DNA of 64,000 nucleotides. Source: Pontibacter indicus (GTDB taxonomy: Bacteria > Bacteroidota > Bacteroidia > Cytophagales > Hymenobacteraceae). The translations under genes were made by a program, and so were the position numbers. Positions within the stretch are counted from its first letter, which is position 1; every line of letters starts with the position of its first letter. Below, piece by piece: positions 1 through 64,000 of this stretch. Where the stretch lies: the NCBI RefSeq assembly GCF_900156345.1, contig NZ_FTPP01000002.1, positions 558,001 through 622,000 of the forward strand, in the 5' to 3' direction. Below the pieces are notes generated by a model, which ran no database searches, was not told where the DNA came from, and was given only the letters and a program-made list of their open reading frames with translations.

Positions 1-69
1 TGCGTTCGCATCGATTGATGTAAATCCTAAAAGGGCGATGACGGCTGCTAAAAAAGTTGCTTTTTTCAT
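1..69 (-). CDS. Exported protein, N-terminal fragment (cut by window edge)
   Basis: An ATG at 69 on the minus strand opens a frame that runs off the window after 23 codons. The peptide starts MKKATFLAAVIALLGFTSID, with a positively charged start and a hydrophobic core, and then has ANA, so it looks like a Sec signal peptide with a signal peptidase I site near Ala-Asn-Ala. Nothing of the mature protein is present, so no function can be given. The spacer upstream (70-310) has no gene that I can see. Confidence 0.55.
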   Translation of the reverse strand, partial: MKKATFLAAVIALLGFTSIDANA

Positions 70-310
70 GTTATGCTTATTTAAGTTCGATTAACATTTG
101 ATTTGCAAAGCCCTATTGGCAGAATCGTGCCATAACTTACAAAATGGGTTAAGTAACTGTTAATAAGCTGTTTGTGAATTTTAAGGGTTTTGCCCGAACT
201 GTGGAAGTGCGTCGGAAGCTGGGGAATGATTTCTACACTTTGTGGTGCGAGGCCCCAATCAATGTATTTGGCGCAAGGTATAGCAGCCAGTTATAGGAAG
301 CGGTAAATAG

Positions 311-342
311 AAAAGCTAACCCCGGGAGGCGGGCTTTGCTTT
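311..342 (-). terminator. Probable terminator of the folP-cdaA operon
   Basis: Read on the minus strand, AAAGC and GCTTT arms flank an inner CCCG/CGGG pair, with symmetric internal loops, and the hairpin ends in TTTT. It lies just after the cdaA stop. The stem is imperfect, so confidence is modest. Confidence 0.35.
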
Positions 343-358
343 CATTGCTGGCTATACC

Positions 359-1207
359 TTACACGGCGCTCACCGATTTCTCGGTGGGGGCCGGGGCAGC
401 GGCTGGTCTCTGATCTGTGTCGAACAGGAACTGGTTGAGCTTCACGCGAAGGTCGGCGGAGGAAAGGTTGCGGTATACCTCGGCATTGCGCACGAGTGCG
501 ATCTGGCCCGTCTCTTCCGAAACCACCAGCACCACGCTGTCGGTCACTTCGCTCAGGCCAATGGCGGCGCGGTGACGGAGGCCCATGGAAGCAGGGATCT
601 CATTATTTTCCGTTACCGGCAAAATACAGCGGGCTGCCTTAATGCGATTGCCCGATATGATCACGGCACCGTCGTGCAGCGGACTCGTTTTGTTAAAGAT
701 CGACATCAGCAGGCGCTTCGAGATCACGGCATCGATCAGGTCACCGGACTCGGCATAGTACTTCAATTCTGAGCTTTTGGCAAACACGATCAGGGCACCC
801 GTGTTTTTGGCAGCCAACGATTTGGCGGCTTCAATAAAAGGTGTGAGGCTAAGTTTCTCCACCTGCTCGCGGCGCCACGGGAAGCCACGGAACAGGCGGT
901 CGTTGTTGAAGGCGGTGGTTTTGCCGATAAGGAGCAGGAAGCGTCGGATCTCGGGCTGGAACACGATGATGGCCGCCAGCACACCCACACCCATAAATTG
1001 GCCGAGGATAATACTGAGCAACTCCATGCCAGCCGCCCTTACCACCAGGTATAGCAGGTATACAGAAAGGAGCCCTAGGAAAATTTTGAGCGCCACACTA
1101 CCGGTCAGGAGTTTGTAGAGCTGGTAGAGCAATACCGTCACGAGCAGAATGTCGAGCACATCCAGCAGCTCAATCTCCAAAAAACCCAGTGTAAATAAAG
1201 GAATCAA
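359..1207 (-). CDS. cdaA: Diadenylate cyclase CdaA (DisA_N family), membrane-bound
   Basis: Makes cyclic di-AMP from two ATP at the inner face of the membrane. The 282-residue protein has three N-terminal membrane segments (about 18-35, 40-57 and 63-83) followed by the DisA_N catalytic domain. The two signature motifs are visible: Asp-Gly-Ala at 179-181 and Arg-His-Arg at 211-213. The length is normal for CdaA. The start is a TTG that shares TTGA with the folP stop, so translation of the two genes is probably coupled. Pairing of folP with cdaA is common in Bacteroidota, whereas Firmicutes pair cdaA with cdaR and glmM. No CdaR homologue is seen here. Confidence 0.93.
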   Translation of the reverse strand: MIPLFTLGFLEIELLDVLDILLVTVLLYQLYKLLTGSVALKIFLGLLSVYLLYLVVRAAGMELLSIILGQFMGVGVLAAIIVFQPEIRRFLLLIGKTTAFNNDRLFRGFPWRREQVEKLSLTPFIEAAKSLAAKNTGALIVFAKSSELKYYAESGDLIDAVISKRLLMSIFNKTSPLHDGAVIISGNRIKAARCILPVTENNEIPASMGLRHRAAIGLSEVTDSVVLVVSEETGQIALVRNAEVYRNLSSADLRVKLNQFLFDTDQRPAAAPAPTEKSVSAV

Positions 1208-2061
1208 TGCGTTACTTTCGTGAATAGTTGGATAGTCTGTTTAGTTTCTTTTACGTCGTGCACCCGCAAAATGTCGGCGCCTTTCCCTAACGCGATGGTG
1301 TTGAGTGCTATTGTGCCGGCCAGTGCCTCTGATTGGTCGATGCCGAGGTACTTGTAGGTCATGGACTTGCGGGATACCCCCACTAGTAACGGCAGCTCCA
1401 GTATTCGAAGTTCCTCCAGGCGGCGCATTAACTCAAAGTTTTGATCTACAGTCTTGGCAAAACCGAAGCCCGGGTCCAGGATGATGTCGTTCACGCCCAT
1501 ACCTTTGAGCTGTGCCACCTTGGCCTGCAGTTCGTCGATCACCTCCAGCACCAGGTCGTCATAGTCTGTGAGGCTGTTCATGGTTTGCGGCGTGCCGCGC
1601 ATGTGCATCAGGATGTAGGGCACCTGCAGGCGCGCCACCGTCTCGAACATGGCCTCGTCGAGGGTGCCGCCCGAAATGTCGTTGATGATCGAAGCGCCCG
1701 CCTGTATACTTGCTTCAGCTACTTTGGCCCGGAAGGTATCCACAGAGATAATGGCTTCCGGAAAACGTTGCATGATGGCCTCCACGGCAGGTATAACCCG
1801 GTCCAGCTCTTCGGCTGCTGTAACCTCCGCAGCACCTGGTCGGGAGGAATAGCCACCCAGGTCGAGGATGTCGGCGCCGTCGCGCAGCATGGCTTCGGTG
1901 CGATGCAGCACTTCGTCGAGGGAGCGGAGGCGGCTGTCTGCAAAGAAGGAGTCAGGCGTGACGTTGAGGATGCCCATCACGAGCGGCGTGTCCAGCGAAA
2001 GGATTTTTCCGCGGCAGTTAAGTGTGCTTTTCTTTCGAAAAAACTTATCTTTCGATTCCAA
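1204..2061 (-). CDS. folP: Dihydropteroate synthase
   Basis: Condenses p-aminobenzoate with the pterin pyrophosphate to give dihydropteroate in folate synthesis; cytosolic TIM barrel. Motifs seen are VMGILNVTPDSFF (pterin-binding loop), DLGGYSSRPGA and, near the C-terminus, VGVSRKS. A longer open frame extends upstream to 2676, but that part lies antisense to the DUF1599 gene. The TTG at 2061 gives a 285-residue protein starting MESKDKFFRKKSTLNCRGK, the N-terminus expected for Bacteroidota FolP, so I chose it. The 42-bp gap to the divergent gene at 2104 must hold both promoters. It overlaps cdaA by 4 bases. Confidence 0.92.
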   Translation of the reverse strand: MESKDKFFRKKSTLNCRGKILSLDTPLVMGILNVTPDSFFADSRLRSLDEVLHRTEAMLRDGADILDLGGYSSRPGAAEVTAAEELDRVIPAVEAIMQRFPEAIISVDTFRAKVAEASIQAGASIINDISGGTLDEAMFETVARLQVPYILMHMRGTPQTMNSLTDYDDLVLEVIDELQAKVAQLKGMGVNDIILDPGFGFAKTVDQNFELMRRLEELRILELPLLVGVSRKSMTYKYLGIDQSEALAGTIALNTIALGKGADILRVHDVKETKQTIQLFTKVTH

Positions 2062-2103
2062 TGTTGGCGTATCTGTCAATCGTTTAAAATTAAAGCTAAA
2101 AAG

Positions 2104-2658
2104 TTGATTAGTCAAACACTCCAGGAATATAATCAGGTAGTAAACCGCTGCAAAGATACCTTCGTCAAGAAGACCAAAGACTACGGCACCGCCTGGCGCG
2201 TGCTGCGTCTGCCGTCCATCACCGACCAGATCTTCATCAAGGCCCAGCGCATCCGCTCCATTCAGGAGAAGGGCAGGCAAATGGTGGAGGACGACGTGCG
2301 CGACGAGTTTGTAGGCATCATCAACTACTGCGTGATTGCCCTGATGCAGCTGGGTTTGCAGGAGAGCGACGAATTGACGCTGTCGGCAGAGGAGGTGGAG
2401 CGCATGTATACCGCCCAGATCGAAGAGAACATCAAGCTGCTCAACGCCAAGAACCACGACTACGGCGAGGCCTGGCGCGACATGCGCGTAAGCTCCATCA
2501 CCGACATTATCCTGATGAAGCTCTACCGCACCAAGCAGATCGAAGACAACGAAGGCCAGACCCTGATCTCGGAAGGCGTGGAAGCCAACTACCGCGACAT
2601 GATCAACTACGCCGTGTTCGCGCTGATCAAGCAGGGCTTTGCGGAGCCGGCGAAGTAA
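2104..2658 (+). CDS. DUF1599 domain protein
   Basis: A 184-residue cytosolic protein of the DUF1599 family, made of two repeats of the same unit: KKTKDYGTAWRVLRLPSITD near residues 20-39 and KNHDYGEAWRDMRVSSITD near 117-135. Each unit is followed by a helical segment ending in a YC/YA-VIAL or VFAL stretch. Biochemical function is unknown. In Bacteroidota the family often lies between folP/cdaA and a BT_3928-type membrane protein, as here. The frame is open far upstream, but that part is antisense to folP. The start is taken as TTG at 2104, just after an AT-rich divergent promoter region; no ATG precedes the conserved domain. Confidence 0.8.
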   Translation: MISQTLQEYNQVVNRCKDTFVKKTKDYGTAWRVLRLPSITDQIFIKAQRIRSIQEKGRQMVEDDVRDEFVGIINYCVIALMQLGLQESDELTLSAEEVERMYTAQIEENIKLLNAKNHDYGEAWRDMRVSSITDIILMKLYRTKQIEDNEGQTLISEGVEANYRDMINYAVFALIKQGFAEPAK

Positions 2659-2671
2659 GGTATAAGCAAGA

Positions 2672-2810
2672 CGCAATTATGTCATCTCGACGATAGGGGA
2701 GATCTGGAGGTTTGATTTCCAAGTTAGTTTCAGATTTCTCTGAGCTATGCTCGCCCCTTCGACTTGCGTCTCGGGCGTGTTCGAAACGACAAAAGTCCTT
2801 TAACAGAAGG
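2672..2810. repeat. Intergenic inverted-repeat element
   Basis: Two related arms face each other: GTCATCTCGACGATAGGGGA near 2679 and, further on, AGATTTCTCTGAGC followed by TTCGAAACGAC near 2780-2793. The TCATCTCGA...GAGATCT / AGATTTCTC...TCGAAACGAC pattern is the shape of the dispersed intergenic repeats common in Cytophagales and Flavobacteria. Only one copy lies in this window, so the assignment rests on recognition. Confidence 0.4.
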
Positions 2811-2849
2811 TGTAGTTTAAACAGGAGAGACTTTACTGAAAAGCATAGA

Positions 2850-3656
2850 ATGAAAAATATACTATTGGTTCTTGCCTTCCTGTTGTCCTTCGACTGCTAT
2901 GCCATAAAACCGGTCAGAGAATACATAGCCACGCCAGACAGCTTAGGAATGAGTTATGAGCAACAGAGGGTTAAAACTGTAGATGGTTACTCAATCAACA
3001 CATGGATAATTAAGCCAACTGCAGGCAAAGACAAGAAAACCACTTTGGTGTTGACTTATGCTGACAGCGGTAACATGTCCTTTTGGCTCTACCATATCAA
3101 GGCTCTCACAGATAATGGCTTCACTGTAGTAGCTTATGACTATAGGGGATTCGGAAAAAGCTCTGATTTTGCAATCAACCCACTTAACCTCTACTACAAT
3201 GAGTTTGCCACCGACCTGGAAGCAGTACTAGGTTGGACAAAAAGGAACGTTAAAAGTGATAAAATAGGAGTGTTGGCATTTTCGATGGGCACAATTGTAG
3301 CAACGCTCGCCTTGCAGCACGAGAAGGTTGACTTTCTAATCGGAGAAGGATACGTCTACGAGCCTGGTGCCTATGTTTCAAAGATAAAGGAGTTGAAAGA
3401 CAGGGATGTTGTTTTGCCTCCGGGTGCCGATACTTATACCTCAAAGCTGAAAAAAATAAAGTGCGACATGCTTCTGGTGGCAGGAGAGAAAGATAAATTC
3501 ACCACAGTAGAAGACAGCGCAAAGATTGCCCGGCAACGGAATAATAGAGAAACTTTAACGCACAGCGGAAATCATACCGAGGGTTTTATTCAGATGACTC
3601 AAAATAGCTTCGGTGATAAGTATATAGACGAACTAATCAGGTTCACTCATAAATAG
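2850..3656 (+). CDS. Exported alpha/beta hydrolase
   Basis: A 268-residue serine hydrolase with a signal peptide (MKNILLVLAFLLSFDCYA). The nucleophile elbow is AFSMGT, with Ala in place of the first Gly as in several lipase-like members; the acid is probably the Asp in LLVAGEKDKF and the base the His in SGNHTEG. The oxyanion loop YDYRGFGKS is present. Substrate unknown. A longer frame to 2712 exists, but it crosses the repeat element, and the ATG at 2850 places the signal peptide correctly. Codon use is more AT-rich than in its neighbours, which suggests a recent arrival beside the repeat. Confidence 0.75.
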   Translation: MKNILLVLAFLLSFDCYAIKPVREYIATPDSLGMSYEQQRVKTVDGYSINTWIIKPTAGKDKKTTLVLTYADSGNMSFWLYHIKALTDNGFTVVAYDYRGFGKSSDFAINPLNLYYNEFATDLEAVLGWTKRNVKSDKIGVLAFSMGTIVATLALQHEKVDFLIGEGYVYEPGAYVSKIKELKDRDVVLPPGADTYTSKLKKIKCDMLLVAGEKDKFTTVEDSAKIARQRNNRETLTHSGNHTEGFIQMTQNSFGDKYIDELIRFTHK

Positions 3657-3740
3657 AAATCATTAAATGGTGACAGACCTAAAGCATAAACCCGTGCCTT
3701 AGCTAAGTCAATATTATTAACTAAACCATCAAACATATTT

Positions 3741-3780
3741 CTCTCCCCCTCCTGTTTTTAGGAGGGGGCAGGGGGGAGGT
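3741..3780. repeat. C/G-tract hairpin repeat, member of a dispersed family
   Basis: CCCCCTCCT and AGGAGGGGG form a hairpin around GTTTTT, followed by CAGGGGGGAGG. The same plan (CCCTC, GAGGGG, CAGGGG) recurs at about 45724-45746. The right end supplies the purine-rich GGGGGGAGG just before the start at 3786, so it may act as that gene's ribosome binding site. Confidence 0.5.
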
Positions 3781-3785
3781 AAATT

Positions 3786-4877
3786 ATGCGCTACATCACG
3801 AAATTTTTCTGGCTCTTTGTAGGAGTGCTGTTCATCTTCTCGGGGATGATCAAGATCAACGACCCGGTGGGCACGGCCATCAAACTGGAGGAGTACTTTG
3901 AGGTATTCGCTCACGACATTTCGCCACTGTTTCTGTCACTGGTGCCGGCAGCCCTGTTTCTGTCCATTTTCCTGAGTGCGGCGGAGATTGTGCTGGGCGT
4001 GGCGCTGCTTATCCGCTGGAAACTGAAAGAGGTGCTGTGGCTGCTGCTGGCCATGATCGTGTTCTTCACGTTTCTGACCTTCTACTCGGCCTATTTCAAC
4101 AAAGTGACTGACTGCGGCTGCTTCGGCGATGCCATCAAACTTACCCCATGGGAGTCGTTTACCAAAGACATTGTACTGTTGGTGATGATCATTTGGCTGC
4201 TCATTTTCTGCAGGCATTTGCAGCCGCTGGTGCAGGCTAAGGTGGGTGCGATCGTTACGGCACTTACCGCTCTTATATCGGTAGGCATCGGCTGGTACGC
4301 CTACGAGCACCTGCCCTACGTCGACTTCCGGGCTTATAAAATTGGTAACAACATCCCGACGCTGATGAAGCCCTCGGCCCCGCTGCGCTACAAGTATGTG
4401 ATGGTGAAAGACGGGCAGGAACAGGAGTTTGAAGAATACCCGATGGAAGAGGGCTATACCTTCAAGGAGATGGTGGCCGTGAACCCAGAGGACGGTCCGA
4501 AGATCACTGACTTTAACGTGTGGAACGATGAAGGGGACTTTACGCAAGAGATCCTGGCGGGCAACAAACTGCTCGTGATCGTGCACAGCGTGGACAAGGC
4601 CAACCGCAGTAACATCGACAAAATCAACAAACTGGTGCAGGCAGCCGAACAGCAAGGTATAGCGGCAGTGGTCATTACTTCTTCCGGTCGTCAGGAGTTC
4701 GAGGCTTTCCGCCACGAGGTGGGATTGGCGGCCCCTTACTATTTCGGCGATGGCACGGTGCTCAAGACCATGATGCGCTCCAACCCCGGCACCATGCTGC
4801 TGCAGAACGGCACAGTAAAAGGCATGTGGCACCACAACGACACCCCCGAAGTGTCGGAACTGGTGGGTTTACTGTAA
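3786..4877 (+). CDS. BT_3928-type (DoxX/MauE-like) redox membrane protein
   Basis: A 363-residue inner-membrane protein. Residues 1-170 hold four or five membrane helices of the DoxX/MauE type, including FSGMIKINDPVGTAIKLEEY and a conserved Cys-Gly-Cys-Phe-Gly motif (Cys110, Cys112) that probably exchanges disulfides. The C-terminal half (about 190-363) looks like a periplasmic thioredoxin-like domain (LLVIVHSVDKANRSNIDKIN, then a long helix-strand pattern) without a CxxC. The family is usually next to a DUF1599 gene in Bacteroidota; here the two are separated by the AT-rich hydrolase, which supports insertion of the latter. Likely role: membrane thiol-redox chemistry. Confidence 0.75.
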   Translation: MRYITKFFWLFVGVLFIFSGMIKINDPVGTAIKLEEYFEVFAHDISPLFLSLVPAALFLSIFLSAAEIVLGVALLIRWKLKEVLWLLLAMIVFFTFLTFYSAYFNKVTDCGCFGDAIKLTPWESFTKDIVLLVMIIWLLIFCRHLQPLVQAKVGAIVTALTALISVGIGWYAYEHLPYVDFRAYKIGNNIPTLMKPSAPLRYKYVMVKDGQEQEFEEYPMEEGYTFKEMVAVNPEDGPKITDFNVWNDEGDFTQEILAGNKLLVIVHSVDKANRSNIDKINKLVQAAEQQGIAAVVITSSGRQEFEAFRHEVGLAAPYYFGDGTVLKTMMRSNPGTMLLQNGTVKGMWHHNDTPEVSELVGLL

Positions 4878-4893
4878 GCATAAACACTCAACC

Positions 4894-5655
4894 ATGAACA
4901 GATGGCTACATCTTGTTGTGCTCTCTTTCTTAATTATCTCCTGCAGTAAAAAGCCTCAAGATAAAATTTCAGAAGAGCTTGTTTGCAATATTATTGTAGC
5001 TGATCCGCTCCTACAGGCTTACAACGATGTGTTAACTGAATTGGTGGAAGACCATTTCTACATGATGTTTCTTGGGAAGGCTGGAGAGTTGCTAACTATT
5101 GAGTATTCAAATGAAGTAAAAACTGACTCTCACCTGGCTGAAAATAAATTGAAAGCTGGTGTGAATGCTTTAAAGCATGATCTTTTGAAAGATACTGCTA
5201 GCCTGAAGACGATTTTCATCAGCACTAAGGGCACGCATCAGGTTTTATTTAACGAGTTCTCCGAATTGCTCTGGCAAAAGCCACTAGATGAATTAGAAGG
5301 TAATGATGGGATCAGAGATCTTCTTGCAAGGTATAATCTAGATAATCCTGCAGCATTTGTCGCATTAGGAGAACCGTAACAAGAATACAAAGCATCAGAT
5401 TTTCGGGCATGTTCTTTTAAAGTAGCCTCTTTAGGTGAAGTAGAATCTATCCTCGATTTAGAGCGCCACAAAAAGCTAAATACAATAGGGCAGGTGAGTC
5501 TTTCTGAAATCATCTGGAATGATCAAATGACTAAAGGCTTGTTATACTACGAATTCTATTGCTTGGGAAACTGTGGCAAGGGAGGATTTTTAGAGATTGA
5601 GAAGTTAAATGGCCGTTGGGAAATTATAAATACTACTCCATTCTGGGTAGCTTAA
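4894..5655 (+). pseudogene. Lipoprotein gene interrupted by an in-frame TAA
   Basis: The first part (4894-5379, 161 codons) encodes a lipoprotein with lipobox LIISC and an otherwise unrecognised, mostly helical domain. It stops at TAA 5377-5379 (GEP*). The same frame continues without a shift for 91 more codons to the TAA at 5653-5655 (QEYKASDFRACSFKV... ending TPFWVA), with ordinary protein-like composition. One base change from CAA, GAA or AAA to TAA would explain this. It could also be two cistrons, but the second part has no good start near its beginning. Base composition is AT-rich relative to neighbours. Function unknown. Confidence 0.65.
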
Positions 5656-5682
5656 AATACAATAGTAGAGCGGAACACTCCT

Positions 5683-6198
5683 TTGAAAGCACAGCGCATT
5701 TTCCTGATCGGTATGATGGGGGCGGGCAAGACCACGCTGGGGCGTGAGCTGGCCAGTCGGCTCGGCTATACCTTCGTGGACCTCGACGTCTACCTGGAGA
5801 AGCGGGAAGGCAAGAGCATTGCGCAGCTTTTTGAGGCAGTAGGGCAGGAGGGTTTCCGGCTGAAAGAACGGCAGGCGCTGGAGGCAGTGGTACAAGACTA
5901 CGAGCAAGCCGTCATTGCCACAGGTGGAGGCACGCCCTGCTTCTTCGACAACATGAATTTTATCAACCAGCATGGCACAAGCATTTTTCTGGATGTGCCG
6001 GCTGAAACAATCACGCAACGACTGCTTTTAACGGATTTAAGCCAGCGACCCCTGCTGGCGCAGAAAAGTGAAGCCGAGCTAAAGGATTTCATAGTCAAAA
6101 CATTAGCTGAACGTATCGTCTATTATCAGCGGGCCAGGTATACGCTAACGGGAAAAAGGTATAACATTGAACGGTTAGAATCGTTAGTTAAACCATAA
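5683..6198 (+). CDS. aroK: Shikimate kinase
   Basis: Phosphorylates shikimate at O3 in aromatic amino-acid synthesis; cytosolic. The 171-residue protein has the P-loop GMMGAGKTT (10-18), the shikimate-binding Asp-Leu-Asp at 33-35, Gly-Gly-Gly at 81-83 and the lid region around SQRPLL. The length is standard. The start is TTG at 5683; there is no in-frame ATG before the P-loop, and the N-terminus MKAQRIFLIG is what the family shows. It begins 27 bases after the decayed lipoprotein frame. Confidence 0.93.
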   Translation: MKAQRIFLIGMMGAGKTTLGRELASRLGYTFVDLDVYLEKREGKSIAQLFEAVGQEGFRLKERQALEAVVQDYEQAVIATGGGTPCFFDNMNFINQHGTSIFLDVPAETITQRLLLTDLSQRPLLAQKSEAELKDFIVKTLAERIVYYQRARYTLTGKRYNIERLESLVKP

Positions 6199-6265
6199 CA
6201 GAAACCCCGCGTTACCGCTTGTGTATTGCAGCGGATAAATACATACGGTATACCTAATATTTAAC

Positions 6266-6273
6266 TAATTTTG
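6266..6273 (+). promoter_or_regulatory. Putative -7 promoter element
   Basis: TAATTTTG fits the Bacteroidota -7 consensus TAnnTTTG and lies 32 bases before the hydroxylase ATG. I see no clear -33 TTG at the right spacing. Confidence 0.4.
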
Positions 6274-6305
6274 CGGTAGAAATCCGTTTTTAGCAAAATC
6301 TGACT

Positions 6306-6920
6306 ATGAAACCCAATCACAAAGGACAAGCGCAGATATTCCAGAACCCTGTGCTGGAGAGACTGACGCGTACGCACATCGCACTACCTATCACCATCTT
6401 TATTGTCATCGCCGTCGGGCTGATCTACTATGGCATCACCTACAGCTTCATCAATGTGCTGGAGGCGATCAGCTTCTTCCTGCTAGGCTGGCTGATCTTC
6501 TCGCTGATCGAGTACTGCGCCCACCGTTTCGTGTTCCACATGGATACCGACACGCCGATGAAAGAACGCATCCAATATACCTTCCACGGCAACCACCACG
6601 AGTACCCGAAAGACAAGGAGCGCCTGGCCATGCCGCCGATCGTGAGCCTCTTCATCGCTTCGTTCTTCTTCTTTGTGTTTAAGTTGATCTTTGGTCAGTT
6701 TGTGTTCGGGGTAGTGGCCGGCCTGCTGTTTGGCTATGCGCTATACCTGTTTGTGCACTATGCGGTGCATGCTTACGCGCCGCCCAAGAACTTCCTGAAG
6801 CAACTCTGGATTCACCACAGCATTCACCATTACAAAGACCCTAACGTGGCCTATGGGGTATCCTCGCCGCTCTGGGACTATATACTGGGCACTATGCCGA
6901 AGCGCACCAACACCAAGTAA
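6306..6920 (+). CDS. Fatty acid hydroxylase / sterol desaturase family protein
   Basis: A 204-residue membrane-bound di-iron enzyme. The histidine boxes are all visible: HRFVFH, HGNHHEYPKD, HYAVHAY and HHSIHHYKDP, set between hydrophobic helices (about 29-50, 52-65, 115-150). The pattern resembles fatty acid 2-hydroxylase (Scs7/FA2H) more than beta-carotene hydroxylase, so 2-hydroxylation of acyl chains of sphingolipids or related lipids is the best guess; sphingolipids are common in this phylum. The gene stands alone with its own promoter and a shared bidirectional terminator. Confidence 0.8.
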   Translation: MKPNHKGQAQIFQNPVLERLTRTHIALPITIFIVIAVGLIYYGITYSFINVLEAISFFLLGWLIFSLIEYCAHRFVFHMDTDTPMKERIQYTFHGNHHEYPKDKERLAMPPIVSLFIASFFFFVFKLIFGQFVFGVVAGLLFGYALYLFVHYAVHAYAPPKNFLKQLWIHHSIHHYKDPNVAYGVSSPLWDYILGTMPKRTNTK

Positions 6921-6940
6921 TTTCCAGGTATAGAAAATCA

Positions 6941-6972
6941 AAAAGGGAGCCGATTGGCTCCCTTTTCTTTTG
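6941..6972 (+). terminator. Bidirectional terminator
   Basis: AAAAGGGAGCC and GGCTCCCTTTT form a perfect stem around GATT, with T-rich tails in both directions. It lies between the convergent hydroxylase and the small lipoprotein gene. Confidence 0.85.
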
Positions 6973-6985
6973 TTAGGTACTGCGT

Positions 6986-7156
6986 TTATCGTCTGAATCT
7001 GCTGAACAGCCAGCCCACCAGGGCCACGATCAGGACGATGATGATGAGGGCGGTCCACATACCCGCCTTGAAGATGTCTCCGATTATCTCGCAGCTGCTC
7101 AGCGTCACCGCCATCAGCACAAATAACACGGATAAGTATGCTCTTATATTTTTCAT
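6986..7156 (-). CDS. Small lipoprotein/membrane protein, 56 aa
   Basis: ATG at 7156 gives a 56-residue protein beginning MKNIRAYLSVLFVLMAVTLS and continuing SCEIIGDIFKAG, then one strongly hydrophobic helix (MWTALIIIVLIVALVGWL) and a basic tail FSRFRR. The LSSC lipobox makes it a probable lipoprotein with an additional membrane anchor. Proteins with this exact plan are common short genes in Cytophagales and are often mislabelled; I know of no proven function. Confidence 0.7.
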   Translation of the reverse strand: MKNIRAYLSVLFVLMAVTLSSCEIIGDIFKAGMWTALIIIVLIVALVGWLFSRFRR

Positions 7157-7327
7157 GGTCTTCGTTGGTTAAAGTTATCGCGCGGCACCATACCCGCTTA
7201 TAGAACGTGAGGCCGTGCTTAATATGACGAAATTGTCATATATATTGAGATACTTGCTTTTCGGGGAAAAGGTTGGCTTAAAAGGGGCTGGTGTGTAGGA
7301 GGGGAGTCTAACGGATGAGCCTAAAAC

Positions 7328-7355
7328 AAAAAAGCCACTCAATTGAGTGGCTTTT
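7328..7355 (-). terminator. Terminator after tRNA-Asn
   Basis: AAAAGCCACTC and GAGTGGCTTTT form a perfect hairpin around AATT directly downstream of the tRNA on the minus strand. Confidence 0.8.
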
Positions 7356-7356
7356 G

Positions 7357-7430
7357 CTCCCCCTCCTGGGCTCGAACCAGGGACCCCCTGATTAACAGTC
7401 AGGTGCTCTAACCAACTGAGCTAAGGAGGA
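7357..7430 (-). tRNA. tRNA-Asn (GTT)
   Basis: Folds as a full cloverleaf on the minus strand: acceptor TCCTCCT pairs with AGGGGGA (one G-T pair), D arm GCTCAGTTGGTTAGAGC, anticodon stem CCTGA/TCAGG with loop CTGTTAA (anticodon GTT) and T arm CCTGG-TTCGAGC-CCAGG. The 3' CCA is not encoded. Confidence 0.95.
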
Positions 7431-7567
7431 ATGTATTTTTATGTTCAGTGACGGCCTCTACCGTCGAATGATGATGCAATATTACGGTGCTTTAGCTTAT
7501 AACGCAAGTGCAGGTCTGAAAAATATTTCAAGACGGCTGTAAATAATTGTGAATCAATCTGAAAAAT

Positions 7568-8077
7568 TTAATTAAAAATAGAGAGCAGGGAGCCGCTCAG
7601 GGCGGTTCGGTATTGCCTTAGCCCATAAACGGCCGGACCCGTCATTACGCCGCCCTGAAAGTTGAACTGCGAGCCGCAGCATTTGTCGTTGATGAAGAGG
7701 TTGGACTGGTCTACTTCCACACGGCCACAAGGCAGGTCAGCAGTTGGGTCGTAGGGGCAGGCCCGCTCAAAAGCCAGGTATAGGTTGGCGTTTTGGCGCA
7801 CCACAATGATGCCTTTGTAGCCATTCTCCAGGTAGGCGTAGCCGCCGTCCTGACGCAGGCGCGGGTACAGCTGGCTGTTCACGTTGATCTGCTCGCTTAC
7901 CGGCACGTTGGGTATGCCTGGCCCCTGACTGTCGCTGCCACAAGAGACAAGGACAAACAGCACAAGGAGGCAGAGGAGCCTACTGGTAGTCGTAAAAACC
8001 TTTGCCAGACTTGCGGCCGTGGTGGCCGGCGTCCACTTTCTGCTGCTGTATGCGGCTCGGTCTGAATTTCGGGTCAT
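7568..8077 (-). CDS. Rieske-like lipoprotein without cluster ligands
   Basis: A small lipoprotein: hydrophobic SRLLCLLVLFVLVSC lipobox, then a domain with a Rieske-like layout (ERACPYDP ... KCCGSQFNFQGGVMTGPA ... LRQYRTALSG). True Rieske proteins have CxH and CxxH; here the matching sites read CPY and CCGS, so the histidine ligands are gone and a 2Fe-2S cluster is unlikely. The start is uncertain: the frame runs into the end of the dehydrogenase gene, and ATG 8077 would overlap it by about 100 bases. The real start is probably close to 7963-8000, at a non-ATG codon, coupled to the upstream stop. Confidence 0.6.
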   Translation of the reverse strand: MTRNSDRAAYSSRKWTPATTAASLAKVFTTTSRLLCLLVLFVLVSCGSDSQGPGIPNVPVSEQINVNSQLYPRLRQDGGYAYLENGYKGIIVVRQNANLYLAFERACPYDPTADLPCGRVEVDQSNLFINDKCCGSQFNFQGGVMTGPAVYGLRQYRTALSGSLLSIFN

Positions 8078-8837
8078 AATGGAAGGCCTCAAACATGGAG
8101 GAGGTAACTGAGAAATTGGTATCTACGCCGATCAGGTCCATCAGTTCGAAAGGCCCCATCTTAAAGCCGCTTGCCTGCATGAGCCGGTCAATGCCCTTGG
8201 CATCGGCCACGCCTTCTTCCAGCAACTTCAGTCCCTCTACATAAAAGTGACGTGCCACCCGGTTTACGATAAAGCCTGGCGCGTCTTTGGCCATTACCGG
8301 CTTCTTGTCCAGCTTCAGGGCCAGCTGACGGATCGTCTCGGCTACTTCCGGCGACGTGGCCGCTCCCGAGATCACCTCTACCAGCTTCATAATATGGGCC
8401 GGATTGAAAAAGTGCATGCCCACCACCCGCTCCGGGTGCGGTATACCTGCCGCAATGCGGGTAATCGGTATAGAGGAGGTATTTGAAGCGAAGATGGTGT
8501 CCGGCGAGTTCACCGCGTCCAGGTCCTTGAAGATGCTCTGCTTCACCTCCAGGCGCTCTACCACAGCTTCTATGATAACGTCTGCATTGAGCTGCAGCGT
8601 ATCGCCGGTATAGGTTAAGTTCGCCAAAGTCGCCTGTTTTTCGGCCTCGGTCAGCTTGCCGCGCTCAATCCCTTTGTCGAGGTTCTTGATGGTGGTGGCT
8701 TCGGCTTTCTGCAGTACCTGCGCATTAATGTCGAACAGGATGGTGGTATACCCAGCCTGCGCACAGATCTGCGCTATACCCTGGCCCATCGTGCCGGCAC
8801 CTACTATACCTATGGTCTTGATCGCCTCGAAGTTCAT
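7980..8837 (-). CDS. 3-hydroxyacyl-CoA (3-hydroxybutyryl-CoA) dehydrogenase
   Basis: NAD-dependent oxidation of 3-hydroxyacyl-CoA (short chains most likely), as in PaaH or Hbd. The 285-residue cytosolic protein has the N-terminal Rossmann motif GIVGAGTMGQGIAQ (residues 10-23), SNTSSIPIT, the catalytic region MHFFNPAHIMKLVEVI with its His, and the C-terminal helical domain (GPFELMDLIGVD). It is a stand-alone dehydrogenase without an enoyl-CoA hydratase domain, and no thiolase or crotonase gene is adjacent. It is translated just ahead of the Rieske-like lipoprotein. The gene symbol is left open because Hbd and PaaH cannot be told apart here. Confidence 0.9.
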   Translation of the reverse strand: MNFEAIKTIGIVGAGTMGQGIAQICAQAGYTTILFDINAQVLQKAEATTIKNLDKGIERGKLTEAEKQATLANLTYTGDTLQLNADVIIEAVVERLEVKQSIFKDLDAVNSPDTIFASNTSSIPITRIAAGIPHPERVVGMHFFNPAHIMKLVEVISGAATSPEVAETIRQLALKLDKKPVMAKDAPGFIVNRVARHFYVEGLKLLEEGVADAKGIDRLMQASGFKMGPFELMDLIGVDTNFSVTSSMFEAFHYDPKFRPSRIQQQKVDAGHHGRKSGKGFYDYQ

Positions 8838-8839
8838 TT

Positions 8840-9057
8840 GATTGAGTGATTTAGTGAGTTAGTGATTGAGCGAATTAGTGATTGAGTGATTAGGTATAAG
8901 TTGGTGAATCTTGATTTAATAATTCGGGTAGTGATCGATTTATAATTCGTGCCAGCCTTTTAGAATAATCGGACCAATCATCAAGCTAATCACTGACACC
9001 TTTAATCAAAAAATAAAAAATCACTCATTCACTCAACCACTCAATCGCTAAATTACT
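8840..9057. repeat. Degenerate short-word repeat with inverted halves
   Basis: The left part (8840-8893) repeats variants of GATTGAGTGATTTAGTGA; the right part (9021-9057) is a reversed version (TCACTCATTCACTCAACC...). Together they make a long imperfect inverted repeat enclosing about 130 bases. The right arm crosses the pheS stop codon at 9048-9050, so the last codons of pheS lie inside the repeat. Confidence 0.6.
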
Positions 9058-10076
9058 CCTTTAAACTGTCGCAGGAAGCGCACGTCATTTTCGGTGAACA
9101 GGCGCAAGTCTTTTATCTGGTAGCGGAGCATGGTGATACGCTCGATGCCCATACCGAAAGCGAAGCCCGAGTATACCGTGGAGTCGATGTTGCAGTTGTC
9201 GAGCACGTTCGGGTCTACCATACCGGCGCCGCCAATCTCTACCCAGCCCGACTGCTTGCAGATGTTACAGCCTTCGCCTTTGCAGATAAGACACGAAATG
9301 TCAATCTCGGCGCTTGGCTCCGTGAACGGGAAGAACGACGGGCGGAAACGGATTTTGGTGTCCTGCCCGAACATCTCCTTGGCAAAATAATAAAGCGTTT
9401 CCTTGAGGTCTTTGAAGCTCACGCCCTTGTTTACGTACAGGCCCTCTACCTGCTGGAACACCATGTGCGCGCGCGCCGAGATGGCCTCGTTGCGGTATAC
9501 GCGGCCCGGCATGATGCTGCGCAGCGGCGGCTGGTTGTTCTCCATCAGGCGCACCTGCACGTTGGAGGTATGGGTACGGAGCAATTTATCGCGATCTTCG
9601 CTCAGGAAGAAAGTGTCCTGCATTTCGCGGGCAGGGTGGTTCTCCGGGAAGTTCAGGGCCGTAAAGTTGTGCCAGTCGTCCTCGATCTCCGGGCCGTCGG
9701 CCACGTTGAAGCCGATACGCTCGAAAATGCGCACGATCTCGGCGCGCACCAGCGAAAGTGGGTGGCGGGTGCCCAACGTATTAGGTATAGGAGGTAGCGT
9801 AAAGTCAAAAGCGTTTTCGGCTTCAGCTCCTGCCGAAGTGTTGGCCAGCTGCTCCTGTGCCTCATCGAAGCGGGCCTGAGCGCGGTTCTTGAGCTGATTC
9901 AGCTCCTGGCCCACCTGGCGGCGCTGCTCCGGCGCCACTGATTTCAGGTCATCGAAAAGGGCGGCGATGGCACCTTTGCGACCGATGTACGCGATGCGAA
10001 ACTGCTCCAACTCGGCAGCGCCTGTCAGCTGCGCGGCCTCTATCTCTTGTGCTACTCTCTGTATATTCTCAACCAT
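9048..10076 (-). CDS. pheS: Phenylalanine--tRNA ligase, alpha subunit
   Basis: Catalytic alpha subunit of the heterotetrameric PheRS. The 342-residue protein has the N-terminal coiled coil (about 1-85), class II motif 2 (MPGRVYRNEAISARAHMVF), a cysteine-rich CLICKGEGCNIC segment near 277-288 and motif 3 (GFAFGMGIERITMLRY). The frame extends upstream, but the ATG at 10076 gives the expected MVENIQRVAQEIEA start. pheT is not adjacent, which is usual in Bacteroidota. Confidence 0.95.
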   Translation of the reverse strand: MVENIQRVAQEIEAAQLTGAAELEQFRIAYIGRKGAIAALFDDLKSVAPEQRRQVGQELNQLKNRAQARFDEAQEQLANTSAGAEAENAFDFTLPPIPNTLGTRHPLSLVRAEIVRIFERIGFNVADGPEIEDDWHNFTALNFPENHPAREMQDTFFLSEDRDKLLRTHTSNVQVRLMENNQPPLRSIMPGRVYRNEAISARAHMVFQQVEGLYVNKGVSFKDLKETLYYFAKEMFGQDTKIRFRPSFFPFTEPSAEIDISCLICKGEGCNICKQSGWVEIGGAGMVDPNVLDNCNIDSTVYSGFAFGMGIERITMLRYQIKDLRLFTENDVRFLRQFKGVI

Positions 10077-10082
10077 AGTATG

Positions 10083-10115
10083 CAAAGATAATAATTTGAG
10101 AAATGCGAACGCCAA
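10083..10115 (-). promoter_or_regulatory. pheS promoter, very close to the start codon
   Basis: On the minus strand TTG (10115-10113) is followed after 22 bases by TATCTTTG (10090-10083), matching TTG-N17-23-TAnnTTTG. Only six bases separate the -7 element from the pheS ATG, so the transcript would be leaderless or nearly so. Confidence 0.5.
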
Positions 10116-10223
10116 AATAAGGCGCTTTGCTATACCTTGCCAATCGGTAAACAAATGCTAACTTGGTTTACCGACGCCAACCGGCCGTTCACCGACTTCT
10201 GTACCAGAGTAGCCTATTAGCCA

Positions 10224-10254
10224 TTGAAGTGGGCTTTAGCTTCTTATACCTTTG
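10224..10254 (+). promoter_or_regulatory. Promoter of the LiaF-like/LytS/LytR operon
   Basis: TTG at 10224-10226, 20-base spacer, TACCTTTG at 10247-10254; 32 bases to the ATG. The -7 element overlaps a copy of the window-wide word TATACC. Confidence 0.6.
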
Positions 10255-10286
10255 GAACAGATCTTAAAACTAAACGAAATAAAACC

Positions 10287-11135
10287 ATGAAAAATCAAGA
10301 TTACAATAGAGGCGGTTCCGGCAAAATGGCTGGCGTATTTCTCCTGATGGTGGGCGTTCTCTTGCTCACTGCCAAAATGGGCATTTTCTTTCTGCCGGGC
10401 TGGGTGTTCTCCTGGCCGATGTTCCTGATCGCACTGGGTGTTTACTTGGGTTTCAAGCACTCGTTCCAGAAACCGAGCTGGCTGGTGCTGATCGTGATCG
10501 GTGGCGTTTTCCTGCTCGACAAGCACTTCTTCCTGGACTTTAACCTGAAGATGTATTTCTGGCCGATCCTGATCATTGGTCTGGGTCTTTGGCTGATCAT
10601 GAAGCCTAAAAAGCGCAACCCTTGGGAAGCACAGATCAATGCCAATCCTAACCCGAGACCAGAGGACACACCCGGCTATTACACCGATCCGGTGAATGGC
10701 GCTTACCCCGGTGGCTATACCGACTATACCGGCGACGAAGCTTACACAGCCAATGGCTACGATGGCACGCAGGGCTACACGGCTGGCGGACCCGAAGACC
10801 AGCTCGACAGTGTGGCAGTGCTAGGCGGGATAAAAAAAAACATCGTCTCTAAAAACTTCAAAGGAGGCGAAGTGGTGAGTGTGTTCGGCGGCACGGAGCT
10901 CAACCTGATGCAGGCCGACATTCAGCACCCCATTGTACTGGAGGCTACTCAGATATTCGGAGGCACCACATTGATCGTACCCCCGCACTGGCAGGTGAAG
11001 TCCGACGAGATGGTGGCCATACTGGGCGGCATTGACGACAAGCGACCGGCCATGCCACAGGGCTACGACCCGAATAAAGTGCTCATCCTGAAAGGCACCA
11101 CGCTGTTTGGCGGACTAAGCATTAAGAGCTACTAA
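10287..11135 (+). CDS. LiaF-like envelope-stress membrane protein
   Basis: A 282-residue protein. The N-terminal half has four membrane helices of the LiaI/LiaF type (about 14-35, 39-56, 62-80, 88-106). A Gly/Tyr/Asp-rich linker follows (about 125-185; repeats of GYTDYTGDEAYTANGYDG type). The C-terminal beta-strand domain (about 190-282) carries repeated LGGIKKN, FGGTELN, FGGTTLI and LGGIDDK turns typical of LiaF. LiaF proteins restrain the sensor kinase of cell-envelope stress systems; here a LytS-type kinase and LytTR regulator follow at once (1-base gap), so a negative partner role is likely. The start is the ATG at 10287; the open frame to 10224 would include the promoter. Confidence 0.78.
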   Translation: MKNQDYNRGGSGKMAGVFLLMVGVLLLTAKMGIFFLPGWVFSWPMFLIALGVYLGFKHSFQKPSWLVLIVIGGVFLLDKHFFLDFNLKMYFWPILIIGLGLWLIMKPKKRNPWEAQINANPNPRPEDTPGYYTDPVNGAYPGGYTDYTGDEAYTANGYDGTQGYTAGGPEDQLDSVAVLGGIKKNIVSKNFKGGEVVSVFGGTELNLMQADIQHPIVLEATQIFGGTTLIVPPHWQVKSDEMVAILGGIDDKRPAMPQGYDPNKVLILKGTTLFGGLSIKSY

Positions 11136-11136
11136 T

Positions 11137-12195
11137 ATGGAGGGGGTGGCATCGCAGGTGCGCCTGGGGCTGCTATACCTGGGCTGGGCTTTGCTCTGGT
11201 CGGTGGTGCAGGTGCTGGTGCTCTGGCCTACAGGCTTTGAGAGGCACATCATGGTGACGGATGCGTTGCTTACCAACCTGCTGCTGGCCATTGGCGGCTT
11301 TGCCATGGGCACGGGGCTGCGCTACTACCAGCCCAGCTTGCGACAGGCGGGTTTCCTGCTGGGCTGGAGCCTGGGGCTGGCAGGTATAAGCGCCACCGTC
11401 TTCTACTGGAGCACCCATACCTTGTTCGAAAGCAACGCGCTATACCTTCGATTTGTGGACAGCACACTGGCGATCAGGGTAGCGTTTAACTGGCTGATGC
11501 TGCTCCTGATGCTACTCCTGACCTGGCTCTGGTTCTATACCCGTGAGTTGCAGGAGGCCGAAAAGCGCAAGGCCGCCACAGAGAAACTGGCCCGCGAGGC
11601 CGAGCTCTATAACCTGCGCCAGCAATTGCAGCCGCACTTTCTGTTCAACAGCCTCAACTCCATCAGCGCCCTGGCGGTGAGTCGGCCGGAGCAGGCCCGT
11701 ACCATGGTGCAGCAGCTGTCCGATTTTCTGCGCGGCACCCTGCGCAAGGACAACAGCCAGCTGGTGCCTTTGGCGGAAGAACTCAAGCAGTTGCAGCTAT
11801 ACCTGGACATCGAGAAAGTGCGCTTCGGGCACCGCCTGCAGGTAGAGGTAGAGGCCACCGAAGAGAGCCAGGAGATGAAGTTACCCGTATTGTTGCTTCA
11901 ACCAGTGGTGGAAAATGCCATCAAGTTCGGGCTCTACGATACGGTGGGGGAGACGGCCATCAAAGTAAAAGCGACGATAACAGACGGCTACCTGACCATC
12001 ACGACCCAAAACCCCTACGACCCCGCCACGAGCCAGCCCCGCAAAGGCACCGGCTTTGGGCTCGACTCCATCCGGCGCAGGCTATACCTGCTCTATGCCC
12101 GCCAGGACTTGCTGAACACCACGCAGCAGGACCACCAGTTCACAACTACCATCAAAATACCCCAACACTATGAAAAAATGCCTGATAATAGATGA
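11137..12195 (+). CDS. LytS/YehU-type sensor histidine kinase
   Basis: A 352-residue inner-membrane kinase: four hydrophobic segments in residues 8-138, a short coiled coil (RELQEAEKRKAATEKLAREA), then the His_kinase domain with QLQPHFLFNSLNSISAL, phospho-acceptor His167, and the ATP-binding region with PVLLLQPVVENAIKFGL and KGTGFGLDSIRRRL. It has no extracytoplasmic sensor domain, so it probably senses through the membrane or its LiaF-like partner. Its last 26 bases overlap the regulator gene, which implies coupled translation. Confidence 0.9.
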   Translation: MEGVASQVRLGLLYLGWALLWSVVQVLVLWPTGFERHIMVTDALLTNLLLAIGGFAMGTGLRYYQPSLRQAGFLLGWSLGLAGISATVFYWSTHTLFESNALYLRFVDSTLAIRVAFNWLMLLLMLLLTWLWFYTRELQEAEKRKAATEKLAREAELYNLRQQLQPHFLFNSLNSISALAVSRPEQARTMVQQLSDFLRGTLRKDNSQLVPLAEELKQLQLYLDIEKVRFGHRLQVEVEATEESQEMKLPVLLLQPVVENAIKFGLYDTVGETAIKVKATITDGYLTITTQNPYDPATSQPRKGTGFGLDSIRRRLYLLYARQDLLNTTQQDHQFTTTIKIPQHYEKMPDNR

Positions 12196-12913
12196 CGAAC
12201 CGCTGGCCCGCAGCATAGTGGCCGAGTACCTGCAGGCTTACCCCGAGCTGCAGGTAATGCAGGAGTGCGGCGATGGTTTTGAAGGTGTCAAGGCCATTAT
12301 GCAGCACCAGCCCGATCTGATCTTCCTCGACATCCAGATGCCCAAGATCAATGGCTTCGAGATGCTGGAGCTCGTGGAGCAGGCGCCTGGTGTCATCTTC
12401 ACCACCGCCTTCGACGAGTACGCCATCAAAGCTTTCGAAACCAATGCCGTCGACTACCTGCTCAAGCCGTTTAGCCGGGAGCGCTTCGATGCAGCCATAC
12501 GCAAGTGGCTCCAAAACCAGAAAACGGCGGAGGCTCTACCTGTTACCACCGCCCTGGAAGAGGCCACTGGCAAGCAACCGGAAGAGCAGCACCGCATTGT
12601 GGTGCGGGCTGGCAACAACATCCGCATCATCCCTGTGGCTGATGTGCTATACCTAGAGGCCTACGACGACTATGTGAAGATCCATACCCGTGACGGCGTG
12701 TTCCTGAAAAAGAAGACGATGGGCTACTATGAAAAGGCGCTCGATCCGTCGCAATTCGTGCGGGTGCACCGCTCCTACATCATAGCCCTCTCGCAGCTCA
12801 CCCGCATCGAACCCTTCGAGAAAGACAGCCACATGGCCCTGCTGCGCAATGGGCAGCGCATACCTTTAAGCAAAAGCGGCTATACCCGCCTGCGTACTGT
12901 GCTTGGCATTTAG
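12170..12913 (+). CDS. LytTR-family response regulator
   Basis: A 247-residue partner of the preceding kinase. The receiver domain (1-120) has the acidic pair Asp8-Asp9, phospho-acceptor Asp54 (LIFLDIQMP) and Lys99 (YLLKPF). The C-terminal LytTR DNA-binding domain (about 140-247) shows the typical VLYLEAYDDYVKIHT and FVRVHRSYIIAL motifs. It probably binds direct repeats upstream of target promoters; none could be assigned here. The spacer that follows (12914-13130) holds no gene that I can see. Confidence 0.93.
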   Translation: MKKCLIIDDEPLARSIVAEYLQAYPELQVMQECGDGFEGVKAIMQHQPDLIFLDIQMPKINGFEMLELVEQAPGVIFTTAFDEYAIKAFETNAVDYLLKPFSRERFDAAIRKWLQNQKTAEALPVTTALEEATGKQPEEQHRIVVRAGNNIRIIPVADVLYLEAYDDYVKIHTRDGVFLKKKTMGYYEKALDPSQFVRVHRSYIIALSQLTRIEPFEKDSHMALLRNGQRIPLSKSGYTRLRTVLGI

Positions 12914-13130
12914 ATAGTATAACTGATGGCAACAGCGTTGCATTCATCTGATTATGAATAGTGTTTTTGCTTTTCAGAGTCAGAATATCAGCGTCTGAAT
13001 CAGCTTTTGCCCTGTTCGTCTAAATAATTTTTTCCCTCCCCGAAAACCTGACAAATTTGTCTCGCCTTGGGTGGCACCTAACTTACACTGTCATGCAAAA
13101 CATTGGCGGAATAATTCTGTTATTCCTTTG

Positions 13131-13160
13131 CGGAAACTTTGGTGATCTAAAACGTTTCCG
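13131..13160. promoter_or_regulatory. Putative TetR operator
   Basis: CGGAAAC (13131-13137) and its exact reverse complement GTTTCCG (13154-13160) are separated by 16 bases. The arms bracket the -33 TTTG and touch the -7 element of the TetR gene promoter, the position expected for an autoregulatory operator. Confidence 0.5.
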
Positions 13161-13168
13161 TAGTTTTG
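13138..13168 (+). promoter_or_regulatory. Promoter of the TetR/RND efflux operon
   Basis: TTTG at 13138-13141, 19-base spacer, TAGTTTTG at 13161-13168: an excellent match to the Bacteroidota consensus. The ATG of the TetR gene is 16 bases downstream of the -7 element. Confidence 0.7.
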
Positions 13169-13184
13169 CCGCGGAATTATAAAA

Positions 13185-13817
13185 ATGGAAACATCCATAC
13201 AGCCATCGGTAAAAGATAAGATCGCAGCAGAGGCATTCAGGCTTTTCTGTCGGCGAGGCATTAAAGGCACCTCGGTTGACGATCTTGCCCAGCACCTCTC
13301 CATGTCGAAAAAGACCATTTACAAATGGTTTAGCAACAAAGATGAGATCGTGCTTTGGGCCATCAACTCATACCTGACCTCGGTGGACACAGATTGCGAG
13401 CAATGCAGGCATAAGGCGCCCAATGCCATCGAAGAGCTTTTCGCAGTCATGAAAACCACCCGGGAGGTCTTTGCCAGCATTCACCCGGGCATCTTTTACG
13501 ATCTGCAGAAATACCACGGCGATGCCTGGAACAAGTGGCAGGAGTACAAGAACCATCACTTTCTGAACCGCATCAAGGACAACCTGGAGCGGGGTATGGC
13601 GGAGGGTTTGTTCCGCAAAGACCTGGATGTGGAGGTGATCGCCCGCCTGCGTCTGGCCCAGATCGAAGTGCCCTTCGACGAAACGATCTTCCCACGCTTC
13701 AAATTTGAGCTGCTGCACGTGCAAACGGCCAGTCTGGAGCACTTTATGCTCGGCATCGCCACGCTCAAAGGACATAAGATGATCAACGACTACAAGCAAA
13801 TCACTGAAGAAGAATAA
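13185..13817 (+). CDS. TetR/AcrR family transcriptional regulator
   Basis: A 210-residue repressor. The N-terminal helix-turn-helix (about 10-55) reads AAEAFRLFCRRGIKGTSVDD ... HLSMSKKTIYKWFSNKDEI, a strong TetR signature; the remainder is a helical ligand and dimer domain with no assignable family. It is the first gene of the efflux operon (19 bases before the TolC-like gene) and its promoter carries an inverted repeat, so it most likely represses itself and the pump until an inducer binds. The inducer cannot be told from the sequence. Confidence 0.92.
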   Translation: METSIQPSVKDKIAAEAFRLFCRRGIKGTSVDDLAQHLSMSKKTIYKWFSNKDEIVLWAINSYLTSVDTDCEQCRHKAPNAIEELFAVMKTTREVFASIHPGIFYDLQKYHGDAWNKWQEYKNHHFLNRIKDNLERGMAEGLFRKDLDVEVIARLRLAQIEVPFDETIFPRFKFELLHVQTASLEHFMLGIATLKGHKMINDYKQITEEE

Positions 13818-13836
13818 CCGAATAGCCCCTCCCACT

Positions 13837-15309
13837 ATGAAAAAACACAGTAGTCTGTTATTGGCATTGTTCGTCTTGCTCAGCCCGTTTGGTGTGCTGG
13901 CGCAAGACTCGCCGCGGACCTTTAGTTTGCAGCAGAGCATCGACTACGCGCTGCAGAACCGCGTCAACCTGAAGGTAAACCGCAACGAAGAAGAGATCGG
14001 CAAGGCAAAGGTAGGCGAGATCCGGGCCATGGGTTTGCCGCAGATCAACGCCAACGCGGAGGTAGGTAATAACTTCATCCAGCAGAAAACACTGTTTGAC
14101 CCAAGCAGTTTCGGCACCGCCTCCCAACTGGATCCTTTTGTGATCACGCCGGAGCAACTCGCCTCCGGGCAACCCATTGTGCTCAGCCCCACCTATTCCC
14201 AGCCGGAACCGCAGCCGTCGGGCGGGCTGCAGGCCATTTCTTTTGTGCAGCCCTATAACGGCGGGCTCACCATCACGGGCAGTCAGCTCCTGTTCGACGG
14301 CTCATACCTGATCGGGCTCAAAGCGGCCAAAACCTACACCGAGCTCTCCCGCAAAACGACGGCGCAAAGCGAGATAGAGGTGGCCGAGCAGGTTTCCAAG
14401 GCCTACTACAGCGTGCTGGTGAACCGGGAGCGCATGGAGCTCCTGCTGCAGAACATGGTGCGCCTGGACACGCTGCTGAAGCAGACACAGGTGATGTTCG
14501 ACAATGGGGTGGCCGAAAAGCTGGACGTTGACCGCCTGCGCGTGTCGTTCAACAACCTCAATGTGGAGAAGCAGAAGACCGAGCGTTTGCTCATGCTGAG
14601 CGAGCACCTGCTCAAGTTCCAGATGGGAATGAACCAGAACGAACAGCTGGTGCTGACCGACAAGCTGAGTGAGGTGGAAGTGGATGTGGAGAAAGGCAAC
14701 CGAAACAACTTCAACTACAGCAACCGCATCGAGTATTCCCTGCTCGAAACACAGCGCGACCTGGCCCTGCTGGACCTGCGCAACAAACGCTCCGGCTACC
14801 TGCCCAAGCTCTACCTGAACGGGCGCTATGGCTACATTGGAGTGGGAAGAACCTTCTCCGACATCATGCACATCCGGGCCGGGCGGGACAACACGACCGA
14901 CCGGAATTACTTTGACTTCGGGTATGTCGGGGTGCAGCTGCAGGTGCCGATTTTTGACGGCCTGCTCAAGCACTACCAGATACAGCAGTCCAAGCTGACG
15001 CTCGAAAACACCAAGATCGGGTTCGAAGGCCTGAAGCAGAGCATCGACCTGCAGTTGGAGCAATCCTCGACTGACCTGACCAACTCACTGGATGTGCTGA
15101 CGTCACAGCGCGAGAACCTGGAGCTGGCCGAGGAGATCGCCCGCGTGGCCAAGATCAAGTTTCAGGAGGGCGTGGGCTCCAACCTGGAGGTGGTGACGGC
15201 CGAAACCGACCTGCGCCAGGCCCAGACCAACTACTACGCCGCCATGTATGACGCCCTGATCGCGAAAGTGAACCTCGACAAAGCCACTGGCACCCTACTC
15301 ACAAAATAA
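13837..15309 (+). CDS. TolC-family outer membrane efflux protein
   Basis: A 490-residue outer-membrane channel with signal peptide MKKHSSLLLALFVLLSPFGV ending in LAQ. Two OEP-type halves are visible: the family start SLQQSIDYALQNRVNLKVNR near residue 30, long heptad-rich helices (about 165-260 and 395-480) and the C-terminal SNLEVVTAETDLRQAQTNYY. It forms the exit duct of the tripartite pump encoded with the next two genes. Confidence 0.92.
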   Translation: MKKHSSLLLALFVLLSPFGVLAQDSPRTFSLQQSIDYALQNRVNLKVNRNEEEIGKAKVGEIRAMGLPQINANAEVGNNFIQQKTLFDPSSFGTASQLDPFVITPEQLASGQPIVLSPTYSQPEPQPSGGLQAISFVQPYNGGLTITGSQLLFDGSYLIGLKAAKTYTELSRKTTAQSEIEVAEQVSKAYYSVLVNRERMELLLQNMVRLDTLLKQTQVMFDNGVAEKLDVDRLRVSFNNLNVEKQKTERLLMLSEHLLKFQMGMNQNEQLVLTDKLSEVEVDVEKGNRNNFNYSNRIEYSLLETQRDLALLDLRNKRSGYLPKLYLNGRYGYIGVGRTFSDIMHIRAGRDNTTDRNYFDFGYVGVQLQVPIFDGLLKHYQIQQSKLTLENTKIGFEGLKQSIDLQLEQSSTDLTNSLDVLTSQRENLELAEEIARVAKIKFQEGVGSNLEVVTAETDLRQAQTNYYAAMYDALIAKVNLDKATGTLLTK

Positions 15310-15342
15310 AACACCCCAAGAAAGATTTACACAAGACTCACT

Positions 15343-16491
15343 ATGAAAAAGATATTTGGAGTTTCATCGCTTGCGCTGTTCCTAAGCTTGGCTGCCTGCA
15401 ACCAGGGCAACGACAAAGAGGCGCAGCTGGCCGAACTGAAACAGCAGCAGACCGAACTGCAGGAGCAGATCGCTAAACTGGAGGCAGAGCTGAAGGAAGA
15501 AGGCAAGGGCGGCCCGGTTGAAAAGAAAACGGTGCCGGTAACCGTGGCGCAGGTGCAGCAGAATACTTTCCGCCACTATGTGGAGGTACAGGGCCGGGTG
15601 GACTTTGACCAGAACGTACTGGTGAGTGCCAAGGTGCCGGGCGTGCTGACAGGCGTGCGGGTGAAGCGCGGCGACAAAGTGACCAAAGGCCAGACCATGG
15701 CCACCATCGATGCACAGGTGCTGGAGCAAAACATCGCCGAGGTACGCACCCGCCTGGAACTGGCCAATGTCGCCTACGAGCGCCAGAAAAACCTTTGGGA
15801 CCAGAAGATCGGCACTGAGATGCAGTTCCTGACGGCCAAGAACAACAAAGAGGCGCTGGAGCGTAACCTGGCCGCCCTGCAGCAGCAGCGTGACCAATTC
15901 AATATCAAAGCACCTGTGAGTGGCGTGGTGGACGATGTGATTCCGAACGCCGGGGAGGCCGTGGCGCCCGGCGTGGGCATCATCCGGGTGGTGAATACCA
16001 ATGGCGGCAAGATCGTGGCGGAGGTGTCGGAAGCCTACCTGACCAAGGTGAGCAAAGGCGACGAGGCGCTGGTGCGCTTCCCGGACCTGAACCAGGAAAT
16101 AACCGCCACTGTGGACGTGGTGAGCAGCTTCATCAACCCGAGCAGCCGCACCTTTACCATCGAGCTGCGGCCTAAGAATGTGGAGGTGGCGCTACGCCCG
16201 AACCTGGTGGCCGTGGTGCGCATTCAGGACTACCGCAAGGAAGACGCCATTATTATACCTGTCAACCTGGTGCAGCGCGACGAGAAAGCGCAGTATGTGT
16301 ACGTGGCCCAGAAACAGGGTGAGCGCTACGTGGCCACCCGACGCGAAGTGGAAACAGGCGTGAACTACCAGGGGCAGGTAGAGGTGCTGAAAGGGCTGAC
16401 AGCGCAGGACTACATCATTACAGCCGGCTACCAGAGTGTGAACGAGGGGCAGCCGGTTGTCTTCAACCAGGAGAGCATCGCGCAGCAGTAA
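15343..16491 (+). CDS. RND efflux periplasmic adaptor (membrane fusion protein)
   Basis: A 382-residue lipoprotein (lipobox LAAC, Cys19) with an early coiled coil (about 25-55, Glu/Gln/Leu-rich), then the HlyD/AcrA order: lipoyl half (VQGRVDFDQNVLVSAKVPGV ... GVRVKRGDKVTKGQ), alpha hairpin (LEQNIAEVRTRLELANVAYE onward), second lipoyl half (IKAPVSGVVDDVIPNAGE) and beta-barrel domain. It links the permease to the TolC-like duct. The extra coiled coil right after the lipid anchor is longer than in AcrA. Confidence 0.92.
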   Translation: MKKIFGVSSLALFLSLAACNQGNDKEAQLAELKQQQTELQEQIAKLEAELKEEGKGGPVEKKTVPVTVAQVQQNTFRHYVEVQGRVDFDQNVLVSAKVPGVLTGVRVKRGDKVTKGQTMATIDAQVLEQNIAEVRTRLELANVAYERQKNLWDQKIGTEMQFLTAKNNKEALERNLAALQQQRDQFNIKAPVSGVVDDVIPNAGEAVAPGVGIIRVVNTNGGKIVAEVSEAYLTKVSKGDEALVRFPDLNQEITATVDVVSSFINPSSRTFTIELRPKNVEVALRPNLVAVVRIQDYRKEDAIIIPVNLVQRDEKAQYVYVAQKQGERYVATRREVETGVNYQGQVEVLKGLTAQDYIITAGYQSVNEGQPVVFNQESIAQQ

Positions 16492-16509
16492 CCTTTTAAG
16501 CCGAAAACT

Positions 16510-19500
16510 ATGAAATATTTCAAGCCGACCAATTGGGCCATTGATAATAGAACGAGTATCTACATCATCACCCTGATCATCGCGGTATGGGGTATATTCT
16601 CATACATCACGCTTCAGAAAGAGAACTTTCCCGACATCGTGATCCCGACGGTGTTTGTTGGCACGGTATACCCGGGCACCTCCCCGGCTGATATCGAAAA
16701 CCTCGTAACACGGCCCATTGAAAAGCAGCTGAAGTCCATTTCAGGGGTGAAGAAGGTGAGCTCCAATTCCATTCAGGACTTCTCCATGATCACGGTGGAG
16801 TTCAACACCGATGTGGATGTGGTGGAGGCCAAGCAACTGGTAAAAGACGCTGTGGACAAGGCCCGCACCGACCTGCCGACCGACCTCGACCAGGACCCGG
16901 ACGTGCAGGAGGTGAACTTCTCTGAATTCCCGATCATGTACATCAACGTGTCGGGCAACTACAGCCTCGACCGTCTGAAAAAGTACGCCGAGGACATCCA
17001 GGACCGCATTGAGGCGCAGCCCGAGATCACGCGCGTGGACATGGTGGGCGCGCTGGACCGGGAGGTGCAGGTGAACGTGGACCTCTACAAGATGCAGGTT
17101 GCGCAGATGACTTTTGCCGACATCAGCCGGGCCATCGCCTCTGAAAACGTGACGGTGTCGGGTGGCAACATTTCGGTGGGCGAGATGAAGCGCTCGGTGC
17201 GAGTGGTAGGCCAGTACACCGACCCGAACAAGATCGGCGACATCGTGGTGAAGTCGCTGTCGGGCGCTAACGTACAGCTCAAGGAGATTGCGGAGGTGAA
17301 AGAGGGTTTTGAGGAGCAGGAGAGCTTTGCCCGCCTGGACAACTCACCCGTTATCACGCTCAACATAATCAAGCGAAGCGGCGAGAACCTGATCGAGGCG
17401 TCCGACAACATTCATGCCTTGGTAGAAGAGATGCAGGCCAGCGTGCTGCCAGGCGACCTCAAGATCACCATCACCGGCGACCAGTCCACCATGACGCGCC
17501 ATACCTTGAACGACCTGATCAACACAATCATCATCGGCTTCGTGCTGGTGACCCTGATCCTGATGTTCTTCATGGGTACCACCAACGCCATTTTTGTGGG
17601 CCTGTCGGTGCCGATCTCCATGTTCATTGCCTTCATGCTGATGCCGGTGCTGGGCTTCTCGCTCAACATGATCGTGTTGTTCTCCTTCCTGCTGGCGCTG
17701 GGCATTGTGGTGGACGATGCCATTGTGGTGATCGAGAACACGCACCGTATTCTGCACCAGTCCAATCTGGGTATAATCAAGTCGGCGAAGCTGGCTGCGG
17801 GCGAGGTGTTTATACCTGTGCTGGCCGGTACGCTCACTACCGTGGCGCCGTTCCTGCCGCTGGCCTTCTGGCCAGGTATAGTAGGGGAGTTCATGTTCTT
17901 CCTGCCCATTACACTCATTGTTACACTGATGGCCTCGCTGTTGGTGGCGTTCATCATGAACCCCGTGTTTGCCGTGTCTTTCATGAAGAGGGAGCACGAA
18001 CAGGAAGCTGACGTGTCGCCGCGCGCCCGTCGTAACTTCTGGCTACTGATAGGGAGCGCCGCATTGGTGGCCATCGTGGGTTATCTGGCTGGCTGGTATG
18101 GTACGGCCAACCTGATCATGCTGGTTGTGGTGCTGGTGCTGCTCAACCGCTTTGTGTTCCGCCGCATGATCCACGGCTTCCAGAACACTACCTTGCCGCG
18201 CTTCATGCGGGGCTACGAGCGCCTTTTGCGCTGGATGCTGGTGGGCAGGCGCCCGGTCTGGATGTTTCTGAGCATGTTCGGGCTACTTATTTTCTCTATT
18301 TTCCTGACAGCGGTTCGGGCTCCCAAAGTTGTATTCTTTCCGGATTCTGATCCCAACTTCGTGTATACCTACATCAGCATGCCGGTGGGCACTGATCAGC
18401 TTGTGACTGACTCGGTTACAAAAGAAGTCGAGCGGCGCATCTACCGCGTGATCGGCGAGGGCAACACCGACGTGGAATCGGTTATTTCCAATGTGGCCAT
18501 CGGCGCCGGCGACCAAAACGACCGCAGCGTGACTGCACAATCTCATTTAGGAAAGGTTACCGTAGCCTTTGTTGAGTATCAATACCGGACCGGCGAGCGC
18601 AGCACGCAGGATTACATGAACGAAATACGGGAGGCGGTGCGCGGTATACCGGGCACCAACATCACGGTGGACAAAGAGCAGAACGGTCCGCCGGTGGGCA
18701 AGCCGATCAGCGTCGAGATTGCCGGCGAGGACTTCGAGGGACTGGTGGCGCTGTCGAAGCAAGTGCAGACCTACATCGAGCAGCAGCAGATCGGAGGTAT
18801 AGAGGAGCTTCGCAGCGACCTGGAGGACAGCAAGCCGGAGATCATCATCAACATCGACCGGGAGCGCGCCAACCGCGAAGGCATCAGCACCGGGCAGATC
18901 GGGATGGAGCTGCGAACGGCCATTTTCGGTGAGGAGGCCTCCAAGTTTAAGCTCGACGAAGAGGAGTACCCGATACAGGTGCGCTACGCTGAGCCATACC
19001 GCAAAAACATCGACGCCTTGCTGGGCATGCGCATCACGTACCGCGACATGAACAGCGGGCAGGTGCGCCAGATACCGCTCTCGTCGCTGGCAACAATAGA
19101 GTACGGTACCTCATACGGAGGTATCAAGCGCAAGGACCTGAAACGCGTGGTTACGCTGGAGTCGAACGTGCTGGACGGGTATAACGCCAATGAGGTGGTG
19201 CAGAACATCGGCAGTGCCCTGCAGAATTTCCAGACCCCTGAGGGCTATGAGATCAGCATGGGTGGGCAGCAGGAAGAGCAGCAGGAGTCAGCCAACTTCC
19301 TGATGATCGCTTTGCTGGCAGCGTTCCTGATCATCTTCCTGGTGCTGGTGACGCAGTTCAACTCCATCTCGAAGCCGTTCATCATTCTGTCCGAGGTGCT
19401 CTTCAGCATCATCGGTGTGCTGCTGGGCTTCTCCATTTTCGGCATGGATGTGTCGGTCGTAATGACAGGTGTGGGCATTGTGGCACTGGCAGGCATTGTG

Positions 19501-19944
19501 GTGAAAAACGGCATCCTGATTGTGGAATTTACGGACCTGCTGATAGAAGAGGGCCGCGACCTGAAAGAAGCGATTGTGGAAGCGGGCAAAACGCGCCTGA
19601 ACCCCGTGCTGCTGACGGCGACGGCCACTATACTAGGCCTGATACCCTTGGCGTTAGGTATAAACCTGAACTTTTATACCCTGTTCACAGAGTTCAAGGC
19701 GAACTTCTTTATGGGAGGCGACAGTGCCGCTTTCTGGGGGCCGCTGGCCTGGACCATCATTTTTGGCCTGGGATTTGCGACCATCATCACGCTCCTGATT
19801 GTGCCGGTCATGTACCTGCTCAATGAGAAGCTAAGAGCTAAAGTAAAAGGAGAGAGAAAGCCCGCAGGCGGCGTAAAAATTATACCTCAGAATGAAACAG
19901 AGGTGCCTGTAAATGGAAAAGTAGTTAGAGAATACACCCAATAA
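16510..19944 (+). CDS. RND-family efflux permease (AcrB type)
   Basis: A 1144-residue proton-driven inner-membrane pump with 12 membrane helices in the usual 1+5+1+5 layout and two large periplasmic loops. Helix 4 carries the proton-relay Asp pair in LALGIVVDDAIVVIENTHRI, and the second half shows GIVALAGIVVKNGILIVEF. The protein is about 100 residues longer than AcrB. A segment GGDSAAFWGPLAWTIIFGL precedes the last helix. Substrate unknown; the set could export drugs, bile-like detergents or lipids. Many Ile codons here are ATA inside GGTATA or ATACC words. Confidence 0.94.
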   Translation: MKYFKPTNWAIDNRTSIYIITLIIAVWGIFSYITLQKENFPDIVIPTVFVGTVYPGTSPADIENLVTRPIEKQLKSISGVKKVSSNSIQDFSMITVEFNTDVDVVEAKQLVKDAVDKARTDLPTDLDQDPDVQEVNFSEFPIMYINVSGNYSLDRLKKYAEDIQDRIEAQPEITRVDMVGALDREVQVNVDLYKMQVAQMTFADISRAIASENVTVSGGNISVGEMKRSVRVVGQYTDPNKIGDIVVKSLSGANVQLKEIAEVKEGFEEQESFARLDNSPVITLNIIKRSGENLIEASDNIHALVEEMQASVLPGDLKITITGDQSTMTRHTLNDLINTIIIGFVLVTLILMFFMGTTNAIFVGLSVPISMFIAFMLMPVLGFSLNMIVLFSFLLALGIVVDDAIVVIENTHRILHQSNLGIIKSAKLAAGEVFIPVLAGTLTTVAPFLPLAFWPGIVGEFMFFLPITLIVTLMASLLVAFIMNPVFAVSFMKREHEQEADVSPRARRNFWLLIGSAALVAIVGYLAGWYGTANLIMLVVVLVLLNRFVFRRMIHGFQNTTLPRFMRGYERLLRWMLVGRRPVWMFLSMFGLLIFSIFLTAVRAPKVVFFPDSDPNFVYTYISMPVGTDQLVTDSVTKEVERRIYRVIGEGNTDVESVISNVAIGAGDQNDRSVTAQSHLGKVTVAFVEYQYRTGERSTQDYMNEIREAVRGIPGTNITVDKEQNGPPVGKPISVEIAGEDFEGLVALSKQVQTYIEQQQIGGIEELRSDLEDSKPEIIINIDRERANREGISTGQIGMELRTAIFGEEASKFKLDEEEYPIQVRYAEPYRKNIDALLGMRITYRDMNSGQVRQIPLSSLATIEYGTSYGGIKRKDLKRVVTLESNVLDGYNANEVVQNIGSALQNFQTPEGYEISMGGQQEEQQESANFLMIALLAAFLIIFLVLVTQFNSISKPFIILSEVLFSIIGVLLGFSIFGMDVSVVMTGVGIVALAGIVVKNGILIVEFTDLLIEEGRDLKEAIVEAGKTRLNPVLLTATATILGLIPLALGINLNFYTLFTEFKANFFMGGDSAAFWGPLAWTIIFGLGFATIITLLIVPVMYLLNEKLRAKVKGERKPAGGVKIIPQNETEVPVNGKVVREYTQ

Positions 19945-19947
19945 TAT

Positions 19948-20205
19948 ATGATTGCAACAACAGACAAGACTATTGAGCGTGAGGTAATCCGTATCATTAG
20001 CAAAACGAAGGAGATTAGACCTGCCCGTTTGCAGGCAAATGCCCGTCTGGAAAAGGATTTCGGCTTTGATGTGGTGGATGTAGTGGATATCATCCTGGAG
20101 CTGGAGAAGAATTTCCAGATCACTATTCCGGACGAAGTCCCGATTAACACAGTAGGCGACTTCGTGGACTTTGTGGCGTCGCACGCGATGCAGAAAGCCA
20201 GCTAA
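19948..20205 (+). CDS. Acyl-carrier-like protein lacking the phosphopantetheine serine
   Basis: An 85-residue protein with the four-helix ACP pattern: REVIRIISKT, RLEKDFGFDVVDVVDIILEL and FQITIPDEVPINTVGDFVDF align well with ACP. However, the invariant Asp-Ser-Leu at the start of helix 2 reads Asp41-Val42-Val43, so no 4'-phosphopantetheine can be attached at the usual site. It starts 3 bases after the permease stop and is followed by a terminator, so it is the last gene of the efflux operon. It may be a structural or regulatory partner rather than an acyl carrier. Confidence 0.82.
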   Translation: MIATTDKTIEREVIRIISKTKEIRPARLQANARLEKDFGFDVVDVVDIILELEKNFQITIPDEVPINTVGDFVDFVASHAMQKAS

Positions 20206-20230
20206 TTAAAGGTATAACGTTATAAACAGA

Positions 20231-20266
20231 AGCGGCCGGGGTGCAAACCCCGGCCGCTTTTTATTT
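20231..20266 (+). terminator. Terminator of the efflux operon
   Basis: AGCGGCCGGGGT and ACCCCGGCCGCT form a perfect GC-rich stem around GCAA, followed by TTTTATTT. Confidence 0.92.
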
Positions 20267-20371
20267 GGCCAGACAACAGCGCGAGAGGCAAGCTCCTGCG
20301 CAAGTGTTGTTTTGTGTATGTTTTCTAAAGCTTGAAGTAGTAAAGTAAGCGTTCTGTCAATAGGCTTCAGT

Positions 20372-21112
20372 TTAGTAAATGGAAATGCGGTAGGCTTTTA
20401 GTTTCTGGTCCAGTGCCTTGGAGTTCGGGCAAACCTTGTCGAGCAGGTTCCAGAAGCCCGGGCCGTGGTTCTTCTCAATGGTGTGCGCCAGCTCGTGCAG
20501 GATCACGTAATCGCAGAGTGAGTCGGGCAGGCGCATCAGGTGCAGGTTCAGGTTGATGTTGTTGGTGTGCGAGCAGCTCCCCCAGCGCGACTTGGCGTTT
20601 TTGATGAACACGTTCTGGTAGTCGAAGCCGAACTTGTCGGCAAAGAGCTTCACGCGCTCCGGCAGGTACGCCTTGGCCTCCTTGCGGTAGGCCTCCTCAA
20701 TCGACTTGCGGATGAACTTCTGCACATCGTTGTCGCGCACGTCTTTATAGGCCGGGTAGAACACGTTGATGTAGCCGTTCTCGATCACACAGCGCATGGT
20801 ATACTGGGCGTGCGTGAGCAGGCGCAGGGTATGGCTGCGGGTCCGGAAGTCGGTATTGCCATCGTACATGGTCACGCGCGCCTCCTGCTGCTTCATGCGG
20901 GCCTGGTGCTCCTTTATCCAATCGCTCTTGGTATAAATAAGCTGTTCGGCTTTCTCGAAGCTGATGTGAGGCGGCACTGCCACACGTATGCCTTTGATGG
21001 GGCGCACGCTAATGCTAAGGCGCTTGGCCTTGTCGCTTCGTTCGATCAGAACCTTCCCGATTCCGTCGATGTGAAGATTAACGGATGTTAGTCGTAGAAA
21101 TGAAGAAGACAC
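20372..21112 (-). CDS. YgjP-type (DUF45) M48-like metallopeptidase
   Basis: A 246-residue probable zinc peptidase. The active site is HELAH at 206-210 with a third His at 216 in NHGPGFW, and the family hallmark KNAKSRWGSCS lies at 171-181. There is no signal peptide, so it is cytosolic. YgjP-family proteins are often encoded beside restriction or stress genes, but here the gene stands alone. It has its own promoter (21148-21180). Substrate unknown. The spacer at 20267-20371 shows nothing recognisable. Confidence 0.85.
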   Translation of the reverse strand: MSSSFLRLTSVNLHIDGIGKVLIERSDKAKRLSISVRPIKGIRVAVPPHISFEKAEQLIYTKSDWIKEHQARMKQQEARVTMYDGNTDFRTRSHTLRLLTHAQYTMRCVIENGYINVFYPAYKDVRDNDVQKFIRKSIEEAYRKEAKAYLPERVKLFADKFGFDYQNVFIKNAKSRWGSCSHTNNINLNLHLMRLPDSLCDYVILHELAHTIEKNHGPGFWNLLDKVCPNSKALDQKLKAYRISIY

Positions 21113-21147
21113 CTTGGCTAAAAGTTAAAAATACACAATCATCAGTC

Positions 21148-21180
21148 CAAATATAGAGAATAAATTCATTAAGAAACCAA
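21148..21180 (-). promoter_or_regulatory. Promoter of the YgjP-like gene
   Basis: On the minus strand TTG (21180-21178), 22-base spacer, TATATTTG (21155-21148), 35 bases before the ATG at 21112. Confidence 0.5.
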
Positions 21181-21319
21181 TAGCTGAGCGGCTTTTTTCT
21201 AAATTTTTTCAGATTTCAGTATTTGAATAGTACTATATTGTGCAGCTGTTATGTATTTTTTTAAGCTGTGTTATGGGCCTTTCTGATCGGTTTCGAAGCA
21301 CTTATAGACCAGTGTAAAG

Positions 21320-21354
21320 GCCAAAAAAATAGCCGCCCTGCAAGTCGGCTATTT
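21320..21354 (-). terminator. Terminator after the YkvA-like gene
   Basis: AAATAGCCG and CGGCTATTT pair around a 10-base loop, and on the minus strand the stem is followed by a T run (the A run at 21323-21329 on plus). Confidence 0.75.
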
Positions 21355-21379
21355 CTAATTTTTCTTTTGTAGAGCAGGC

Positions 21380-22069
21380 TTAGCGAATGTTGCCGCCGTC
21401 CGGAACATCGTCGTGCGGGTCTTTTGGAACACGGCTGCTGTCGGTGGTGGAGGCGCGCACGATGGGCTCGTGGTGACCTTTGTCTTCGGTGTCATGGCCC
21501 TGCGAAGCGTGTGCCGCGCTTTCGTGCTGCACTTCTGTGGTACCGGCAGGCTGATCGCTGTACTTGGGTGTGCCAAAAGAGCTGTCGGCGTGGTGCGGCT
21601 CCATGATGTGCACGGTCTGCTGACGCGCCTGGCGCTCGGCGTCCCACTCCTTAAAGCGGTCCAGCTCGGCCTTGATGCTGGCCATAAACCAGGCTAGCAG
21701 GGCAGCGTCGTCCAGCAGACCGACCACCGGTATAAAGTCCGGAATCAAATCAAGCGGCATCAGGAAGTACAGGATAACGGCCACGCCGCCTACCAGGGTG
21801 GTGTTCGGTATACCTTTGTACTCTCCGTTCACCGCAGCCCTGATCATCTGCGACAGCACCTGGAAACTTTCCCACACTTCGGAGGCGATGGTGCCGAGGC
21901 TTTTCTTGGCAGTGGCTTTCTTAAAGGCATCATTCAGAAGCTTGATCACCTGCGAAGGGTGCTCCAGGTATTTCTCAGCCTTTTTGAGGATGTTCTTGAA
22001 GAGCGGGCTTTGGGAGATGTTTTTTCCGTCCGGGCGCTCTTGTTGGTTTTGCGTATGCTGATCTGTCAT
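21380..22069 (-). CDS. YkvA/DUF1232 family membrane protein
   Basis: A 229-residue protein. The DUF1232 core is VGGVAVILYFLMPLDLIPDF followed by IPVVGLLDDAALLAWF (about residues 92-128), a short two-helix membrane unit. Before it lies a charged helical region (residues 20-75), after it a hydrophilic tail (130-229) rich in His, Asp and Ser that is probably disordered. Function of the family is unknown. The start is ATG 22069; the extra 22 codons in the open frame upstream have a tRNA-spacer-like composition. Confidence 0.75.
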   Translation of the reverse strand: MTDQHTQNQQERPDGKNISQSPLFKNILKKAEKYLEHPSQVIKLLNDAFKKATAKKSLGTIASEVWESFQVLSQMIRAAVNGEYKGIPNTTLVGGVAVILYFLMPLDLIPDFIPVVGLLDDAALLAWFMASIKAELDRFKEWDAERQARQQTVHIMEPHHADSSFGTPKYSDQPAGTTEVQHESAAHASQGHDTEDKGHHEPIVRASTTDSSRVPKDPHDDVPDGGNIR

Positions 22070-22248
22070 AAAATGTCTGTGATTTTGTAAGGCCCCTTGT
22101 ACAGGGGGTGTGCGAATCGGGCGCAAGTTGCTCAACTCCCGACAAGCTTCCTATACCTTGCTGCAAGTAATTTTGTTCTACCCTATAAACGAAAAACGGG
22201 CGCCTTATGCTGCAGCCCGTTTTTAAAATCTGTCACGAAGGTATGGGG

Positions 22249-22869
22249 TTAGTCCACACGGCCCGCCGCGTAGTAATAGTTGCGGTAGTAGGGCTCCTTC
22301 AGGGAGCTTACCATCACGCCGCCACTGGTGGCAGAGTGCACGAACTTGTTGTCTTTGAGGTAGATGCCCACATGGAAGATCGGCTGTCTGGGGCCACGAC
22401 GGAAGAATACCAGGTCGCCGGTGCGCACGCTGTCTTTACGGATGCGGGTCACGTCGTCGAACATGGAGCGGGAGCTGCGGCTCAGGTCGATGCCATACAC
22501 GTCGCTGTAAATGCGGGTCACGAAGCCGGAGCAGTCGGTCCCTCTTTTGGAGCTGCTGCCGTAGCTGTAGGGCGTGCCCAGCCACTTGGTAACGGTTTCG
22601 AGCAAGGTCTTGTCTTCGTTATAGTCGAGCTGGAGGCCAAGCTTGCGGGAATAGCGCTTGTAGAAGGCCGAGTCTACCGGTTCGCTCAGGTCCAGCGGCA
22701 CTGTGAGGGCCAAGGCCCGGGCAATGTCCTCGCCGGTTTGCACCGGGTATAGCGTCAGGTTGGCGGCTTCTGTTTCGGCTGGCGTCGCCTCCGGCTTTTT
22801 TACATCGTAGAAGAAGGAAAGAGCGATGGAGATGAGTGCCAGTACGCTCAGTATGATTGTTTTTGTCAT
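22249..22869 (-). CDS. NlpC/P60 family cell-wall endopeptidase
   Basis: A 206-residue exported cysteine peptidase. Residues 1-20 are a hydrophobic signal or anchor helix. The NlpC/P60 domain (about 88-205) has catalytic Cys113 in GTDCSGF, His166 in FHVGIYL and a third polar site at His178, with GTPYSYGSSSKRG leading in. The family cleaves D-Glu-diaminopimelate or related bonds of peptidoglycan. The start at 22869 (MTKTIILSVLAL) fits a membrane signal; the longer frame from 22914 adds 15 unlikely residues. Confidence 0.9.
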   Translation of the reverse strand: MTKTIILSVLALISIALSFFYDVKKPEATPAETEAANLTLYPVQTGEDIARALALTVPLDLSEPVDSAFYKRYSRKLGLQLDYNEDKTLLETVTKWLGTPYSYGSSSKRGTDCSGFVTRIYSDVYGIDLSRSSRSMFDDVTRIRKDSVRTGDLVFFRRGPRQPIFHVGIYLKDNKFVHSATSGGVMVSSLKEPYYRNYYYAAGRVD

Positions 22870-23002
22870 AGGGTTTAGCATGTTTAACACTGCCGGAGCA
22901 GCAAACTTTGTCACCTTATGGTTGCAGCGCGGTATAGGTTTTAAATTGCATTTTATACCTTACAACCTGCCCGATAGCTAAAATAACTTCCGAACGAAGT
23001 GA

Positions 23003-23033
23003 CAAAAATAACTACAATTTTCTAAACTGACAA
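23003..23033 (-). promoter_or_regulatory. Putative promoter of the NlpC/P60 gene
   Basis: Minus-strand TTG (23033-23031), 20-base spacer, TATTTTTG (23010-23003). It would give a leader of about 130 bases before the ATG at 22869. Confidence 0.35.
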
Positions 23034-23151
23034 TATAGCAATTGGCTGATGCTCACGGGGAACAGGTATAGGATTTACCCTTTAAAACGGAGCTTTCACC
23101 CGGCAGGGCGCTTTGAGGCGCCATTCTGGAAGCACAGCCTATAGGTATAAC

Positions 23152-23571
23152 ATGACGAAAATGAAGTACAAAATTGTTGAAAACTCGCCCTTCGCACGCA
23201 TCGCCCGCCTGGTGCTCAAGAGCAGTAATGTGGCCATGGTATTGGGCAAAACGATACACCTGAGCGGTGTGAGGCGGGAGTCTTTTCTTAAAGACAGTGC
23301 CTGGGTAGCGCACGAGCTTTGCCACATCCGACAGTTTCAGGAGCACGGCTACCTGCGCTTTCTGTGGTTATACCTGCGCGAGTCGATGCGGGTGGGTTAC
23401 TGGAACAACAAATACGAAGTGGAGGCCCGCTTAGCAGGTACAAAAGGGCGGCAGGAGTTTCTGGCAGAACTCAGGAAAGAAACGGATGCGCAGCTACCTG
23501 CCCAACCACACAGCAACATCCATCCAACAGGCTTGCCTATACCTGTTGATGTAAAGAAAAAGACTATCTGA
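23152..23571 (+). CDS. Small putative metallopeptidase-like protein (HExxH)
   Basis: A 139-residue protein with HELCH at 54-58 followed by IRQFQEHG and, about 30 residues on, NKYEVEAR, which could give the third (Glu) zinc ligand as in gluzincins. The domain resembles the DUF4157-type minimal peptidases of Bacteroidota. No signal peptide. The last 30 residues look disordered. Either ATG 23152 or ATG 23161 can be the start. Function unknown; the motif is clear but activity is inferred. Confidence 0.65.
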   Translation: MTKMKYKIVENSPFARIARLVLKSSNVAMVLGKTIHLSGVRRESFLKDSAWVAHELCHIRQFQEHGYLRFLWLYLRESMRVGYWNNKYEVEARLAGTKGRQEFLAELRKETDAQLPAQPHSNIHPTGLPIPVDVKKKTI

Positions 23572-23616
23572 TTTTTAGCGCAGTACGTGCCTGCCAGCAA
23601 GGAAGGCCTCTGCAAA

Positions 23617-23759
23617 GCGGATTGCAAATCCGCGATTACTGTGCTTTCGGATTGCAAATCCGAAAGAGCATCAGCGACTGTTTGACAAAGGACTACATGA
23701 CAAAAGACAAAGGACAAAAAACACGCGGGTCTTTTGTCCTTTGTCATATTATCCTTTGT
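23617..23759. repeat. Cluster of palindromic intergenic repeats
   Basis: Two palindromes share the core CGGATTGCAAATCCG: one at 23617-23633 with GC ends and one at 23645-23665 with TTT/AAA ends. A third hairpin follows: GACAAAGGACAAAA (23706-23719) against TTTTGTCCTTTGTC (23732-23745). These are REP-like elements of the type scattered through Cytophagales spacers. Confidence 0.7.
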
Positions 23760-23818
23760 CGAGTACTCCCTGAAGGAGTCGTGCTACTTGATACGTGTGT
23801 CGTGATACGCAGAATAAA

Positions 23819-24454
23819 CTACGCTTCCCGCCACTTAATGGTGCAGCCGATTGCTTTGGTGTTTGGCTGGCTCACAGCTTTGCCGGCTACCAGTTCGTCG
23901 AGGGCGGCCTCGGCATATTTTTTCTGCACTTTCTCCGGCTCGCGCGAGTTGTCGTCGATCGTGCCGATGTAGGCTACTTTGAACTTGCCGTCTTTTTGCT
24001 TCTGCACCACATACAAGTGCGGCGTGCGGGTAGCTCCGTAGGCTTTGGTGATTTCCTGCGTTTCGTCATACACGTACGGGAACGGGAAGTTCTTTTCTTT
24101 GGCGCGCACCTGCATGTGCTTGTAAGAGTCCTTCGGCGATACTTTCACGTCGTTCGGATTGATGGCGATGATGGGGTAACCCTTCGGCGCATACTTGTTG
24201 TGCAGCTCGATCAGGCGGTCTTCATAGGCCACCGAATAGGGGCAGGTGTTGCAGGTGAAGGTCACGATAAAGCCCTTGGCATCTTTGTAATCAGCCATCG
24301 ACACCATTTTGCCGTCCACGTTTTTGAGCTTAAAGTCGCGGGCCGTGTCGCCCACCTGGTAGCCTGAGTTTTCGGTGGCAGGTATAGCGGCCATCAGTAC
24401 GCCCACCAATAGCAGGCAGGCCATGTACAAAAAGGGTATGCGGTTATTCTTCAT
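23819..24454 (-). CDS. Exported redoxin/thioredoxin-like protein
   Basis: A 211-residue protein with an N-terminal signal or anchor helix and an AhpC/Redoxin-type thioredoxin fold: GDTARDFKLKNVDGKMVSMA, then FTCNTCPYS, where CNTC is a CxxC redox pair, and TRTPHLYVV (cis-Pro loop). The family is close to peroxiredoxin-like proteins with unassigned reductase or peroxidase activity in the periplasm. It lies 10 bases downstream of the TlpA-like gene and probably shares its transcript. Confidence 0.82.
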   Translation of the reverse strand: MKNNRIPFLYMACLLLVGVLMAAIPATENSGYQVGDTARDFKLKNVDGKMVSMADYKDAKGFIVTFTCNTCPYSVAYEDRLIELHNKYAPKGYPIIAINPNDVKVSPKDSYKHMQVRAKEKNFPFPYVYDETQEITKAYGATRTPHLYVVQKQKDGKFKVAYIGTIDDNSREPEKVQKKYAEAALDELVAGKAVSQPNTKAIGCTIKWREA

Positions 24455-24463
24455 AGTAGTTCG

Positions 24464-24961
24464 TTATGGTTTATACTTGGTGATCAGTTCCTCTAATTCC
24501 TGTTGCGAAATCTCGCGCTCGATAAACTCGTATTGCCCGCGCTTGTTGTTGAAAAACATGGTGGCAGGTATAGCGCCCGACCACTTCGGCTCGATGCGGT
24601 CGATCCAGGTGTTGCCATCGGGCTCGTCGAGCAGGTATAGCCGCGACTGCAGGTTGCGCTTCTGCACAAAAGGCAACACACGTTTCTCCTTGTCCTGCAC
24701 GGCATCCATGCTTACCAGAATCACGCGCACCGGCTGGTCTTTGTATTTCGCATGGGCGGCTTCAAAATAAGGCATCTCCTTGATACAGGGCTTGCACCAG
24801 GTGGCCCAGAAATTCACCACATACAGCGTGTCGTGCGGCGCCTGGCGCAGCTCCTGCAACTGGTCGAACTTGATGGTGGTAACGGTCTGGGCCTGCGTTG
24901 CCATGCTGGTGACAAAGGCCAGTGTAATAAGCAGGAAAAACTGTTTCAGGTATACGGTCAT
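24464..24961 (-). CDS. TlpA-like periplasmic thiol-disulfide oxidoreductase
   Basis: A 165-residue protein with signal peptide (MTVYLKQFFLLITLAFVTSM ... TQA) and a TlpA/ResA fold: VVNFWATWCKPCIKEMP holds the CKPC active site, and GAIPATMFF the cis-Pro loop. It is likely to reduce periplasmic disulfides or to supply electrons to its neighbour. The start at 24961 is preferred to 24982 because it begins the signal peptide. Downstream comes the redoxin gene, suggesting a two-gene redox operon. Confidence 0.87.
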   Translation of the reverse strand: MTVYLKQFFLLITLAFVTSMATQAQTVTTIKFDQLQELRQAPHDTLYVVNFWATWCKPCIKEMPYFEAAHAKYKDQPVRVILVSMDAVQDKEKRVLPFVQKRNLQSRLYLLDEPDGNTWIDRIEPKWSGAIPATMFFNNKRGQYEFIEREISQQELEELITKYKP

Positions 24962-25076
24962 AGTAGAATAACGAAGAAGCAAACTGCCCTATTGCGGTTG
25001 TTGCTTTCTAACAATTTGCCCTCTAAATCGTTTTGAATAAACTATACGCATGTTAAACTAAAAAAACGAATTTAGA

Positions 25077-25634
25077 ATGGCTAATAATCTGGAAGGAAAA
25101 AAGATAGCAATTGTAGTAACCGATGGATTTGAACAGGTAGAGCTCACCGAGCCTAAGAAAGCGCTGGAGCAGGCTGGCGCCGAAACCCACCTCATTGCCC
25201 TGAAAGACGGCGAAGTGAAAGGCTGGAACCACACAGACTGGGGCGATAAGTTTAAGGTGGACAAGACGATCGACAGCGTGAACGCCGACGATTACAATGG
25301 CCTGCTGCTGCCCGGCGGCGTGATGAGCCCCGACAAGCTGCGCGCCAACGAAAAGGTGGTAAACTTTGTGAGCCAGTTTATGGAAAGCGGCAAGCCCGTA
25401 GCCGCCATCTGCCACGGCCCCTGGACGCTGATCGAAACCGGCAAGCTGCAGGGCAAGAAAATGACCAGCTACCACACCTTGAAAACCGACCTCAAAAATG
25501 CCGGCGCCGAGTGGGTGGACCAGGAAGTGGTGGTAGACAATGGCCTGATTACGAGCCGCAAGCCAGACGATATACCTGCTTTCAACAAAAAGATAGTAGA
25601 GGAATTTGCCGAGGGCCGTCACGAGCCACGCTAG
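25077..25634 (+). CDS. DJ-1/PfpI family protein (type 1 glutamine amidotransferase-like)
   Basis: A 185-residue cytosolic protein with nucleophile Cys112-His113 in AAICHGPW, the acidic residue in DGFEQVEL (Glu19/Glu22 region) and the C-terminal ITSRKPDDIPAF motif of the PfpI branch. Members act as deglycases, glyoxalases or proteases; general protein or metabolite repair under stress is the safe reading. The ATG at 25077 is well separated from the divergent tlpA-like gene, so both have promoters in the 115-base gap, although no clean TAnnTTTG is seen. Confidence 0.9.
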   Translation: MANNLEGKKIAIVVTDGFEQVELTEPKKALEQAGAETHLIALKDGEVKGWNHTDWGDKFKVDKTIDSVNADDYNGLLLPGGVMSPDKLRANEKVVNFVSQFMESGKPVAAICHGPWTLIETGKLQGKKMTSYHTLKTDLKNAGAEWVDQEVVVDNGLITSRKPDDIPAFNKKIVEEFAEGRHEPR

Positions 25635-25655
25635 TCAGGCATCCGGTCATAACAG

Positions 25656-25702
25656 AAACCGCCGCGCCGTACCGACAACAGGTATAGCGCGGCGGTTTTT
25701 TG
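25656..25702 (+). terminator. Terminator with the AGGTATAG word in its loop
   Basis: AAACCGCCGCG and CGCGGCGGTTT pair around a loop of about 20 bases that contains CAGGTATAG; a T run follows. It sits between convergent genes. Confidence 0.85.
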
Positions 25703-25711
25703 TGTCTGTGC

Positions 25712-26260
25712 TTAACCTTGGATCAGGGGCAGCAACTGTTCGGCATGGCCCTCGAGCAACACCACCAGCGTAACATCCAGCGCCAACAGGAAAAGCGCCT
25801 GCAGCGTGATGGATTGCCCGTAGCCCAGGTACTGCTCTGCCCGGGGCGACGTCAGCGACCGCTCTTTCAGGTAGGCGGCCAGCATCAGAAAGGCCAGGTC
25901 CAGGCCAATGCTCAGGTATAGCAGCTTCAGATTCCAGGAATGGAACGCCACCGTCTCGGGCAGCGTACGTGCGGCGGCATCCACCGACAGGATATAGTAA
26001 AGCGCGCCGCCTGCTATGATCATGTTGACGATGTTCCAGTAGATGTTCATCTGGAAAAAGTAACGCTTGTTGCGCGATGACTTTGTAAGCTTAATGCTGC
26101 TGACCAGAATGTTGATCAGCGCCCAGACACCCAATGCCAGCATCCCAAACTTCAGCGTCTCTGCCTGTTTTAAGTTAATTGCCGCTGCGGCATTGCCCTG
26201 GGCGTTGGCCGTGAGGCAGAGTAGCAAAAGCGGCAACAGGCAAAGGAATTTTCTCTTCAT
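25712..26260 (-). CDS. Four-helix membrane protein of unknown function (DUF6992-like)
   Basis: A 182-residue inner-membrane protein: signal peptide (MKRKFLCLLPLLLLCLTANA), then four hydrophobic helices at about 38-56, 72-94, 108-130 and 150-175. Between helices 1 and 2 is KSSRNKRYFFQMNIYWNIVN with conserved-looking aromatics. It resembles a family of uncharacterised Bacteroidota membrane proteins (DUF6992 by recollection). Stand-alone gene, convergent with the DJ-1/PfpI gene. Confidence 0.6.
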   Translation of the reverse strand: MKRKFLCLLPLLLLCLTANAQGNAAAAINLKQAETLKFGMLALGVWALINILVSSIKLTKSSRNKRYFFQMNIYWNIVNMIIAGGALYYILSVDAAARTLPETVAFHSWNLKLLYLSIGLDLAFLMLAAYLKERSLTSPRAEQYLGYGQSITLQALFLLALDVTLVVLLEGHAEQLLPLIQG

Positions 26261-26384
26261 ATGCTCTCAAATGGTTTGACTAGGAACGAATCGAGGCTGG
26301 GTTTAGCGTGGGCGGGCCGGAATAAATACAGGAACAGTACAATTGCTGTAACGCAACTATGCCTGTAAGTGTTTGCTGGTTAGC

Positions 26385-27107
26385 TTATTGGCGATACGCT
26401 ACTATGTCCAATCCAATATTGACGGCGGGGTAGATCGTCCTGTTGCCAAGAGAGTTGTCGGCCCCGTAGTTGAGCTTCCAGTGGGTGCGGTCGATGTTGA
26501 AGTTGGCTTTGGCGCGCAGCACCGAGTCTTGCAGCTCAATGCGGGCCGGAAAGCTGATGCTCCGGGTAATGCCCTTGATGGTGAGGTTGCCGGTCACTTT
26601 GTGGTTCGCGTCCTGGATGCGCATGCGTCTGGCATTGCCTTCGGGGCCAGGTGTCTGCTGGCGCTGGGTGCTGTCGAGCGGGGTGATGGTGGTGATGACA
26701 AAAGAGGCGACAGGATGCTGCTCCGCGTCAAAAAACTCGGGAGAGCGCAGGTGTTTTGTCAGCTTGGTGTTTCCTGCCTCGTCAATCGACTTGTCCTCCG
26801 AGCGCACACGCGCCATGTCGAAGATGGCCTTCCCACCACGCGGCCCTCCGTTGTGCAGCGTGACTGTGCCTTCCCGGACAGGTATAAAACCATTGTGCCG
26901 GCCTGTCACTTTAGCGCCTATCCACGTCACGGTGCTTTGGGAAGTATCGATCTGAAAGACCTGATCGGGGTTGGCCGGTGCCAGAAAACCCACGGCGGCA
27001 CCAATTTCGGCTTCGTCCGTCTCCACGGTGGTGTCGCAGGACGTGCCGGCAATTGCCAGCAGGGCCCAGAGCAGGGTGCGGAACGGTCGTAGTCTGTACG
27101 GGTTCAT
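26385..27107 (-). CDS. YceI-family lipoprotein
   Basis: A 240-residue lipoprotein (lipobox IAGTSC) with the YceI lipocalin-like barrel: FQIDTSQSTVTWIGAKVTGR, HNGFIPVREGTVTL, HLRSPEFFDAEQHPVASFVI, VTGNLTIKGITRSISFPARI and the last strand TIYPAVNIGLDIVA. YceI proteins bind long isoprenoid chains in the periplasm; here it is lipid-anchored. The start at 27107 (MNPYRLRPFRTLL) gives a proper signal; the frame also opens at 27134. Confidence 0.88.
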   Translation of the reverse strand: MNPYRLRPFRTLLWALLAIAGTSCDTTVETDEAEIGAAVGFLAPANPDQVFQIDTSQSTVTWIGAKVTGRHNGFIPVREGTVTLHNGGPRGGKAIFDMARVRSEDKSIDEAGNTKLTKHLRSPEFFDAEQHPVASFVITTITPLDSTQRQQTPGPEGNARRMRIQDANHKVTGNLTIKGITRSISFPARIELQDSVLRAKANFNIDRTHWKLNYGADNSLGNRTIYPAVNIGLDIVAYRQ

Positions 27108-27272
27108 AGGTATAGGCGCTGTGCCCGACGACACAGGGGGTGGTTTTCAGCTTTGTCTTATCAGTATAAAATACGGCATGCAGGGGCAAATGGCTGAAAA
27201 AGGGCAGGCTATACCTATGCTTTCGATAAAACAGGAATTTGCTGTAAGCCCCTGCCTCCGAAGGGAAGCGCC

Positions 27273-27902
27273 TTAAAATCCAAGGCCCAGGTATACCTGG
27301 AATACCCCGTGCTTTAAGTCCTGGTTAATTTTCTGGCCCTGATTATTCTCCTTGCGCAGATCCTCCAGTCCCAGGTTATACCGGGCGCCCAGCCTGAAGA
27401 TGCTCAGACGCGCCTCGGCGCCGGCTGCCACCCCGTAGGCAAAAGTGTTGAGCGGCTCAATGTTCACCTCGGTGTCCTCTTCCTTGGCCGACATCAGGAT
27501 GCCCACCTGCGGACCCAGGTGGATGCTAATGGTCTCTGTGACGTTGAACACGGCCAGGATGGGCACCTCCAGGTAGTCGAAGCGGAAGGTGGAGTCGTTG
27601 CGCTCGATGCCTTTGCGGGAGTAGATCGCCTCGGGCTGTATGGAAAAGGTGTTGCCGAGTGAGAACTGGGTATAGACCCCCGCATGAAAAGTAGTGAGGC
27701 CTTTGAAATTGCCCAGCACGTCTTTGTCGCTGCCGCGCAATGTGGCGAAGTTCACCCCGCCTTTTATGCCGAAGCCAGCGTTAGGGCCGGTGCCGCTAAA
27801 CAGGTTGTGGTTCTGCTGCCCCGCTGAGGGGCCGTACTCAGACTGGGCAATGGCGCTAGCCGAGATCAGGAGTGCAATCAGGAAGAGGAAGGGTTTTTTC
27901 AT
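27273..27902 (-). CDS. Outer membrane beta-barrel protein (PorT-like family)
   Basis: A 209-residue protein with signal peptide (MKKPFLFLIALLISASAIAQ) and alternating strands that start GFGIKGGVNFATLRGSD and end GVFQVYLGLGF with a terminal Phe, the usual signature of a small outer membrane barrel (OMP_b-brl_2). Its job is unknown. The gene reads away from the possible origin region. Confidence 0.8.
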   Translation of the reverse strand: MKKPFLFLIALLISASAIAQSEYGPSAGQQNHNLFSGTGPNAGFGIKGGVNFATLRGSDKDVLGNFKGLTTFHAGVYTQFSLGNTFSIQPEAIYSRKGIERNDSTFRFDYLEVPILAVFNVTETISIHLGPQVGILMSAKEEDTEVNIEPLNTFAYGVAAGAEARLSIFRLGARYNLGLEDLRKENNQGQKINQDLKHGVFQVYLGLGF

Positions 27903-28129
27903 GTTGTTGGCTGGTTGGTCTAGAGATCGATGAGGTGCGGTTGGGTGCCTTCTTTTATGTGTAGAACTCTATATACCGTTTTCTAAATAATAAAGGTTGC
28001 ATCCGGCCAGATTCCAGGTGGTAGGTATAGCTTTTGGTCCGAAAAGGCTCTAAGCGTGTAGTGCTTTTATTGGACAACTCCAGGTATAGCCGCCTCTGTA
28101 CAGGGCCCTCACCCGATGACAGTGAGGTA

Positions 28130-28430
28130 AAAATTTACCTGAAATTAACATGGAGTTAACACGGAATGGTGGATAATTCACGCTAATCAACATAGTTATC
28201 CACATTTTTCCACATGCTGAAGGCGCATTTGTGGGCAATTATATAGGGTTTCAAGAATTTATACACCTATGTGCACAGTGTGCTTTACATAATGTGTATT
28301 GCCTGTAATTGCACTGAAAACCAGGTAGAAGTGAGCTTGTGATAGAATAGAAAAGAGGCCGGTTTCCGGCTTTGAAGGAGAGGTATAGGAGCTTGGCCAG
28401 GATTAAAATGCGGCCGTGGATAAACCAGAG
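28130..28430. other. Candidate replication origin: DnaA-box cluster in a 555-bp gene-free region
   Basis: Between the porin and the deacetylase-like gene, six DnaA-box-like 9-mers lie within 256 bases: TTATCCACA (28196-28204, perfect), TTTTCCACA (28206-28214), TTATACACC (28259-28267) on plus, and TTATCCACC (28176-28168), TTGCCCACA (28238-28230), TTATCCACG (28423-28415) on minus. An AT-rich stretch with TTAAC repeats (28131-28160) could serve as unwinding element. No dnaA gene is adjacent, which is not unusual in Bacteroidota. The rest of 27903-28457 holds only GGTATA words. Confidence 0.5.
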
Positions 28431-28457
28431 GACAGGTATAAATGTTAATTTTACGCT

Positions 28458-29360
28458 ATGCTTAAAATTGCCTGGTCCGAGATATTCGCCCATTCCCTGC
28501 CCGAAGGTCACCGCTTCCCGATGGCCAAATATGACTTGCTGCCCGAGCAGCTGCTTTACGAAGGCACCATCACCCAGGACAACCTCTTTGCCCCCGAGCC
28601 GCTCGAAGAGCAGTACATCCTCGACACCCACGACGCCACCTACTGGCAACGCCTCCGCGACTTGCAGCTGAGCCCCTCAGAGATCCGCAAAACAGGCTTT
28701 CCGCTTTCTGAGCAACTGGTACAGCGCGAGGTCGTGATCATGAACGGTACGTTACAGGCATCCTTGTTCGCGCTGGAGTTCGGCATCGGGATGAACATTG
28801 CCGGCGGTACACATCATGCCTTTACCGACCGGGGAGAGGGCTTCTGTCTGCTCAACGACATCGCCATCGCCGCCAATCACCTCATCAAGTATAAAGGCAT
28901 CAAAAAAGTGCTGGTGGTTGATCTGGATGTGCACCAGGGCAACGGCACGGCGCAGATTTTCCGGAACGAGCCACGGGTGTTTACTTTCAGCATGCACGGC
29001 GGGCATAACTACCCCTTCCACAAGGAACAGTCGGACCTGGACGTGCCGCTGGCGGAGGGCACGGATGACAAAACGTATCTAAAGCTGTTGGGAGAGCTCC
29101 TGCCGCGGCTGTTGGATGAGCAGGAACCGGATTTCGTGTTTTTTCAGTCGGGGGTGGATGTGCTGGCTACCGACAAGCTTGGGAAGCTGGGCATGAGCAT
29201 AGCCGGCTGCAAACAGCGCGACCGCATGGTGCTGGAGGCCTGCGCACGCCACCGTATACCTGTCACGGTGAGCATGGGCGGGGGCTACTCCAAACAGATC
29301 GCGCACATTGTGGACGCGCACGCCAACACCTTCCGGCTGGCGCAGCAGCTCTTTTTCTAA
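28458..29360 (+). CDS. Histone deacetylase family protein (class IV / HDAC11-like)
   Basis: A 300-residue cytosolic zinc amidohydrolase. Visible motifs are GGTHHA (catalytic His pair), VLVVDLDVHQGNGTA (zinc-binding Asp and His), MHGGHNYPF and FFQSGVDVLATDKLGKL (second zinc Asp), with the C-terminal VSMGGGY. The order and spacing fit the HDAC11-like group. Bacterial members deacylate small acetylated amines or proteins; the substrate here is unknown. The ATG at 28458 directly follows the candidate origin. Confidence 0.9.
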   Translation: MLKIAWSEIFAHSLPEGHRFPMAKYDLLPEQLLYEGTITQDNLFAPEPLEEQYILDTHDATYWQRLRDLQLSPSEIRKTGFPLSEQLVQREVVIMNGTLQASLFALEFGIGMNIAGGTHHAFTDRGEGFCLLNDIAIAANHLIKYKGIKKVLVVDLDVHQGNGTAQIFRNEPRVFTFSMHGGHNYPFHKEQSDLDVPLAEGTDDKTYLKLLGELLPRLLDEQEPDFVFFQSGVDVLATDKLGKLGMSIAGCKQRDRMVLEACARHRIPVTVSMGGGYSKQIAHIVDAHANTFRLAQQLFF

Positions 29361-29362
29361 GC

Positions 29363-29575
29363 CTAGGGCCTGGACTTCAGTTTATCGTCTTCGCTCTTGC
29401 CCCTTGCGCCCGGCAAGAGTAGCTTGAGCACGATGTAGATGATGGGCGCCAGTACCAGCACCAGGATAATAAACAACACCGCCTTGAGCACTTTCACGAA
29501 GATGGAGATAATCAGGGCGGACAGTATGATGGACACTATAAACAGGATCCAGAAGTTAAGCGTGCTTTTGTTCAT
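29363..29575 (-). CDS. Small two-helix membrane protein, 70 aa
   Basis: Almost entirely hydrophobic up to residue 55: helices at about 6-26 and 29-53, then a short charged tail (GARGKSEDDKLKSRP). No signal peptidase site. I do not recognise a family. The stop is 3 bases from the stop of the convergent deacetylase gene. It is followed upstream by another tiny membrane protein gene, so the two probably form one unit. Confidence 0.65.
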   Translation of the reverse strand: MNKSTLNFWILFIVSIILSALIISIFVKVLKAVLFIILVLVLAPIIYIVLKLLLPGARGKSEDDKLKSRP

Positions 29576-29598
29576 GTCAGAAGGGTTAAATGAGCGAT

Positions 29599-29775
29599 TC
29601 AGCTATACCTATTGCGTGCGTGGCGCAGCACTAGGTATACAGCCGGTTGCAGGGTGACCACCAGGGCCAGTGCCAGCCATACGTTTGTCACAAACTCACG
29701 GGACCAGGCGAAATAAAACGCCGTGGCAACCAGCAGGACCGAGAGCAGGTAAGGCACATTGATCCGTCGCATCAT
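29599..29775 (-). CDS. Small membrane protein, 58 aa
   Basis: ATG at 29775 gives 58 residues starting MMRRINVPYLLSVLLVATAF, with two helices (about 8-24 and 32-50) and a basic end HARNRYS. A second ATG lies directly behind the first. The frame reads cleanly between the methyltransferase start region and the 70-residue gene, with the same strand and a 23-base gap, which supports a small two-gene operon. Function unknown. Confidence 0.55.
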   Translation of the reverse strand: MMRRINVPYLLSVLLVATAFYFAWSREFVTNVWLALALVVTLQPAVYLVLRHARNRYS

Positions 29776-29814
29776 AATCGGGTAAGTTGGTATACCCAGT
29801 TAAGGTACTAATTG

Positions 29815-30516
29815 TTAGGCTTTTTTCAAAAGCAACTGCCACCGAAATGCCCACATCCAGCGCAGGCTATACTGGTCTATACCTGCCGCCTGCACCAGCC
29901 GGCCCAGTTCCTCCCGCCGGAAGGCCCGCCACACCGAGAGCGGCGCATCGTGCCGGACCAGGTGCGAGTCAGAGAAGAATTTTGTGAGCCACTTGATGGA
30001 GTGGTAAGCTAGCCAGTGCCGGTGCAGGTCGTTGACGATGACGGCTATACCTGCCTGCCGGTGCAGCTGCCGGAACATGTGCACGAGTTGCTCGTCGGTG
30101 AAGTGGTGGCAAAAGAGGCTGCACACGATGATGTCATATTGCTGGCGCTCGAACTCCTCTGAAAAGACATTATGCTGCTCCAGCTCTATTTCGGGGAATC
30201 CGCCGCAGCGCTGCCGGGCGTAGCGCACCATGTACTCGTTGGCGTCTATACCTGTGAGTTGCAGTTTTATGTTCTTGCGTCGGGCCCACTTGGCAATGTG
30301 GCGCAGCGTGTCACCGCCGCCGCAGCCAATGTCGGCCAGGCGTAGCGGCGGACCTGTATATCCGGCCAGCAGCCGCTCCAGCGCATCCGTCACCACTTTA
30401 TACCCGCCCAGCCAGGTGTTGATCACTTCCAGCTCTTCGAGGTTGCGCCGCAGCTCGTCACCCGACAGACTGAGGTCGTCCATCAGCTCTGCTTGGTTAG
30501 ACCTTTGCTTCAGCAT
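29815..30516 (-). CDS. SAM-dependent methyltransferase of the polyketide cluster
   Basis: A 233-residue class I methyltransferase. The SAM site is LADIGCGGGDTLRHIA (motif I, about 59-74), followed by the acidic LTGIDANEYMV and VCSLFCHHFTDEQLV. The C-terminal half (WLTKFFSDSHLVRHDAPLSV ... FRREELGRLVQAAG) is that of UbiE/quinone-type O- or C-methyltransferases. The start overlaps the end of the polyketide synthase gene by 20 bases, so the two are translated together and it most likely methylates the synthase product. Confidence 0.85.
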   Translation of the reverse strand: MLKQRSNQAELMDDLSLSGDELRRNLEELEVINTWLGGYKVVTDALERLLAGYTGPPLRLADIGCGGGDTLRHIAKWARRKNIKLQLTGIDANEYMVRYARQRCGGFPEIELEQHNVFSEEFERQQYDIIVCSLFCHHFTDEQLVHMFRQLHRQAGIAVIVNDLHRHWLAYHSIKWLTKFFSDSHLVRHDAPLSVWRAFRREELGRLVQAAGIDQYSLRWMWAFRWQLLLKKA

Positions 30517-31618
30517 AGTGCACCTTCAGTAACATCGATTCCAGAGTAAGGCCGGGGCCAAAGGCAAAGCTCAGCACCGGCTCGTCTTTTTCCTGTGTGG
30601 TCAGGCTGGCCATCAGCTCCTTCAGCACAAAGAGCACCGTGGCCGACGACATGTTGCCGAACTCGTGCAGCACCCGGTAGGCAAAGCGGTTGTCGTCGCG
30701 CGTCAAGCCCAGCTCTTGTTCGATCACCTCCAGGATGCGGCGCCCGCCGGGGTGTATGGCAAACAGTTTGATCTCTGAAACAGTCGTGCGCAGGCCTTGT
30801 AACAGGCGCTCGGTGAGTTGCTTGATGCCGTTTTTGATCAGGTCGGGCACGTAGGAGGTGAGTGTCATCTCGAAGCCCGTATCGCCAATATGCCAGGCCA
30901 TTTCGCGCTTTCCGGCCGGGGCCAGGTCACAGTGAAAAGATTGCAGCTCGAGGCTCACTTCCTGGCAGGGTTGCCCTTGCATGAGCACTGCCGCCGAGCC
31001 GTCGCCAAACAACGCATTCGACACCAAATGATCCTCCTCCGGGTTCTTCTGAAAGTGGATGGTGCAGATCTCGGTGCACACCAGCATCACGCGTGCGCTA
31101 GGGTCGGCTTTGCAGATGGCGTCGGCCAGTTTGATGGCGTTAAAAGCCGCATAGCAGCCCATGAAATTAACGGCCGTGCGCCGCACGCAGGGGTTCAGTT
31201 CGAGCCGTTCCACGAGCTCAATGTCGAGGCCGGGTGCGTACATGCCGGTGCAGCTGACGGTGATCAGATGCGTCAGGCTCTGCAGCGGGGTGGCGCTGAC
31301 CTGGTCCAGGCAGTTGCGCACGGCCTGCTCCGACAGGTCGAGGGCGTGTTTGCGGTATACCTCCATGCGCTGCTGCACTGTCGGGAAGGGCTCCAGGTCG
31401 TGGGTGTTGGGAAAGAAGGTATAGTCGCCGTTCTGGCGGGTAAAGTCTTCGAGCACACTGTAGCGCTGCCCTATACCTGACACCCGGTAAAGTGCTTTGA
31501 GCTTGCGACTTCCCTGTTCATCAAGCTGGTGGGCTGCTGCCATAAAGTCGGCCACCTGCATCTGCGGGACTTTGTTGGGGGGATTAGCTGTGCCGATTCC
31601 GCAGATATAGCTTTTCAT
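30497..31618 (-). CDS. Type III polyketide synthase (chalcone/stilbene synthase family)
   Basis: A 373-residue homodimeric enzyme that extends acyl-CoA starters with malonyl-CoA and cyclises the chain. The catalytic triad is complete: Cys123 in VSCTGMYAPG, His289 in FAIHPGG and Asn322 in HEFGNMSSAT; the CoA-site and GFGPG-like loop appear as FAFGPGLTLES. The closest functional analogues by gene neighbourhood are alkylresorcinol and alkylpyrone synthases (ArsB, SrsA). With the adjoining methyltransferase and flavoprotein it forms a phenolic-lipid type cluster. Confidence 0.9.
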   Translation of the reverse strand: MKSYICGIGTANPPNKVPQMQVADFMAAAHQLDEQGSRKLKALYRVSGIGQRYSVLEDFTRQNGDYTFFPNTHDLEPFPTVQQRMEVYRKHALDLSEQAVRNCLDQVSATPLQSLTHLITVSCTGMYAPGLDIELVERLELNPCVRRTAVNFMGCYAAFNAIKLADAICKADPSARVMLVCTEICTIHFQKNPEEDHLVSNALFGDGSAAVLMQGQPCQEVSLELQSFHCDLAPAGKREMAWHIGDTGFEMTLTSYVPDLIKNGIKQLTERLLQGLRTTVSEIKLFAIHPGGRRILEVIEQELGLTRDDNRFAYRVLHEFGNMSSATVLFVLKELMASLTTQEKDEPVLSFAFGPGLTLESMLLKVHYAEAKV

Positions 31619-31801
31619 AAGCTGGTGTCCGTTCTAAGATTTTGTTTCTGAGCAATAGAGTTGCTATACCTGTGTCCGGCTCGTCGGTTGCAGGTCTAAA
31701 CAGCAACAGCCAGGCGATCACTATGTTTGGGCTTTCCCCCTGAAAGGATGCAGCCACAGGTTTGGATAAGTACGAAAGCGGCCGTTTTAAGATGTATGCG
31801 A

Positions 31802-32911
31802 TTAGAAGGGTTGCCCGTGGGTCTGGCGCATGATGAGGCGCACCGCTGCCGGCAGGTGACGCAGCGTGCCCACCGCCGCCTCCGAAAGCAGGGGGTGGCC
31901 AAAGAGCCGCTGCACGGCGCGGCCTACCCGCAGGCGCTGCTCAAACTGTTTTTTCCAGGCCAAGGTATAGCCAGCCTCTAGGGCTTGCCGGTTGCGACCG
32001 CTCTGGAAGTAATGTACCACCTGCTCTGCTGCCAGTTTGCCTGCGTGAATGGCCATGGCCATGCCGTTGCCGCAAAGTGGTGTGATCATGCCGGCCGCAT
32101 CGCCGCATAGCAGTAGGTGGTTCTCTACACAAGTTTTGGTGGCAAAGGAAATCTCGTTGATGACTTCGGGCTGCTCGTACAGGAACTCGGCCTCTGAGAA
32201 AATGCGGCGCAGGTGTGGGTTCTGCTGCAGGATGGCCCGCTCCATGGCAGGTATGGCCCCATGCCGGCGCAGGTTCTCACGGGTGGTCAGGTAGCAGAAA
32301 CAGTAGCGTCCGTCTTCAATGGCCGAAATGCCGGCATAGCCATCCTGAAAATTATGCAGTGCGATCAGGTCTGTGGGCATGTCGAGCCGCAGGTGGTATT
32401 TGACGCCAAGGTATGGGGATCGCTTTGAAAAGAAGGAGCGGTTGAGCTGCCGGTCAAGGGTACTCCGCTTGCCAAAGGCGCCCAGCGCCACCTCAGCGGT
32501 AAGCGTATCGCCATCTGATAATTTGAGTAGAAACTGATTGCCTGCAAACTGCACGTCCTGCACCGCCGTCTGCAGCCGCACCTGCACGCCTTTTGACAAA
32601 GCCACCTGGTACAGAAATTGGTCGAAGGTATAGCGGCTCACACCGAAACCACCCAAGTCGAGTGGTGACTCCAGCACAACGCCTTTAGGGGAAGTGAGCC
32701 TGAAGCGGGAGATCGAAGCGGGTTGAAGTAGCGCCGGGTCGGCTCCGATGCTTCGCAGGTATGGCAGCACTTCATTCGAAACATATTCGCCACATACCTT
32801 ATGCAGTGGGTAGGACTTTTTTTCGATCAGCGTTACCGAAAGTCCCTGATTGGCCATGGCAATAGCACTGGTCAGTCCAGCAAGGCCCCCTCCGATAACG
32901 GCTATCTGCAT
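31802..32911 (-). CDS. FAD-dependent oxidoreductase of the polyketide cluster
   Basis: A 369-residue flavoprotein with the N-terminal FAD fold IAVIGGGLAGLTSAIAMANQ, a second nucleotide motif LLCGDAAGMITPLCGNGMAM and the short motif LIEKKSYPLHKVCGEYVS of the geranylgeranyl reductase / aromatic hydroxylase group. It heads a same-strand set with the type III PKS (183-base gap) and methyltransferase. By analogy with SrsC it could hydroxylate the phenolic product to a quinol; a polyprenyl reductase role is the alternative. Confidence 0.85.
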   Translation of the reverse strand: MQIAVIGGGLAGLTSAIAMANQGLSVTLIEKKSYPLHKVCGEYVSNEVLPYLRSIGADPALLQPASISRFRLTSPKGVVLESPLDLGGFGVSRYTFDQFLYQVALSKGVQVRLQTAVQDVQFAGNQFLLKLSDGDTLTAEVALGAFGKRSTLDRQLNRSFFSKRSPYLGVKYHLRLDMPTDLIALHNFQDGYAGISAIEDGRYCFCYLTTRENLRRHGAIPAMERAILQQNPHLRRIFSEAEFLYEQPEVINEISFATKTCVENHLLLCGDAAGMITPLCGNGMAMAIHAGKLAAEQVVHYFQSGRNRQALEAGYTLAWKKQFEQRLRVGRAVQRLFGHPLLSEAAVGTLRHLPAAVRLIMRQTHGQPF

Positions 32912-33072
32912 AATTGACAGACTTTATGTTTATAGTACAAAAAAACTTTCTTTTATTTGGTGAAAGCATCCGATTCTGTGCGTAAAATGCAAGAACAAAT
33001 TATTGCTCAGAACGTTAACAATATGGAACAACTTTTGTATATACTCAGAAGGACTAGACTTTAATTCTCAAT

Positions 33073-33438
33073 ATGAAGCAAATTATACTTACTTTCTTTT
33101 TCTGTATGGCAGTTTTACTGTCACATGCTCAGGTACGCGAGCCGGCGCCCGGACAAGGCGACACTAAGAAGAGCCTGGAGCAGCAGGAAAAAGAAGTTGC
33201 TATTTATCCTAACCCCAACAACGGGGTTTTTACGATTTCGTTTGCCCAGCTTAACGCCCATCAGGTAGAACTGCGCATTTTGAATGTGATCGGGAACGAG
33301 GTGTATCAGGAAGTGATCAGCCGCCCCGACATCCAGAGTACCAAAACCGTAGACCTGACCCGGCTCGCTAAAGGGCTGTACTATGTGAAGATTGAAGCCG
33401 ACGGCTACAGTTCCGTTCGTCGGGTTGTCGTTAAATAA
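33073..33438 (+). CDS. Minimal T9SS type A sorting-domain protein
   Basis: A 121-residue protein: signal peptide (MKQIILTFFFCMAVLLSHAQ), a charged 20-residue linker with EKEVAIYPNPNNG, and a complete T9SS C-terminal sorting domain (about 43-121; TISFAQL ... ELRILNVIGNEVYQE ... LTRLAKGLYYVKIEADG ... RRVVVK). There is no cargo domain between signal and sorting signal. The start is clear and the gene has its own perfect terminator, so it is unlikely to be just a fragment. It may be a stand-alone surface or decoy protein. Confidence 0.85.
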   Translation: MKQIILTFFFCMAVLLSHAQVREPAPGQGDTKKSLEQQEKEVAIYPNPNNGVFTISFAQLNAHQVELRILNVIGNEVYQEVISRPDIQSTKTVDLTRLAKGLYYVKIEADGYSSVRRVVVK

Positions 33439-33450
33439 GGAAAGAATTAT

Positions 33451-33494
33451 AAAACAGAAAGGCCGCTCTGTTGCAAGAGCGGCCTTTCTGTTTT
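33451..33494. terminator. Bidirectional terminator with an 18-bp perfect stem
   Basis: AAAACAGAAAGGCCGCTC pairs with GAGCGGCCTTTCTGTTTT around an 8-base loop, between the convergent T9SS protein and lipoprotein genes. Confidence 0.93.
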
Positions 33495-33508
33495 ATGGCT
33501 TACCGGGT

Positions 33509-33844
33509 TTATTCGGGCAGGATAGCCTTGGATACAAAGCCAGTGTAAGCGGTGGTGTCAAGGTGCACGCGGGCTTTTACAAACATCACGTCAGTCGTGT
33601 CGAGCACCTGGATAAGTTGCGTGGTGTCGAAGTGAACCAGGCTGCCCCCTTGAAAGTTAGCCGTTTTGTACACTTCCCCGCCCATCAGGGGACGGGTTGC
33701 ATACAGCACATCGGCAGGGAGTTCCCCGGTTTCGCTGGCTACAGTAGCTTCAGAACCATCCACTTCCGTGCTCCTCTGTTCGCTATTGCAGGCGGCAAGG
33801 CTGGCAAAGATGGCCAGCATGCATACTGTTAAGGTTGTTTTCAT
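33509..33844 (-). CDS. Small lipoprotein with SH3-like pattern
   Basis: A 111-residue lipoprotein (MKTTLTVCMLAIFASLAAC, lipobox LAAC), an acidic linker of about 20 residues, then about 65 residues of short beta strands (ADVLYATRPLMGGEVYKTAN ... LIQVLDTTDVMFVKARVHL) that resemble a bacterial SH3-like domain. No family is certain and the function is unknown. The gene lies upstream of tRNA-Arg on the same strand, separated by about 150 bases without recognisable content. Confidence 0.7.
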   Translation of the reverse strand: MKTTLTVCMLAIFASLAACNSEQRSTEVDGSEATVASETGELPADVLYATRPLMGGEVYKTANFQGGSLVHFDTTQLIQVLDTTDVMFVKARVHLDTTAYTGFVSKAILPE

Positions 33845-33992
33845 GGTGTAAGAGAGTGGCTTCTGCCCGAATATAGCGAATAAAATATGAAATCGAAAAT
33901 ATAGTGCTTTCGCGAAGTATTTCAGGCACTTACTATTAAAGCGTACCGGAGTGATTTAGTTCCCGGATCTTACAGAATAACAACTCTTGAAA

Positions 33993-34067
33993 TGGTGGCC
34001 CTGAGCAGAATCGAACTGCTATCTAAAGTTTAGGAAACTCCTATTCTATCCATTGAACTACAGGGCC
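33993..34067 (-). tRNA. tRNA-Arg (CCT)
   Basis: Minus-strand cloverleaf: acceptor GGCCCTG/CAGGGCC, D arm GTTCAATGGATAGAAT, anticodon stem GGAGT/ACTTT with two G-T pairs and loop TTCCTAA (anticodon CCT, reads AGG), T stem AGCAG/CTGCT with loop TTCGATT, discriminator A and an encoded CCA. Confidence 0.93.
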
Positions 34068-34198
34068 CTGGCAGTCATAAGGTTATATAGGCAATTTCAG
34101 GACCTGCCTATACCTTTCCCACAAGCATGTTTTATACTTTGGGTTACGCGCCTTTACGGATGAAAGCTTCGTATTGCAAAGTTTAACTTCTGTTGGCG

Positions 34199-34206
34199 CA
34201 AAGATA
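34199..34206 (-). promoter_or_regulatory. Possible -7 element upstream of tRNA-Arg
   Basis: TATCTTTG on the minus strand fits TAnnTTTG but is about 130 bases from the tRNA 5' end and has no evident -33 partner. The rest of 34068-34399 shows nothing else that I can name. Confidence 0.25.
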
Positions 34207-34399
34207 ACTCTTATGGTTACATCATAAAAGACGTATTACGTTTAAAGTATGATTTACGCAGGTAAGAAATGGCTCCTGCCATCAACAGTATTTTTCTATA
34301 AGTAGATTTAGCTAAATTAGAGGCATTCTTTATACTCCTTTCATCGCAGAAGGTATAAAGGCAGACAAACTATCTTTTTAAACACCCGACGACACCTCA

Positions 34400-35713
34400 A
34401 TGGAAATTGTCATTTTAATACTCCTGACCCTTCTTAATGGCTTCTTTGCCTTGTCGGAGCTGTCCATTATCTCCGTCAATAAGAACAGGATTGCAAATAA
34501 AGCGAAACAGGGAAGCAAGAACGCCGCCACGGTGCTGGAACTGATCGAATCCCCGGAAAACTTCCTCTCGGCCATACAGGTTGGCATTACGCTGATCGGG
34601 ATTGTGTCGGGTGCTTACGGCGGGGCCGCCCTGTCCGACGACATGGAGCAGTGGCTGTCAGGTATCAGCTTTCTGGCGCCCTATGCCAGCACGCTCTCCA
34701 TCGTTCTGGTAATCGGCCTTATAACCTATTTCACGATCGTAGTTGGCGAGCTTATACCTAAAACCGTTGCGCTCGGCAACGCCGACAACATCGCCCTTTT
34801 CGTGGCGCCCATCATCAAAGTGTTCACCTTCATCACCCTGCCGCTGGTGAAATTGCTCTCAGGCTCTACGAATCTGGTCATCAAGGTGCTCGGCATCAAG
34901 GAGCCGTCCGAGGAGAAGATGTCGGAAGAAGAACTCCGGCAGATCATCAAGACCGCAGGCAAGCAGGGCATTCTGGCAAAAGAGGAAATTCAGCTGCACC
35001 AGAATATCTTCACTTACTCAGAGCAGCGCGCCAAAAACCTGCGCACGCACCGCATGGACGTAGAGTACATCGACATCAACCAGCCTTTCGAAGCCATCAA
35101 GGAATTGATCCAGAGCAGCGCGCACTCCAAGTTCCCGGTGGCCGATGGCAACTTCGATAAAATACTGGGCATACTGACTGCCAAACGCTTCTACGAGTAC
35201 CTGGCCGAAGATAGCGGGGCGCCGCTGGAGAGCATCCTGCAGCAGCCCATTTACATTCCCGAAACGATGATGGTGAGCGCAGTGCTGAACATATTTAAAA
35301 ACCAAAAGCAGTACCTGGGCATTGTGGTGGATGAATACGGTTCAAGTGAGGGCATCATCACCCTGCACGACATTCTGGAGGCCATCGTAGGGGACCTGCC
35401 GGACGTAGACGAGCTGGATGAGCCGGATATTGTTAAGCGAAGCGACGGGTCACTTCTGGTGAACGGCTCGATGGAGGTATACGACCTCAACCGGCAACTG
35501 AAGCAGGAGGTTATACCCAAGGATGCCGACAATTACGTTACGCTCGCTGGCTTCATTTCCTACATGCTGGACAAACTTCCGGTAGCCGGCGACAAGTTTG
35601 AGGTGAGCGGCTATGAAATTGAGATCGTGGATATGGACGGGTTCAGGGTCGACAAGGTGATCTTGAAGCCCATCGAGAGCGAAGAGGCATCTTTGCATCC
35701 TTCAGACCGATAA
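34400..35713 (+). CDS. CNNM/CorC-HlyC family transporter-associated membrane protein
   Basis: A 437-residue inner-membrane protein with a DUF21 (CNNM) membrane region (residues 1-170; signature NGFFALSELSIISVNKNRI and VVGELIPKTVAL), two CBS domains (about 205-325, with ILGILTAKRFYEY and GIVVDEYGSSEGIITLHDIL) and the C-terminal CorC_HlyC domain (350-430). This layout is the family of magnesium/divalent-cation efflux or regulation proteins (MpfA, YrkA type). The old name hemolysin is misleading. Confidence 0.9.
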   Translation: MEIVILILLTLLNGFFALSELSIISVNKNRIANKAKQGSKNAATVLELIESPENFLSAIQVGITLIGIVSGAYGGAALSDDMEQWLSGISFLAPYASTLSIVLVIGLITYFTIVVGELIPKTVALGNADNIALFVAPIIKVFTFITLPLVKLLSGSTNLVIKVLGIKEPSEEKMSEEELRQIIKTAGKQGILAKEEIQLHQNIFTYSEQRAKNLRTHRMDVEYIDINQPFEAIKELIQSSAHSKFPVADGNFDKILGILTAKRFYEYLAEDSGAPLESILQQPIYIPETMMVSAVLNIFKNQKQYLGIVVDEYGSSEGIITLHDILEAIVGDLPDVDELDEPDIVKRSDGSLLVNGSMEVYDLNRQLKQEVIPKDADNYVTLAGFISYMLDKLPVAGDKFEVSGYEIEIVDMDGFRVDKVILKPIESEEASLHPSDR

Positions 35714-35740
35714 CTCATTATTAGGCTTCCTTCCCTTGAA

Positions 35741-35775
35741 AAAGAGCGCCCGGCATCAGTTGCCGGGCGCTCTTT
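35741..35775 (+). terminator. Bidirectional terminator
   Basis: AAAGAGCGCCCGGCA and TGCCGGGCGCTCTTT form a 15-bp perfect stem around TCAGT, between two convergent genes. Confidence 0.92.
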
Positions 35776-35841
35776 CTGATTTATATCCAATACGGATTGT
35801 AAATACTGAGTTAGCAGCAATTAAGTGCCTTGGCATAAGGC

Positions 35842-37107
35842 TTATCTGCTGTTTTGCTCCTGTGGCGCGGGCTCCTGCGTGGTCTGCTCCTGTTGGGTAG
35901 GGTCAAGCACCGGTTCGTCGTAAAACGCGATCGAGATGCCGAAGGCGATCACCGTCAGTATGAGGCCCACCATGAAAATAGAGTAAGAAATGTGCAAAAT
36001 CCTGTACTTACGGCGCAACACTTCACCTAGGTAATAGATGTCGGTGATCATGTTAGTGTACAGCGACTGCTTGTCGCGCATGATCTCGTGCATGCCGTTC
36101 TGGAAATCCTCCAGGGGAATGTTGGTGAAGTTGCCGAAGAAGAGCAGGTTCACTTTTCGGCTGTTTATCTTTTTCTTGTTAAAGTTGAAGCTGGTCACCT
36201 CTGGCTGGGCCGAAATGATGGCAAAGATCACAGAGCCGAGCGTGGTAAGCAGCAGCAGGCCCACCGGTACAAGCAACGAACGGTGCTGGGCAAACTCAGC
36301 CCCGGTAATGGAGGTCTTGGTGCTCAGGTAAGTGATGATCACGGACATAATGATGGCGTTGAGGCTGATCATCATGTTGGCCTTGTTGTCGGCGATGGCG
36401 CTCAGGTTGAGGTGCGTGCGATAGGTGTTGCGGAACATGGTTTCGATGCCGCGCTTGGGCTGGGCCAGCGTCTCGCGCTGTTCCTTCTCTTCCTGTTTCA
36501 GCTTCTTCGACTCTTTCTGCAACTGGTTGCGCTGCTCCTGAATGTTGAGGCCGAGCTGTCCGGCATACTTTTGCTGGGCTCTGGCCGTGTGGAAGGAGGT
36601 AGAAAGCAGGAAATCCATCTGAAACTGGGCCCACTCCTGGTCCGTGAAAAACTGCTCTTTAAAGATCTCCCACTCCACGCGCAGCAGCTCGGCTGTGGCA
36701 AAAAAGGTTTCCTTTCCAATGTTGGCCATGTCCGCATCCACGATTATTTCATGCAGCAGGGTCTCCGGCTTGAGGCCGTGTCGGGTGGCTTTGATGCAGT
36801 CCGTCACGCGGGCAATGCGCTCGGCCGGGTAATTCCTTTCCCCCAGCCAGGAGGTGGCGTAGTGCACGCTTTCTTCTTCGTGTCCGTCGTAGGTCTTCAC
36901 ATAGCCGGTGTCATGAAACCAGGCGGCAAGCTCCAGATCCTGCAGCTCCTCAGGGCTCAGGCCATACAGTTCGCCCAGTTGCCGGGCCTCGTTGGCCGTC
37001 TCGAAGGTATGTTTGTAATTGTGGTAGACAAGCTTTTTGGACAGTTGCTCCTTAAAAAGCCTGAAGACGTATTCACTGGCTTGCTTGACGATATCTTGTT
37101 CTTCCAT
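35842..37107 (-). CDS. HD phosphohydrolase fused to a Pycsar-effector-type TM domain
   Basis: A 421-residue protein. Residues 15-170 form an HD domain with metal ligands His33, His65-Asp66 (WFHDTGY) and Asp124 (VDADMANI). A charged coiled coil (185-218) leads into the PycTM-like domain (DUF5706, about 220-400): FRNTYRTHLNLSAIADNKAN, then membrane helices at about 247-263, 278-300 and 373-395. PycTM proteins are the membrane-damaging effectors of Pycsar phage defence, opened by cCMP or cUMP; here no cyclase gene is adjacent and the HD domain could destroy or bind the nucleotide. The C-terminus is Gln/Glu/Pro-rich. ATG 37107 was chosen over GTG 37152. Confidence 0.82.
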   Translation of the reverse strand: MEEQDIVKQASEYVFRLFKEQLSKKLVYHNYKHTFETANEARQLGELYGLSPEELQDLELAAWFHDTGYVKTYDGHEEESVHYATSWLGERNYPAERIARVTDCIKATRHGLKPETLLHEIIVDADMANIGKETFFATAELLRVEWEIFKEQFFTDQEWAQFQMDFLLSTSFHTARAQQKYAGQLGLNIQEQRNQLQKESKKLKQEEKEQRETLAQPKRGIETMFRNTYRTHLNLSAIADNKANMMISLNAIIMSVIITYLSTKTSITGAEFAQHRSLLVPVGLLLLTTLGSVIFAIISAQPEVTSFNFNKKKINSRKVNLLFFGNFTNIPLEDFQNGMHEIMRDKQSLYTNMITDIYYLGEVLRRKYRILHISYSIFMVGLILTVIAFGISIAFYDEPVLDPTQQEQTTQEPAPQEQNSR

Positions 37108-37466
37108 AATGGTGTCTGCCGCCCTTGTCAGGTAGCTCTGCAGGTGATGCACAGTTATGGACGGCGGTTGTAGGTGGTGCTTGTATTCTTTTGCCGTTAC
37201 GGTGAATAGCGCTTTTTGTTGAAAGGGCCGGCTGCAACGCGCACGCTGCCTATATAGTGAGACAAAAACTTAATGCAGGTGCCCTACGTTATTTATCTCA
37301 GCCCTGCCGCAACCCCGACGCTATATGCAGGCGCTGATACCAACCATGCTCTACCAAACCCAACCCTTGCTTTTAGTCCTTTCCGGCCGGCGGCAATCTT
37401 CCTCTGCGTGCTGCGGCAGGCACATTTGCCTTTGCTAGACAGGATACTCCCTACACACAGAACCCT

Positions 37467-40400
37467 ATGAAAAACCGTCTACACGCTATACCTCTTTTCC
37501 TACGCCCCCTGGCTGTGGGCTTTATCTTAGTGCTTTTGCAAGCCTGCGCCACCCAAAAACCCTACTACAGCCGCGACGTGCTCAACTGGCAGCAAACTGA
37601 ACCCAAGGCAAATAACAAGGTAAACTATACCGTCTTCCTGATCGGTGACGTGGGAGCGCCCGACCTGAAGCAGCAGGAGCCTTCGCTCAAGCTCATGCAA
37701 AAGCAGATGAACGAGGCCGGGGCCCAGAGTGCTACCATCTTTTTAGGGGACAACGTGTACCACAACGGCCTGCCCGAACCCGGCCGTTACGACCGCGAGG
37801 TGTCGGAGCAACGCCTGAATGCCCAACTGGATGTGCTACGGGGCTACCAGGGCGAGAAGTACATGATTCCGGGCAACCACGACTGGAACCACAGCGGCCG
37901 CGGCGGCCTTGAGTTTGTGGTGCGTCAGCAGAACTATGTGAACGAATACCTGACTGAAGAGGGCATAGTGGTGGGCGGCGACTTTTATGTGCCCGGCGAT
38001 GGCTGTCCTGGTCCTTATGAAGTGAAGATCAGTGACGATTTGGTGCTGATTGCCCTGGACTCGGAGTGGTGGCTGCACCCCTGGGAGCGCCCTTATGGCG
38101 CGGGCAGCAACTGCTGGGCCTCTACGGAAGCCGATTTTCTGGTGAAGCTGGAAGACATCATCGAAAAGCACCAGGGCTCCAACATCGTAGTGGTAGCCCA
38201 CCACCCACTGTTCACGCGCGGCAACCACGGCGGGTTCTTCACCCTCAAAGACCACGTTTTCCCGCTCACCATGCTGCGCGACTGGATTTACGTGCCACTG
38301 CCAGTGCTCGGGTCCATCTACCCGTTCGCCCGCAAGTATGGTGGCATCCTGCAGGACATTCCGCACCCGCGCTACAACGCCTACATCGAGGGGCTGCTCA
38401 ACATCTTCGACAAGTATGATAACATTGTGTACGCTGCCGGGCACGAGCACTCGTTGCAGCACTACAAGCACAACAAACTGACGCACATTGTCAGCGGTTC
38501 GGGCTGTAAGATACAGCACGTGAAGGGAGGCGGCAACGCCATGTACACCCACCAGGTGAAGGGCTTTGCCAAGCTGCTGTACTACGACAATGGCGAGGCC
38601 TGGGTAGAGTACTGGGCACCGAAAGGCGACGGCTCGGAGGGTACCATGACCTTCCGGACTCCGCTCTATGCCAAGGAGCCACGGCGCAAGCGGGCAGCCA
38701 TCGTAGACGAAACCAATTACGCCGACAGCACCATTGTGGTGGCCGCCAACGACAACTATACCGCCAAAGGGCTGCGCCGCACCATGTTGGGCGAGCACTA
38801 CCGCCGCGAGTGGGCCACACCTGTAGAAGTACCTTTGCTGGACATGCGCAACGAATTGGGTGGGCTCACCCCATACCAGAAAGGCGGTGGTAGGCAAACG
38901 GCCTCCCTGAAAGTGCGCAACCCCGACGCCCGCGAGTACACCCTGCGCACCGTTGACAAAGACCCGACCATGGCACTGCCCGAGTATTTGCGACAAACCG
39001 CAGCCAAAGCACTCTTGCAGGACCAGGTGTCGGCCCAGCACCCTTATGGCGCGCTCGCTATACCTCGGCTGGCCAGCGCGGCTGGTGTGTTCCATACCAA
39101 CCCGAAACTGGTGTACATCCCGCAGACGCCTTACCTACGCCAGTACATGGATGAGTTCAGCAACACACTCGCTTTCCTGGAAGAGGACGCTGACGAAAAC
39201 CACGAGGACGTAGCCAGTCTGGGCTTTGCAGAAAACCTGGTGGGCACCGACAAGGTGCTGAAAGAGTTGCGGCAGGACAACGACAACAAAGTAAACCAGC
39301 AGGAGTTTGTACGCGCCCGGCTCTTCGACATGCTGGTAGGTGACTGGGACCGCCACGAGGGGCAGTGGCGCTGGAAAGAGGAAAAGACCGACAGCGGCAA
39401 GGTATACATTCCAGTGCCCGAAGACCGCGACCAGGTATTCTTTAAGGCAGATGGTGTTATACCCTGGCTGGCCACCCGGAAATGGGGCGTTCGTAACGTC
39501 CAGAACTTCAGCCATGATTTCGACGACATTGTGGGGCTCAACTTGAGCGCGCTCACCATCGACCGCACCTTCACCTCGGCCATCACCCGGCAGGACTGGA
39601 TTCGCATTGCCAAAGAGGTGCAGGCCGGCGTGACGGACCAGGTGATTGAAGAGGCCATCAACCAGTGGCCTGAAGAAGTGCGGGCTATATCGGGGGAGGA
39701 GATCAAAGCCAAGCTGCGCTCGCGCCGCGACAAGCTGCCGCAGGCGGCCGAGACTTACTACGAGCACCTCGCCAAAATGGTGGACGTGGCCGGCAGCGAC
39801 AAGCACGAGCACTTTGTCCTGAACCGCCTGAATGATAATGAAACCCACCTGACGGTCTACAAGATCAACAAGGAAGGCGTGCTCCGCGACACACTTTTCA
39901 AACGCACGTTCTATACCTCCGAAACCAAAGAACTGCGCCTTTACGGGCAACGCGGCAAAGACAAATTTGAAGTGAACGGCGACGTGGGCAAGGGCATCGT
40001 CGTGCGCATCATCGGGGGCAACGACGAGGACGTGATCACCGACAACTCCCGTGTGGCAGGCGTGAAGCGGCATACGATTGTGTATGACACGAAAGAGGGC
40101 AATGTGTTCAACTTCGGGCCGGAGACGAAAGACGAAACCAGCATCAGCCCGGATGTGAACTTCTACGACCGCGACAATTACAAACTGCCTTACCTGGGGC
40201 CCCGCCTGTCGCTGGAGTACAACGTGGATGACGGCCTGTTTGTGGGGGCTGGTGTGCTCGCCCGCACGCATAAGTTCCGTAAGTCGCCATACGCCACAGA
40301 GCACCTGCTGGAGGGCAATTACGCCTTCCATACCAACTCTTTTAATGTGCGCTATACCGGCGACGTGCGACAGGTGTTCGGCAACTGGAACATTGGCGTG

Positions 40401-41276
40401 AACGCAGCCCTGCAGGGGCCGCAGTACCAGCGCAACTTCTACGGCTACGGCAACGACACCCGCCAGCAGGACGGGGAGGATGATTCTTTCTACCGTGTCC
40501 GGTTTAAGCGGGCGAGCGTAGGGGCGACGCTCAACAACAACCTGGCGCCGTTCTTCAAAATAGGGATAGGCCCCACCTACGACCGCTTCCAGGTGGTCAA
40601 CGCCGACCACGAGACCTTTCTGGTAAACGAGGCGCTGAACGGCCGGATAGAGCCGGGCACCTACGATGTGGAGCAGGGCCGCTTCGAGTCGCAGCACTAC
40701 GTGGGCCTGATGGCCTTTGCCGACATGGATATATTGGGCGAGGGCAACCTGAAGAACCCGCGCATCGGCATGCGCCTGCACAACCGACTGAGCTTCAACA
40801 AGCAGACCGACGGCGAGAAGCTTAGCTATACCCACGTGAGTTCAGAGTTCGCCTTCTACCTGACACCGAACTTCCCGTTCCAGCTTACCTGGGCAGGTCG
40901 ACTGGGCGCGGCGCATAACTTCGGTGACTTCCGCTTCTACCAGGCTAACACACTGGGCGGCATGGACAATATGCGCGGCTACCGTCGCACCCGCTTTGCC
41001 GGTCGCAGCGCCATCTTCGCCAACGCCGAGGCTCGCCTCTCGCTCCTTGACTTTAACCTATACCTGGCGCCGGGCAGGCTCGGGGTTTTGGGCCTCTACG
41101 ATGTGGGCCGCGTGTACCAGGACGGCGAGCGCGACACTGCCTTCTTCCGCAGCCTGCACACAGGTATAGGCGGCGGCGTATGGGCCGACATTATGCAGAA
41201 AAACGTGATTGTGCTGACCTATGCCAAAGGCGATGTGGAACGGTTGTGGACTTTAAGCTTCGGCTTTTTGTTCTAA
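37467..41276 (+). CDS. Giant lipoprotein: calcineurin-like phosphoesterase plus Omp85-like barrel
   Basis: A 1269-residue protein with lipobox LQAC (Cys27). Residues 50-340 are a metallophosphoesterase with all five blocks: LIGDVGAP, FLGDNVYH, GNHDW, AHHPLF and GHEHSLQH. A middle part (about 400-850) carries LFDMLVGDWDRHEGQWRW (619-636) and PEDRDQVFF (651-659), which look like a kinase-type DRH loop and metal-binding Asp. The last 350 residues are beta strands of the BamA/surface-antigen type ending in LSFGFLF, with the late NTLGGMDNMRGYRRTRFAGR motif. It therefore resembles PlpD-style enzymes secreted through their own barrel. The spacer before it (37153-37466) shows no gene. Confidence 0.85.
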   Translation: MKNRLHAIPLFLRPLAVGFILVLLQACATQKPYYSRDVLNWQQTEPKANNKVNYTVFLIGDVGAPDLKQQEPSLKLMQKQMNEAGAQSATIFLGDNVYHNGLPEPGRYDREVSEQRLNAQLDVLRGYQGEKYMIPGNHDWNHSGRGGLEFVVRQQNYVNEYLTEEGIVVGGDFYVPGDGCPGPYEVKISDDLVLIALDSEWWLHPWERPYGAGSNCWASTEADFLVKLEDIIEKHQGSNIVVVAHHPLFTRGNHGGFFTLKDHVFPLTMLRDWIYVPLPVLGSIYPFARKYGGILQDIPHPRYNAYIEGLLNIFDKYDNIVYAAGHEHSLQHYKHNKLTHIVSGSGCKIQHVKGGGNAMYTHQVKGFAKLLYYDNGEAWVEYWAPKGDGSEGTMTFRTPLYAKEPRRKRAAIVDETNYADSTIVVAANDNYTAKGLRRTMLGEHYRREWATPVEVPLLDMRNELGGLTPYQKGGGRQTASLKVRNPDAREYTLRTVDKDPTMALPEYLRQTAAKALLQDQVSAQHPYGALAIPRLASAAGVFHTNPKLVYIPQTPYLRQYMDEFSNTLAFLEEDADENHEDVASLGFAENLVGTDKVLKELRQDNDNKVNQQEFVRARLFDMLVGDWDRHEGQWRWKEEKTDSGKVYIPVPEDRDQVFFKADGVIPWLATRKWGVRNVQNFSHDFDDIVGLNLSALTIDRTFTSAITRQDWIRIAKEVQAGVTDQVIEEAINQWPEEVRAISGEEIKAKLRSRRDKLPQAAETYYEHLAKMVDVAGSDKHEHFVLNRLNDNETHLTVYKINKEGVLRDTLFKRTFYTSETKELRLYGQRGKDKFEVNGDVGKGIVVRIIGGNDEDVITDNSRVAGVKRHTIVYDTKEGNVFNFGPETKDETSISPDVNFYDRDNYKLPYLGPRLSLEYNVDDGLFVGAGVLARTHKFRKSPYATEHLLEGNYAFHTNSFNVRYTGDVRQVFGNWNIGVNAALQGPQYQRNFYGYGNDTRQQDGEDDSFYRVRFKRASVGATLNNNLAPFFKIGIGPTYDRFQVVNADHETFLVNEALNGRIEPGTYDVEQGRFESQHYVGLMAFADMDILGEGNLKNPRIGMRLHNRLSFNKQTDGEKLSYTHVSSEFAFYLTPNFPFQLTWAGRLGAAHNFGDFRFYQANTLGGMDNMRGYRRTRFAGRSAIFANAEARLSLLDFNLYLAPGRLGVLGLYDVGRVYQDGERDTAFFRSLHTGIGGGVWADIMQKNVIVLTYAKGDVERLWTLSFGFLF

Positions 41277-41295
41277 AATGATCCAAAGACGTATA

Positions 41296-41327
41296 GCAAA
41301 AAGTGCCTCAATTGCGGCACTTTTTGC
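41296..41327 (+). terminator. Terminator of the phosphoesterase-barrel gene
   Basis: GCAAAAAGTGCC and GGCACTTTTTGC pair perfectly; the T run lies within the second arm. Confidence 0.8.
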
Positions 41328-41356
41328 ATTTAACGGCATGTAATAACCCACAAACT

Positions 41357-42406
41357 ATGAAATTAACCTTACCTAAACTGCTCCTTATACCTTTGCTCCT
41401 GATAGGAGAACGCGCACTGGCTCAGGAAACAGAGCAGGACCTGACTGATGTGCAGAGACAAACAAAAGAGTACGCCAGCCCCGGCGTAAGGGGCATGGGC
41501 AAAAGCCGCGGCATTGTGATCGGCTACGAGCGCCTGCCCCAATTCGACATCGAGTCGGAGTCGGACAACCCGGAGGTGGGCAACGGACGGGCGCGGGTGC
41601 GGCGCCACAACAAGTTTTTTGTGCGAGCGCTGGCCCCTGTTATGAACAAGCCGCAAACCAAGCTGATTCTGGGCATAGACCATAAGTTTGAGGAGTTCAA
41701 CTTCGAGAGTGTATCGCCGGCCTCCTATAGCCTGTACCGCAACCTGGAAGACAAAAACCTGAAAAGCCTGGGCCTGCAGCTCGCTTTCCTGCATTCGTTT
41801 GACGAGGTGCGTTTTATACTCGTGCGGGCAAAAGGCGAACTGAACGGCGACTATACCCGCGACAATATCAACGTATCGGATTACCTTAAAACCACTGTGG
41901 ATGTGGGCTATGGCTGGAAGCGCAGCCCGGACTTTGCCTGGGGTATCGGTTTTCAGTTGGGCTATACCTTCGGGCGGCAGCGCCTGTATCCGGGCATCAT
42001 CTACAACCGCACCTTCAACGACCGCTGGGGAGTGGAGTCCATCTTCCCGGCCAACCTGCGCGTGCGCTACAATGTGTCTGAAAAGACGCTCCTTTACACC
42101 GGCTACCGCATCGAGGGTGCCAGCTACAACCTTTACGCCAGCGAGCCGCCGCTCTCACAGTTCAACGACATTGAGCTGCGTCGCACCGACATCAAAGGCC
42201 TGCTGCGACTGGAGCAGGAGATCTACGACTTTCTGTGGTTTGCCGTGGAAGGTGGTTTTCGGCAATATTACCGCCACCGCGCTTTCGACGATGTGGGCTC
42301 TCGCGATGAGCTGATTACCAATAAACTTGCCGGGGCAGGCTACATTGGCATAGAGCTCTACGCCGTGCCACCCCGCAAACTGCTGGAGCGCAGTCAGAAC
42401 CGCTAA
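41357..42406 (+). CDS. Outer membrane beta-barrel protein (DUF6268-like)
   Basis: A 349-residue protein with signal peptide (MKLTLPKLLLIPLLLIGERA ... LAQ) and a regular amphipathic strand pattern (KFFVRALAPVMNKPQTKLIL, FAWGIGFQLGYTFGRQRLYP, GVESIFPANLRVRYNVSEKT and so on) of an outer membrane barrel; family DUF6268 by recollection. Function unknown. It follows the phosphoesterase-barrel gene but behind a terminator, so it is probably transcribed separately. The start at 41357 fits the signal peptide; the open frame to 41303 crosses the terminator. Confidence 0.75.
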   Translation: MKLTLPKLLLIPLLLIGERALAQETEQDLTDVQRQTKEYASPGVRGMGKSRGIVIGYERLPQFDIESESDNPEVGNGRARVRRHNKFFVRALAPVMNKPQTKLILGIDHKFEEFNFESVSPASYSLYRNLEDKNLKSLGLQLAFLHSFDEVRFILVRAKGELNGDYTRDNINVSDYLKTTVDVGYGWKRSPDFAWGIGFQLGYTFGRQRLYPGIIYNRTFNDRWGVESIFPANLRVRYNVSEKTLLYTGYRIEGASYNLYASEPPLSQFNDIELRRTDIKGLLRLEQEIYDFLWFAVEGGFRQYYRHRAFDDVGSRDELITNKLAGAGYIGIELYAVPPRKLLERSQNR

Positions 42407-42423
42407 AAAACACAGGTATAGAA

Positions 42424-42468
42424 ACGACAAAGCCCGATCTGCAGGTATAGCGGATCGGGCTTTGTCGT
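42424..42468. terminator. Bidirectional terminator with the AGGTATAG word in its loop
   Basis: ACGACAAAGCCCGAT and ATCGGGCTTTGTCGT form a 15-bp perfect stem; the loop CTGCAGGTATAGCGG carries the window-wide word, as in the terminator at 25656. Confidence 0.88.
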
Positions 42469-42483
42469 TGCTGTAAGGTATAG

Positions 42484-44586
42484 CTACTTCGATTTCCGGG
42501 CAGGCTTCATCCCCTCGGGGATCAACCCACGCAGGTACTCGTAGGTGGCGTACTGTGACCGGACGTGGGTAGGGCTTGCCTGCGCTACATAGTTGTTGTC
42601 AATGTCGCGGGCCTTGGTATCATCGGTTAGCTGTAGATCTATGATGGTGCGGATCTGCTCAATCAGGTCTTTCTGCAGGATCGGGAAGGCGACTTCCACG
42701 CGGCGGCTCAGGTTGCGCGTCATCCAGTCGGCGGAGGCCACGTAATACTCCTCCTTGCCGTCGTTGTGGAAGATGTATACCCGCGCATGCTCCAGGTAGC
42801 GGTCTACAATGGAGCGTACCCGGATGTTTTCGCTCAGCCCCTCCACACCGGGCACCAGGCAGCAAATGCCACGCACCACCAGTTCGATCTTCACACCGGC
42901 CTGGCTGGCTGCGTATAGTTTCTTGATCATGCGTTCGTCCTGCAGGGCGTTCATCTTGAGGATCATTTTAGCGGGTTTGCCTTTGGTGGCGTTCTTTATT
43001 TCCCTGTTGATCAGATCCATAAAGCGGTCGCGCATGTTGATCGGGGCCATCAGCAGTTTCTTGAACTTCTTGTCAAGCTGGCGATCGATGAAAAAGTTGA
43101 ACACCTGCTCCACATCCTGGGTGATGACCTTGTTGGAGGTGAACAGCGCATGGTCGGCGTAAATTTTAGACGTGTCCTCGTTGTAGTTGCCTGTGCTCAG
43201 GTAGGCGTAATTCACCAATTGCCCATCCTCGTTGCGGGTAATCAGGCCCAGCTTGGTGTGTACCTTCAGGTCAGGCAGACCCAATATGACGTTGGCACCG
43301 GCCTTCTGCAGTTTCGCTGCCCAGAAAATGTTCGACTCTTCATCGAAACGGGCTTTGAGCTCCACCACCACCGTCACCAGTTTGCCGCTCTTGGCAGCCT
43401 TCACCAGCGACCTGGCAATGGCCGAGTTGTCGGCAACGCGGTAGAGGGTGGCGCTCATGGCGGTCACCTTCGGGTCGTTAGCGGCTTCCTCGAACAGGCG
43501 CAGCACGTAGTCGAAGGACTGGTAAGGGTAGTGCGCCAGGTAGTCCTGCTTTTTCATGGCCTCGATCAGGCTCTCTTCCTTTTCCAGCAGCGGGTGCACG
43601 AGCGTTGGCTGCGGCGAGTACTTCAGGTCCGGCAGGTCAAAGTCGGGGAAGCCAAAGAAGTCGCGGAAGTTGTGGTACTTGCTGCCTTCCACCAATTCGT
43701 CCTCCGAGATACCGGTATGTGCCATAATGGCCTCCAGTATAGGTCGGGGCGTAACGGGGTCGTAGAGTAGGCGAGCCGGGTAGCCGGTTTCGCGCTTCTT
43801 CAGGCTCTTCTGGATCTTGGCCATCAAACTGCCCGACACCTCTTCTTCAATGTCCAACTCAGCGTCGCGCGACACTTTCACGGCATGTGCCTCGAAGCGG
43901 CCATAGTCCGGGTATAGCGCAGGCAGGCAGAATCGGATCACATCATCGAGGAACATCACATAGCGCTGTCCGTCCACAGTGGGCAGTTTCACGAAGCGGC
44001 CACCGTGCTTTTTGGTAGGGATCTCGAGCATGGAAAAGCGCTCTGGCTTCAGGTCTTTCTCCTTCGGCTCGAAGAGCTGCACACCCAGGTATACGGTCTG
44101 GTCTTTCAGGAAAAAGTGGGTCTCGGTCTCGTCGAGCAGGAGCGGCAGGATGTGTGGCTGTATGTGCTCAGCAAAGTAAGCCTGCACCCACTTTTGCTGC
44201 TCCTCGTTCAGGTCGTTTTCGGTGAGCAGGTGGATGTTTTGCTGGCGAAGGTCAGGCAGAATGCTCTCTCTGAAGACCTTTCCGAATTCCTCCTGCTGGC
44301 GTTTTACCTCCTGCAGCACCTGCTCAAAGGTATCAGCGGGGTCCTCGGATAGTTTTTCGCGGGTCTTCTTTTTGAGCTTGATCAGGCGCTTGAGCGTGGC
44401 TACGCGCACTTTAAAGTACTCGTCCAGGTTCGACGAGAAGATGGCCATGAACTTGATGCGCTCCAGCAGCGGCACGGAGCGGTCTTGCGCCTCCTGCAGC
44501 ACGCGGTAGTTAAAGGCCAGCCAGCTGAGTTCACGGTTGATCAGCGGCGTGGTGGTTGGTGTTTTATCTTTGGTATCGGTTTGCAT
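42484..44586 (-). CDS. ppk1: Polyphosphate kinase 1
   Basis: Reversibly transfers the gamma phosphate of ATP to polyphosphate. The 700-residue protein has the four PPK1 domains: N-terminal helical (LINRELSWLAFNYRVLQEAQ), head, and two catalytic C domains with the phospho-acceptor His in LKVHTKLGLI and the second His region ARVYIFHNDGKEEYYVASAD, followed by WMTRNLSRRVEVAFPI. The length is standard. A SixA-like phosphatase gene lies upstream on the same strand (94-base gap), a pairing often seen in polyphosphate or phosphate homeostasis. Confidence 0.95.
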   Translation of the reverse strand: MQTDTKDKTPTTTPLINRELSWLAFNYRVLQEAQDRSVPLLERIKFMAIFSSNLDEYFKVRVATLKRLIKLKKKTREKLSEDPADTFEQVLQEVKRQQEEFGKVFRESILPDLRQQNIHLLTENDLNEEQQKWVQAYFAEHIQPHILPLLLDETETHFFLKDQTVYLGVQLFEPKEKDLKPERFSMLEIPTKKHGGRFVKLPTVDGQRYVMFLDDVIRFCLPALYPDYGRFEAHAVKVSRDAELDIEEEVSGSLMAKIQKSLKKRETGYPARLLYDPVTPRPILEAIMAHTGISEDELVEGSKYHNFRDFFGFPDFDLPDLKYSPQPTLVHPLLEKEESLIEAMKKQDYLAHYPYQSFDYVLRLFEEAANDPKVTAMSATLYRVADNSAIARSLVKAAKSGKLVTVVVELKARFDEESNIFWAAKLQKAGANVILGLPDLKVHTKLGLITRNEDGQLVNYAYLSTGNYNEDTSKIYADHALFTSNKVITQDVEQVFNFFIDRQLDKKFKKLLMAPINMRDRFMDLINREIKNATKGKPAKMILKMNALQDERMIKKLYAASQAGVKIELVVRGICCLVPGVEGLSENIRVRSIVDRYLEHARVYIFHNDGKEEYYVASADWMTRNLSRRVEVAFPILQKDLIEQIRTIIDLQLTDDTKARDIDNNYVAQASPTHVRSQYATYEYLRGLIPEGMKPARKSK

Positions 44587-44680
44587 GGTTTGGTTTGCTG
44601 CCCGGTGCGGGGCATTTGTGTAAAAGTATAAGCAGGGCAGTCGGGTATGGAGCTATACCTGGCTGTCCTGCTGTGCTGTG

Positions 44681-45175
44681 TTATTTATGGTTATTGGGTA
44701 CATCGTAAAACAAAAGGCCAGCATTGCTGCGGTTGACGCCAGGCCAGTCCTCGCAGTCGAACCGAAGCGCGACCACCCCGGCCGTGGGCATGCGGGAAAG
44801 GTGCTTCGGCGAGAGTAGGTTGGCGAACTCCGAAATGGATTCGTTATGGCCCACGATCACCATGCTGTCTACATTGGCTGGCGCCTCGCGCACAATTTCC
44901 AGTAGTTCTGCCGCGCTGGCGCCGTAGATGCGGTCATCTATGGCAATGTCGTCGGCATCGTAGTCGAGCTCGCGTGCCACCAAGGTAGCCGTGGTAAGTG
45001 CCCGCACCGCAGGGCTCGACAGAATGAGTTGCGGATTGACGTTGTTGGCCGCCAGTTCCTGGCCCATGAGAGGCGCATCGGTGCGGCCACGTTTGTTAAG
45101 AGGTCGGTCATGGTCGCTCAGCTCCTCGAACTTCCAGCTGGACTTGGCATGCCGCATGATATATAAGGTTTTCAT
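44681..45175 (-). CDS. SixA-like histidine phosphatase
   Basis: A 164-residue cytosolic phosphatase of the histidine (RHG) superfamily. The catalytic core is TLYIMRHAKSSW (phosphohistidine in Arg-His-Ala), with the second half IVGHNESISEFANLL supplying the second His. It corresponds to SixA, which dephosphorylates phosphohistidine proteins such as phosphotransfer domains; the bacterial homologues next to ppk1 may act on small phosphates instead. Same strand as ppk1 and just upstream. Confidence 0.87.
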   Translation of the reverse strand: MKTLYIMRHAKSSWKFEELSDHDRPLNKRGRTDAPLMGQELAANNVNPQLILSSPAVRALTTATLVARELDYDADDIAIDDRIYGASAAELLEIVREAPANVDSMVIVGHNESISEFANLLSPKHLSRMPTAGVVALRFDCEDWPGVNRSNAGLLFYDVPNNHK

Positions 45176-45870
45176 AAGGTGGTTCTCTTTCAGAAAGGTA
45201 TAGCAGCGCGTCTGTTACATAGCGTGCATGCTATACATGGTGTTTACTGAAAGGAGTGTAAAATAGTTTTGGCGGGGTGGGGAGGATGGTGGTATGGCGC
45301 GGGCGCCCGCGCCCGTGACAGCTATGGTGTGGCCTCTGGCTCATGTATACTGGCAGTATGGCTATACCTATCGTAGCTAATTTCTTGCTATACCTAAGCT
45401 GAGTTGTTTCATAGCTTGCCCTGGCCGGGCGGGCCTTACTTTTTGTCTTGACACAAAAAGTAAGCAAAAAAGTCAAGACCCTCCAAATCGAGGGCCCCTA
45501 CCCCCACTCGCTGACCGCTCGAACAGTGGAGTGTCATTTCGTGCACCTGGCACCGCTAGGTGTTTCATTGCTTCCGTGCAAGTTAGTCTTGCTATACCTG
45601 TCAGTGATAGTTTATGATAGTAGTGGTAGACTACTTCCTAGGAGGGGTTAGGGGTGGTTGGGCCCGGTATAGCAAAACAAAAACTACAGCGCTTATACCT
45701 TGAAGTGGTAATGGCGGAGATTCCCCTCTCGAGAGGGGCAGGGGTGTGTTAATCGTGCACCGGAATCCTGAAAATCCTCTAATCCTGAAAATCCTGATTC
45801 AGACAAGCTATACCTAAACAGGCACTCGCAGGAGCTGCGGACGCTGCGAGGTCTTGGCGCTCCGTAGCCA
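45176..45870. repeat. Repeat-filled intergenic region
   Basis: About 700 bases without a credible gene, made of unrelated dispersed repeats: the palindrome GGCGCGGGCGCCCGCGCC (45296-45313); the hairpin CTTACTTTTTGT-CTTGAC-ACAAAAAGTAAG (about 45431-45460) with GTCAAGACCC after it; the CCCCTC/GAGGGGCAGGGGTG element (45724-45746); a direct repeat of AATCCTGAAAATCCT (about 45764-45800); and seven GGTATA/TATACC words. Short open frames here are not gene-like. Confidence 0.7.
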
Positions 45871-45908
45871 CAAAAAAAGGGAGCAGTCCCTGCCAGACTG
45901 CTCCCTTT
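45871..45908 (-). terminator. hflX terminator
   Basis: AAAGGGAGCAGTC and GACTGCTCCCTTT pair around 7 bases; on the minus strand a T run follows. Confidence 0.88.
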
Positions 45909-45928
45909 CCAATGCTTCCAGGTATACC

Positions 45929-47137
45929 CTACACGTTATTCGGGTAGCGCTCAAAGTGGATCTCTGCTACACGGCGCTGCAATTCGGCGCGCAACTCGTC
46001 GATGTTGATGCGGTTGGTGGCTGATATGAACAGGGCTGGGGCGTGTACCTTGGCCATGTAGGTCGCTTTCAGGTCGTCGATGGAAGGGCGCACATTGCTG
46101 TGGCCATCCTCATGCATACCTGACTCCTCTGCCAGCTCCTGCTCGCGTTGCTCCAGGTATTGGTCTATCTTATTAAACACCAGCAGCACCGGTTTGTCGG
46201 CCGAGTTGATGTCAAGCAGGGTGTTGTTTACCACCGCAATGTGGTCTTCAAATGAAGGGTGCGACACATCCACTACGTGCACCAGCAGATCAGCTTCGCG
46301 AATCTCGTCGAGGGTGGACTTAAAGGCCTCGATGAGTTTGGTAGGCAGCTTGCGGATGAACCCTACCGTGTCGGACAGCAGGAAAGGGATATTGTCGAGC
46401 ACCACTTTGCGCACCGTGGCGTCTACTGTGGCGAAGAGTTTGTTCTCGGCAAACACGTCGGACTTGGAGAGCAGGTTCATCAGCGTAGATTTGCCCACGT
46501 TCGTATACCCAACCAAGGCCACGCGCACCATACCTGCCCGCGACTTGCGCTGCTCAAAGTTTTGCTTTTCGAACTTCTCCAGACGCTCACGCAGCAACGA
46601 GATTTTGTCGCGCACAATACGGCGGTCCGTCTCGATCTCCGTCTCACCTGGACCCTTCATACCGATACCACCCTTTTGTTTGGAAAGGTGCGTCCAGAGG
46701 TTGGTCAGGCGAGGGAGCAGGTACTGGTACTGGGCCATCTCTACCTGGGCGTGTGCCTGGGCGGTTTTGGCCCGCAGCGCGAAGATGTCGAGGATTAGCA
46801 AGCTTCTGTCCACGATCTTCACCTGCAGCTCGCGCTCGATGTTGCGCACCTGCGAGGGGGTGAGGTCGTCGTCAAAGATCACCATGTCCACGCTGTGCTC
46901 TTTTACATAGGCTTTGATCTCTTCGAGTTTACCACTGCCCACAAAAGTGCGGATGTCGGGTTTGTCGAGTTTCTGCACGAAGCGTTTCAGGGTCACGGCG
47001 CCGGCTGTTTCGGTCAGGAAGGCCAGTTCGTCGAGGTATTCGTTGGTTTGTTCGTCGGTTTGTTTGTAACCGGGCACAGCCACCAGTATGGCGGTTTCCT
47101 GTGGTTTGGCGGTTTCGTAGTATTTTTGTTTACCCAT
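45929..47137 (-). CDS. hflX: GTPase HflX
   Basis: Ribosome-associated GTPase that splits or rescues stalled 70S ribosomes under heat or antibiotic stress. The 402-residue protein has the N-terminal nucleotide-binding HflX domain (IRTFVGSGKLEEIKAYV ... IFDDDLTPSQ), the glycine-rich linker GGIGMKGPGETEIETDRR and the G domain: GYTNVGKST (G1), DTVGFI (G3) and NKID (G4). The C-terminus is short. Stand-alone gene with its own terminator. Confidence 0.96.
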   Translation of the reverse strand: MGKQKYYETAKPQETAILVAVPGYKQTDEQTNEYLDELAFLTETAGAVTLKRFVQKLDKPDIRTFVGSGKLEEIKAYVKEHSVDMVIFDDDLTPSQVRNIERELQVKIVDRSLLILDIFALRAKTAQAHAQVEMAQYQYLLPRLTNLWTHLSKQKGGIGMKGPGETEIETDRRIVRDKISLLRERLEKFEKQNFEQRKSRAGMVRVALVGYTNVGKSTLMNLLSKSDVFAENKLFATVDATVRKVVLDNIPFLLSDTVGFIRKLPTKLIEAFKSTLDEIREADLLVHVVDVSHPSFEDHIAVVNNTLLDINSADKPVLLVFNKIDQYLEQREQELAEESGMHEDGHSNVRPSIDDLKATYMAKVHAPALFISATNRINIDELRAELQRRVAEIHFERYPNNV

Positions 47138-47338
47138 TGTCAGATGTTAAGCGTAGCGGTTTGTCAGCCTTTTTTCCGGCGTGCATCATTGTACGTAATT
47201 AGCTCCGGACCCGGTCAAGATGAGCAGGTATAGCGGCCTGGAGCGGTTGCAAGTTAGGTGAAAAATTTCAGAAGAAAGGGGAAAAAGCCTAACTTGCCAG
47301 CCTATAAAAGAGCAGCCGCAAATCCCCTCATACCAGCC

Positions 47339-47881
47339 ATGGAGCACAAGACCTATGCCATCGAAGGCCTGATCGAGTTTATACCGCGGGTGTTCCGCGA
47401 TGAGCGCGGCTGGTTTATGGAAACCTACAATGCCAGCATGTTCGCGCCTTTCGGCATCAATCCGGTGTTTGTGCAAGACAACGAGTCGGTGTCGAAGAAA
47501 GGTGTGTTACGCGGGCTGCATTTCCAGAAGCCGCCTTATGCGCAGGGCAAGCTGGTGCGGGTTGCTTCGGGCCGTGCCCTGGATGTGGCACTCGACCTCC
47601 GCAAAAACTCCCCTACCTACGGGCAGCATGCCACCTGTATCCTCGATGCCGGGCAGCACAACATGCTCTACATTCCGGAAGGCTTCGCGCATGGCTTTGT
47701 GGCGTTAGAAGACAACACGAGTTTCCTTTACAAATGCACCAACCTCTACCACCAACTCTCCGAAGGCGGTATTCTCTGGAACGACCCGACCCTGGGTATA
47801 GACTGGGGTATAGCCGAGCCATTGGTGTCGCCAAAAGACGAAGTGCTGCCGCTGCTACAGGATTTTGACTCGCCGTTTTAA
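47339..47881 (+). CDS. rfbC: dTDP-4-dehydrorhamnose 3,5-epimerase
   Basis: Third step of dTDP-L-rhamnose synthesis. The 180-residue cupin shows IPRVFRDERGWFMETYN, QDNESVSKKGVLRGLHFQ (catalytic His region), FAHGFVALED (second His region with Tyr in YKCTNLYH) and NDPTLGIDW. The ATG at 47339 gives the normal length; the frame from 47258 overlaps the hflX upstream region. rfbA, rfbB and rfbD are not in the window. Confidence 0.93.
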   Translation: MEHKTYAIEGLIEFIPRVFRDERGWFMETYNASMFAPFGINPVFVQDNESVSKKGVLRGLHFQKPPYAQGKLVRVASGRALDVALDLRKNSPTYGQHATCILDAGQHNMLYIPEGFAHGFVALEDNTSFLYKCTNLYHQLSEGGILWNDPTLGIDWGIAEPLVSPKDEVLPLLQDFDSPF

Positions 47882-47905
47882 TTTATCTACCCTTTATACT
47901 TCTAC

Positions 47906-48748
47906 ATGAAGAAATTATTACTCGTATGCCTCCTGCTCTGCTCAGTTACTGCCTGGGCACAGAAGAAAGAGGTCAAATTCCAGGTGAGGTTCACCCCGAA
48001 TACAGCGTATGCTACTACAGTTTCGACTTACTCGAAGTCGGTGCTGAATTTTGAGGGCAGCCCAGAGCAGATGGCTGAAATCGAAAAGGAAATAACCTTG
48101 CCTTTCGTTATAGAAAACCGAAATGAGATGGTGGCCACCACTAGCACAGGGGCTTTACAGGAAGACAAAAGCATACCTGCTACCATCGTGTATGGCAAGG
48201 CCATTTCGACTTCAAAAAACAATGGCAAGGAAACTGTGGTGGAGAACCCGGTTTCTGGGCTGGTAGCGAAAGGCCGTTATAGCGAAGAGAGTAAATTCGT
48301 GATCGATACTCTGATCAGCGACAAGCTAACGGCTGAATTAGAAAATACAATCAGGTATATGCTGGAGAACGTGCAGAATCAGATCGTTTTTCCTGCTGAC
48401 CCCATGAAAGTAGGCGATACGTTTGAGCAGCGTGTGCCCATGAGCATGCCCGTAACAGGTAGCGACCCTATCCACATGGTCATCATTACGAATTACAAGC
48501 TCAAGAACATAAAAGGCAACATCGCTCACTTCGATATCAACCAAACAGTAACGTTGGACATGGTGGCTCAGGGCACAAACATTGCCGCCTCAGGTACAGG
48601 GACAGGCAGCTCGGAGTTTGACATCAAAAACAGTTTTATAACCAAGTATGAGTCTGACTTGAAAATGAGTCTCACCGCTGATGTAAATAATGTAAAGATT
48701 ATCACGTCTGTGAATACCCAATCGAAGCAACACGTGAAAATCAACTAA
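47906..48748 (+). CDS. Exported protein of unknown function, DUF6263-like
   Basis: A 280-residue protein with signal peptide (MKKLLLVCLLLCSVTAWAQ) and a mostly beta mature part with no Cys. Segments such as FPADPMKVGDTFEQRVPMSM and GNIAHFDINQTVTLDM, which recur in uncharacterised Bacteroidota proteins of the DUF6263 kind, point to a periplasmic or surface protein. It starts 24 bases after rfbC and may be cotranscribed. Base composition is somewhat AT-richer than its neighbours. Function unknown. Confidence 0.65.
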   Translation: MKKLLLVCLLLCSVTAWAQKKEVKFQVRFTPNTAYATTVSTYSKSVLNFEGSPEQMAEIEKEITLPFVIENRNEMVATTSTGALQEDKSIPATIVYGKAISTSKNNGKETVVENPVSGLVAKGRYSEESKFVIDTLISDKLTAELENTIRYMLENVQNQIVFPADPMKVGDTFEQRVPMSMPVTGSDPIHMVIITNYKLKNIKGNIAHFDINQTVTLDMVAQGTNIAASGTGTGSSEFDIKNSFITKYESDLKMSLTADVNNVKIITSVNTQSKQHVKIN

Positions 48749-48768
48749 CTGTTGACAGAAGTTTAAAG

Positions 48769-48811
48769 GCGAGGCCCGCGATACAGCAAATCGCGGGCCT
48801 CGCTGTTTTTA
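48769..48811 (+). terminator. Terminator after the DUF6263-like gene
   Basis: GCGAGGCCCGCGAT and ATCGCGGGCCTCGC form a strong stem, followed by TGTTTTT. Confidence 0.9.
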
Positions 48812-48850
48812 GGTATAGTGGAGAGTTTCTGCTGACTCCAGGTATAAGTA

Positions 48851-48882
48851 TAAAAAAACAGCTACTCTATTTAGAGTAGCTG
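48851..48882 (-). terminator. murF terminator
   Basis: CAGCTACTCTA and TAGAGTAGCTG pair almost without a loop; on the minus strand a run of seven T follows (A run at 48852-48858). Confidence 0.78.
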
Positions 48883-48963
48883 CCTGGATAAGGTATAAGT
48901 AATTGCCAAAGTCTAGCACATCAGCACATTCCGCATCATCTCCACATTTTCAAATCTTCAAAT

Positions 48964-50250
48964 CTAAAGAACCTCCACCAACGTCTCCAGCCCCATACCT
49001 CTGGAGCCCTTCACCAGCACATAGCTCTCCGAAACCGGATGCTCCTGCAGCCAGCTTTGCAGCTCAGCCTTGGTGGCGAAGTAATGGAACTTGCTGTCAG
49101 CCGAAGTCGCGTGCTTCATCTCCGGTCCGCACAACAGCACCGTGTCGAAGTGCTGCTCCGCGATGATCTCGCCGATGGCTTTGTGCTCGGATGCACTTTC
49201 GGTGCCCATCTCCAGCATATCACCCACGATCACCACTTTGCGCGGAGCATTCATGCCGCCGAAGTTGCGGATAGCCGCCGCCATAGAAGTGGGGTTGGCG
49301 TTGTAGGCATCCAGAATCAGGGTGTTGGAGCCTTTCTGCATCACCTGCGAGCGGTTGTTCACAGGGCTGTAGTTGGCGATGGCGGTGTTGGCCTTCTCCA
49401 GCGGCACCCCGAAGTACTTGCCGATGCAAGCCGCGGCCGCCATGTTCTCGTAGTTATAGCTGCCTACCAGTTGGGTATGCACTATGTGGCCTTCCTCGTC
49501 TTTGTACACTACATAAGGCGAAGCCTCCAGCAGTTCGCTGTAGTAAAAATCGCCCTGGGCCGGGTAAGTTACTTTGCTTTCGATGCGGCGGCTCATGCGC
49601 ATCAGGTGCTCGTTGCCGGTGTTTACGAACACCGTGCCGCCATGCTCGAGCAGGTGCACGTAGAGTTCACTCTTACCGCGGGCCACGCCTTCCAGACTCC
49701 CAAAGCCCTCGAGGTGTGCCTTGCCGATGTTGGTAATCATGCCATGGGTAGGGGAGGCGATGCTGCTGAGCAGGGCAATCTCGCCGATGTGGTTGGCCCC
49801 CATCTCGATGATCGCCATCTCGTGCTCCGGCCTGATGCGCAGCAAAGTAAGCGGCACACCGATGTGGTTGTTCAGGTTGCCTTGGGTATAGAGCGTGTTG
49901 AATTTCTGGCTCAGTACGGTATAGATCAGCTCCTTGGTCGTGGTTTTGCCGTTGCTGCCCGTTATGCCGATCACAGGTATGCTCAGCTGACGGCGGTGAT
50001 GGCGGGCCAGGTCCTGCAGCGCCTGCAGGGTGTCTTCTACCACAAACACATTGTCCGATGCCAGGGCCGGATCATCTACCACCGCATATTTGGCGCCTTT
50101 TTCCAGGGCACCCTGGGCAAACTTAGCGCCTTTAAAGTTGGGTCCGTTCAGGGCAAAGAACAGGCTCTGGTCCTGCGGAGCACGGGAGTCGGTGCTGACG
50201 TGGCGGCACTCCAGATATTTTTGATAAAGAAAGTCGATGCTGTTCGGCAT
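48964..50250 (-). CDS. murF: UDP-N-acetylmuramoyl-tripeptide--D-alanyl-D-alanine ligase
   Basis: Adds D-Ala-D-Ala to the UDP-MurNAc tripeptide in the cytosol. The 428-residue protein has the Mur ligase order: N-terminal uridine-binding region (VSTDSRAPQDQSLFFALNGP), ATP site VIGITGSNGKTTTKE, central EMGANHIGEIALLSSIASPT with HLEGFGS, and the C-terminal domain (ILDAYNANPTSMAAAI ... VLVKGSRGMGLE). It stands apart from the main mur/fts cluster. The 110-base spacer to the divergent T9SS gene must hold both promoters. Confidence 0.95.
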   Translation of the reverse strand: MPNSIDFLYQKYLECRHVSTDSRAPQDQSLFFALNGPNFKGAKFAQGALEKGAKYAVVDDPALASDNVFVVEDTLQALQDLARHHRRQLSIPVIGITGSNGKTTTKELIYTVLSQKFNTLYTQGNLNNHIGVPLTLLRIRPEHEMAIIEMGANHIGEIALLSSIASPTHGMITNIGKAHLEGFGSLEGVARGKSELYVHLLEHGGTVFVNTGNEHLMRMSRRIESKVTYPAQGDFYYSELLEASPYVVYKDEEGHIVHTQLVGSYNYENMAAAACIGKYFGVPLEKANTAIANYSPVNNRSQVMQKGSNTLILDAYNANPTSMAAAIRNFGGMNAPRKVVIVGDMLEMGTESASEHKAIGEIIAEQHFDTVLLCGPEMKHATSADSKFHYFATKAELQSWLQEHPVSESYVLVKGSRGMGLETLVEVL

Positions 50251-50376
50251 GAAATGCTTATTTTTAGTCTCTTAAATTGGTGGCAGCTACCGGAGTTTAG
50301 GTATAGCCCTCAGCCGCCGCGGCAATATACGTTCAAAACGGCAAAAGCAACAGCCTGATTGCCTAACAAACTGTCT

Positions 50377-52611
50377 ATGCGCTACCTATTCTCCATTCTC
50401 TTTTTCCTGCTGCTTGTACCTGGAGTAATGGCGCAGGAGCCGCTTCGATTCAGCCAACGAGCCGATGTGCCGGTGATTGCCAACGGGGCCCTGTTGCAAA
50501 ACCCCTGGGGCGGCGGCCTGAACACATCACAATTCTCCACCATCGACCTGAACAAAGACGGCCGCGACGACCTGTTTGTCTTCGACCGCATGCTGCGCAA
50601 AGTCTATACCTACCTGGCCGTGCAGGAGGGAGGCCAATGGCGATACAGGTATGCGCCCGAGTACGAGGTGATGTTTCCGGCTGAGCTCGAAAACTGGGTG
50701 CTGCTGCGCGACTACAACTGCGATGGCCTGAAAGACATTTTCACCAGTACGCCCTTGGGTATACGCGTATACCGGCAGGAGGCCACAGGCAACAAATACC
50801 CCACTTTCGTGCTGGCCGAGGATGCCCTCTTTTACCGGAGCCGCAACGGGGTGAACAGCATCAACATGCAAATGAACATCTCTGACATCCCTGCCATTGT
50901 GGACATGGACGGCGATGGTGACCTGGATATCCTGCTTTCAGAATTCTCAGGTGGTTATACCCTGGAGTATTACCAGAACATGCAGGTAGAAGAGGGTAAG
51001 CCCTGTGGCTCGCTAGAGTTTGCGCTTGGCTCTGATTGGTGGGGGCAGATTACCGAGTGCCATGGCTGCAACAATTTCGGCTTTGGCATACAGTGCCGCA
51101 TGGCCGGTCCGCTGCATTCGGGCCACGACGGTTCTGCGCTGCTGGCCATCGACCTGGATGGCGACGGCGATAAAGATCTGCTGATGGGCAGCGTGGAGTG
51201 CGATAACCTGGTGAGGATGGAGAACGTGGGCACTAAGGCACAGGCCCGGATGGAAAGCTTCGAGGCGGTTTTTCCGGCAGGTGATCGTGCGGCCAATCTC
51301 AAGCTTTTCCCGGCGGCTTACTTTGAGGATGTCACCTTCGACGGTATACCGGACCTGCTTGTAGCGCCGAACAGCAACGAGAACATAGGTGACCTAGAGC
51401 TACAGCGCTCTGCCTGGCTTTACCGCAACACCGGCACTGCCAGCAAGCCGAACTTTGAGTTTGCGCAGGATAACTTTCTGCAAAGCCAGATGATTGACCT
51501 GGGCGAGAACGCCTACCCCGCCTTCGCGGACATTGACGGCGACGGCCTGCTCGACCTGCTGGTGGGTAACGGGCGGGCAAATCGCAATGGACGCTTTGTG
51601 GCAACGCTCAGCCTCTACCGCAACACCGGCACGCTGGCCGAACCCGCCTTCACGTTTGTCACAGACGACTACCTGAATCTGTCCAGCAAGGAAATGCTTT
51701 CGCTGAAACCATCTTTCTTCGACATCAACCAGGATGGGGTGCTGGATCTGGTGCTGACTTACAGAACACAGACGGGCTCAGAGCACCATGCTGGCGGCAT
51801 GACGCACATGGAGTATTTTGTAAACAACGCGAAAGCCGGTCAGCCTTATGCCTTCAACACGACCCGCTCGTTTCACCTGCACACCCTGGCCAATGGCGAT
51901 ACGCCTTACTTGTTTCGGGTGGATGGGCAGCGCGTGGAAATGCTGGTGGGGAGAGCCGGCGGCACCCTGGACTATTACCGCTCTGCCGGCAGCGGCTTTG
52001 AGTTGGTTAAGGAAAGCATCGGGGGCATCAAATTTGACTTCTTCCGTCGCAACCTGGCACCCGTTGTGGTGGACATAGACGGCAATTTCAAGCTCGACCT
52101 GCTCACTGTAGACGATAGCGGCGCGCTGCGCATTTACAACGATTTTCTGGACAAGCTGGACGGCGACTTTACGGAAACAACCGAGGTGCTGGAAAACGAG
52201 CTGACAGGCGAGGCGCAGACTTCCCGCTTTGGTCGCGGACTAGGCCTGACGGTGGCCGAACTGAGCGGACCCTATCAGCTATACCTGGCTGTTGGCACAC
52301 AGGGCGGCGGCCTATACCTGCTGCAGCAAACGGGCGGCCACTACGGCAACCCAAATGACAGGAGCGGTGCGCTGGAACTGAAGGTATACCCGAATCCGGT
52401 GGCAGGCAAGCAAGAGCCCGTGCAGGTTCAGGCAAGCGAGGCAGTCTCGATTGTGCTCCACGACATGATCGGCCGCAAGGTTTACGACGGAGCCGAAAGC
52501 TTCAACCGCCGCCATACCTTAGATGTGAGCAGCTTGAAAGCGGGCGTATACCTGCTGCGCGCCACCTCCCGCGACGGCCGCCACGAAACACGCCGACTGG
52601 TCGTACACTGA
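50377..52611 (+). CDS. Secreted FG-GAP/VCBS-repeat protein with T9SS sorting domain
   Basis: A 744-residue exported protein: signal peptide (MRYLFSILFFLLLVPGVMAQ), then repeated calcium-binding FG-GAP/VCBS units with DxDxDGxxD loops (DLNKDGRDDLFVFD, DMDGDGDLDILLSE, DLDGDGDKDLLMG, DIDGDGLLDLLVG, DINQDGVLDLVLT, DIDGNFKLDLLTVD) that would form a beta-propeller, and a C-terminal type A sorting domain (LKVYPNPVAGKQ ... SLKAGVYLLRATSRDG). It is delivered to the surface by the type IX system. The start is the ATG at 50377 rather than TTG 50359. Confidence 0.9.
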   Translation: MRYLFSILFFLLLVPGVMAQEPLRFSQRADVPVIANGALLQNPWGGGLNTSQFSTIDLNKDGRDDLFVFDRMLRKVYTYLAVQEGGQWRYRYAPEYEVMFPAELENWVLLRDYNCDGLKDIFTSTPLGIRVYRQEATGNKYPTFVLAEDALFYRSRNGVNSINMQMNISDIPAIVDMDGDGDLDILLSEFSGGYTLEYYQNMQVEEGKPCGSLEFALGSDWWGQITECHGCNNFGFGIQCRMAGPLHSGHDGSALLAIDLDGDGDKDLLMGSVECDNLVRMENVGTKAQARMESFEAVFPAGDRAANLKLFPAAYFEDVTFDGIPDLLVAPNSNENIGDLELQRSAWLYRNTGTASKPNFEFAQDNFLQSQMIDLGENAYPAFADIDGDGLLDLLVGNGRANRNGRFVATLSLYRNTGTLAEPAFTFVTDDYLNLSSKEMLSLKPSFFDINQDGVLDLVLTYRTQTGSEHHAGGMTHMEYFVNNAKAGQPYAFNTTRSFHLHTLANGDTPYLFRVDGQRVEMLVGRAGGTLDYYRSAGSGFELVKESIGGIKFDFFRRNLAPVVVDIDGNFKLDLLTVDDSGALRIYNDFLDKLDGDFTETTEVLENELTGEAQTSRFGRGLGLTVAELSGPYQLYLAVGTQGGGLYLLQQTGGHYGNPNDRSGALELKVYPNPVAGKQEPVQVQASEAVSIVLHDMIGRKVYDGAESFNRRHTLDVSSLKAGVYLLRATSRDGRHETRRLVVH

Positions 52612-52988
52612 TGCAGGCTTTTCTACTGATAGATCTTTCGGAGGAGATTGCTTTTGAGAAGCCCATCCTGAAAATGGTGCGCCAGCACGCGCCGGCTATA
52701 CCTGTTTTCGACATTGATGCCCGGTCTGATGCTACCTTGCAACAGTACGCGGTGCGTCTGCTGCAGGAGAATCCGGAAACAGTGGTCTGTGTAAAGAGTG
52801 GGGCAGGAGACCTGAACCGGCTGCTACCGTTGCTCGAAGAGTTGCTTTTGCCACAACCACAACGTCATATCCTGCTTATCGGTGAGCATCCCCGCTTCCT
52901 GCGTATGCTGCAGGCCCGACCAGGTATAGCCTATACCTTGCTGGCTAACGAAGAAGCGCTGCGCCAGTTCCTGACTAAATCAGTTTAG
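52611..52988 (+). CDS. Hypothetical cytosolic protein, 125 aa
   Basis: Its ATG shares one base with the TGA of the T9SS protein gene, so the two are translationally linked. The sequence alternates strands and helices (FLLIDLSEEIAFEKPILKMV, ETVVCVKSGAGDLNRLLPLL, QRHILLIGEHPRFLRML), a Rossmann-like pattern with no recognised motif or Cys pair. No signal peptide. Its 3' end overlaps the convergent amidase gene by 9 bases. Function unknown. Confidence 0.6.
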   Translation: MQAFLLIDLSEEIAFEKPILKMVRQHAPAIPVFDIDARSDATLQQYAVRLLQENPETVVCVKSGAGDLNRLLPLLEELLLPQPQRHILLIGEHPRFLRMLQARPGIAYTLLANEEALRQFLTKSV

Positions 52989-53753
52989 CGTAAAAACATC
53001 TGCATCAAGGTGGGCCGGGAAAGCCTCCCGGAAATCCGTCAGCTCCTGTTTGCTCAGCGTGAGGGTGTGTATACCTTCCGCTTCGGAGGTCTCGAGCAGT
53101 TTATACCCTTTAGGGTGGATGATGGCCGAGCCGCCGGTATAGGGGTGGCCGTTGCCGTCAGTACCAACGCGGTTCACGCCCACCACATAGCTCAGGTTCT
53201 CGATGGCGCGGGCCTGCAATAGTGTGCTCCAGGCGTTGGCACGGGGCTTCGGCCAGTTGGCCACGTAAAGCAGCAGATCGTATTGACCGCCCACGTTGCG
53301 GCTCCACACCGGGAAGCGCAGGTCGTAACATACCAGCGGGCAGACGCTCCAGCCCTTTAGCTCGACCAGCAGCTTTTCTTTGCCCGGGGTATAACTGTGG
53401 TGCTCCTTTGCCATCCGAAAGAGGTGACGTTTATCGTAGTGCTCGTAAGTGCCGTCGGGGCGCACCCAATACAGTCTGTTATAAAATTGCTCGCCTTCCT
53501 TCACCATCACGCTGCCGGTCAGCACGGCGCTATACCTGGCTGCTTCCTCCTTCATCCACTGCAGGGTAGGGCCATCCGCGTTTTCTGCCAATCCGGCTGC
53601 ATCCATACTAAAGCCCGTCGTGAACATTTCCGGAAGCACGATCAGGTCAGTCGTGGGTGCTGTAGCCGCTAGTTTTTCGGAGAACATCTTCCGGTTAGCG
53701 GAGGCGTCCTGCCAGTGTAGTGCGGTTTGGATGATGGTGATGCGGAGGTCCAT
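52980..53753 (-). CDS. Omega-amidase (nitrilase family, YafV-like)
   Basis: A 257-residue nitrilase-superfamily hydrolase with the complete triad: Glu42 (VLPEMF), Lys108 (YDKRHLF) and Cys142 (VCYDLRFP). The closest group is YafV/Nit2, which hydrolyses 2-oxoglutaramate and 2-oxosuccinamate. The aminotransferase gene directly upstream on the same strand belongs to the group that forms these keto-amides from glutamine, so the two genes form a glutamine transaminase/omega-amidase or methionine-salvage pair. Confidence 0.88.
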   Translation of the reverse strand: MDLRITIIQTALHWQDASANRKMFSEKLAATAPTTDLIVLPEMFTTGFSMDAAGLAENADGPTLQWMKEEAARYSAVLTGSVMVKEGEQFYNRLYWVRPDGTYEHYDKRHLFRMAKEHHSYTPGKEKLLVELKGWSVCPLVCYDLRFPVWSRNVGGQYDLLLYVANWPKPRANAWSTLLQARAIENLSYVVGVNRVGTDGNGHPYTGGSAIIHPKGYKLLETSEAEGIHTLTLSKQELTDFREAFPAHLDADVFTLN

Positions 53754-53760
53754 TTTTAAA

Positions 53761-53870
53761 GAGTAATGAATAGAGAAGAATGAGTAATGAATAATGAGTA
53801 GTGATTAATGATTAAAACAATCAACAATCAACAATCAACAATCAACAATCAACAATCAACAATCAACAAT
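53761..53870. repeat. 7-base tandem array and degenerate word repeat
   Basis: CAATCAA is repeated seven times without error from 53818 to 53866 and ends CAAT against the stop codon of the aminotransferase gene (TTA at 53870-53872 on plus). The left part (53761-53816) is a degenerate GAGTAATGAAT/TGATTAATG repeat like that at 8840. Confidence 0.9.
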
Positions 53871-55018
53871 TACAGCCCTACCAACCGCTCCGCTGCCTGC
53901 CTTAGCGTTTCCTCACTTTTGGCGAAGCAGAAGCGGAGGTAGTGGTGGTCGGTTTTGTTGTGGTAGAAGGCGGAGACAGGTACGGAGGCGACGCCGATTT
54001 CCAGGGTCAGGCGTTTGGCGAAATCCAGGTCGTGCTCGGTGGAGATTTTATCGTACTTCAGCAGCTGAAAATAAGTGCCTGCCGAAGGGACAAGCTCAAA
54101 CCGCGATGGACGCACCAGCTCGCAGAACAGGTCGCGCTTGGCCTGGTAAAAGTCGGGGAGGGAGCGGTAGTGGGCTTCGTTGTCCATGTAGTCGGCAATG
54201 GCCAGCTGCAGGGGGGTAACCGAGCAGAAGGTGATGAACTGGTGCATCTTGCGCAGCTCAGCCGTTAGCGCAGGAGGGGCCACCACATAGCCGATCTTCC
54301 AGCCGGTAGTATGGTAGGTTTTCCCGAATGACGAGATGACGAAAGTCCGCTGCCGAAGACCCTCGATTTGCAGGGCGCTCACGTGCTCCTTGCCATCAAA
54401 CACCATGTGCTCGTATACCTCGTCGCTCAAAATCAGGATGTCGGAACCGTCGGTCAGGCTGGCCAGCTTTTCCAGGTCTTCGCGCGGAATCACGGCGCCG
54501 GTCGGGTTATGTGGCGTGTTGATGATAATCAGGCGGGTACGGCTCGAGATGTTCTTCTTCAGCAAATTCCAGTCGATGCTGAAGTCAGGTATAGCCAAGG
54601 GTACGTAGATCGGGATGCCGCCCGCCAGGCGTATGGCAGGCGCGTAGCTGTCGTAGCAGGGCTCCAGCACCACTACTTCGTCGCCGGGTTTCACCACAGC
54701 CGTGATGGCGGCAAACAGTGCCTCCGTAGCGCCTGTCGTGACCGTTACCTCCTGGTCCTGGTCCGGACGGTAGCCGTATACCTTCTCCGTCTTTTCGCTG
54801 ATCTTGTGGCGCAGCGCCGGCATGCCGGGCATCGGGGCGTACTGGTTATAGCCCTCCTGCATATACTTCGTCACCAGCGCAATCAGTTCATCCGGGCAGT
54901 TGAAATCAGGGAAGCCCTGCGACAGGTTAATAGCGCCGTGCTCGTTGGCCATCGCCGACATCACTGCGAAAATACTGGTGCCAACATCGGGTAGTTTGCT
55001 GCTTGGGTAGTTGATCAT
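53870..55018 (-). CDS. Methionine/glutamine-type aminotransferase (YbdL group)
   Basis: A 382-residue fold-type I PLP enzyme: NLSQGFPDFNCPDEL, TTGATEALFAAI, NTPHNPTGAVI, the PLP lysine Lys233 in SSFGKTYHTTGWKIGYV, and the C-terminal Arg region LRFCFAKSEETL. This is the KAT/GTK/YbdL branch that transaminates methionine or glutamine with keto-acids. Together with the omega-amidase behind it, the likely role is irreversible transamination, for example return of 4-methylthio-2-oxobutyrate to methionine. The gap between the two genes is filled by the 7-base tandem array. Confidence 0.88.
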   Translation of the reverse strand: MINYPSSKLPDVGTSIFAVMSAMANEHGAINLSQGFPDFNCPDELIALVTKYMQEGYNQYAPMPGMPALRHKISEKTEKVYGYRPDQDQEVTVTTGATEALFAAITAVVKPGDEVVVLEPCYDSYAPAIRLAGGIPIYVPLAIPDFSIDWNLLKKNISSRTRLIIINTPHNPTGAVIPREDLEKLASLTDGSDILILSDEVYEHMVFDGKEHVSALQIEGLRQRTFVISSFGKTYHTTGWKIGYVVAPPALTAELRKMHQFITFCSVTPLQLAIADYMDNEAHYRSLPDFYQAKRDLFCELVRPSRFELVPSAGTYFQLLKYDKISTEHDLDFAKRLTLEIGVASVPVSAFYHNKTDHHYLRFCFAKSEETLRQAAERLVGL

Positions 55019-55076
55019 AGGGAGGGTTTTTACCGATGAACGAAGATAGAAGTTAAAGGCAATATTCCAAGTATAT

Positions 55077-55661
55077 TTAGCCCAGGGCCGCTGCCACGAG
55101 CTGCTTTAGAACAGGTATAGCTTCCTGCTCAAACCAGGGATTTCGCCGCAGCCAGAACTGGTTGCGCGGAGAAGGGTGGGGCAGTGGCATGTAGGCAGGC
55201 AGGAAGTCTGCCCAGTTTGTTACGGTTTCGGTAAGCGTAGGTCTGGCCCTTTCACCTAAAAAGTAGTCCTGTGCATACTTGCCTACCAGCAGTGTGAGCT
55301 GGATATTGGGAAGCAAGGGCAACAGTTGTCGATGCCAGTGTTGGGCACACTCAGGGCGGGGCGGCAGATCCCCGCTTTTGCCCTTGCCGGGGTAGCAGAA
55401 GCCCATCGGGATGATAGCCACCTGCTGCTCGTCATAAAACACCTCGGGCGCTATGCCCATCCACTGCCGGAGGCGCTTGCCGCTCTGGTCGTCCCAGGGA
55501 ATGCCGCTGGCGTGCACCTTGGTGCCGGGCGCCTGTCCCACGATCAGCAGCCGGGCGGAAGGGGCGGCCCGCAGCACAGGCCGGGGACCGTGCGGCAGGT
55601 GTTCGGCACAGAGGCGACAGGCGCGCACCTGTTCGAGTAAGCTGTCGAGCGTCGTGTTCAT
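55077..55661 (-). CDS. Uracil-DNA glycosylase superfamily protein
   Basis: A 194-residue protein of the UDG fold: LLIVGQAPGTKVHASGIPWD (motif with GQAPG) near residues 38-57, GKRLRQWMG, IPMGFCYPGKGKSGDLPPR and the C-terminal HPSPRN loop. It has an N-terminal CRLC pair, but the further cysteines that hold the 4Fe-4S cluster of families 4 and 5 are not in the usual places. It belongs to a bacterial subgroup whose DNA glycosylase activity is unproven. Start ATG 55661; stand-alone gene. Confidence 0.8.
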   Translation of the reverse strand: MNTTLDSLLEQVRACRLCAEHLPHGPRPVLRAAPSARLLIVGQAPGTKVHASGIPWDDQSGKRLRQWMGIAPEVFYDEQQVAIIPMGFCYPGKGKSGDLPPRPECAQHWHRQLLPLLPNIQLTLLVGKYAQDYFLGERARPTLTETVTNWADFLPAYMPLPHPSPRNQFWLRRNPWFEQEAIPVLKQLVAAALG

Positions 55662-55722
55662 AAGGTACGAAGGTACGGCGATCTGCTAACAAAATGCGTT
55701 TTATCCTGTATACTCAGGTTAT

Positions 55723-56310
55723 ATGCAGCGAAGCTTACCCGTACTTTTCCTGTTGATCATCCTGCTCCTCTTTTCCGGTGTGAGCCGGGCGCAGGAGCAG
55801 CCTATCTATAAAAATGCCTTCACCGTGAAGTTCTTTGGCCTGTCGATGCACCTGCGCCAGACGCCTTACCCGGAACTGTTCAAAAACAGGCTCGACCGAA
55901 AAGGTATAGCCGTGCTCAATTTTGGAGGCATCGTGGGCTACGACCGCTTTGTGGTGCGCGACGTCATCAGTGTGCGGGTAGAGCAGGGGCTGTATTCCGA
56001 CTGCGCCTCTTCGCTGGCGGGTTTCACGCACCTGGGCTGGCGCGGGCAGATCTTCAGGACAGGGCGGCACTCGCTCAACGGCGGTTTCGGGCCCACCCTG
56101 GTCTACCGCCGCGACTGGAACCGGCTGCCGGGCTACGAAGACGACGGCTACTTCAGCCGCAGCGGCGACTGGCAGTACAAGTTCTATTGGTACGGCGGCG
56201 AGTTTGAGTATAATTACCAGCTAAAGGGACAGTACGATCTGTCGCTCAACCTGGTGCCCGGCATACCGGAACTGGTGTCGTTCGGGGCAGGGTTCAGGAA
56301 GCGTTTTTAA
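55723..56310 (+). CDS. Exported protein, probable small outer membrane barrel
   Basis: A 195-residue protein with signal peptide (MQRSLPVLFLLIILLLFSGV ... SRAQ) and alternating aromatic strands (FTVKFFGLSMHLRQTPYPEL, GHRSLNGGFGPTLVYRRDW-like and WYGGEFEYNYQLKGQYDLSL) ending in RKRF with a terminal Phe, as in outer membrane barrels. No specific family is recognised. Divergent from the UDG-fold gene, convergent with the charged protein gene at 56325. Confidence 0.65.
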   Translation: MQRSLPVLFLLIILLLFSGVSRAQEQPIYKNAFTVKFFGLSMHLRQTPYPELFKNRLDRKGIAVLNFGGIVGYDRFVVRDVISVRVEQGLYSDCASSLAGFTHLGWRGQIFRTGRHSLNGGFGPTLVYRRDWNRLPGYEDDGYFSRSGDWQYKFYWYGGEFEYNYQLKGQYDLSLNLVPGIPELVSFGAGFRKRF

Positions 56311-56324
56311 ATAGGTTGGCACTT

Positions 56325-56768
56325 TTACCAGCCGCGTTCTTCCCAGTCCTCGTCGGGGCGGCTCTGGTGTCGGCGGCGCTGCTCGCGCAGCGGAGGGAGT
56401 TGGTCCTGCTGTTGCCATCTGTCGCGGGCATGCTGGTTTTGCGGGCTATATTGTCCGCCATCGTCGCGCCAGTTACGGTGCTCGTGCCTTCTGTAAGGCG
56501 TGTGGTGATCGTCTGAGAAACCGTGCAGGTGGCGGTTTATGTTCTCGTGCTGCCGATAATCACTTTGCCGCTGCTGGTACTCGTGCCGCTCGCGTTCCGC
56601 GCGCGCGCGCATCTCCTGTTCATAACGCCTTCTTTCCTGATCATGCATAAAGGGCGTTGGTTCATCCCAGCGGCTGCGAAAGTTCTGCTGCTCTGTTTCG
56701 TGGTGTGGATGCGGACGGCCCGTGCGTCCGTGCCGCTCATGGTGTCTTCTTTCTTCCTCGTGATGCAT
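56325..56768 (-). CDS. Highly charged, His/Arg-rich disordered protein, 147 aa
   Basis: The protein lacks any hydrophobic core: His, Arg, Glu, Gln and Asp make up most of it (MHHEEERRHHERHGRTGRPH ... NINRHLHGFSDDHHTPYRR ... REQRRRHQSRPDEDW). Predicted to be intrinsically disordered; possible roles are metal or nucleic-acid binding or desiccation protection, all inferred. It resembles the Arg/Tyr-rich protein encoded upstream at 57004. The opposite strand is also open, but with Val/Leu-rich shadow sequence. Confidence 0.6.
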   Translation of the reverse strand: MHHEEERRHHERHGRTGRPHPHHETEQQNFRSRWDEPTPFMHDQERRRYEQEMRARAERERHEYQQRQSDYRQHENINRHLHGFSDDHHTPYRRHEHRNWRDDGGQYSPQNQHARDRWQQQDQLPPLREQRRRHQSRPDEDWEERGW

Positions 56769-56930
56769 GTCTTTTCTATTTAATTCCTGAGATATCTAAC
56801 ATAAAGCACCGGTGACAAGACTGACTGTAACTGAAAACGCTTACGGCCAGACAGGTCACAGTACCGGATTTTTATGTACGGGCACGCGGGCCCGATGTTT
56901 ATCAGCGCTCGGAACGCGCATAAAAAAAGG

Positions 56931-56958
56931 CAGCCCGCCGGTGACGGGGGCTGCCTTC
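56931..56958 (-). terminator. Terminator after the Arg/Tyr-rich protein gene
   Basis: AAGGCAGCCC and GGGCTGCCTT pair with a bulged GC-rich top; on the minus strand a T run follows (A run at 56932-56938). Confidence 0.75.
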
Positions 56959-57003
56959 ATACTAATCTACTACCAAAGTAACCTAATCTGTCTGCTATAC
57001 GCA

Positions 57004-57837
57004 TTAGCGGCGGTTGCGTTGGTTTCTGTCAGCATCTTTGTAATAATCATCGCGGCCGGAGTCTGTTTCATCGGCCCAGAGCGGCCCACCTTCGTAGCCA
57101 CGGTCAAAATTGCGGTCGCGGAACGACTCACCGCTGTAACGGTGGCGGCTGCTCAGTTGCTCGGCCCGTCGGTCTGAGTCGTATTGGTGGCGAGGCCGGT
57201 ATTCCGGGTCATCGGAGTGCATGATGTCGTTCCAGGTGTCGCGTACGCGCTCAAAGAAGCCGCGCTTGTCGTTATCATTGGTTTCAGGGCCTACGTGACG
57301 GGAGTAGCGGCCTTCGGTATACCAGTTGTGCGAGCCGCTGCCGTAGCGGTAGTCGGTCTCTTTGTAGCGGCTGCGGGTGCCGGGGCCTTCGCGCCACAAA
57401 CTGTCCTGCGAGGTTGGAGGCTCGTTGTAGTTGCCTGGCTGTGACCCGCTGCCCATCTGCTGGCCGTAAGGGCGCTGACTGCCGCTTTCCTGGCCTCTAT
57501 AGCCGTGGTTCAGGTACTGGCTCTCGTTGCGGTAGGGGCTTTCGCGGCGGCTGCCGTAGTGGCCGGTTTGGTAAGAGTCGCGGTCGCTCTGGTATGAGCC
57601 TGGCCTGTTGCCTGTGTACTGGCCGCCCCCGGTCTGCCGGTTGCGGTCCTGTGCTCCGCGCGGGCTGGGGCCGGTATGGAAGAAGTTGCGCTCATCCCAT
57701 TTCTTTTCGCTCGTGTTCTGACCTCGGTAGGTATAGCGCTGCGGGTGACCTTGTTCTCTGTCTTTGTTGTATAGCTCGCGGCCGATGCGCTGGTTGTAGT
57801 CGCCCGGCTTGTCGTGGTGTTCTGCGTCGTTTCTCAT
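57004..57837 (-). CDS. Disordered Arg/Tyr/Gly-rich protein, 277 aa
   Basis: No membrane helix or globular domain is apparent. The sequence is rich in Arg, Tyr, Gly, Asp, Gln and Ser, with short motifs of RYSGESFRDRNFDRGYEGG and SYQSDRDSYQTGHYGSRRES type. One more ordered amphipathic segment near residue 190 reads GFFERVRDTWNDIMHSDD. Such proteins are known from stress-exposed bacteria and may bind DNA or RNA or form condensates, but nothing here proves it. It has its own terminator, and the smaller charged gene lies downstream on the same strand. Confidence 0.65.
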   Translation of the reverse strand: MRNDAEHHDKPGDYNQRIGRELYNKDREQGHPQRYTYRGQNTSEKKWDERNFFHTGPSPRGAQDRNRQTGGGQYTGNRPGSYQSDRDSYQTGHYGSRRESPYRNESQYLNHGYRGQESGSQRPYGQQMGSGSQPGNYNEPPTSQDSLWREGPGTRSRYKETDYRYGSGSHNWYTEGRYSRHVGPETNDNDKRGFFERVRDTWNDIMHSDDPEYRPRHQYDSDRRAEQLSSRHRYSGESFRDRNFDRGYEGGPLWADETDSGRDDYYKDADRNQRNRR

Positions 57838-57940
57838 GATTTTATTTGTTAAATAATAGATGCCCTGTTCTTGCGCCGTTTAAACGGTGGCGCTATTTTT
57901 TACGGCTTACGGGGGCTATTGTTGGCACAGGCTCAGGTAT

Positions 57941-57972
57941 AAAAAAAGAGGCGCCCCTTGTGAGGGCGCCTC
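57941..57972 (-). terminator. Terminator of the receiver gene
   Basis: GAGGCGCCC and GGGCGCCTC pair around a 7-base loop (57948-57972); the minus-strand T run is 57941-57947. Confidence 0.85.
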
Positions 57973-57993
57973 CTGAACTATAAAATGGGTGCT

Positions 57994-58401
57994 TTAAAAA
58001 TAAGTTTCCATGATCTCGCGCACATCGGCCTCCGCCAGCGGCTTGGAGTAGTGCTTGCGCACCTCCGGGTATTTTTTGAGTCGCTCCAAGTCGTAGAAGC
58101 TGGCCGAAGAGGTGAGCATCAGCATGACGGTTCGCAGCTTTTTATCCTCCTCAAAGCGCTGGTACTCGTCCAGAAACTCAAAGCCATCCATCACTGACAT
58201 TTTGATGTCAACAAAGATCAGGTCCGGCTTCGGGTAGTTCTCCTCGCCGTTGAAGGCTCTGTTCAGGTAGTCGAGCGCTTCCTCCCCATTGGTTACCACC
58301 CTGATGTCCGAAGCCGCCTCCATGCGGGAGAGCAGGCGCTGGTTCAGGTAATTGGTTGTATCATCGTCGTCTATCAGCAGGATAGTCTTTACAGATTTCA
58401 T
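57994..58401 (-). CDS. Single-domain response regulator (receiver only)
   Basis: A 135-residue CheY-like receiver: acidic cluster Asp11-Asp14, phospho-acceptor Asp65 (LIFVDIKMS), Thr/Ser in LMLTSSA and Lys120 (HYSKPLAE). No output domain. It lies directly downstream of a PAS-only protein on the same strand (63-base gap), and the two may act with a kinase encoded elsewhere. Confidence 0.92.
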   Translation of the reverse strand: MKSVKTILLIDDDDTTNYLNQRLLSRMEAASDIRVVTNGEEALDYLNRAFNGEENYPKPDLIFVDIKMSVMDGFEFLDEYQRFEEDKKLRTVMLMLTSSASFYDLERLKKYPEVRKHYSKPLAEADVREIMETYF

Positions 58402-58464
58402 AGTCGGTATTTTGTGTTCTTTTACAAATTATGACCTTTTTTGTTCTAAACAAAGTTAAAAAAC

Positions 58465-60042
58465 TTAAGATCCGGATTCCCCTTTGGCCAGCGCCTCGGC
58501 TCTCTGCCTGGCTTTCACGAGGTTAGTCACCTCTACGGCCGATATCATAATGCCTTCTATTCTGGAAGTGCTGTCGAACAAAGGCTGGTACTTAAAGTTA
58601 AAATAAGCATCGCGCAGGTCGCCGTTCAGATCCTGGTCAATCTGCGTGAAGTACTCGTTGAGGTATACGACGCGGCCTTTGGTGTATACCTCGTCCAGCA
58701 TACGGAAAAAACCGAGCGACTCCAGTTCCGGCCAAAGCTCCCGGGCGGTGCGGCCAATGTAGTTGCGGTTGCCATAGAGCTTGTATACACCCGGCGTTAC
58801 ATACTGGCACACATGATCCGGGCCGTTCAGCATGCACAGGTGTACCGGCGATAGGCGCAGCATGTTTTCCAGTTGTATGTCTTCGCGGTCCTCCGGCGGG
58901 TTCTTCTGGTCGTCTATATCGGTGAAAGTGCCAATCCAGAGCGTAATGTTGCCGTCGGCGTCGCGCATGGGCAAACCGCGCTCCTGAAACCAGCGGTAGC
59001 TGCCGTCCAGGTGATGGCGGATGCGGTACTCCAACTCGTAACTGGCGCCTGAAGTGATGGCATTATGCCAGTTGGTGAGCACGGTGGCGGAGTCTTCGGG
59101 GTGAACGACGCTAATCCAGCCGTCGGTCTGGCCGGAGCGCATACCGGTATAGCTGTACCAGTTTTCGTTGAAGTAGAGCACCTTGCCCTTAGGTGAGGCC
59201 GTCCAGGCCATGTGCGGGAGCACCTCCAGCAAATGGTGGAAGCGGGCGTCGCTTTCTTTCAGCGCTTCCTGCGTGTCGTGGCTCTGTGTAATGTCGATAA
59301 TGGAACCGATGGTGCGGATAGGCTCGCCCTGCGCGTTGTAGGTCGTGTAGCCCTGGTCCAGGATGTAGGCGTAGGTGCCGTCGGCTTTCCGGAAACGGTA
59401 CTCGCCCTTCCAGGTGCTTTGCTTGTTGGCGAGGGCCTCTCGGATACCGCTCTGTACCCGCTCGAAATCATCAGGGTGCACCCGCGAGTCCCAGGAGTCG
59501 CCGTTTTTCCCCATTTCCTCAGGCTTGTAGCCAAATATTTCCTGAAGTCCTTCGCCCCAGATCATGCGGTCGTTCACGATGTCGTACTCCCAGGCAATGG
59601 CCTTGGTGGCGTTGCTGATCAGGTTGAGCTGCTCCTGGCGCTGCTGGTTCAGGCGGTCGCCCAGGATCTTGTCGGTTATGTCGCGTATTTCGTGCACCAG
59701 GTACTGCACCTCGCCGTTTTCACCCACAATCGGAATAGTTGTCGTCTTCCAATAACGCTCCTTAAAACCGTCTGCCGTCGGGATGTCGTAACGGAGCACG
59801 TCGGTATGGTAGGGCTTTTTGTGCAGCAGCGCTTGCTGCAGCGAGCGGTATACGGTGCCCTCGGAGTCCAGCAGCGGAGTGTCGGGGTTGTTTGGGAAAA
59901 TACGGAAAACGTGCTGGCCCATCGCCTCGGCGCGCTTCACGTGCGTTTGCTCAAGCAAAGCATCTGTCGCCTCAAGAATGACGAGGTCAGGCGTCAGGAC
60001 AAGGTATAGCCCTGGCAAAGCCCTGAAGATAGGCTCCAGCAT
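58465..60042 (-). CDS. PAS-repeat sensor protein without kinase domain
   Basis: About 525 residues with four PAS/PAC units: LFKALPG-like start (IFRALPGLYLVLTPDLVILE), a PAS with PAC (WEYDIVNDRMIWGEGLQEIF ... YILDQGYTTYNAQG), a third (MAWTASPKGKVLYFNENWYS) and a fourth (MLRLSPVHLCMLNGPDHVCQ). After the last PAC (VEVTNLVKARQRAEALAKGE) the frame ends exactly where the dimerisation/His domain of a kinase would begin. Either a ligand or light/redox sensing adaptor, or a hybrid kinase cut off at its linker. A GTG at 60072 is an alternative start. Confidence 0.82.
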   Translation of the reverse strand: MLEPIFRALPGLYLVLTPDLVILEATDALLEQTHVKRAEAMGQHVFRIFPNNPDTPLLDSEGTVYRSLQQALLHKKPYHTDVLRYDIPTADGFKERYWKTTTIPIVGENGEVQYLVHEIRDITDKILGDRLNQQRQEQLNLISNATKAIAWEYDIVNDRMIWGEGLQEIFGYKPEEMGKNGDSWDSRVHPDDFERVQSGIREALANKQSTWKGEYRFRKADGTYAYILDQGYTTYNAQGEPIRTIGSIIDITQSHDTQEALKESDARFHHLLEVLPHMAWTASPKGKVLYFNENWYSYTGMRSGQTDGWISVVHPEDSATVLTNWHNAITSGASYELEYRIRHHLDGSYRWFQERGLPMRDADGNITLWIGTFTDIDDQKNPPEDREDIQLENMLRLSPVHLCMLNGPDHVCQYVTPGVYKLYGNRNYIGRTARELWPELESLGFFRMLDEVYTKGRVVYLNEYFTQIDQDLNGDLRDAYFNFKYQPLFDSTSRIEGIMISAVEVTNLVKARQRAEALAKGESGS

Positions 60043-60255
60043 GGGAGGAGATGTCGCGATATTTGGATGCACAGGTATAAAACTAAAGTTCGGTTTTCAC
60101 AGCGTAAGAGCACTAAAATAGCAAAATTTAGTCTAATGCTTGTCCTAAATGTAGTGCTCCCTCAAAATATCAGTCAGCTGCGCCTGCCATCACACCAGGA
60201 TAGCAAGCGCAGCCGCGCTAATGTGTTTATCTTCAAGGGTTTGGTCTACATGACG

Positions 60256-63200
60256 TTACCCCTTCACGGTAGCTTTCATGTCGAGACTGTCGAACACCTC
60301 GCGGGCATCGGCAATGCTCTGGATGTCCTCCACAATCACGATCAGTTTATCCTTGGCCTCTTTGAGACGAGAACGGCGCGGGTGCTGCTGCACGTACTTG
60401 AGGATGTTGCCGAAAGTCTCGGACTGGAAGTAGGCGTCGTTGTTCTCGCTCGGCAGGTAACCCTTCATCACTTCTTTCTTGATGGTGAGCTTTTCGAAAC
60501 CGAGCTGCTGTGCCTGCCAGCGCAGCTTCACAATTTCCACCAGCTTTTGCACTTCCTGCGGCAGCGGACCGAAACGGTCTACAATGCTGGCTTGCAGCTT
60601 CTCGAGGTCCTGCAGGTCTTTGGTGCTGTCGAGCTTGCTGTAGAGGTTGAGGCGCTCCGAAATGTTGCCCACATACCAGTCCGGTATCAACACCTCCATG
60701 TCGGTCTCGATGTTGCAGTCGCGCACCGGCTCCACAAACTCGGCCAGGTTGTCTTTCAGGAAGAGGTCGCGGAACTCGGTTTCTTTCAGCTCCTTGATGG
60801 CGTCGTCGAGCACCTGGTGGTACATCTCAAAACCGAGGTCGTTGATGAAGCCGCTCTGCTCGCCGCCCAGCAAATTGCCCGCCCCGCGAATGTCGAGGTC
60901 GCGCATGGCAATTTTAAAGCCTTCGCCCAGATCAGAGAACTCCTCGAGCACGCTCAGGCGCTTGCGGGCGTCGGTCGGCAGGCCGGCCACCGGCGGTGTA
61001 AGCAGGTAACAGTAGGCCTTTTTGTTCGAGCGGCCAACGCGGCCCCGCATCTGGTGCAGGTCGGAGAGGCCAAACATATGCGCCCGGTTGATGATGATGG
61101 TGTTGGCGTTCGGGATGTCCAGTCCGGATTCGATGATGTTGGTCGACACCAGCACGTCGTACTCGCCTTCCACGAACTTCATCATGCGCTTTTCGAGGGT
61201 TTCGCCGTCCATCTGGCCGTGTGCGTAGGTGATGCGGGCATCGGGCACGAGCTTCAGGATCATGTTGGCCATTTCCTCGATGTCCTTCACGCGGTTGTGC
61301 ACAAAGAATACCTGCCCGCCGCGCTTGAGTTCCGAAGATACCGCATCGCGGATGAGCACCTCGTCAAACACATGCAGCTCTGTCTTTACAGGCTGGCGGT
61401 TTGGCGGCGGTGTGGCGATCACGCTCAGGTCTCGGGCGCCCATCAGCGAGAAGTGCAGTGTACGAGGTATAGGCGTAGCCGTCAGTGTCAGGGTATCCAC
61501 GTTTACGCGCATCTCCTTTAGCTTCTCCTTGGTCTTCACCCCAAATTTCTGCTCCTCGTCTATCACCAGCAGGCCCAGGTCTTTGAACTTCACATCCTTG
61601 CTCACGATGCGGTGTGTGCCGATCAGAATATCCACCTTGCCCTCTTCCACGCGCTTCAGGGTGTTCTTGATGTCCTTGGCCGTTTTGAAGCGGTTGATGT
61701 AGTCCACGGTAACCGGGAACTGCTCCAAGCGGTCACGGAAGGTTTTGAAATGCTGCATGGCCAGTACGGTGGTGGGCACGAGCACGGCGACCTGTTTGCC
61801 GTCGCAGGCTGCTTTGAAGGCGGCGCGCATGGCCACCTCGGTTTTGCCGAAGCCCACATCGCCGCAAACAAGGCGGTCCATTGGGTGGGGCTGCTCCATG
61901 TCGGCTTTCACGTCTTCGGTGGACTTGGCCTGGTCCGGGGTGTCTTCGTAGATGAACGAAGATTCGAGCTCGGCCTGCAGGAAGCCGTCTTTGCTGTAGG
62001 CGTAGCCCGGCGCGGCCTTGCGCTTGGCGTATAGCTGGATGAGCTCGGCGGCAATGTCCTTTACCTTGCTCTTGACCTTCTTCTTCTTGTTCTCCCACTC
62101 CGGCGAGCCCAGTTTGCTCATGGTCGGCGGTCCGCCCTCTTTGCCGCTATACTTTGAGATCTTGTGCAGCGAGTGGATGGAAACGTAGAGCAGATCGTCG
62201 TCGCGGTATACCAGTCGGATGGCCTCTTGCAGTCGACCGCCAACCTCTACCTTCTCCAGACCGGCAAAGCGGCCCACGCCATAGTCGGTGTGCGTGATGT
62301 AGTCGCCGGGCTGCAGGGTGCGCAGCTCTTTCAGCGTCATGGCCTTGGACTTGGAGCGGCCCTCCTTGGCCTTGTGCTGGTAAAAGCGGTCGAAGAGCTG
62401 GTGGTCGGTATAGCAGGTGATTTTGAGCTGATCGTCGATGAAACCCTCGCGTAACGATACTGCCAGATGCTGGAAACGCACATCGTGGTCCAACTCGTCG
62501 AAGATGGTCGTGAGGCGATTGATCTGGCGCGGCGACTCCGTGGCGATGACGTTCACAAAGCCTTTGCTCTGCTGCTCGTGCAGGTCCTTGACCAGCCTGT
62601 TGAAATCCTTGTTAAACGAGGGCTGCGGCTTGGACTGCAGCTGCAGCACTTCGGTGTCTTTGTAGTTGAAGCGCTTGCCGAACTCCACGATGCTGAACTT
62701 CTCGAGTAGCTTCTTGAACTGCTTCTGCGTCTGAAACAGCTGCTCCGGATCCGACACGATCTGTGTGCCGCCGCTGCCCGCCATCAGCTTGTCAAACGCA
62801 TGAGAAGCCTTGTCAAAATACTCGTCGATCACGTCCAGCGTCTGCCGCACATCCTTGAACCAGATGGTGGTGTTTTTGGGCAGGAAGTCGAGAAACGCCT
62901 CGCGGGTTTCCTGTAGCAGTTTGGTTTGTACGTTGGGTATAATCGAGATGCTCTTCTTGGTCTCTACCGATAGCTGCGTGTCGGGGTCGAAGGACCGGAT
63001 ACTCTCAATCTCGTCGCCGAACAGTTCGATGCGGTAAGGCAGGTCGTTGGCATAAGAGAACACGTCTACGATGCCCCCGCGCACTGCATACTGGCCCGCC
63101 TCGTACACAAACTCGGTTCGCTCGAAGCCATATTCGGCCAGCATCTCGCTCAGGAAGTTTACATCCAGCTTTTCGCCCACCTTCGCGCCCAGCGTGTTTT

Positions 63201-63627
63201 CTACCAGCGACTTTTTATTGATCACTTTTTCGGTCAGCGCTTCGGGGTAGGTCACAATCAGTTCGCCTTTCTCGGACTTGCTGTTGAGGCGGTTGAGCAC
63301 CTCGGCCCGCATCAGGATGTTGGCGTTCTCGGTGTCGTCGAAGCTGTAAGGACGCTTATAGGACGTCGGGAAGAGCATCACCTCTTTCTCCTCGCCGAGT
63401 AGGTTTTTGAGGTCGGTATAGAAATAGGCCGCCTCCTCCTTGTCGTGCAGCACAAAAAGTTGGTGCTGCGGGTGCAAGGTATAAACGGCCGAGGCCATCA
63501 CGGCATCCAGACTGCCCGCCATGCCCTTGAGTTGCAGACGGTAGGGTTTATCAGCTTTAAGTCGCTCGGCAATGGTTTGCACCACCCCATCGAGACGGTA
63601 TAGCTCTAAAAAATCAGTTACTTTCAT
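60256..63627 (-). CDS. mfd: Transcription-repair coupling factor
   Basis: Removes RNA polymerase stalled at DNA damage and recruits UvrA. The 1123-residue protein has the full order: UvrB-like N-terminal modules with LKGMAGSLDAVMASAVYTLH, the RNA-polymerase interaction domain (LQPGDYITHTDYGVGRFAGL), the SF2 translocase (CGDVGFGKTEVAMRAAFKAA, DEEQKFG, LTATPIPRTL, HNRVKDIEEMA, QMRGRVGRSNKKAYCYLL) and the C-terminal TRCF domain. Standard length. Stand-alone gene. Confidence 0.97.
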   Translation of the reverse strand: MKVTDFLELYRLDGVVQTIAERLKADKPYRLQLKGMAGSLDAVMASAVYTLHPQHQLFVLHDKEEAAYFYTDLKNLLGEEKEVMLFPTSYKRPYSFDDTENANILMRAEVLNRLNSKSEKGELIVTYPEALTEKVINKKSLVENTLGAKVGEKLDVNFLSEMLAEYGFERTEFVYEAGQYAVRGGIVDVFSYANDLPYRIELFGDEIESIRSFDPDTQLSVETKKSISIIPNVQTKLLQETREAFLDFLPKNTTIWFKDVRQTLDVIDEYFDKASHAFDKLMAGSGGTQIVSDPEQLFQTQKQFKKLLEKFSIVEFGKRFNYKDTEVLQLQSKPQPSFNKDFNRLVKDLHEQQSKGFVNVIATESPRQINRLTTIFDELDHDVRFQHLAVSLREGFIDDQLKITCYTDHQLFDRFYQHKAKEGRSKSKAMTLKELRTLQPGDYITHTDYGVGRFAGLEKVEVGGRLQEAIRLVYRDDDLLYVSIHSLHKISKYSGKEGGPPTMSKLGSPEWENKKKKVKSKVKDIAAELIQLYAKRKAAPGYAYSKDGFLQAELESSFIYEDTPDQAKSTEDVKADMEQPHPMDRLVCGDVGFGKTEVAMRAAFKAACDGKQVAVLVPTTVLAMQHFKTFRDRLEQFPVTVDYINRFKTAKDIKNTLKRVEEGKVDILIGTHRIVSKDVKFKDLGLLVIDEEQKFGVKTKEKLKEMRVNVDTLTLTATPIPRTLHFSLMGARDLSVIATPPPNRQPVKTELHVFDEVLIRDAVSSELKRGGQVFFVHNRVKDIEEMANMILKLVPDARITYAHGQMDGETLEKRMMKFVEGEYDVLVSTNIIESGLDIPNANTIIINRAHMFGLSDLHQMRGRVGRSNKKAYCYLLTPPVAGLPTDARKRLSVLEEFSDLGEGFKIAMRDLDIRGAGNLLGGEQSGFINDLGFEMYHQVLDDAIKELKETEFRDLFLKDNLAEFVEPVRDCNIETDMEVLIPDWYVGNISERLNLYSKLDSTKDLQDLEKLQASIVDRFGPLPQEVQKLVEIVKLRWQAQQLGFEKLTIKKEVMKGYLPSENNDAYFQSETFGNILKYVQQHPRRSRLKEAKDKLIVIVEDIQSIADAREVFDSLDMKATVKG

Positions 63628-63700
63628 GCAGGTATATCACAAAACAGCAAAGGCAGAACACAGGACTTTTCGATAGTCGTGTTCTGCTGGTTGTAGTTTA

Positions 63701-63708
63701 CAAAGGTA
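63701..63708 (-). promoter_or_regulatory. mfd -7 promoter element
   Basis: Minus-strand TACCTTTG fits TAnnTTTG; it is about 73 bases before the mfd ATG at 63627. No clear -33 TTG was found at 17-23 bases. Confidence 0.35.
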
Positions 63709-63877
63709 AATAAACTAATGCTTTATCAGAACTGTGGGGAGGGGTAGAAAGTTGCGGGGAAAGAGAAATGTATTTCGGTGGAATAGGCTTAAGGTGATAC
63801 AATGGGATGGAAGTGACAGTATTGTCCAAGTGAATTTGCATCCACTTTTTTCACAAAAATCCATACCTTGTATACCC

Positions 63878-64000
63878 ATGGAAACACCTCTACTCCGCTA
63901 CAGACTAACCGACCCGATCGGCGTCACGACGAAAGTATACGCTCTCGTTATTATCGCTGGTAGCGTCTGGTTGTTTATGTCCCATCCTGTAGCCGGTATT
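63878..64000 (+). CDS. Unidentified membrane protein, N-terminal fragment (cut by window edge)
   Basis: The ATG at 63878 opens a frame to the end of the window (41 codons): METPLLRYRLTDPIGVTTKV then a hydrophobic stretch of about 17 residues (YALVIIAGSVWLFMSHPV), so a first membrane helix or uncleaved signal. The family cannot be told. A TATACCTTGTATACC palindrome-like stretch lies just upstream (63862-63876). Confidence 0.5.
   Translation, partial: METPLLRYRLTDPIGVTTKVYALVIIAGSVWLFMSHPVAGI

Follow-up and report, generated by a model that had tools for sequence, protein, structure and literature searches.

The RND permease gene in the 64,000-nucleotide stretch analyzed here (the window) raises the question of why its rare isoleucine and leucine codons, ATA and CTA, so often stand in the same surroundings, and whether codon choice or a DNA word is responsible. 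The six ATA sites that the preliminary description had cited in this gene are all real, and two further ones were found at 16594 and 18646. In total, 8 of the 21 ATA and CTA codons of the permease overlap the word, GGTATA or its complement TATACC (8 of 17 ATA and none of 4 CTA). The sequence CTA-TAC-CTG, which had been listed among the favored contexts, is absent from the permease, although the CTA-TACC effect behind it is real elsewhere in the genome. Full-length orthologues of the permease were found in 48 of the 50 genomes of the genus, and the words that it carries are listed in the table below together with other features of the window.

Rare codons and the iterated word

Codons were tabulated over 404 kb of the organism's own genome (111,752 codons in 334 genes), with genes called by a simple caller rather than taken from an annotation; the 28-kb and 5-kb contigs were excluded from both the codon and the density counts. 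GGTATA or TATACC was overlapped by 311 of 1070 ATA codons versus 4 of 3818 ATC and 4 of 1853 ATT codons, and by 86 of 615 CTA codons versus 111 of 6188 CTG and 1 of 1935 CTC codons. Tabulation by flanking bases on the same 404 kb bore out the proposed contexts: ATA stood after GGT in 197 of 1070 cases versus 89 of 5671 for ATC plus ATT (odds ratio 14, p 4e-95), and CTA stood before TACC in 84 of 616 cases versus 49 of 9102 (odds ratio 29). No excess was observed after the other glycine codons (34 of 1070 ATA versus 273 of 5671 ATC plus ATT) or before TAC without a following C (9 of 616 versus 150 of 9102). Since ATA is in excess only after GGT and CTA only before TACC, the context is the DNA word and not the amino-acid pair. 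The ATA and CTA codon bias is a by-product of a short iterated DNA word. The statement that this word dictates rare codons holds with regard to the strong word context of ATA and CTA but was overstated, as the word overlaps just 29% of the ATA and 14% of the CTA codons; the other 71% and 86% in the 404 kb lie outside the word, which hence leaves most rare codons unexplained.

That the DNA word is favored, and not a choice of codons, agrees with its placement. The density of the word is higher in intergenic than in coding DNA (4.53 versus 2.62 per kb), and threefold higher for the 9-mer AGGTATAGC (1.56 versus 0.53 per kb), while inside genes the word occupies all six classes of three frames and two orientations. 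Among intergenic regions it is densest between convergent genes (6.74 per kb), followed by tandem (4.07 per kb) and divergent ones (3.72 per kb). Its spacing is near random (CV 1.17), with 12881-16254 as the longest word-free gap in the window, and no excess was detected of inverted word pairs of the terminator-like kind known from Neisseria or Haemophilus. The 9-mer cluster listed in the table is flanked by the called genes 44681-45175 and 45929-47137. On the single conjugation-linked contig, which is 28 kb long and encodes a TraG conjugation ATPase, the word density was 0.40 per kb versus 2.94 per kb on the sampled larger contigs.

The word itself is asymmetric and sharply bounded, 8-10 bp long, and present at 2-3 copies per kb in about equal numbers on the two strands. 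Its flank consensus is (C/A)AGGTATA(G)(C), in which the information ends at about 10 bp and the asymmetry resides in the G and then the C that follow GGTATA; the palindrome GGTATACC accounts for a minority of the words, with 691 places. Within the window, GGTATA/TATACC occurs 201 times versus 13 expected at first order, and the 9-mer AGGTATAGC/GCTATACCT 48 times versus 0.3 expected. Over the 404 kb, GGTATA was counted 1188 times versus 233 expected at second order, and genome-wide there are 2741 copies of AGGTATAGC in 4.57 Mb (1384 + 1357 by strand) versus 19 of the reversed control.

Features of the window, with positions counted from its first nucleotide
Position	Strand	Feature	Remarks
1..64000	.	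Window total	105 GGTATA, 96 TATACC, 48 full 9-mers, 15 GGTATACC
16510..19944	+	RND (AcrB-type) permease gene	PF00873, E 3e-199; ordinary host gene with the genome-wide word
16591..16596	+	GGTATA	in-frame Gly-Ile
16665..16672	.	GGTATACC	palindromic form, two overlapping words
17770..17775	+	GGTATA	GGT-ATA
17811..17816	-	TATACC	ATA-CCT, word on the - strand
17875..17880	+	AGGTATAG core	GGT-ATA
18364..18369	-	TATACC	
18643..18650	.	GGTATACC	palindromic form
18796..18801	+	AGGTATAG core	GGT-ATA
19178..19183	+	GGTATA	outside the Gly-Ile frame
19657..19662	+	GGTATA	GGT-ATA
19675..19680	-	TATACC	
19881..19886	-	TATACC	ATA-CCT
45196..45815	.	9-mer cluster, AGGTATAGC/GCTATACCT	copies at 45196, 45361, 45387, 45591, 45807

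Dialects and their turnover across Pontibacter

The genus specificity, the asymmetry and the dialects of the word, all of which bear on its mechanism, had been missed in the preliminary description. Across 50 Pontibacter genomes, AGGTATAG was found in the clade of P. roseus, P. amylolyticus and P. lucknowensis (12 genomes, nine of them counted genome-wide and three judged on 20-kb samples), AAGTATAA in most other species (23 genomes), and AACTATAG in P. populi, P. burrus, P. fetidus and Tf4 (7 genomes), with 2000 copies per genome as the threshold for carriers of the latter two. Three genomes carry both AAGTATAA and AACTATAG, and 11 carry little or none of any word. The species names were assigned from loci of individual species. 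AAGTATA and AACTATA occur together in P. vulgaris (G071), G026 and G032. The highest counts were 7030 for AAGTATAA (G012; control 80) and 8208 for AACTATAG (G017; control 160). When all 16 possible words of the form AxyTATA were considered, strong enrichment was limited to AGGTATA, AAGTATA and AACTATA, each in its own species with few mixtures, such that A..TAT is constant and two core positions vary. None of the three words was present at the Rufibacter, Adhaeribacter and Hymenobacter loci. On a permease tree (one gene, 57 rows, built by a quick method and with 15 of 54 inner branches open), the AGGTATA group and the AACTATA group each required one change, and five labels required 9 changes versus 27.6 when shuffled. 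AAGTATA, the commonest word, is scattered around the other groups and, judging from these sequences, looks ancestral with several losses.

Homologous places were compared between species, and the counts that follow are pooled over species pairs that are not independent. AGGTATA was replaced by AAGTATA in the AAGTATA-species at 675 of 3833 places. Non-word 7-mers showed this substitution at 157 of 3719 places, and AGGTATA sites showed it at 19 of 1769 places when compared with wordless species. The reverse change, AAGTATA to AGGTATA, was observed at 677 of 3402 places versus 158 of 3654 in the control, and that from AAGTATA to AACTATA in the AACTATA-species at 74 of 1065 versus 0 of 1046. These dialect swaps at aligned homologous sites indicate that the word is rewritten in place. 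Among the AGGTATA-species the word was retained at 314 of 491 places, and control 7-mers of equal composition were retained at 1301 of 3946. Amino-acid replacement at words followed a trend (11 of 75 versus 6.4 expected, p 0.05).

Competence genes and word decay

Genes for ComEC, DprA and a ComEA-like protein were found in 50 of 50 genomes. The latter is 311-319 aa long (20 intact copies aligned), contains three helix-hairpin-helix (HHH) domains and has a PDB match to ComEA. NamZ (DUF1343) is likewise present in every one of the 50 genomes and was rejected as an informative marker for that reason. In two genomes, G021 and G009, the ComEC, DprA and HHH genes all carry stops or frameshifts, but no such damage affects the permease, Tex or NamZ. 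Among the non-edge cases of control genes, 20 of 20 were intact in G009 and 14 of 17 in G021, and one of the three failures in G021 also fails in three of the four other species tested. This joint decay of comEC, dprA and the comEA-like gene suggests a common function of the three, which selection otherwise maintains.

The word has decayed in G021, where the excess ratio of one-mismatch to perfect words is 1.12 versus 0.20-0.46 in three word-rich genomes, as if the drive had stopped. G009 retains full word density despite its three broken genes, as after a recent loss of the competence genes. ComEC is split over two frames in G017, yet this is the genome with the highest AACTATAG count; full words next to damaged genes in G009 and G017 would have to reflect either a loss in the recent past or an error of assembly. 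In G019 and G001 the word is scarce and decayed (ratios 0.98 and 1.07), and the three competence genes are all intact. The ComEA-like gene is intact in 6 wordless species (those aligned), and no internal stops were found in the ComEC and DprA domains of 11 low or wordless genomes. A rule equating word loss with loss of competence genes was rejected as not clean, since G019, G001 and the wordless species checked keep these genes. Most simply, the whole genus would be competent, and a putative sequence-specific reader would be a separate part that is lost more often.

Several candidates for this reader, or for another partner of the word, were considered. The ComEA-like protein is an unlikely one because its DNA-binding HHH hairpin, IRGIGSKLSARI, is identical in all intact aligned proteins, whatever the dialect. 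A search with PF00437 found no type IV pilus ATPase in the 50 genomes, yielding partial matches of about 60 residues, mostly in ORFs of about 650 aa and just over the cut-off in 3 of 50 genomes; a pilus-borne ComP route as in Neisseria is therefore unlikely. Pontibacter yielded no match to RS04920/RS04915, the surface pair of Riemerella. DUF5689 matches occur in 22 of 50 genomes and include a second type of about 1280 aa. The eight inspected loci, which are of the other type, lie in gene clusters whose sequences were read as SusC/SusD, and on this genomic context DUF5689 was set aside as a probable non-candidate for a Riemerella-type surface DNA binder. PF01555, an N6/N4 methyltransferase family, is present in 31 of 50 genomes and absent from the word-rich G017, G030, G060, G066, G013, G062, G003 and G010; it was rejected as the partner of the word because it is patchy and does not track it.

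A candidate self tag for DNA uptake

We put slightly better than even trust in the explanation that the word is a tag of self DNA, akin to a DNA uptake sequence (DUS), used in natural transformation without type IV pili. Under such a mechanism, a putative protein of the uptake machinery would prefer word-bearing DNA, and word-bearing fragments would be imported and recombined more often. The word would then accumulate wherever the sequence tolerates it, genes included, bringing ATA and CTA codons along; a shift in the specificity of the putative reader would lead to the rewriting of the word at the same places as a new dialect. From these patterns we infer a continuing role of comEC, dprA and the comEA-like gene in natural transformation of Pontibacter, a bias of uptake toward word-bearing DNA, and the existence of a specific reader. 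The tag may be the first of its kind in this bacterial phylum. Among the papers listed in searches of open-licence PMC articles, none was found to describe an uptake word in this genus or order: a motif discovery study (PMC5217627) mentions neither Pontibacter nor Bacteroidetes, and the passages searched of the P. korlensis genome paper (PMC4460873) contain no uptake word.

Among known systems, the DUS of Neisseriaceae form dialects with the common core CTG, of which kingDUS reaches 5918 copies in 2.4 Mb (according to sections of PMC3630211). The Pontibacter word is likewise short, asymmetric and present in thousands of copies at a similar density (AACTATAG with its 8208 copies in 4.5 Mb), and its dialects also share a core (A..TAT), follow phylogeny and are missing from some relatives. 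On the other hand, it belongs to another phylum, is a different word, and comes with neither a detected type IV pilus ATPase nor terminator-like inverted pairs. The uptake signal sequences (USS) of Pasteurellaceae, which occur in clade-specific variants, are similar in their short core and genome-wide distribution but unrelated in sequence. The receptor predicted for them is a type IV minor pilin (PMC12616744). In Riemerella anatipestifer, transformation proceeds without known pilus machinery and needs ComEC, DprA, ComF and a three-HHH periplasmic protein (parts of PMC8459023), and a k-mer search for an uptake word has yielded candidates such as AAAAATAAAA (parts of PMC7965970). Pontibacter resembles it in having ComEC, DprA, the three-HHH ComEA-like protein and NamZ throughout, and differs in that no counterpart of the surface pair turned up. 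The Pontibacter pattern is closer to the DUS of Neisseriaceae than to HIP1, a likeness that from sequence alone falls short of membership in the DUS class.

HIP1 (GCGATCGC), a word of cyanobacteria tied to orphan methyltransferases (as described in portions of PMC4390886), stands for a different explanation, namely that a cytoplasmic process (an orphan methyltransferase, repair or chromosome structuring) keeps the word without any role in uptake, a matter of debate for HIP1 itself. For Pontibacter this is possible but rather doubtful. Both words are highly iterated and frequent genome-wide, and HIP1 could share all of the nonpolar distribution, the placement in and between genes and the scarcity on a foreign element; wordless species that keep their competence genes also fit. 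However, HIP1 is palindromic while the flanks of the Pontibacter word are asymmetric, dialects are documented for uptake sequences, and the single methyltransferase family examined, PF01555, does not follow the distribution of the word, being missing from many word-rich genomes. A nucleoid or regulatory protein whose sites are selected place by place, with dialects that track its DNA-binding domain, would be in line with the conservation of sites above controls and the extra density in convergent intergenic regions. We consider it improbable, as selection would have to act in each genome on thousands of sites distributed evenly through coding DNA, and 11 of 50 congeners have little of the word or none.

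Lower still we rank those explanations that the distribution of the word speaks against directly. Copies in thousands could derive from dispersed repeats or remnants of mobile elements (REP, MITE), or from a mutational hot-spot or biased repair, but flank information ends at 10 bp, and this lack of a conserved flank refutes a dispersed-element origin. That the word turns over through point changes at homologous sites also weighs against repeats and repair, and a bias in single-base repair would not jointly enrich a word of 7-8 bp, whose one-off neighbors are mostly not depleted; such origins are very unlikely. Chi, KOPS and similar motifs are short, over-represented and lineage-specific, and a polar repair or segregation signal of this type would suit the slight surplus on the G-rich strand of G000 (456 versus 382, p 0.012). 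The single-contig G030 has no strand bias (587 versus 566, p 0.56), however, forward and reverse whole-genome counts differ by no more than about 14% in word-rich genomes, and intergenic DNA has a higher density of the word than genes do. Without a consistent replication polarity, a signal of the Chi/KOPS type is largely refuted, and we see hardly any likelihood in it. A translational preference for codons or codon pairs (Gly-Ile, Ile-Pro, Leu-Tyr) would account for the strong context bias of ATA and CTA, yet it is refuted as a cause by the intergenic excess, and neither the use of six frame and orientation classes nor the different word in sister species is compatible with it; its probability is practically nil.

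With regard to the self tag, we regard as evenly poised the more specific proposal that a pilus-less machine of the Bacteroidota type reads it, that the dialects, at least three in number, act as genetic barriers between clades, and that the putative reader is an undescribed kind of DNA receptor. Neisseriaceae and Pasteurellaceae both have type IV pili. Uptake words have been described for these two families (in portions of PMC7811141). If the self tag is true, Pontibacter would provide a third and independent case of an uptake word, from another phylum and with dialects, losses and natural knock-outs in some 50 genomes. The question of whether receptor or word came first in the origin of uptake words would then become testable by comparison, and the case would point to a new outer-membrane DNA receptor. 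In addition, the right dialect on donor DNA may render these bacteria of soil and water genetically tractable.

Genome size and the state of the competence genes

Genome size differed with the abundance of the word, in whichever dialect, among the 50 compared Pontibacter genomes. The 39 word-rich genomes were smaller, with a median of 4.6 Mb and none above 5.5 Mb, whereas the 11 low or wordless genomes had a median of 5.8 Mb (p = 4e-6 in a rank test that ignores kinship). The putative transformation genes comEC, dprA and the comEA-like gene were found to be broken jointly in two Pontibacter genomes, G021 and G009 (loci L208, L209, L210, L259, L260 and L261). In G017, the most word-rich genome, ComEC is divided between two frames, which is either a real split or an assembly error (L269).

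Features of the window and DUF5689 loci

The permease neighborhood and one large protein are listed below.

Features of the window, with positions in nucleotides
Feature	Position	Description
Longest word-free stretch	12881-16254 (3.4 kb)	Covers the outer-membrane efflux and membrane-fusion genes adjoining the permease
1269-aa protein	37467-41276	N-terminal metallophosphatase domain, C-terminal Omp85-type barrel

In several Pontibacter species, putative SusC/SusD-like genes adjoin DUF5689 proteins (L251-L258), the SusC/SusD label being our own interpretation of the sequences.

Candidate words in relatives

Two loci of Pontibacter sp. E15-1 (L092 and L061, 43 kb) displayed a mild enrichment of GGTATGG/CCATACC, with 34 occurrences versus 10.8 expected, which is possibly a fourth dialect or a decaying one. 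Among Rufibacter and Sabulibacter loci (177 kb; L098-L101, L103, L105, L106 and L114), both ACAATGTC (32 versus 3.2 expected) and CATTGTGG (38 versus 5.5 expected) were enriched. This group may have a separate, sparser word of its own.

Follow-up and report, generated by a model that had tools for sequence, protein, structure and literature searches.

The window analysed here comprises 64,000 nucleotides of a Pontibacter indicus contig and contains a TetR-TolC-adaptor-RND efflux operon whose final gene encodes ACPL1, a protein resembling acyl carrier proteins (ACPs) but without the serine that carries phosphopantetheine (Table 1). The permease stop codon lies 3 bases before the ATG of ACPL1, so that both the terminal position and the 3-base gap described in the original prediction were confirmed. 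An inverted repeat followed by a T run lies downstream of ACPL1 and forms a strong hairpin; the scan gives the stem on the minus strand, and the plus-strand T tail was read from the sequence. On the basis of gene order and this probable terminator, we infer that ACPL1 is co-transcribed with the TetR-controlled efflux system. The interval between pheS and ACPL1 holds a LiaF-like gene, a LytS/LytTR-type kinase and regulator, the TetR gene and the pump (window 9048-13817). On the other side, a YgjP-like metallopeptidase gene (20372-21112, minus strand) is convergent to ACPL1 and is syntenic in most genera, including the genomes in which the pump is missing.

Table 1. Features of the ACPL1 operon, in coordinates of the window.
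Feature	Position	Strand	Basis
TetR-family regulator	13185..13817	+	profile matches
TolC-family outer-membrane protein	13837..15309	+	profile matches
Periplasmic adaptor (RND_mfp)	15343..16491	+	profile matches
RND permease RND1, 1144 aa, ACR_tran	16510..19944	+	profile matches
GTTAGAGAATACA, element with nucleotide-level conservation in the final permease codons, ahead of the ACPL1 start	19924..19936	+	sequence comparison
ACPL1, Ser-less ACP-like protein, 85 aa	19948..20205	+	ORF, Pfam, fold, orthologues
Codon 42 of ACPL1, GTG (Val), at the phosphopantetheine Ser position	20071..20073	+	alignment with solved ACPs
Inverted repeat then T run, probable operon terminator after ACPL1	20230..20259	+	repeat scan and sequence

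The Pfam PP-binding profile matches ACPL1 with an E-value of 4.7e-6, exceeding the gathering score, and the curated ACP models of NCBIfam match it below every cut-off (for TIGR00517, 53.3 bits versus the 70.45 needed). The AlphaFold model of ACPL1 (mean pLDDT 84) has helices at residues 3-21, 42-56 and 69-84, while the segment corresponding to helix III is non-helical; around this helix ACPL1 is 2 residues shorter than ACPs. The model agrees with solved ACPs at a TM-score of about 0.8 and an rmsd of about 1 Å, showing that the ACP fold is present, and the top Foldseek matches are ACPs without exception, including AcpM chains from MmpL5 complexes. The profile match, the model and the solved structures thus bear out the earlier claim of a well-kept ACP fold. 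A canonical, Ser-bearing ACP is encoded at a separate site in the same genome.

Alignment with solved ACPs places Val42 of ACPL1 at the Ser of the Asp-Ser-Leu motif, exactly the replacement originally proposed. The proposal had also called for a survey of homologues, and Ser is missing at this position from all 126 distinct sequences, in which the residues are T (93), I (10), V (7), P (4), N, Q and L (3 each), M (2) and A (1). A local mutation of the Ser is therefore rejected. At least 20 changes have occurred in this column on a tree built without it. We make no claim that selection avoids Ser here, as other Thr-rich columns also lack Ser. In E. coli ACP, the S36T variant cannot receive the phosphopantetheine arm and is non-functional (PMC3340395), which makes the Thr-type ACPL1s very unlikely carriers, and the forms with V, I, P, M, L or A cannot act as carriers at all. 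A working carrier modified on Thr or on another residue would fit the predominance of Thr at the position, but given the behavior of S36T and the occurrence there of V, I, P, M, L, A, N and Q we regard it as very improbable; ACPL1 is almost certainly a non-carrier.

ACPL1 is a core gene of the whole family. A match at 1.1e-25 or better was found in all 120 sampled family genomes (six genus codes), whose named loci include Pontibacter, Rufibacter, Sabulibacter, Botryobacter, Adhaeribacter and Hymenobacter, and every genus-mate among the relatives has the gene. In an even draw of the order at a threshold of 1e-20, 45 of 45 family genomes matched and none of 246 others did. No Ser-less protein of the ACPL1 type was found outside the family among about 630 other genomes of the class; class-wide matches outside the family occur in one genus only, at about 1e-18, and were rejected as ACPL1, the three that were inspected being ordinary ACPs with the Ser. 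An RND1 orthologue was found in 116 of the 120 family genomes, and at 75 of 80 named loci an intact permease lies directly upstream of ACPL1 (RND1 at 74, RND2 at one), the other five being orphans, so that the search for the same gene pair in related genomes, suggested at the outset, reveals a linkage to RND operons that is conserved family-wide, across six genera. We found no report of this pair in the open-licence literature. The loss of the prosthetic-group Ser might suggest a decaying ACP duplicate riding along with the operon, but its universal presence in the family, its many near-invariant positions and dN/dS values far below 1 (see below) rule this out for practical purposes.

Related proteins accompany further RND systems. 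A paralogue, ACPL2 (36-49% identical to ACPL1 in Pontibacter), follows a different TolC-adaptor-RND operon, the permease of which, RND2, shares about 26% identity with RND1. Between Pontibacter and Rufibacter, RND2 identity is about 83%, but the Rufibacter RND2 partner groups with Rufibacter ACPL1 in a free tree; separate recruitment of ACPL2 in the two genera is favoured by this tree but not proved (AU p 0.18). An ACP-like copy is also present in two Adhaeribacter RND2 operons, several genomes have RND2 without an ACPL2 of its own, and one Hymenobacter copy follows an adaptor-RND3-TolC set, other Hymenobacter copies not being near RND genes. Extra Ser-less copies, with L, Q, P or A at the position, were seen at four Hymenobacter loci (L116, 7081-7392; L117, 7186-7494; L118, 7429-7710; L119, 7394-7666), and only that of L119 follows an RND operon. 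One Pontibacter genome also has a highly divergent ACP-like ORF without the Ser (L125, 2736-2987), which adjoins a glycogen-debranching-type gene and has no RND gene nearby.

The genomes that have lost the pump are particularly informative. RND1 is gone in four of the 120 family genomes and, in addition, in Pontibacter harenae, and in all five (two Pontibacter and three Rufibacter) ACPL1 is intact and in place, with the YgjP-like gene as its neighbour. Four of them, P. silvestris, Rufibacter psychrotolerans, Rufibacter sp. XAAS-G3-1 and R. immobilis, have also lost the TetR, TolC, adaptor and adjacent two-component genes, leaving ACPL1 adjoining pheS, and two of these four retain a decayed permease remnant; in P. 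harenae, a permease remnant is flanked by surviving TetR and ACPL1 genes. As the deletions differ in extent, they represent more than one event. Loss of the pheS-ACPL1 interval as a block was observed in several species (loci L082, L124, L128 and L129), never reaching into ACPL1. Comparisons among the Rufibacter orphans and their pump-bearing relatives give dN of 0.005-0.10 and dS of 0.6-2.2, for a dN/dS of about 0.008-0.07; the selection so measured may partly predate the loss of the pump, some losses being possibly recent, and in the Pontibacter orphans synonymous sites are mostly saturated. Other RND pumps remain in every orphan genome, and ACPL1 might serve these in trans. We conclude with considerable confidence that ACPL1 is under selection and independent of this particular pump.

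On the permease side, we found no feature that would mark a dedicated partner. No ACP-like gene was found downstream of RND1 orthologues in other families (44-59% identical), and no docking site was found in the permease that tracks the presence of ACPL1: permeases with and without ACPL1 have a similar basic cytoplasmic region between TM6 and TM7, no family-specific basic docking region was seen, and the C-terminal tails vary by genus, those of Rufibacter being almost absent. Permeases of Hymenobacter and of the genus coded g25 have a similar C-terminus, often ending in [TR]P[PA][IV]LAEY, that is absent in other genera (L089, L090, L092). The tail VNGKVREYT was considered as a general ACPL-binding motif and rejected, as it is confined to Pontibacter and its conservation is at the nucleotide level. 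The element GTTAGAGAATACA in these last permease codons is conserved across Pontibacter even at loci with a frame-shifted (L001) or decayed (L015, L016) permease, and AGA is used in 32 of its 32 Arg codons. It occurs as a single copy in the genome, which excludes a regulon defined by it, and it probably serves the expression of ACPL1.

Across 104 ACPL1 sequences, no variation occurs at D44, E53, P61, D62, E63 and D71 and very little at D41 and D47; the acidic docking face of helix II hardly varies, with the docking residues D41, D44, D47, E53, D62 and E63 kept in 102 to 104 of the sequences. The same set has a conserved basic patch of K19, K21 and R27, and position 54, the counterpart of E48 of AcpP, is K or R, opposite in charge to the acidic docking residue of ACPs. 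The median pI of ACPL1 is 5.8 and its net charge about -2, versus 4.05 and -15 for the canonical ACP of the same genome. E. coli AcpP was also included in the charge comparison, but the weight rests on the genome's own protein.

A structural precedent is available in the mycobacterial AcpM, of which residues D40, V45, E46, E52, D53, Y55 and D61 contact the transporter MmpL5 (PMC11633376). With a one-residue offset, these map to D41, V46, D47, E53, K54, F56 and D62 of ACPL1, all conserved except position 54, where the charge is reversed (D53 to K/R). If D40, E46, E52, D53, Y55 and D61 are considered, five of the six are kept, and because other partners of ACP use this face too, this conservation does not point to any one of them.

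Very probably, then, ACPL1 acts through a binding partner and is more than a component of this pump. The original prediction had raised the possibility of an ACP-like pump subunit. The operon linkage behind that idea is conserved and recurs at a second and once at a third RND system, and neither outcome that the prediction had named as refuting it, Ser-bearing homologues beside RND permeases or an unconserved linkage, was observed. An obligate subunit of this pump is nevertheless not supported: five pump-less genomes keep ACPL1, orthologous pumps elsewhere do without it, RND2 frequently has no copy beside it, and no permease feature tracks it. What is left of the subunit reading is a weaker version in which ACPL1 acts in trans. 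We suggest instead, with a probability that we place near the midpoint of the scale, that ACPL1 is a trans-acting, non-carrier binding protein with an ACP fold, co-transcribed with the pump without being an obligate subunit of it. On this reading, an ACP paralogue was converted into a binding protein unable to take the 4'-phosphopantetheine arm; it retains the ACP fold and the acidic helix-II face, no longer has the remaining negative charge of ACP, has acquired a basic patch of K19, K21, K24 and R27, and lacks, in the model, helix III. It would act in trans on a partner common to the whole family, the likeliest class being proteins of the cytoplasm or membrane that present a basic surface for ACP docking, for example a lipid-synthesis enzyme or regulator that normally docks holo- or acyl-ACP, and it would occupy, tune or scaffold this putative partner while the efflux operon is on. 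That the target lies in lipid or ACP metabolism is a tentative and somewhat unlikely proposal. The idea of an ACP mimic, also put forward originally, is compatible with the data, and a dedicated non-carrier mimic of RND operons, linking pump expression in trans to lipid/ACP metabolism (or to several transporters) and outliving the pump, is a real possibility if short of an expectation. Several points weigh against a trans-acting protein of this kind: the linkage to RND genes is so consistent, and recurs at so many further RND operons, that the pump can hardly be irrelevant; other RND pumps that ACPL1 might serve persist in every orphan genome; the K or R at position 54 reverses an acidic docking residue of ACPs; and some of the pump losses may be recent.

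A serious rival is a transporter-binding accessory, in which ACPL1 would dock to RND permeases (RND1, and others in trans) from the cytoplasmic side and stabilise or gate the trimer, in the manner of holo-AcpM on mycobacterial MmpL5 but without the arm. The operon linkage at named loci, the paralogues beside RND2 and RND3, the MmpL5-AcpM precedent (PMC11633376, PMC12501195) and the correspondence of AcpM D40, V45, E46, E52, Y55 and D61 to conserved ACPL1 residues all speak for it. We nevertheless consider it possible rather than probable: to the pump losses, the orthologous pumps without ACPL1, the genomes with RND2 and no ACPL2, and the permease with no family-specific cytoplasmic feature and with genus-specific tails must be added that the MmpL5 contact D53 is K or R here and that a protomer-bridging arm is impossible in ACPL1. 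The opposite view, a physiologically unrelated neighbour with a house-keeping binding role, placed on the pump's transcript through ancestry alone, would account for ACPL1 persisting without the pump and for the Hymenobacter copies away from RND genes; it is improbable in light of an adjacency maintained over six genera and of the paralogues that accompany further RND operons in Pontibacter, Adhaeribacter, Rufibacter and one Hymenobacter.

ACPL1 is probably annotated as an ordinary acyl carrier or phosphopantetheine-binding protein, an annotation that would be wrong. A conserved non-carrier with an ACP fold means that the docking role of ACP has been set apart from its carrier role, and its RND link stands alongside the recent MmpL5-AcpM structures. 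Whether ACP-like proteins bind or tune RND transporters, and whether efflux is coupled to lipid synthesis, become testable questions, and the natural pump-less strains offer a ready test of which ACPL1 partner matters.

Among known systems, ACPL1 shares with AcpP (TIGR00517, PF00550) the four-helix-type fold, the D-x-[VL]-D of helix II, the IPDE motif, the hydrophobic core and the acidic helix-II face. It differs in having no phosphopantetheine Ser, in its sub-cut-off NCBIfam scores, in the K or R at the equivalent of AcpP E48 and, relative to canonical ACP, in its shorter length, the absence of helix III from its model and its far smaller negative charge. The operon encodes a standard tripartite system (ACR_tran, RND_mfp and TolC) with a TetR regulator, but adds an ACP-like cytoplasmic protein as its last gene, which orthologous pumps elsewhere lack. 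The original prediction also stated that AcrB co-purifies with ACP in E. coli; we found no such report in the open-licence literature. In E. coli, ACP is known to use helix II to dock partners outside fatty-acid synthesis, namely SpoT and MukB (PMC3340395); there the ordinary ACP is used, whereas here a separate non-carrier paralogue would be. A further parallel is AcpM, which sits in its holo form on the mycobacterial RND-superfamily transporter MmpL5/MmpS5, its phosphopantetheine bridging MmpL5 protomers (PMC12501195). In both cases an ACP-fold protein is linked to an RND transporter, for ACPL1 through its operon, and the MmpL5-contacting residues are mostly kept in ACPL1, but AcpM is a working holo meromycolate ACP, whereas ACPL1 lacks the Ser, is dedicated and has its gene within the RND operon itself.
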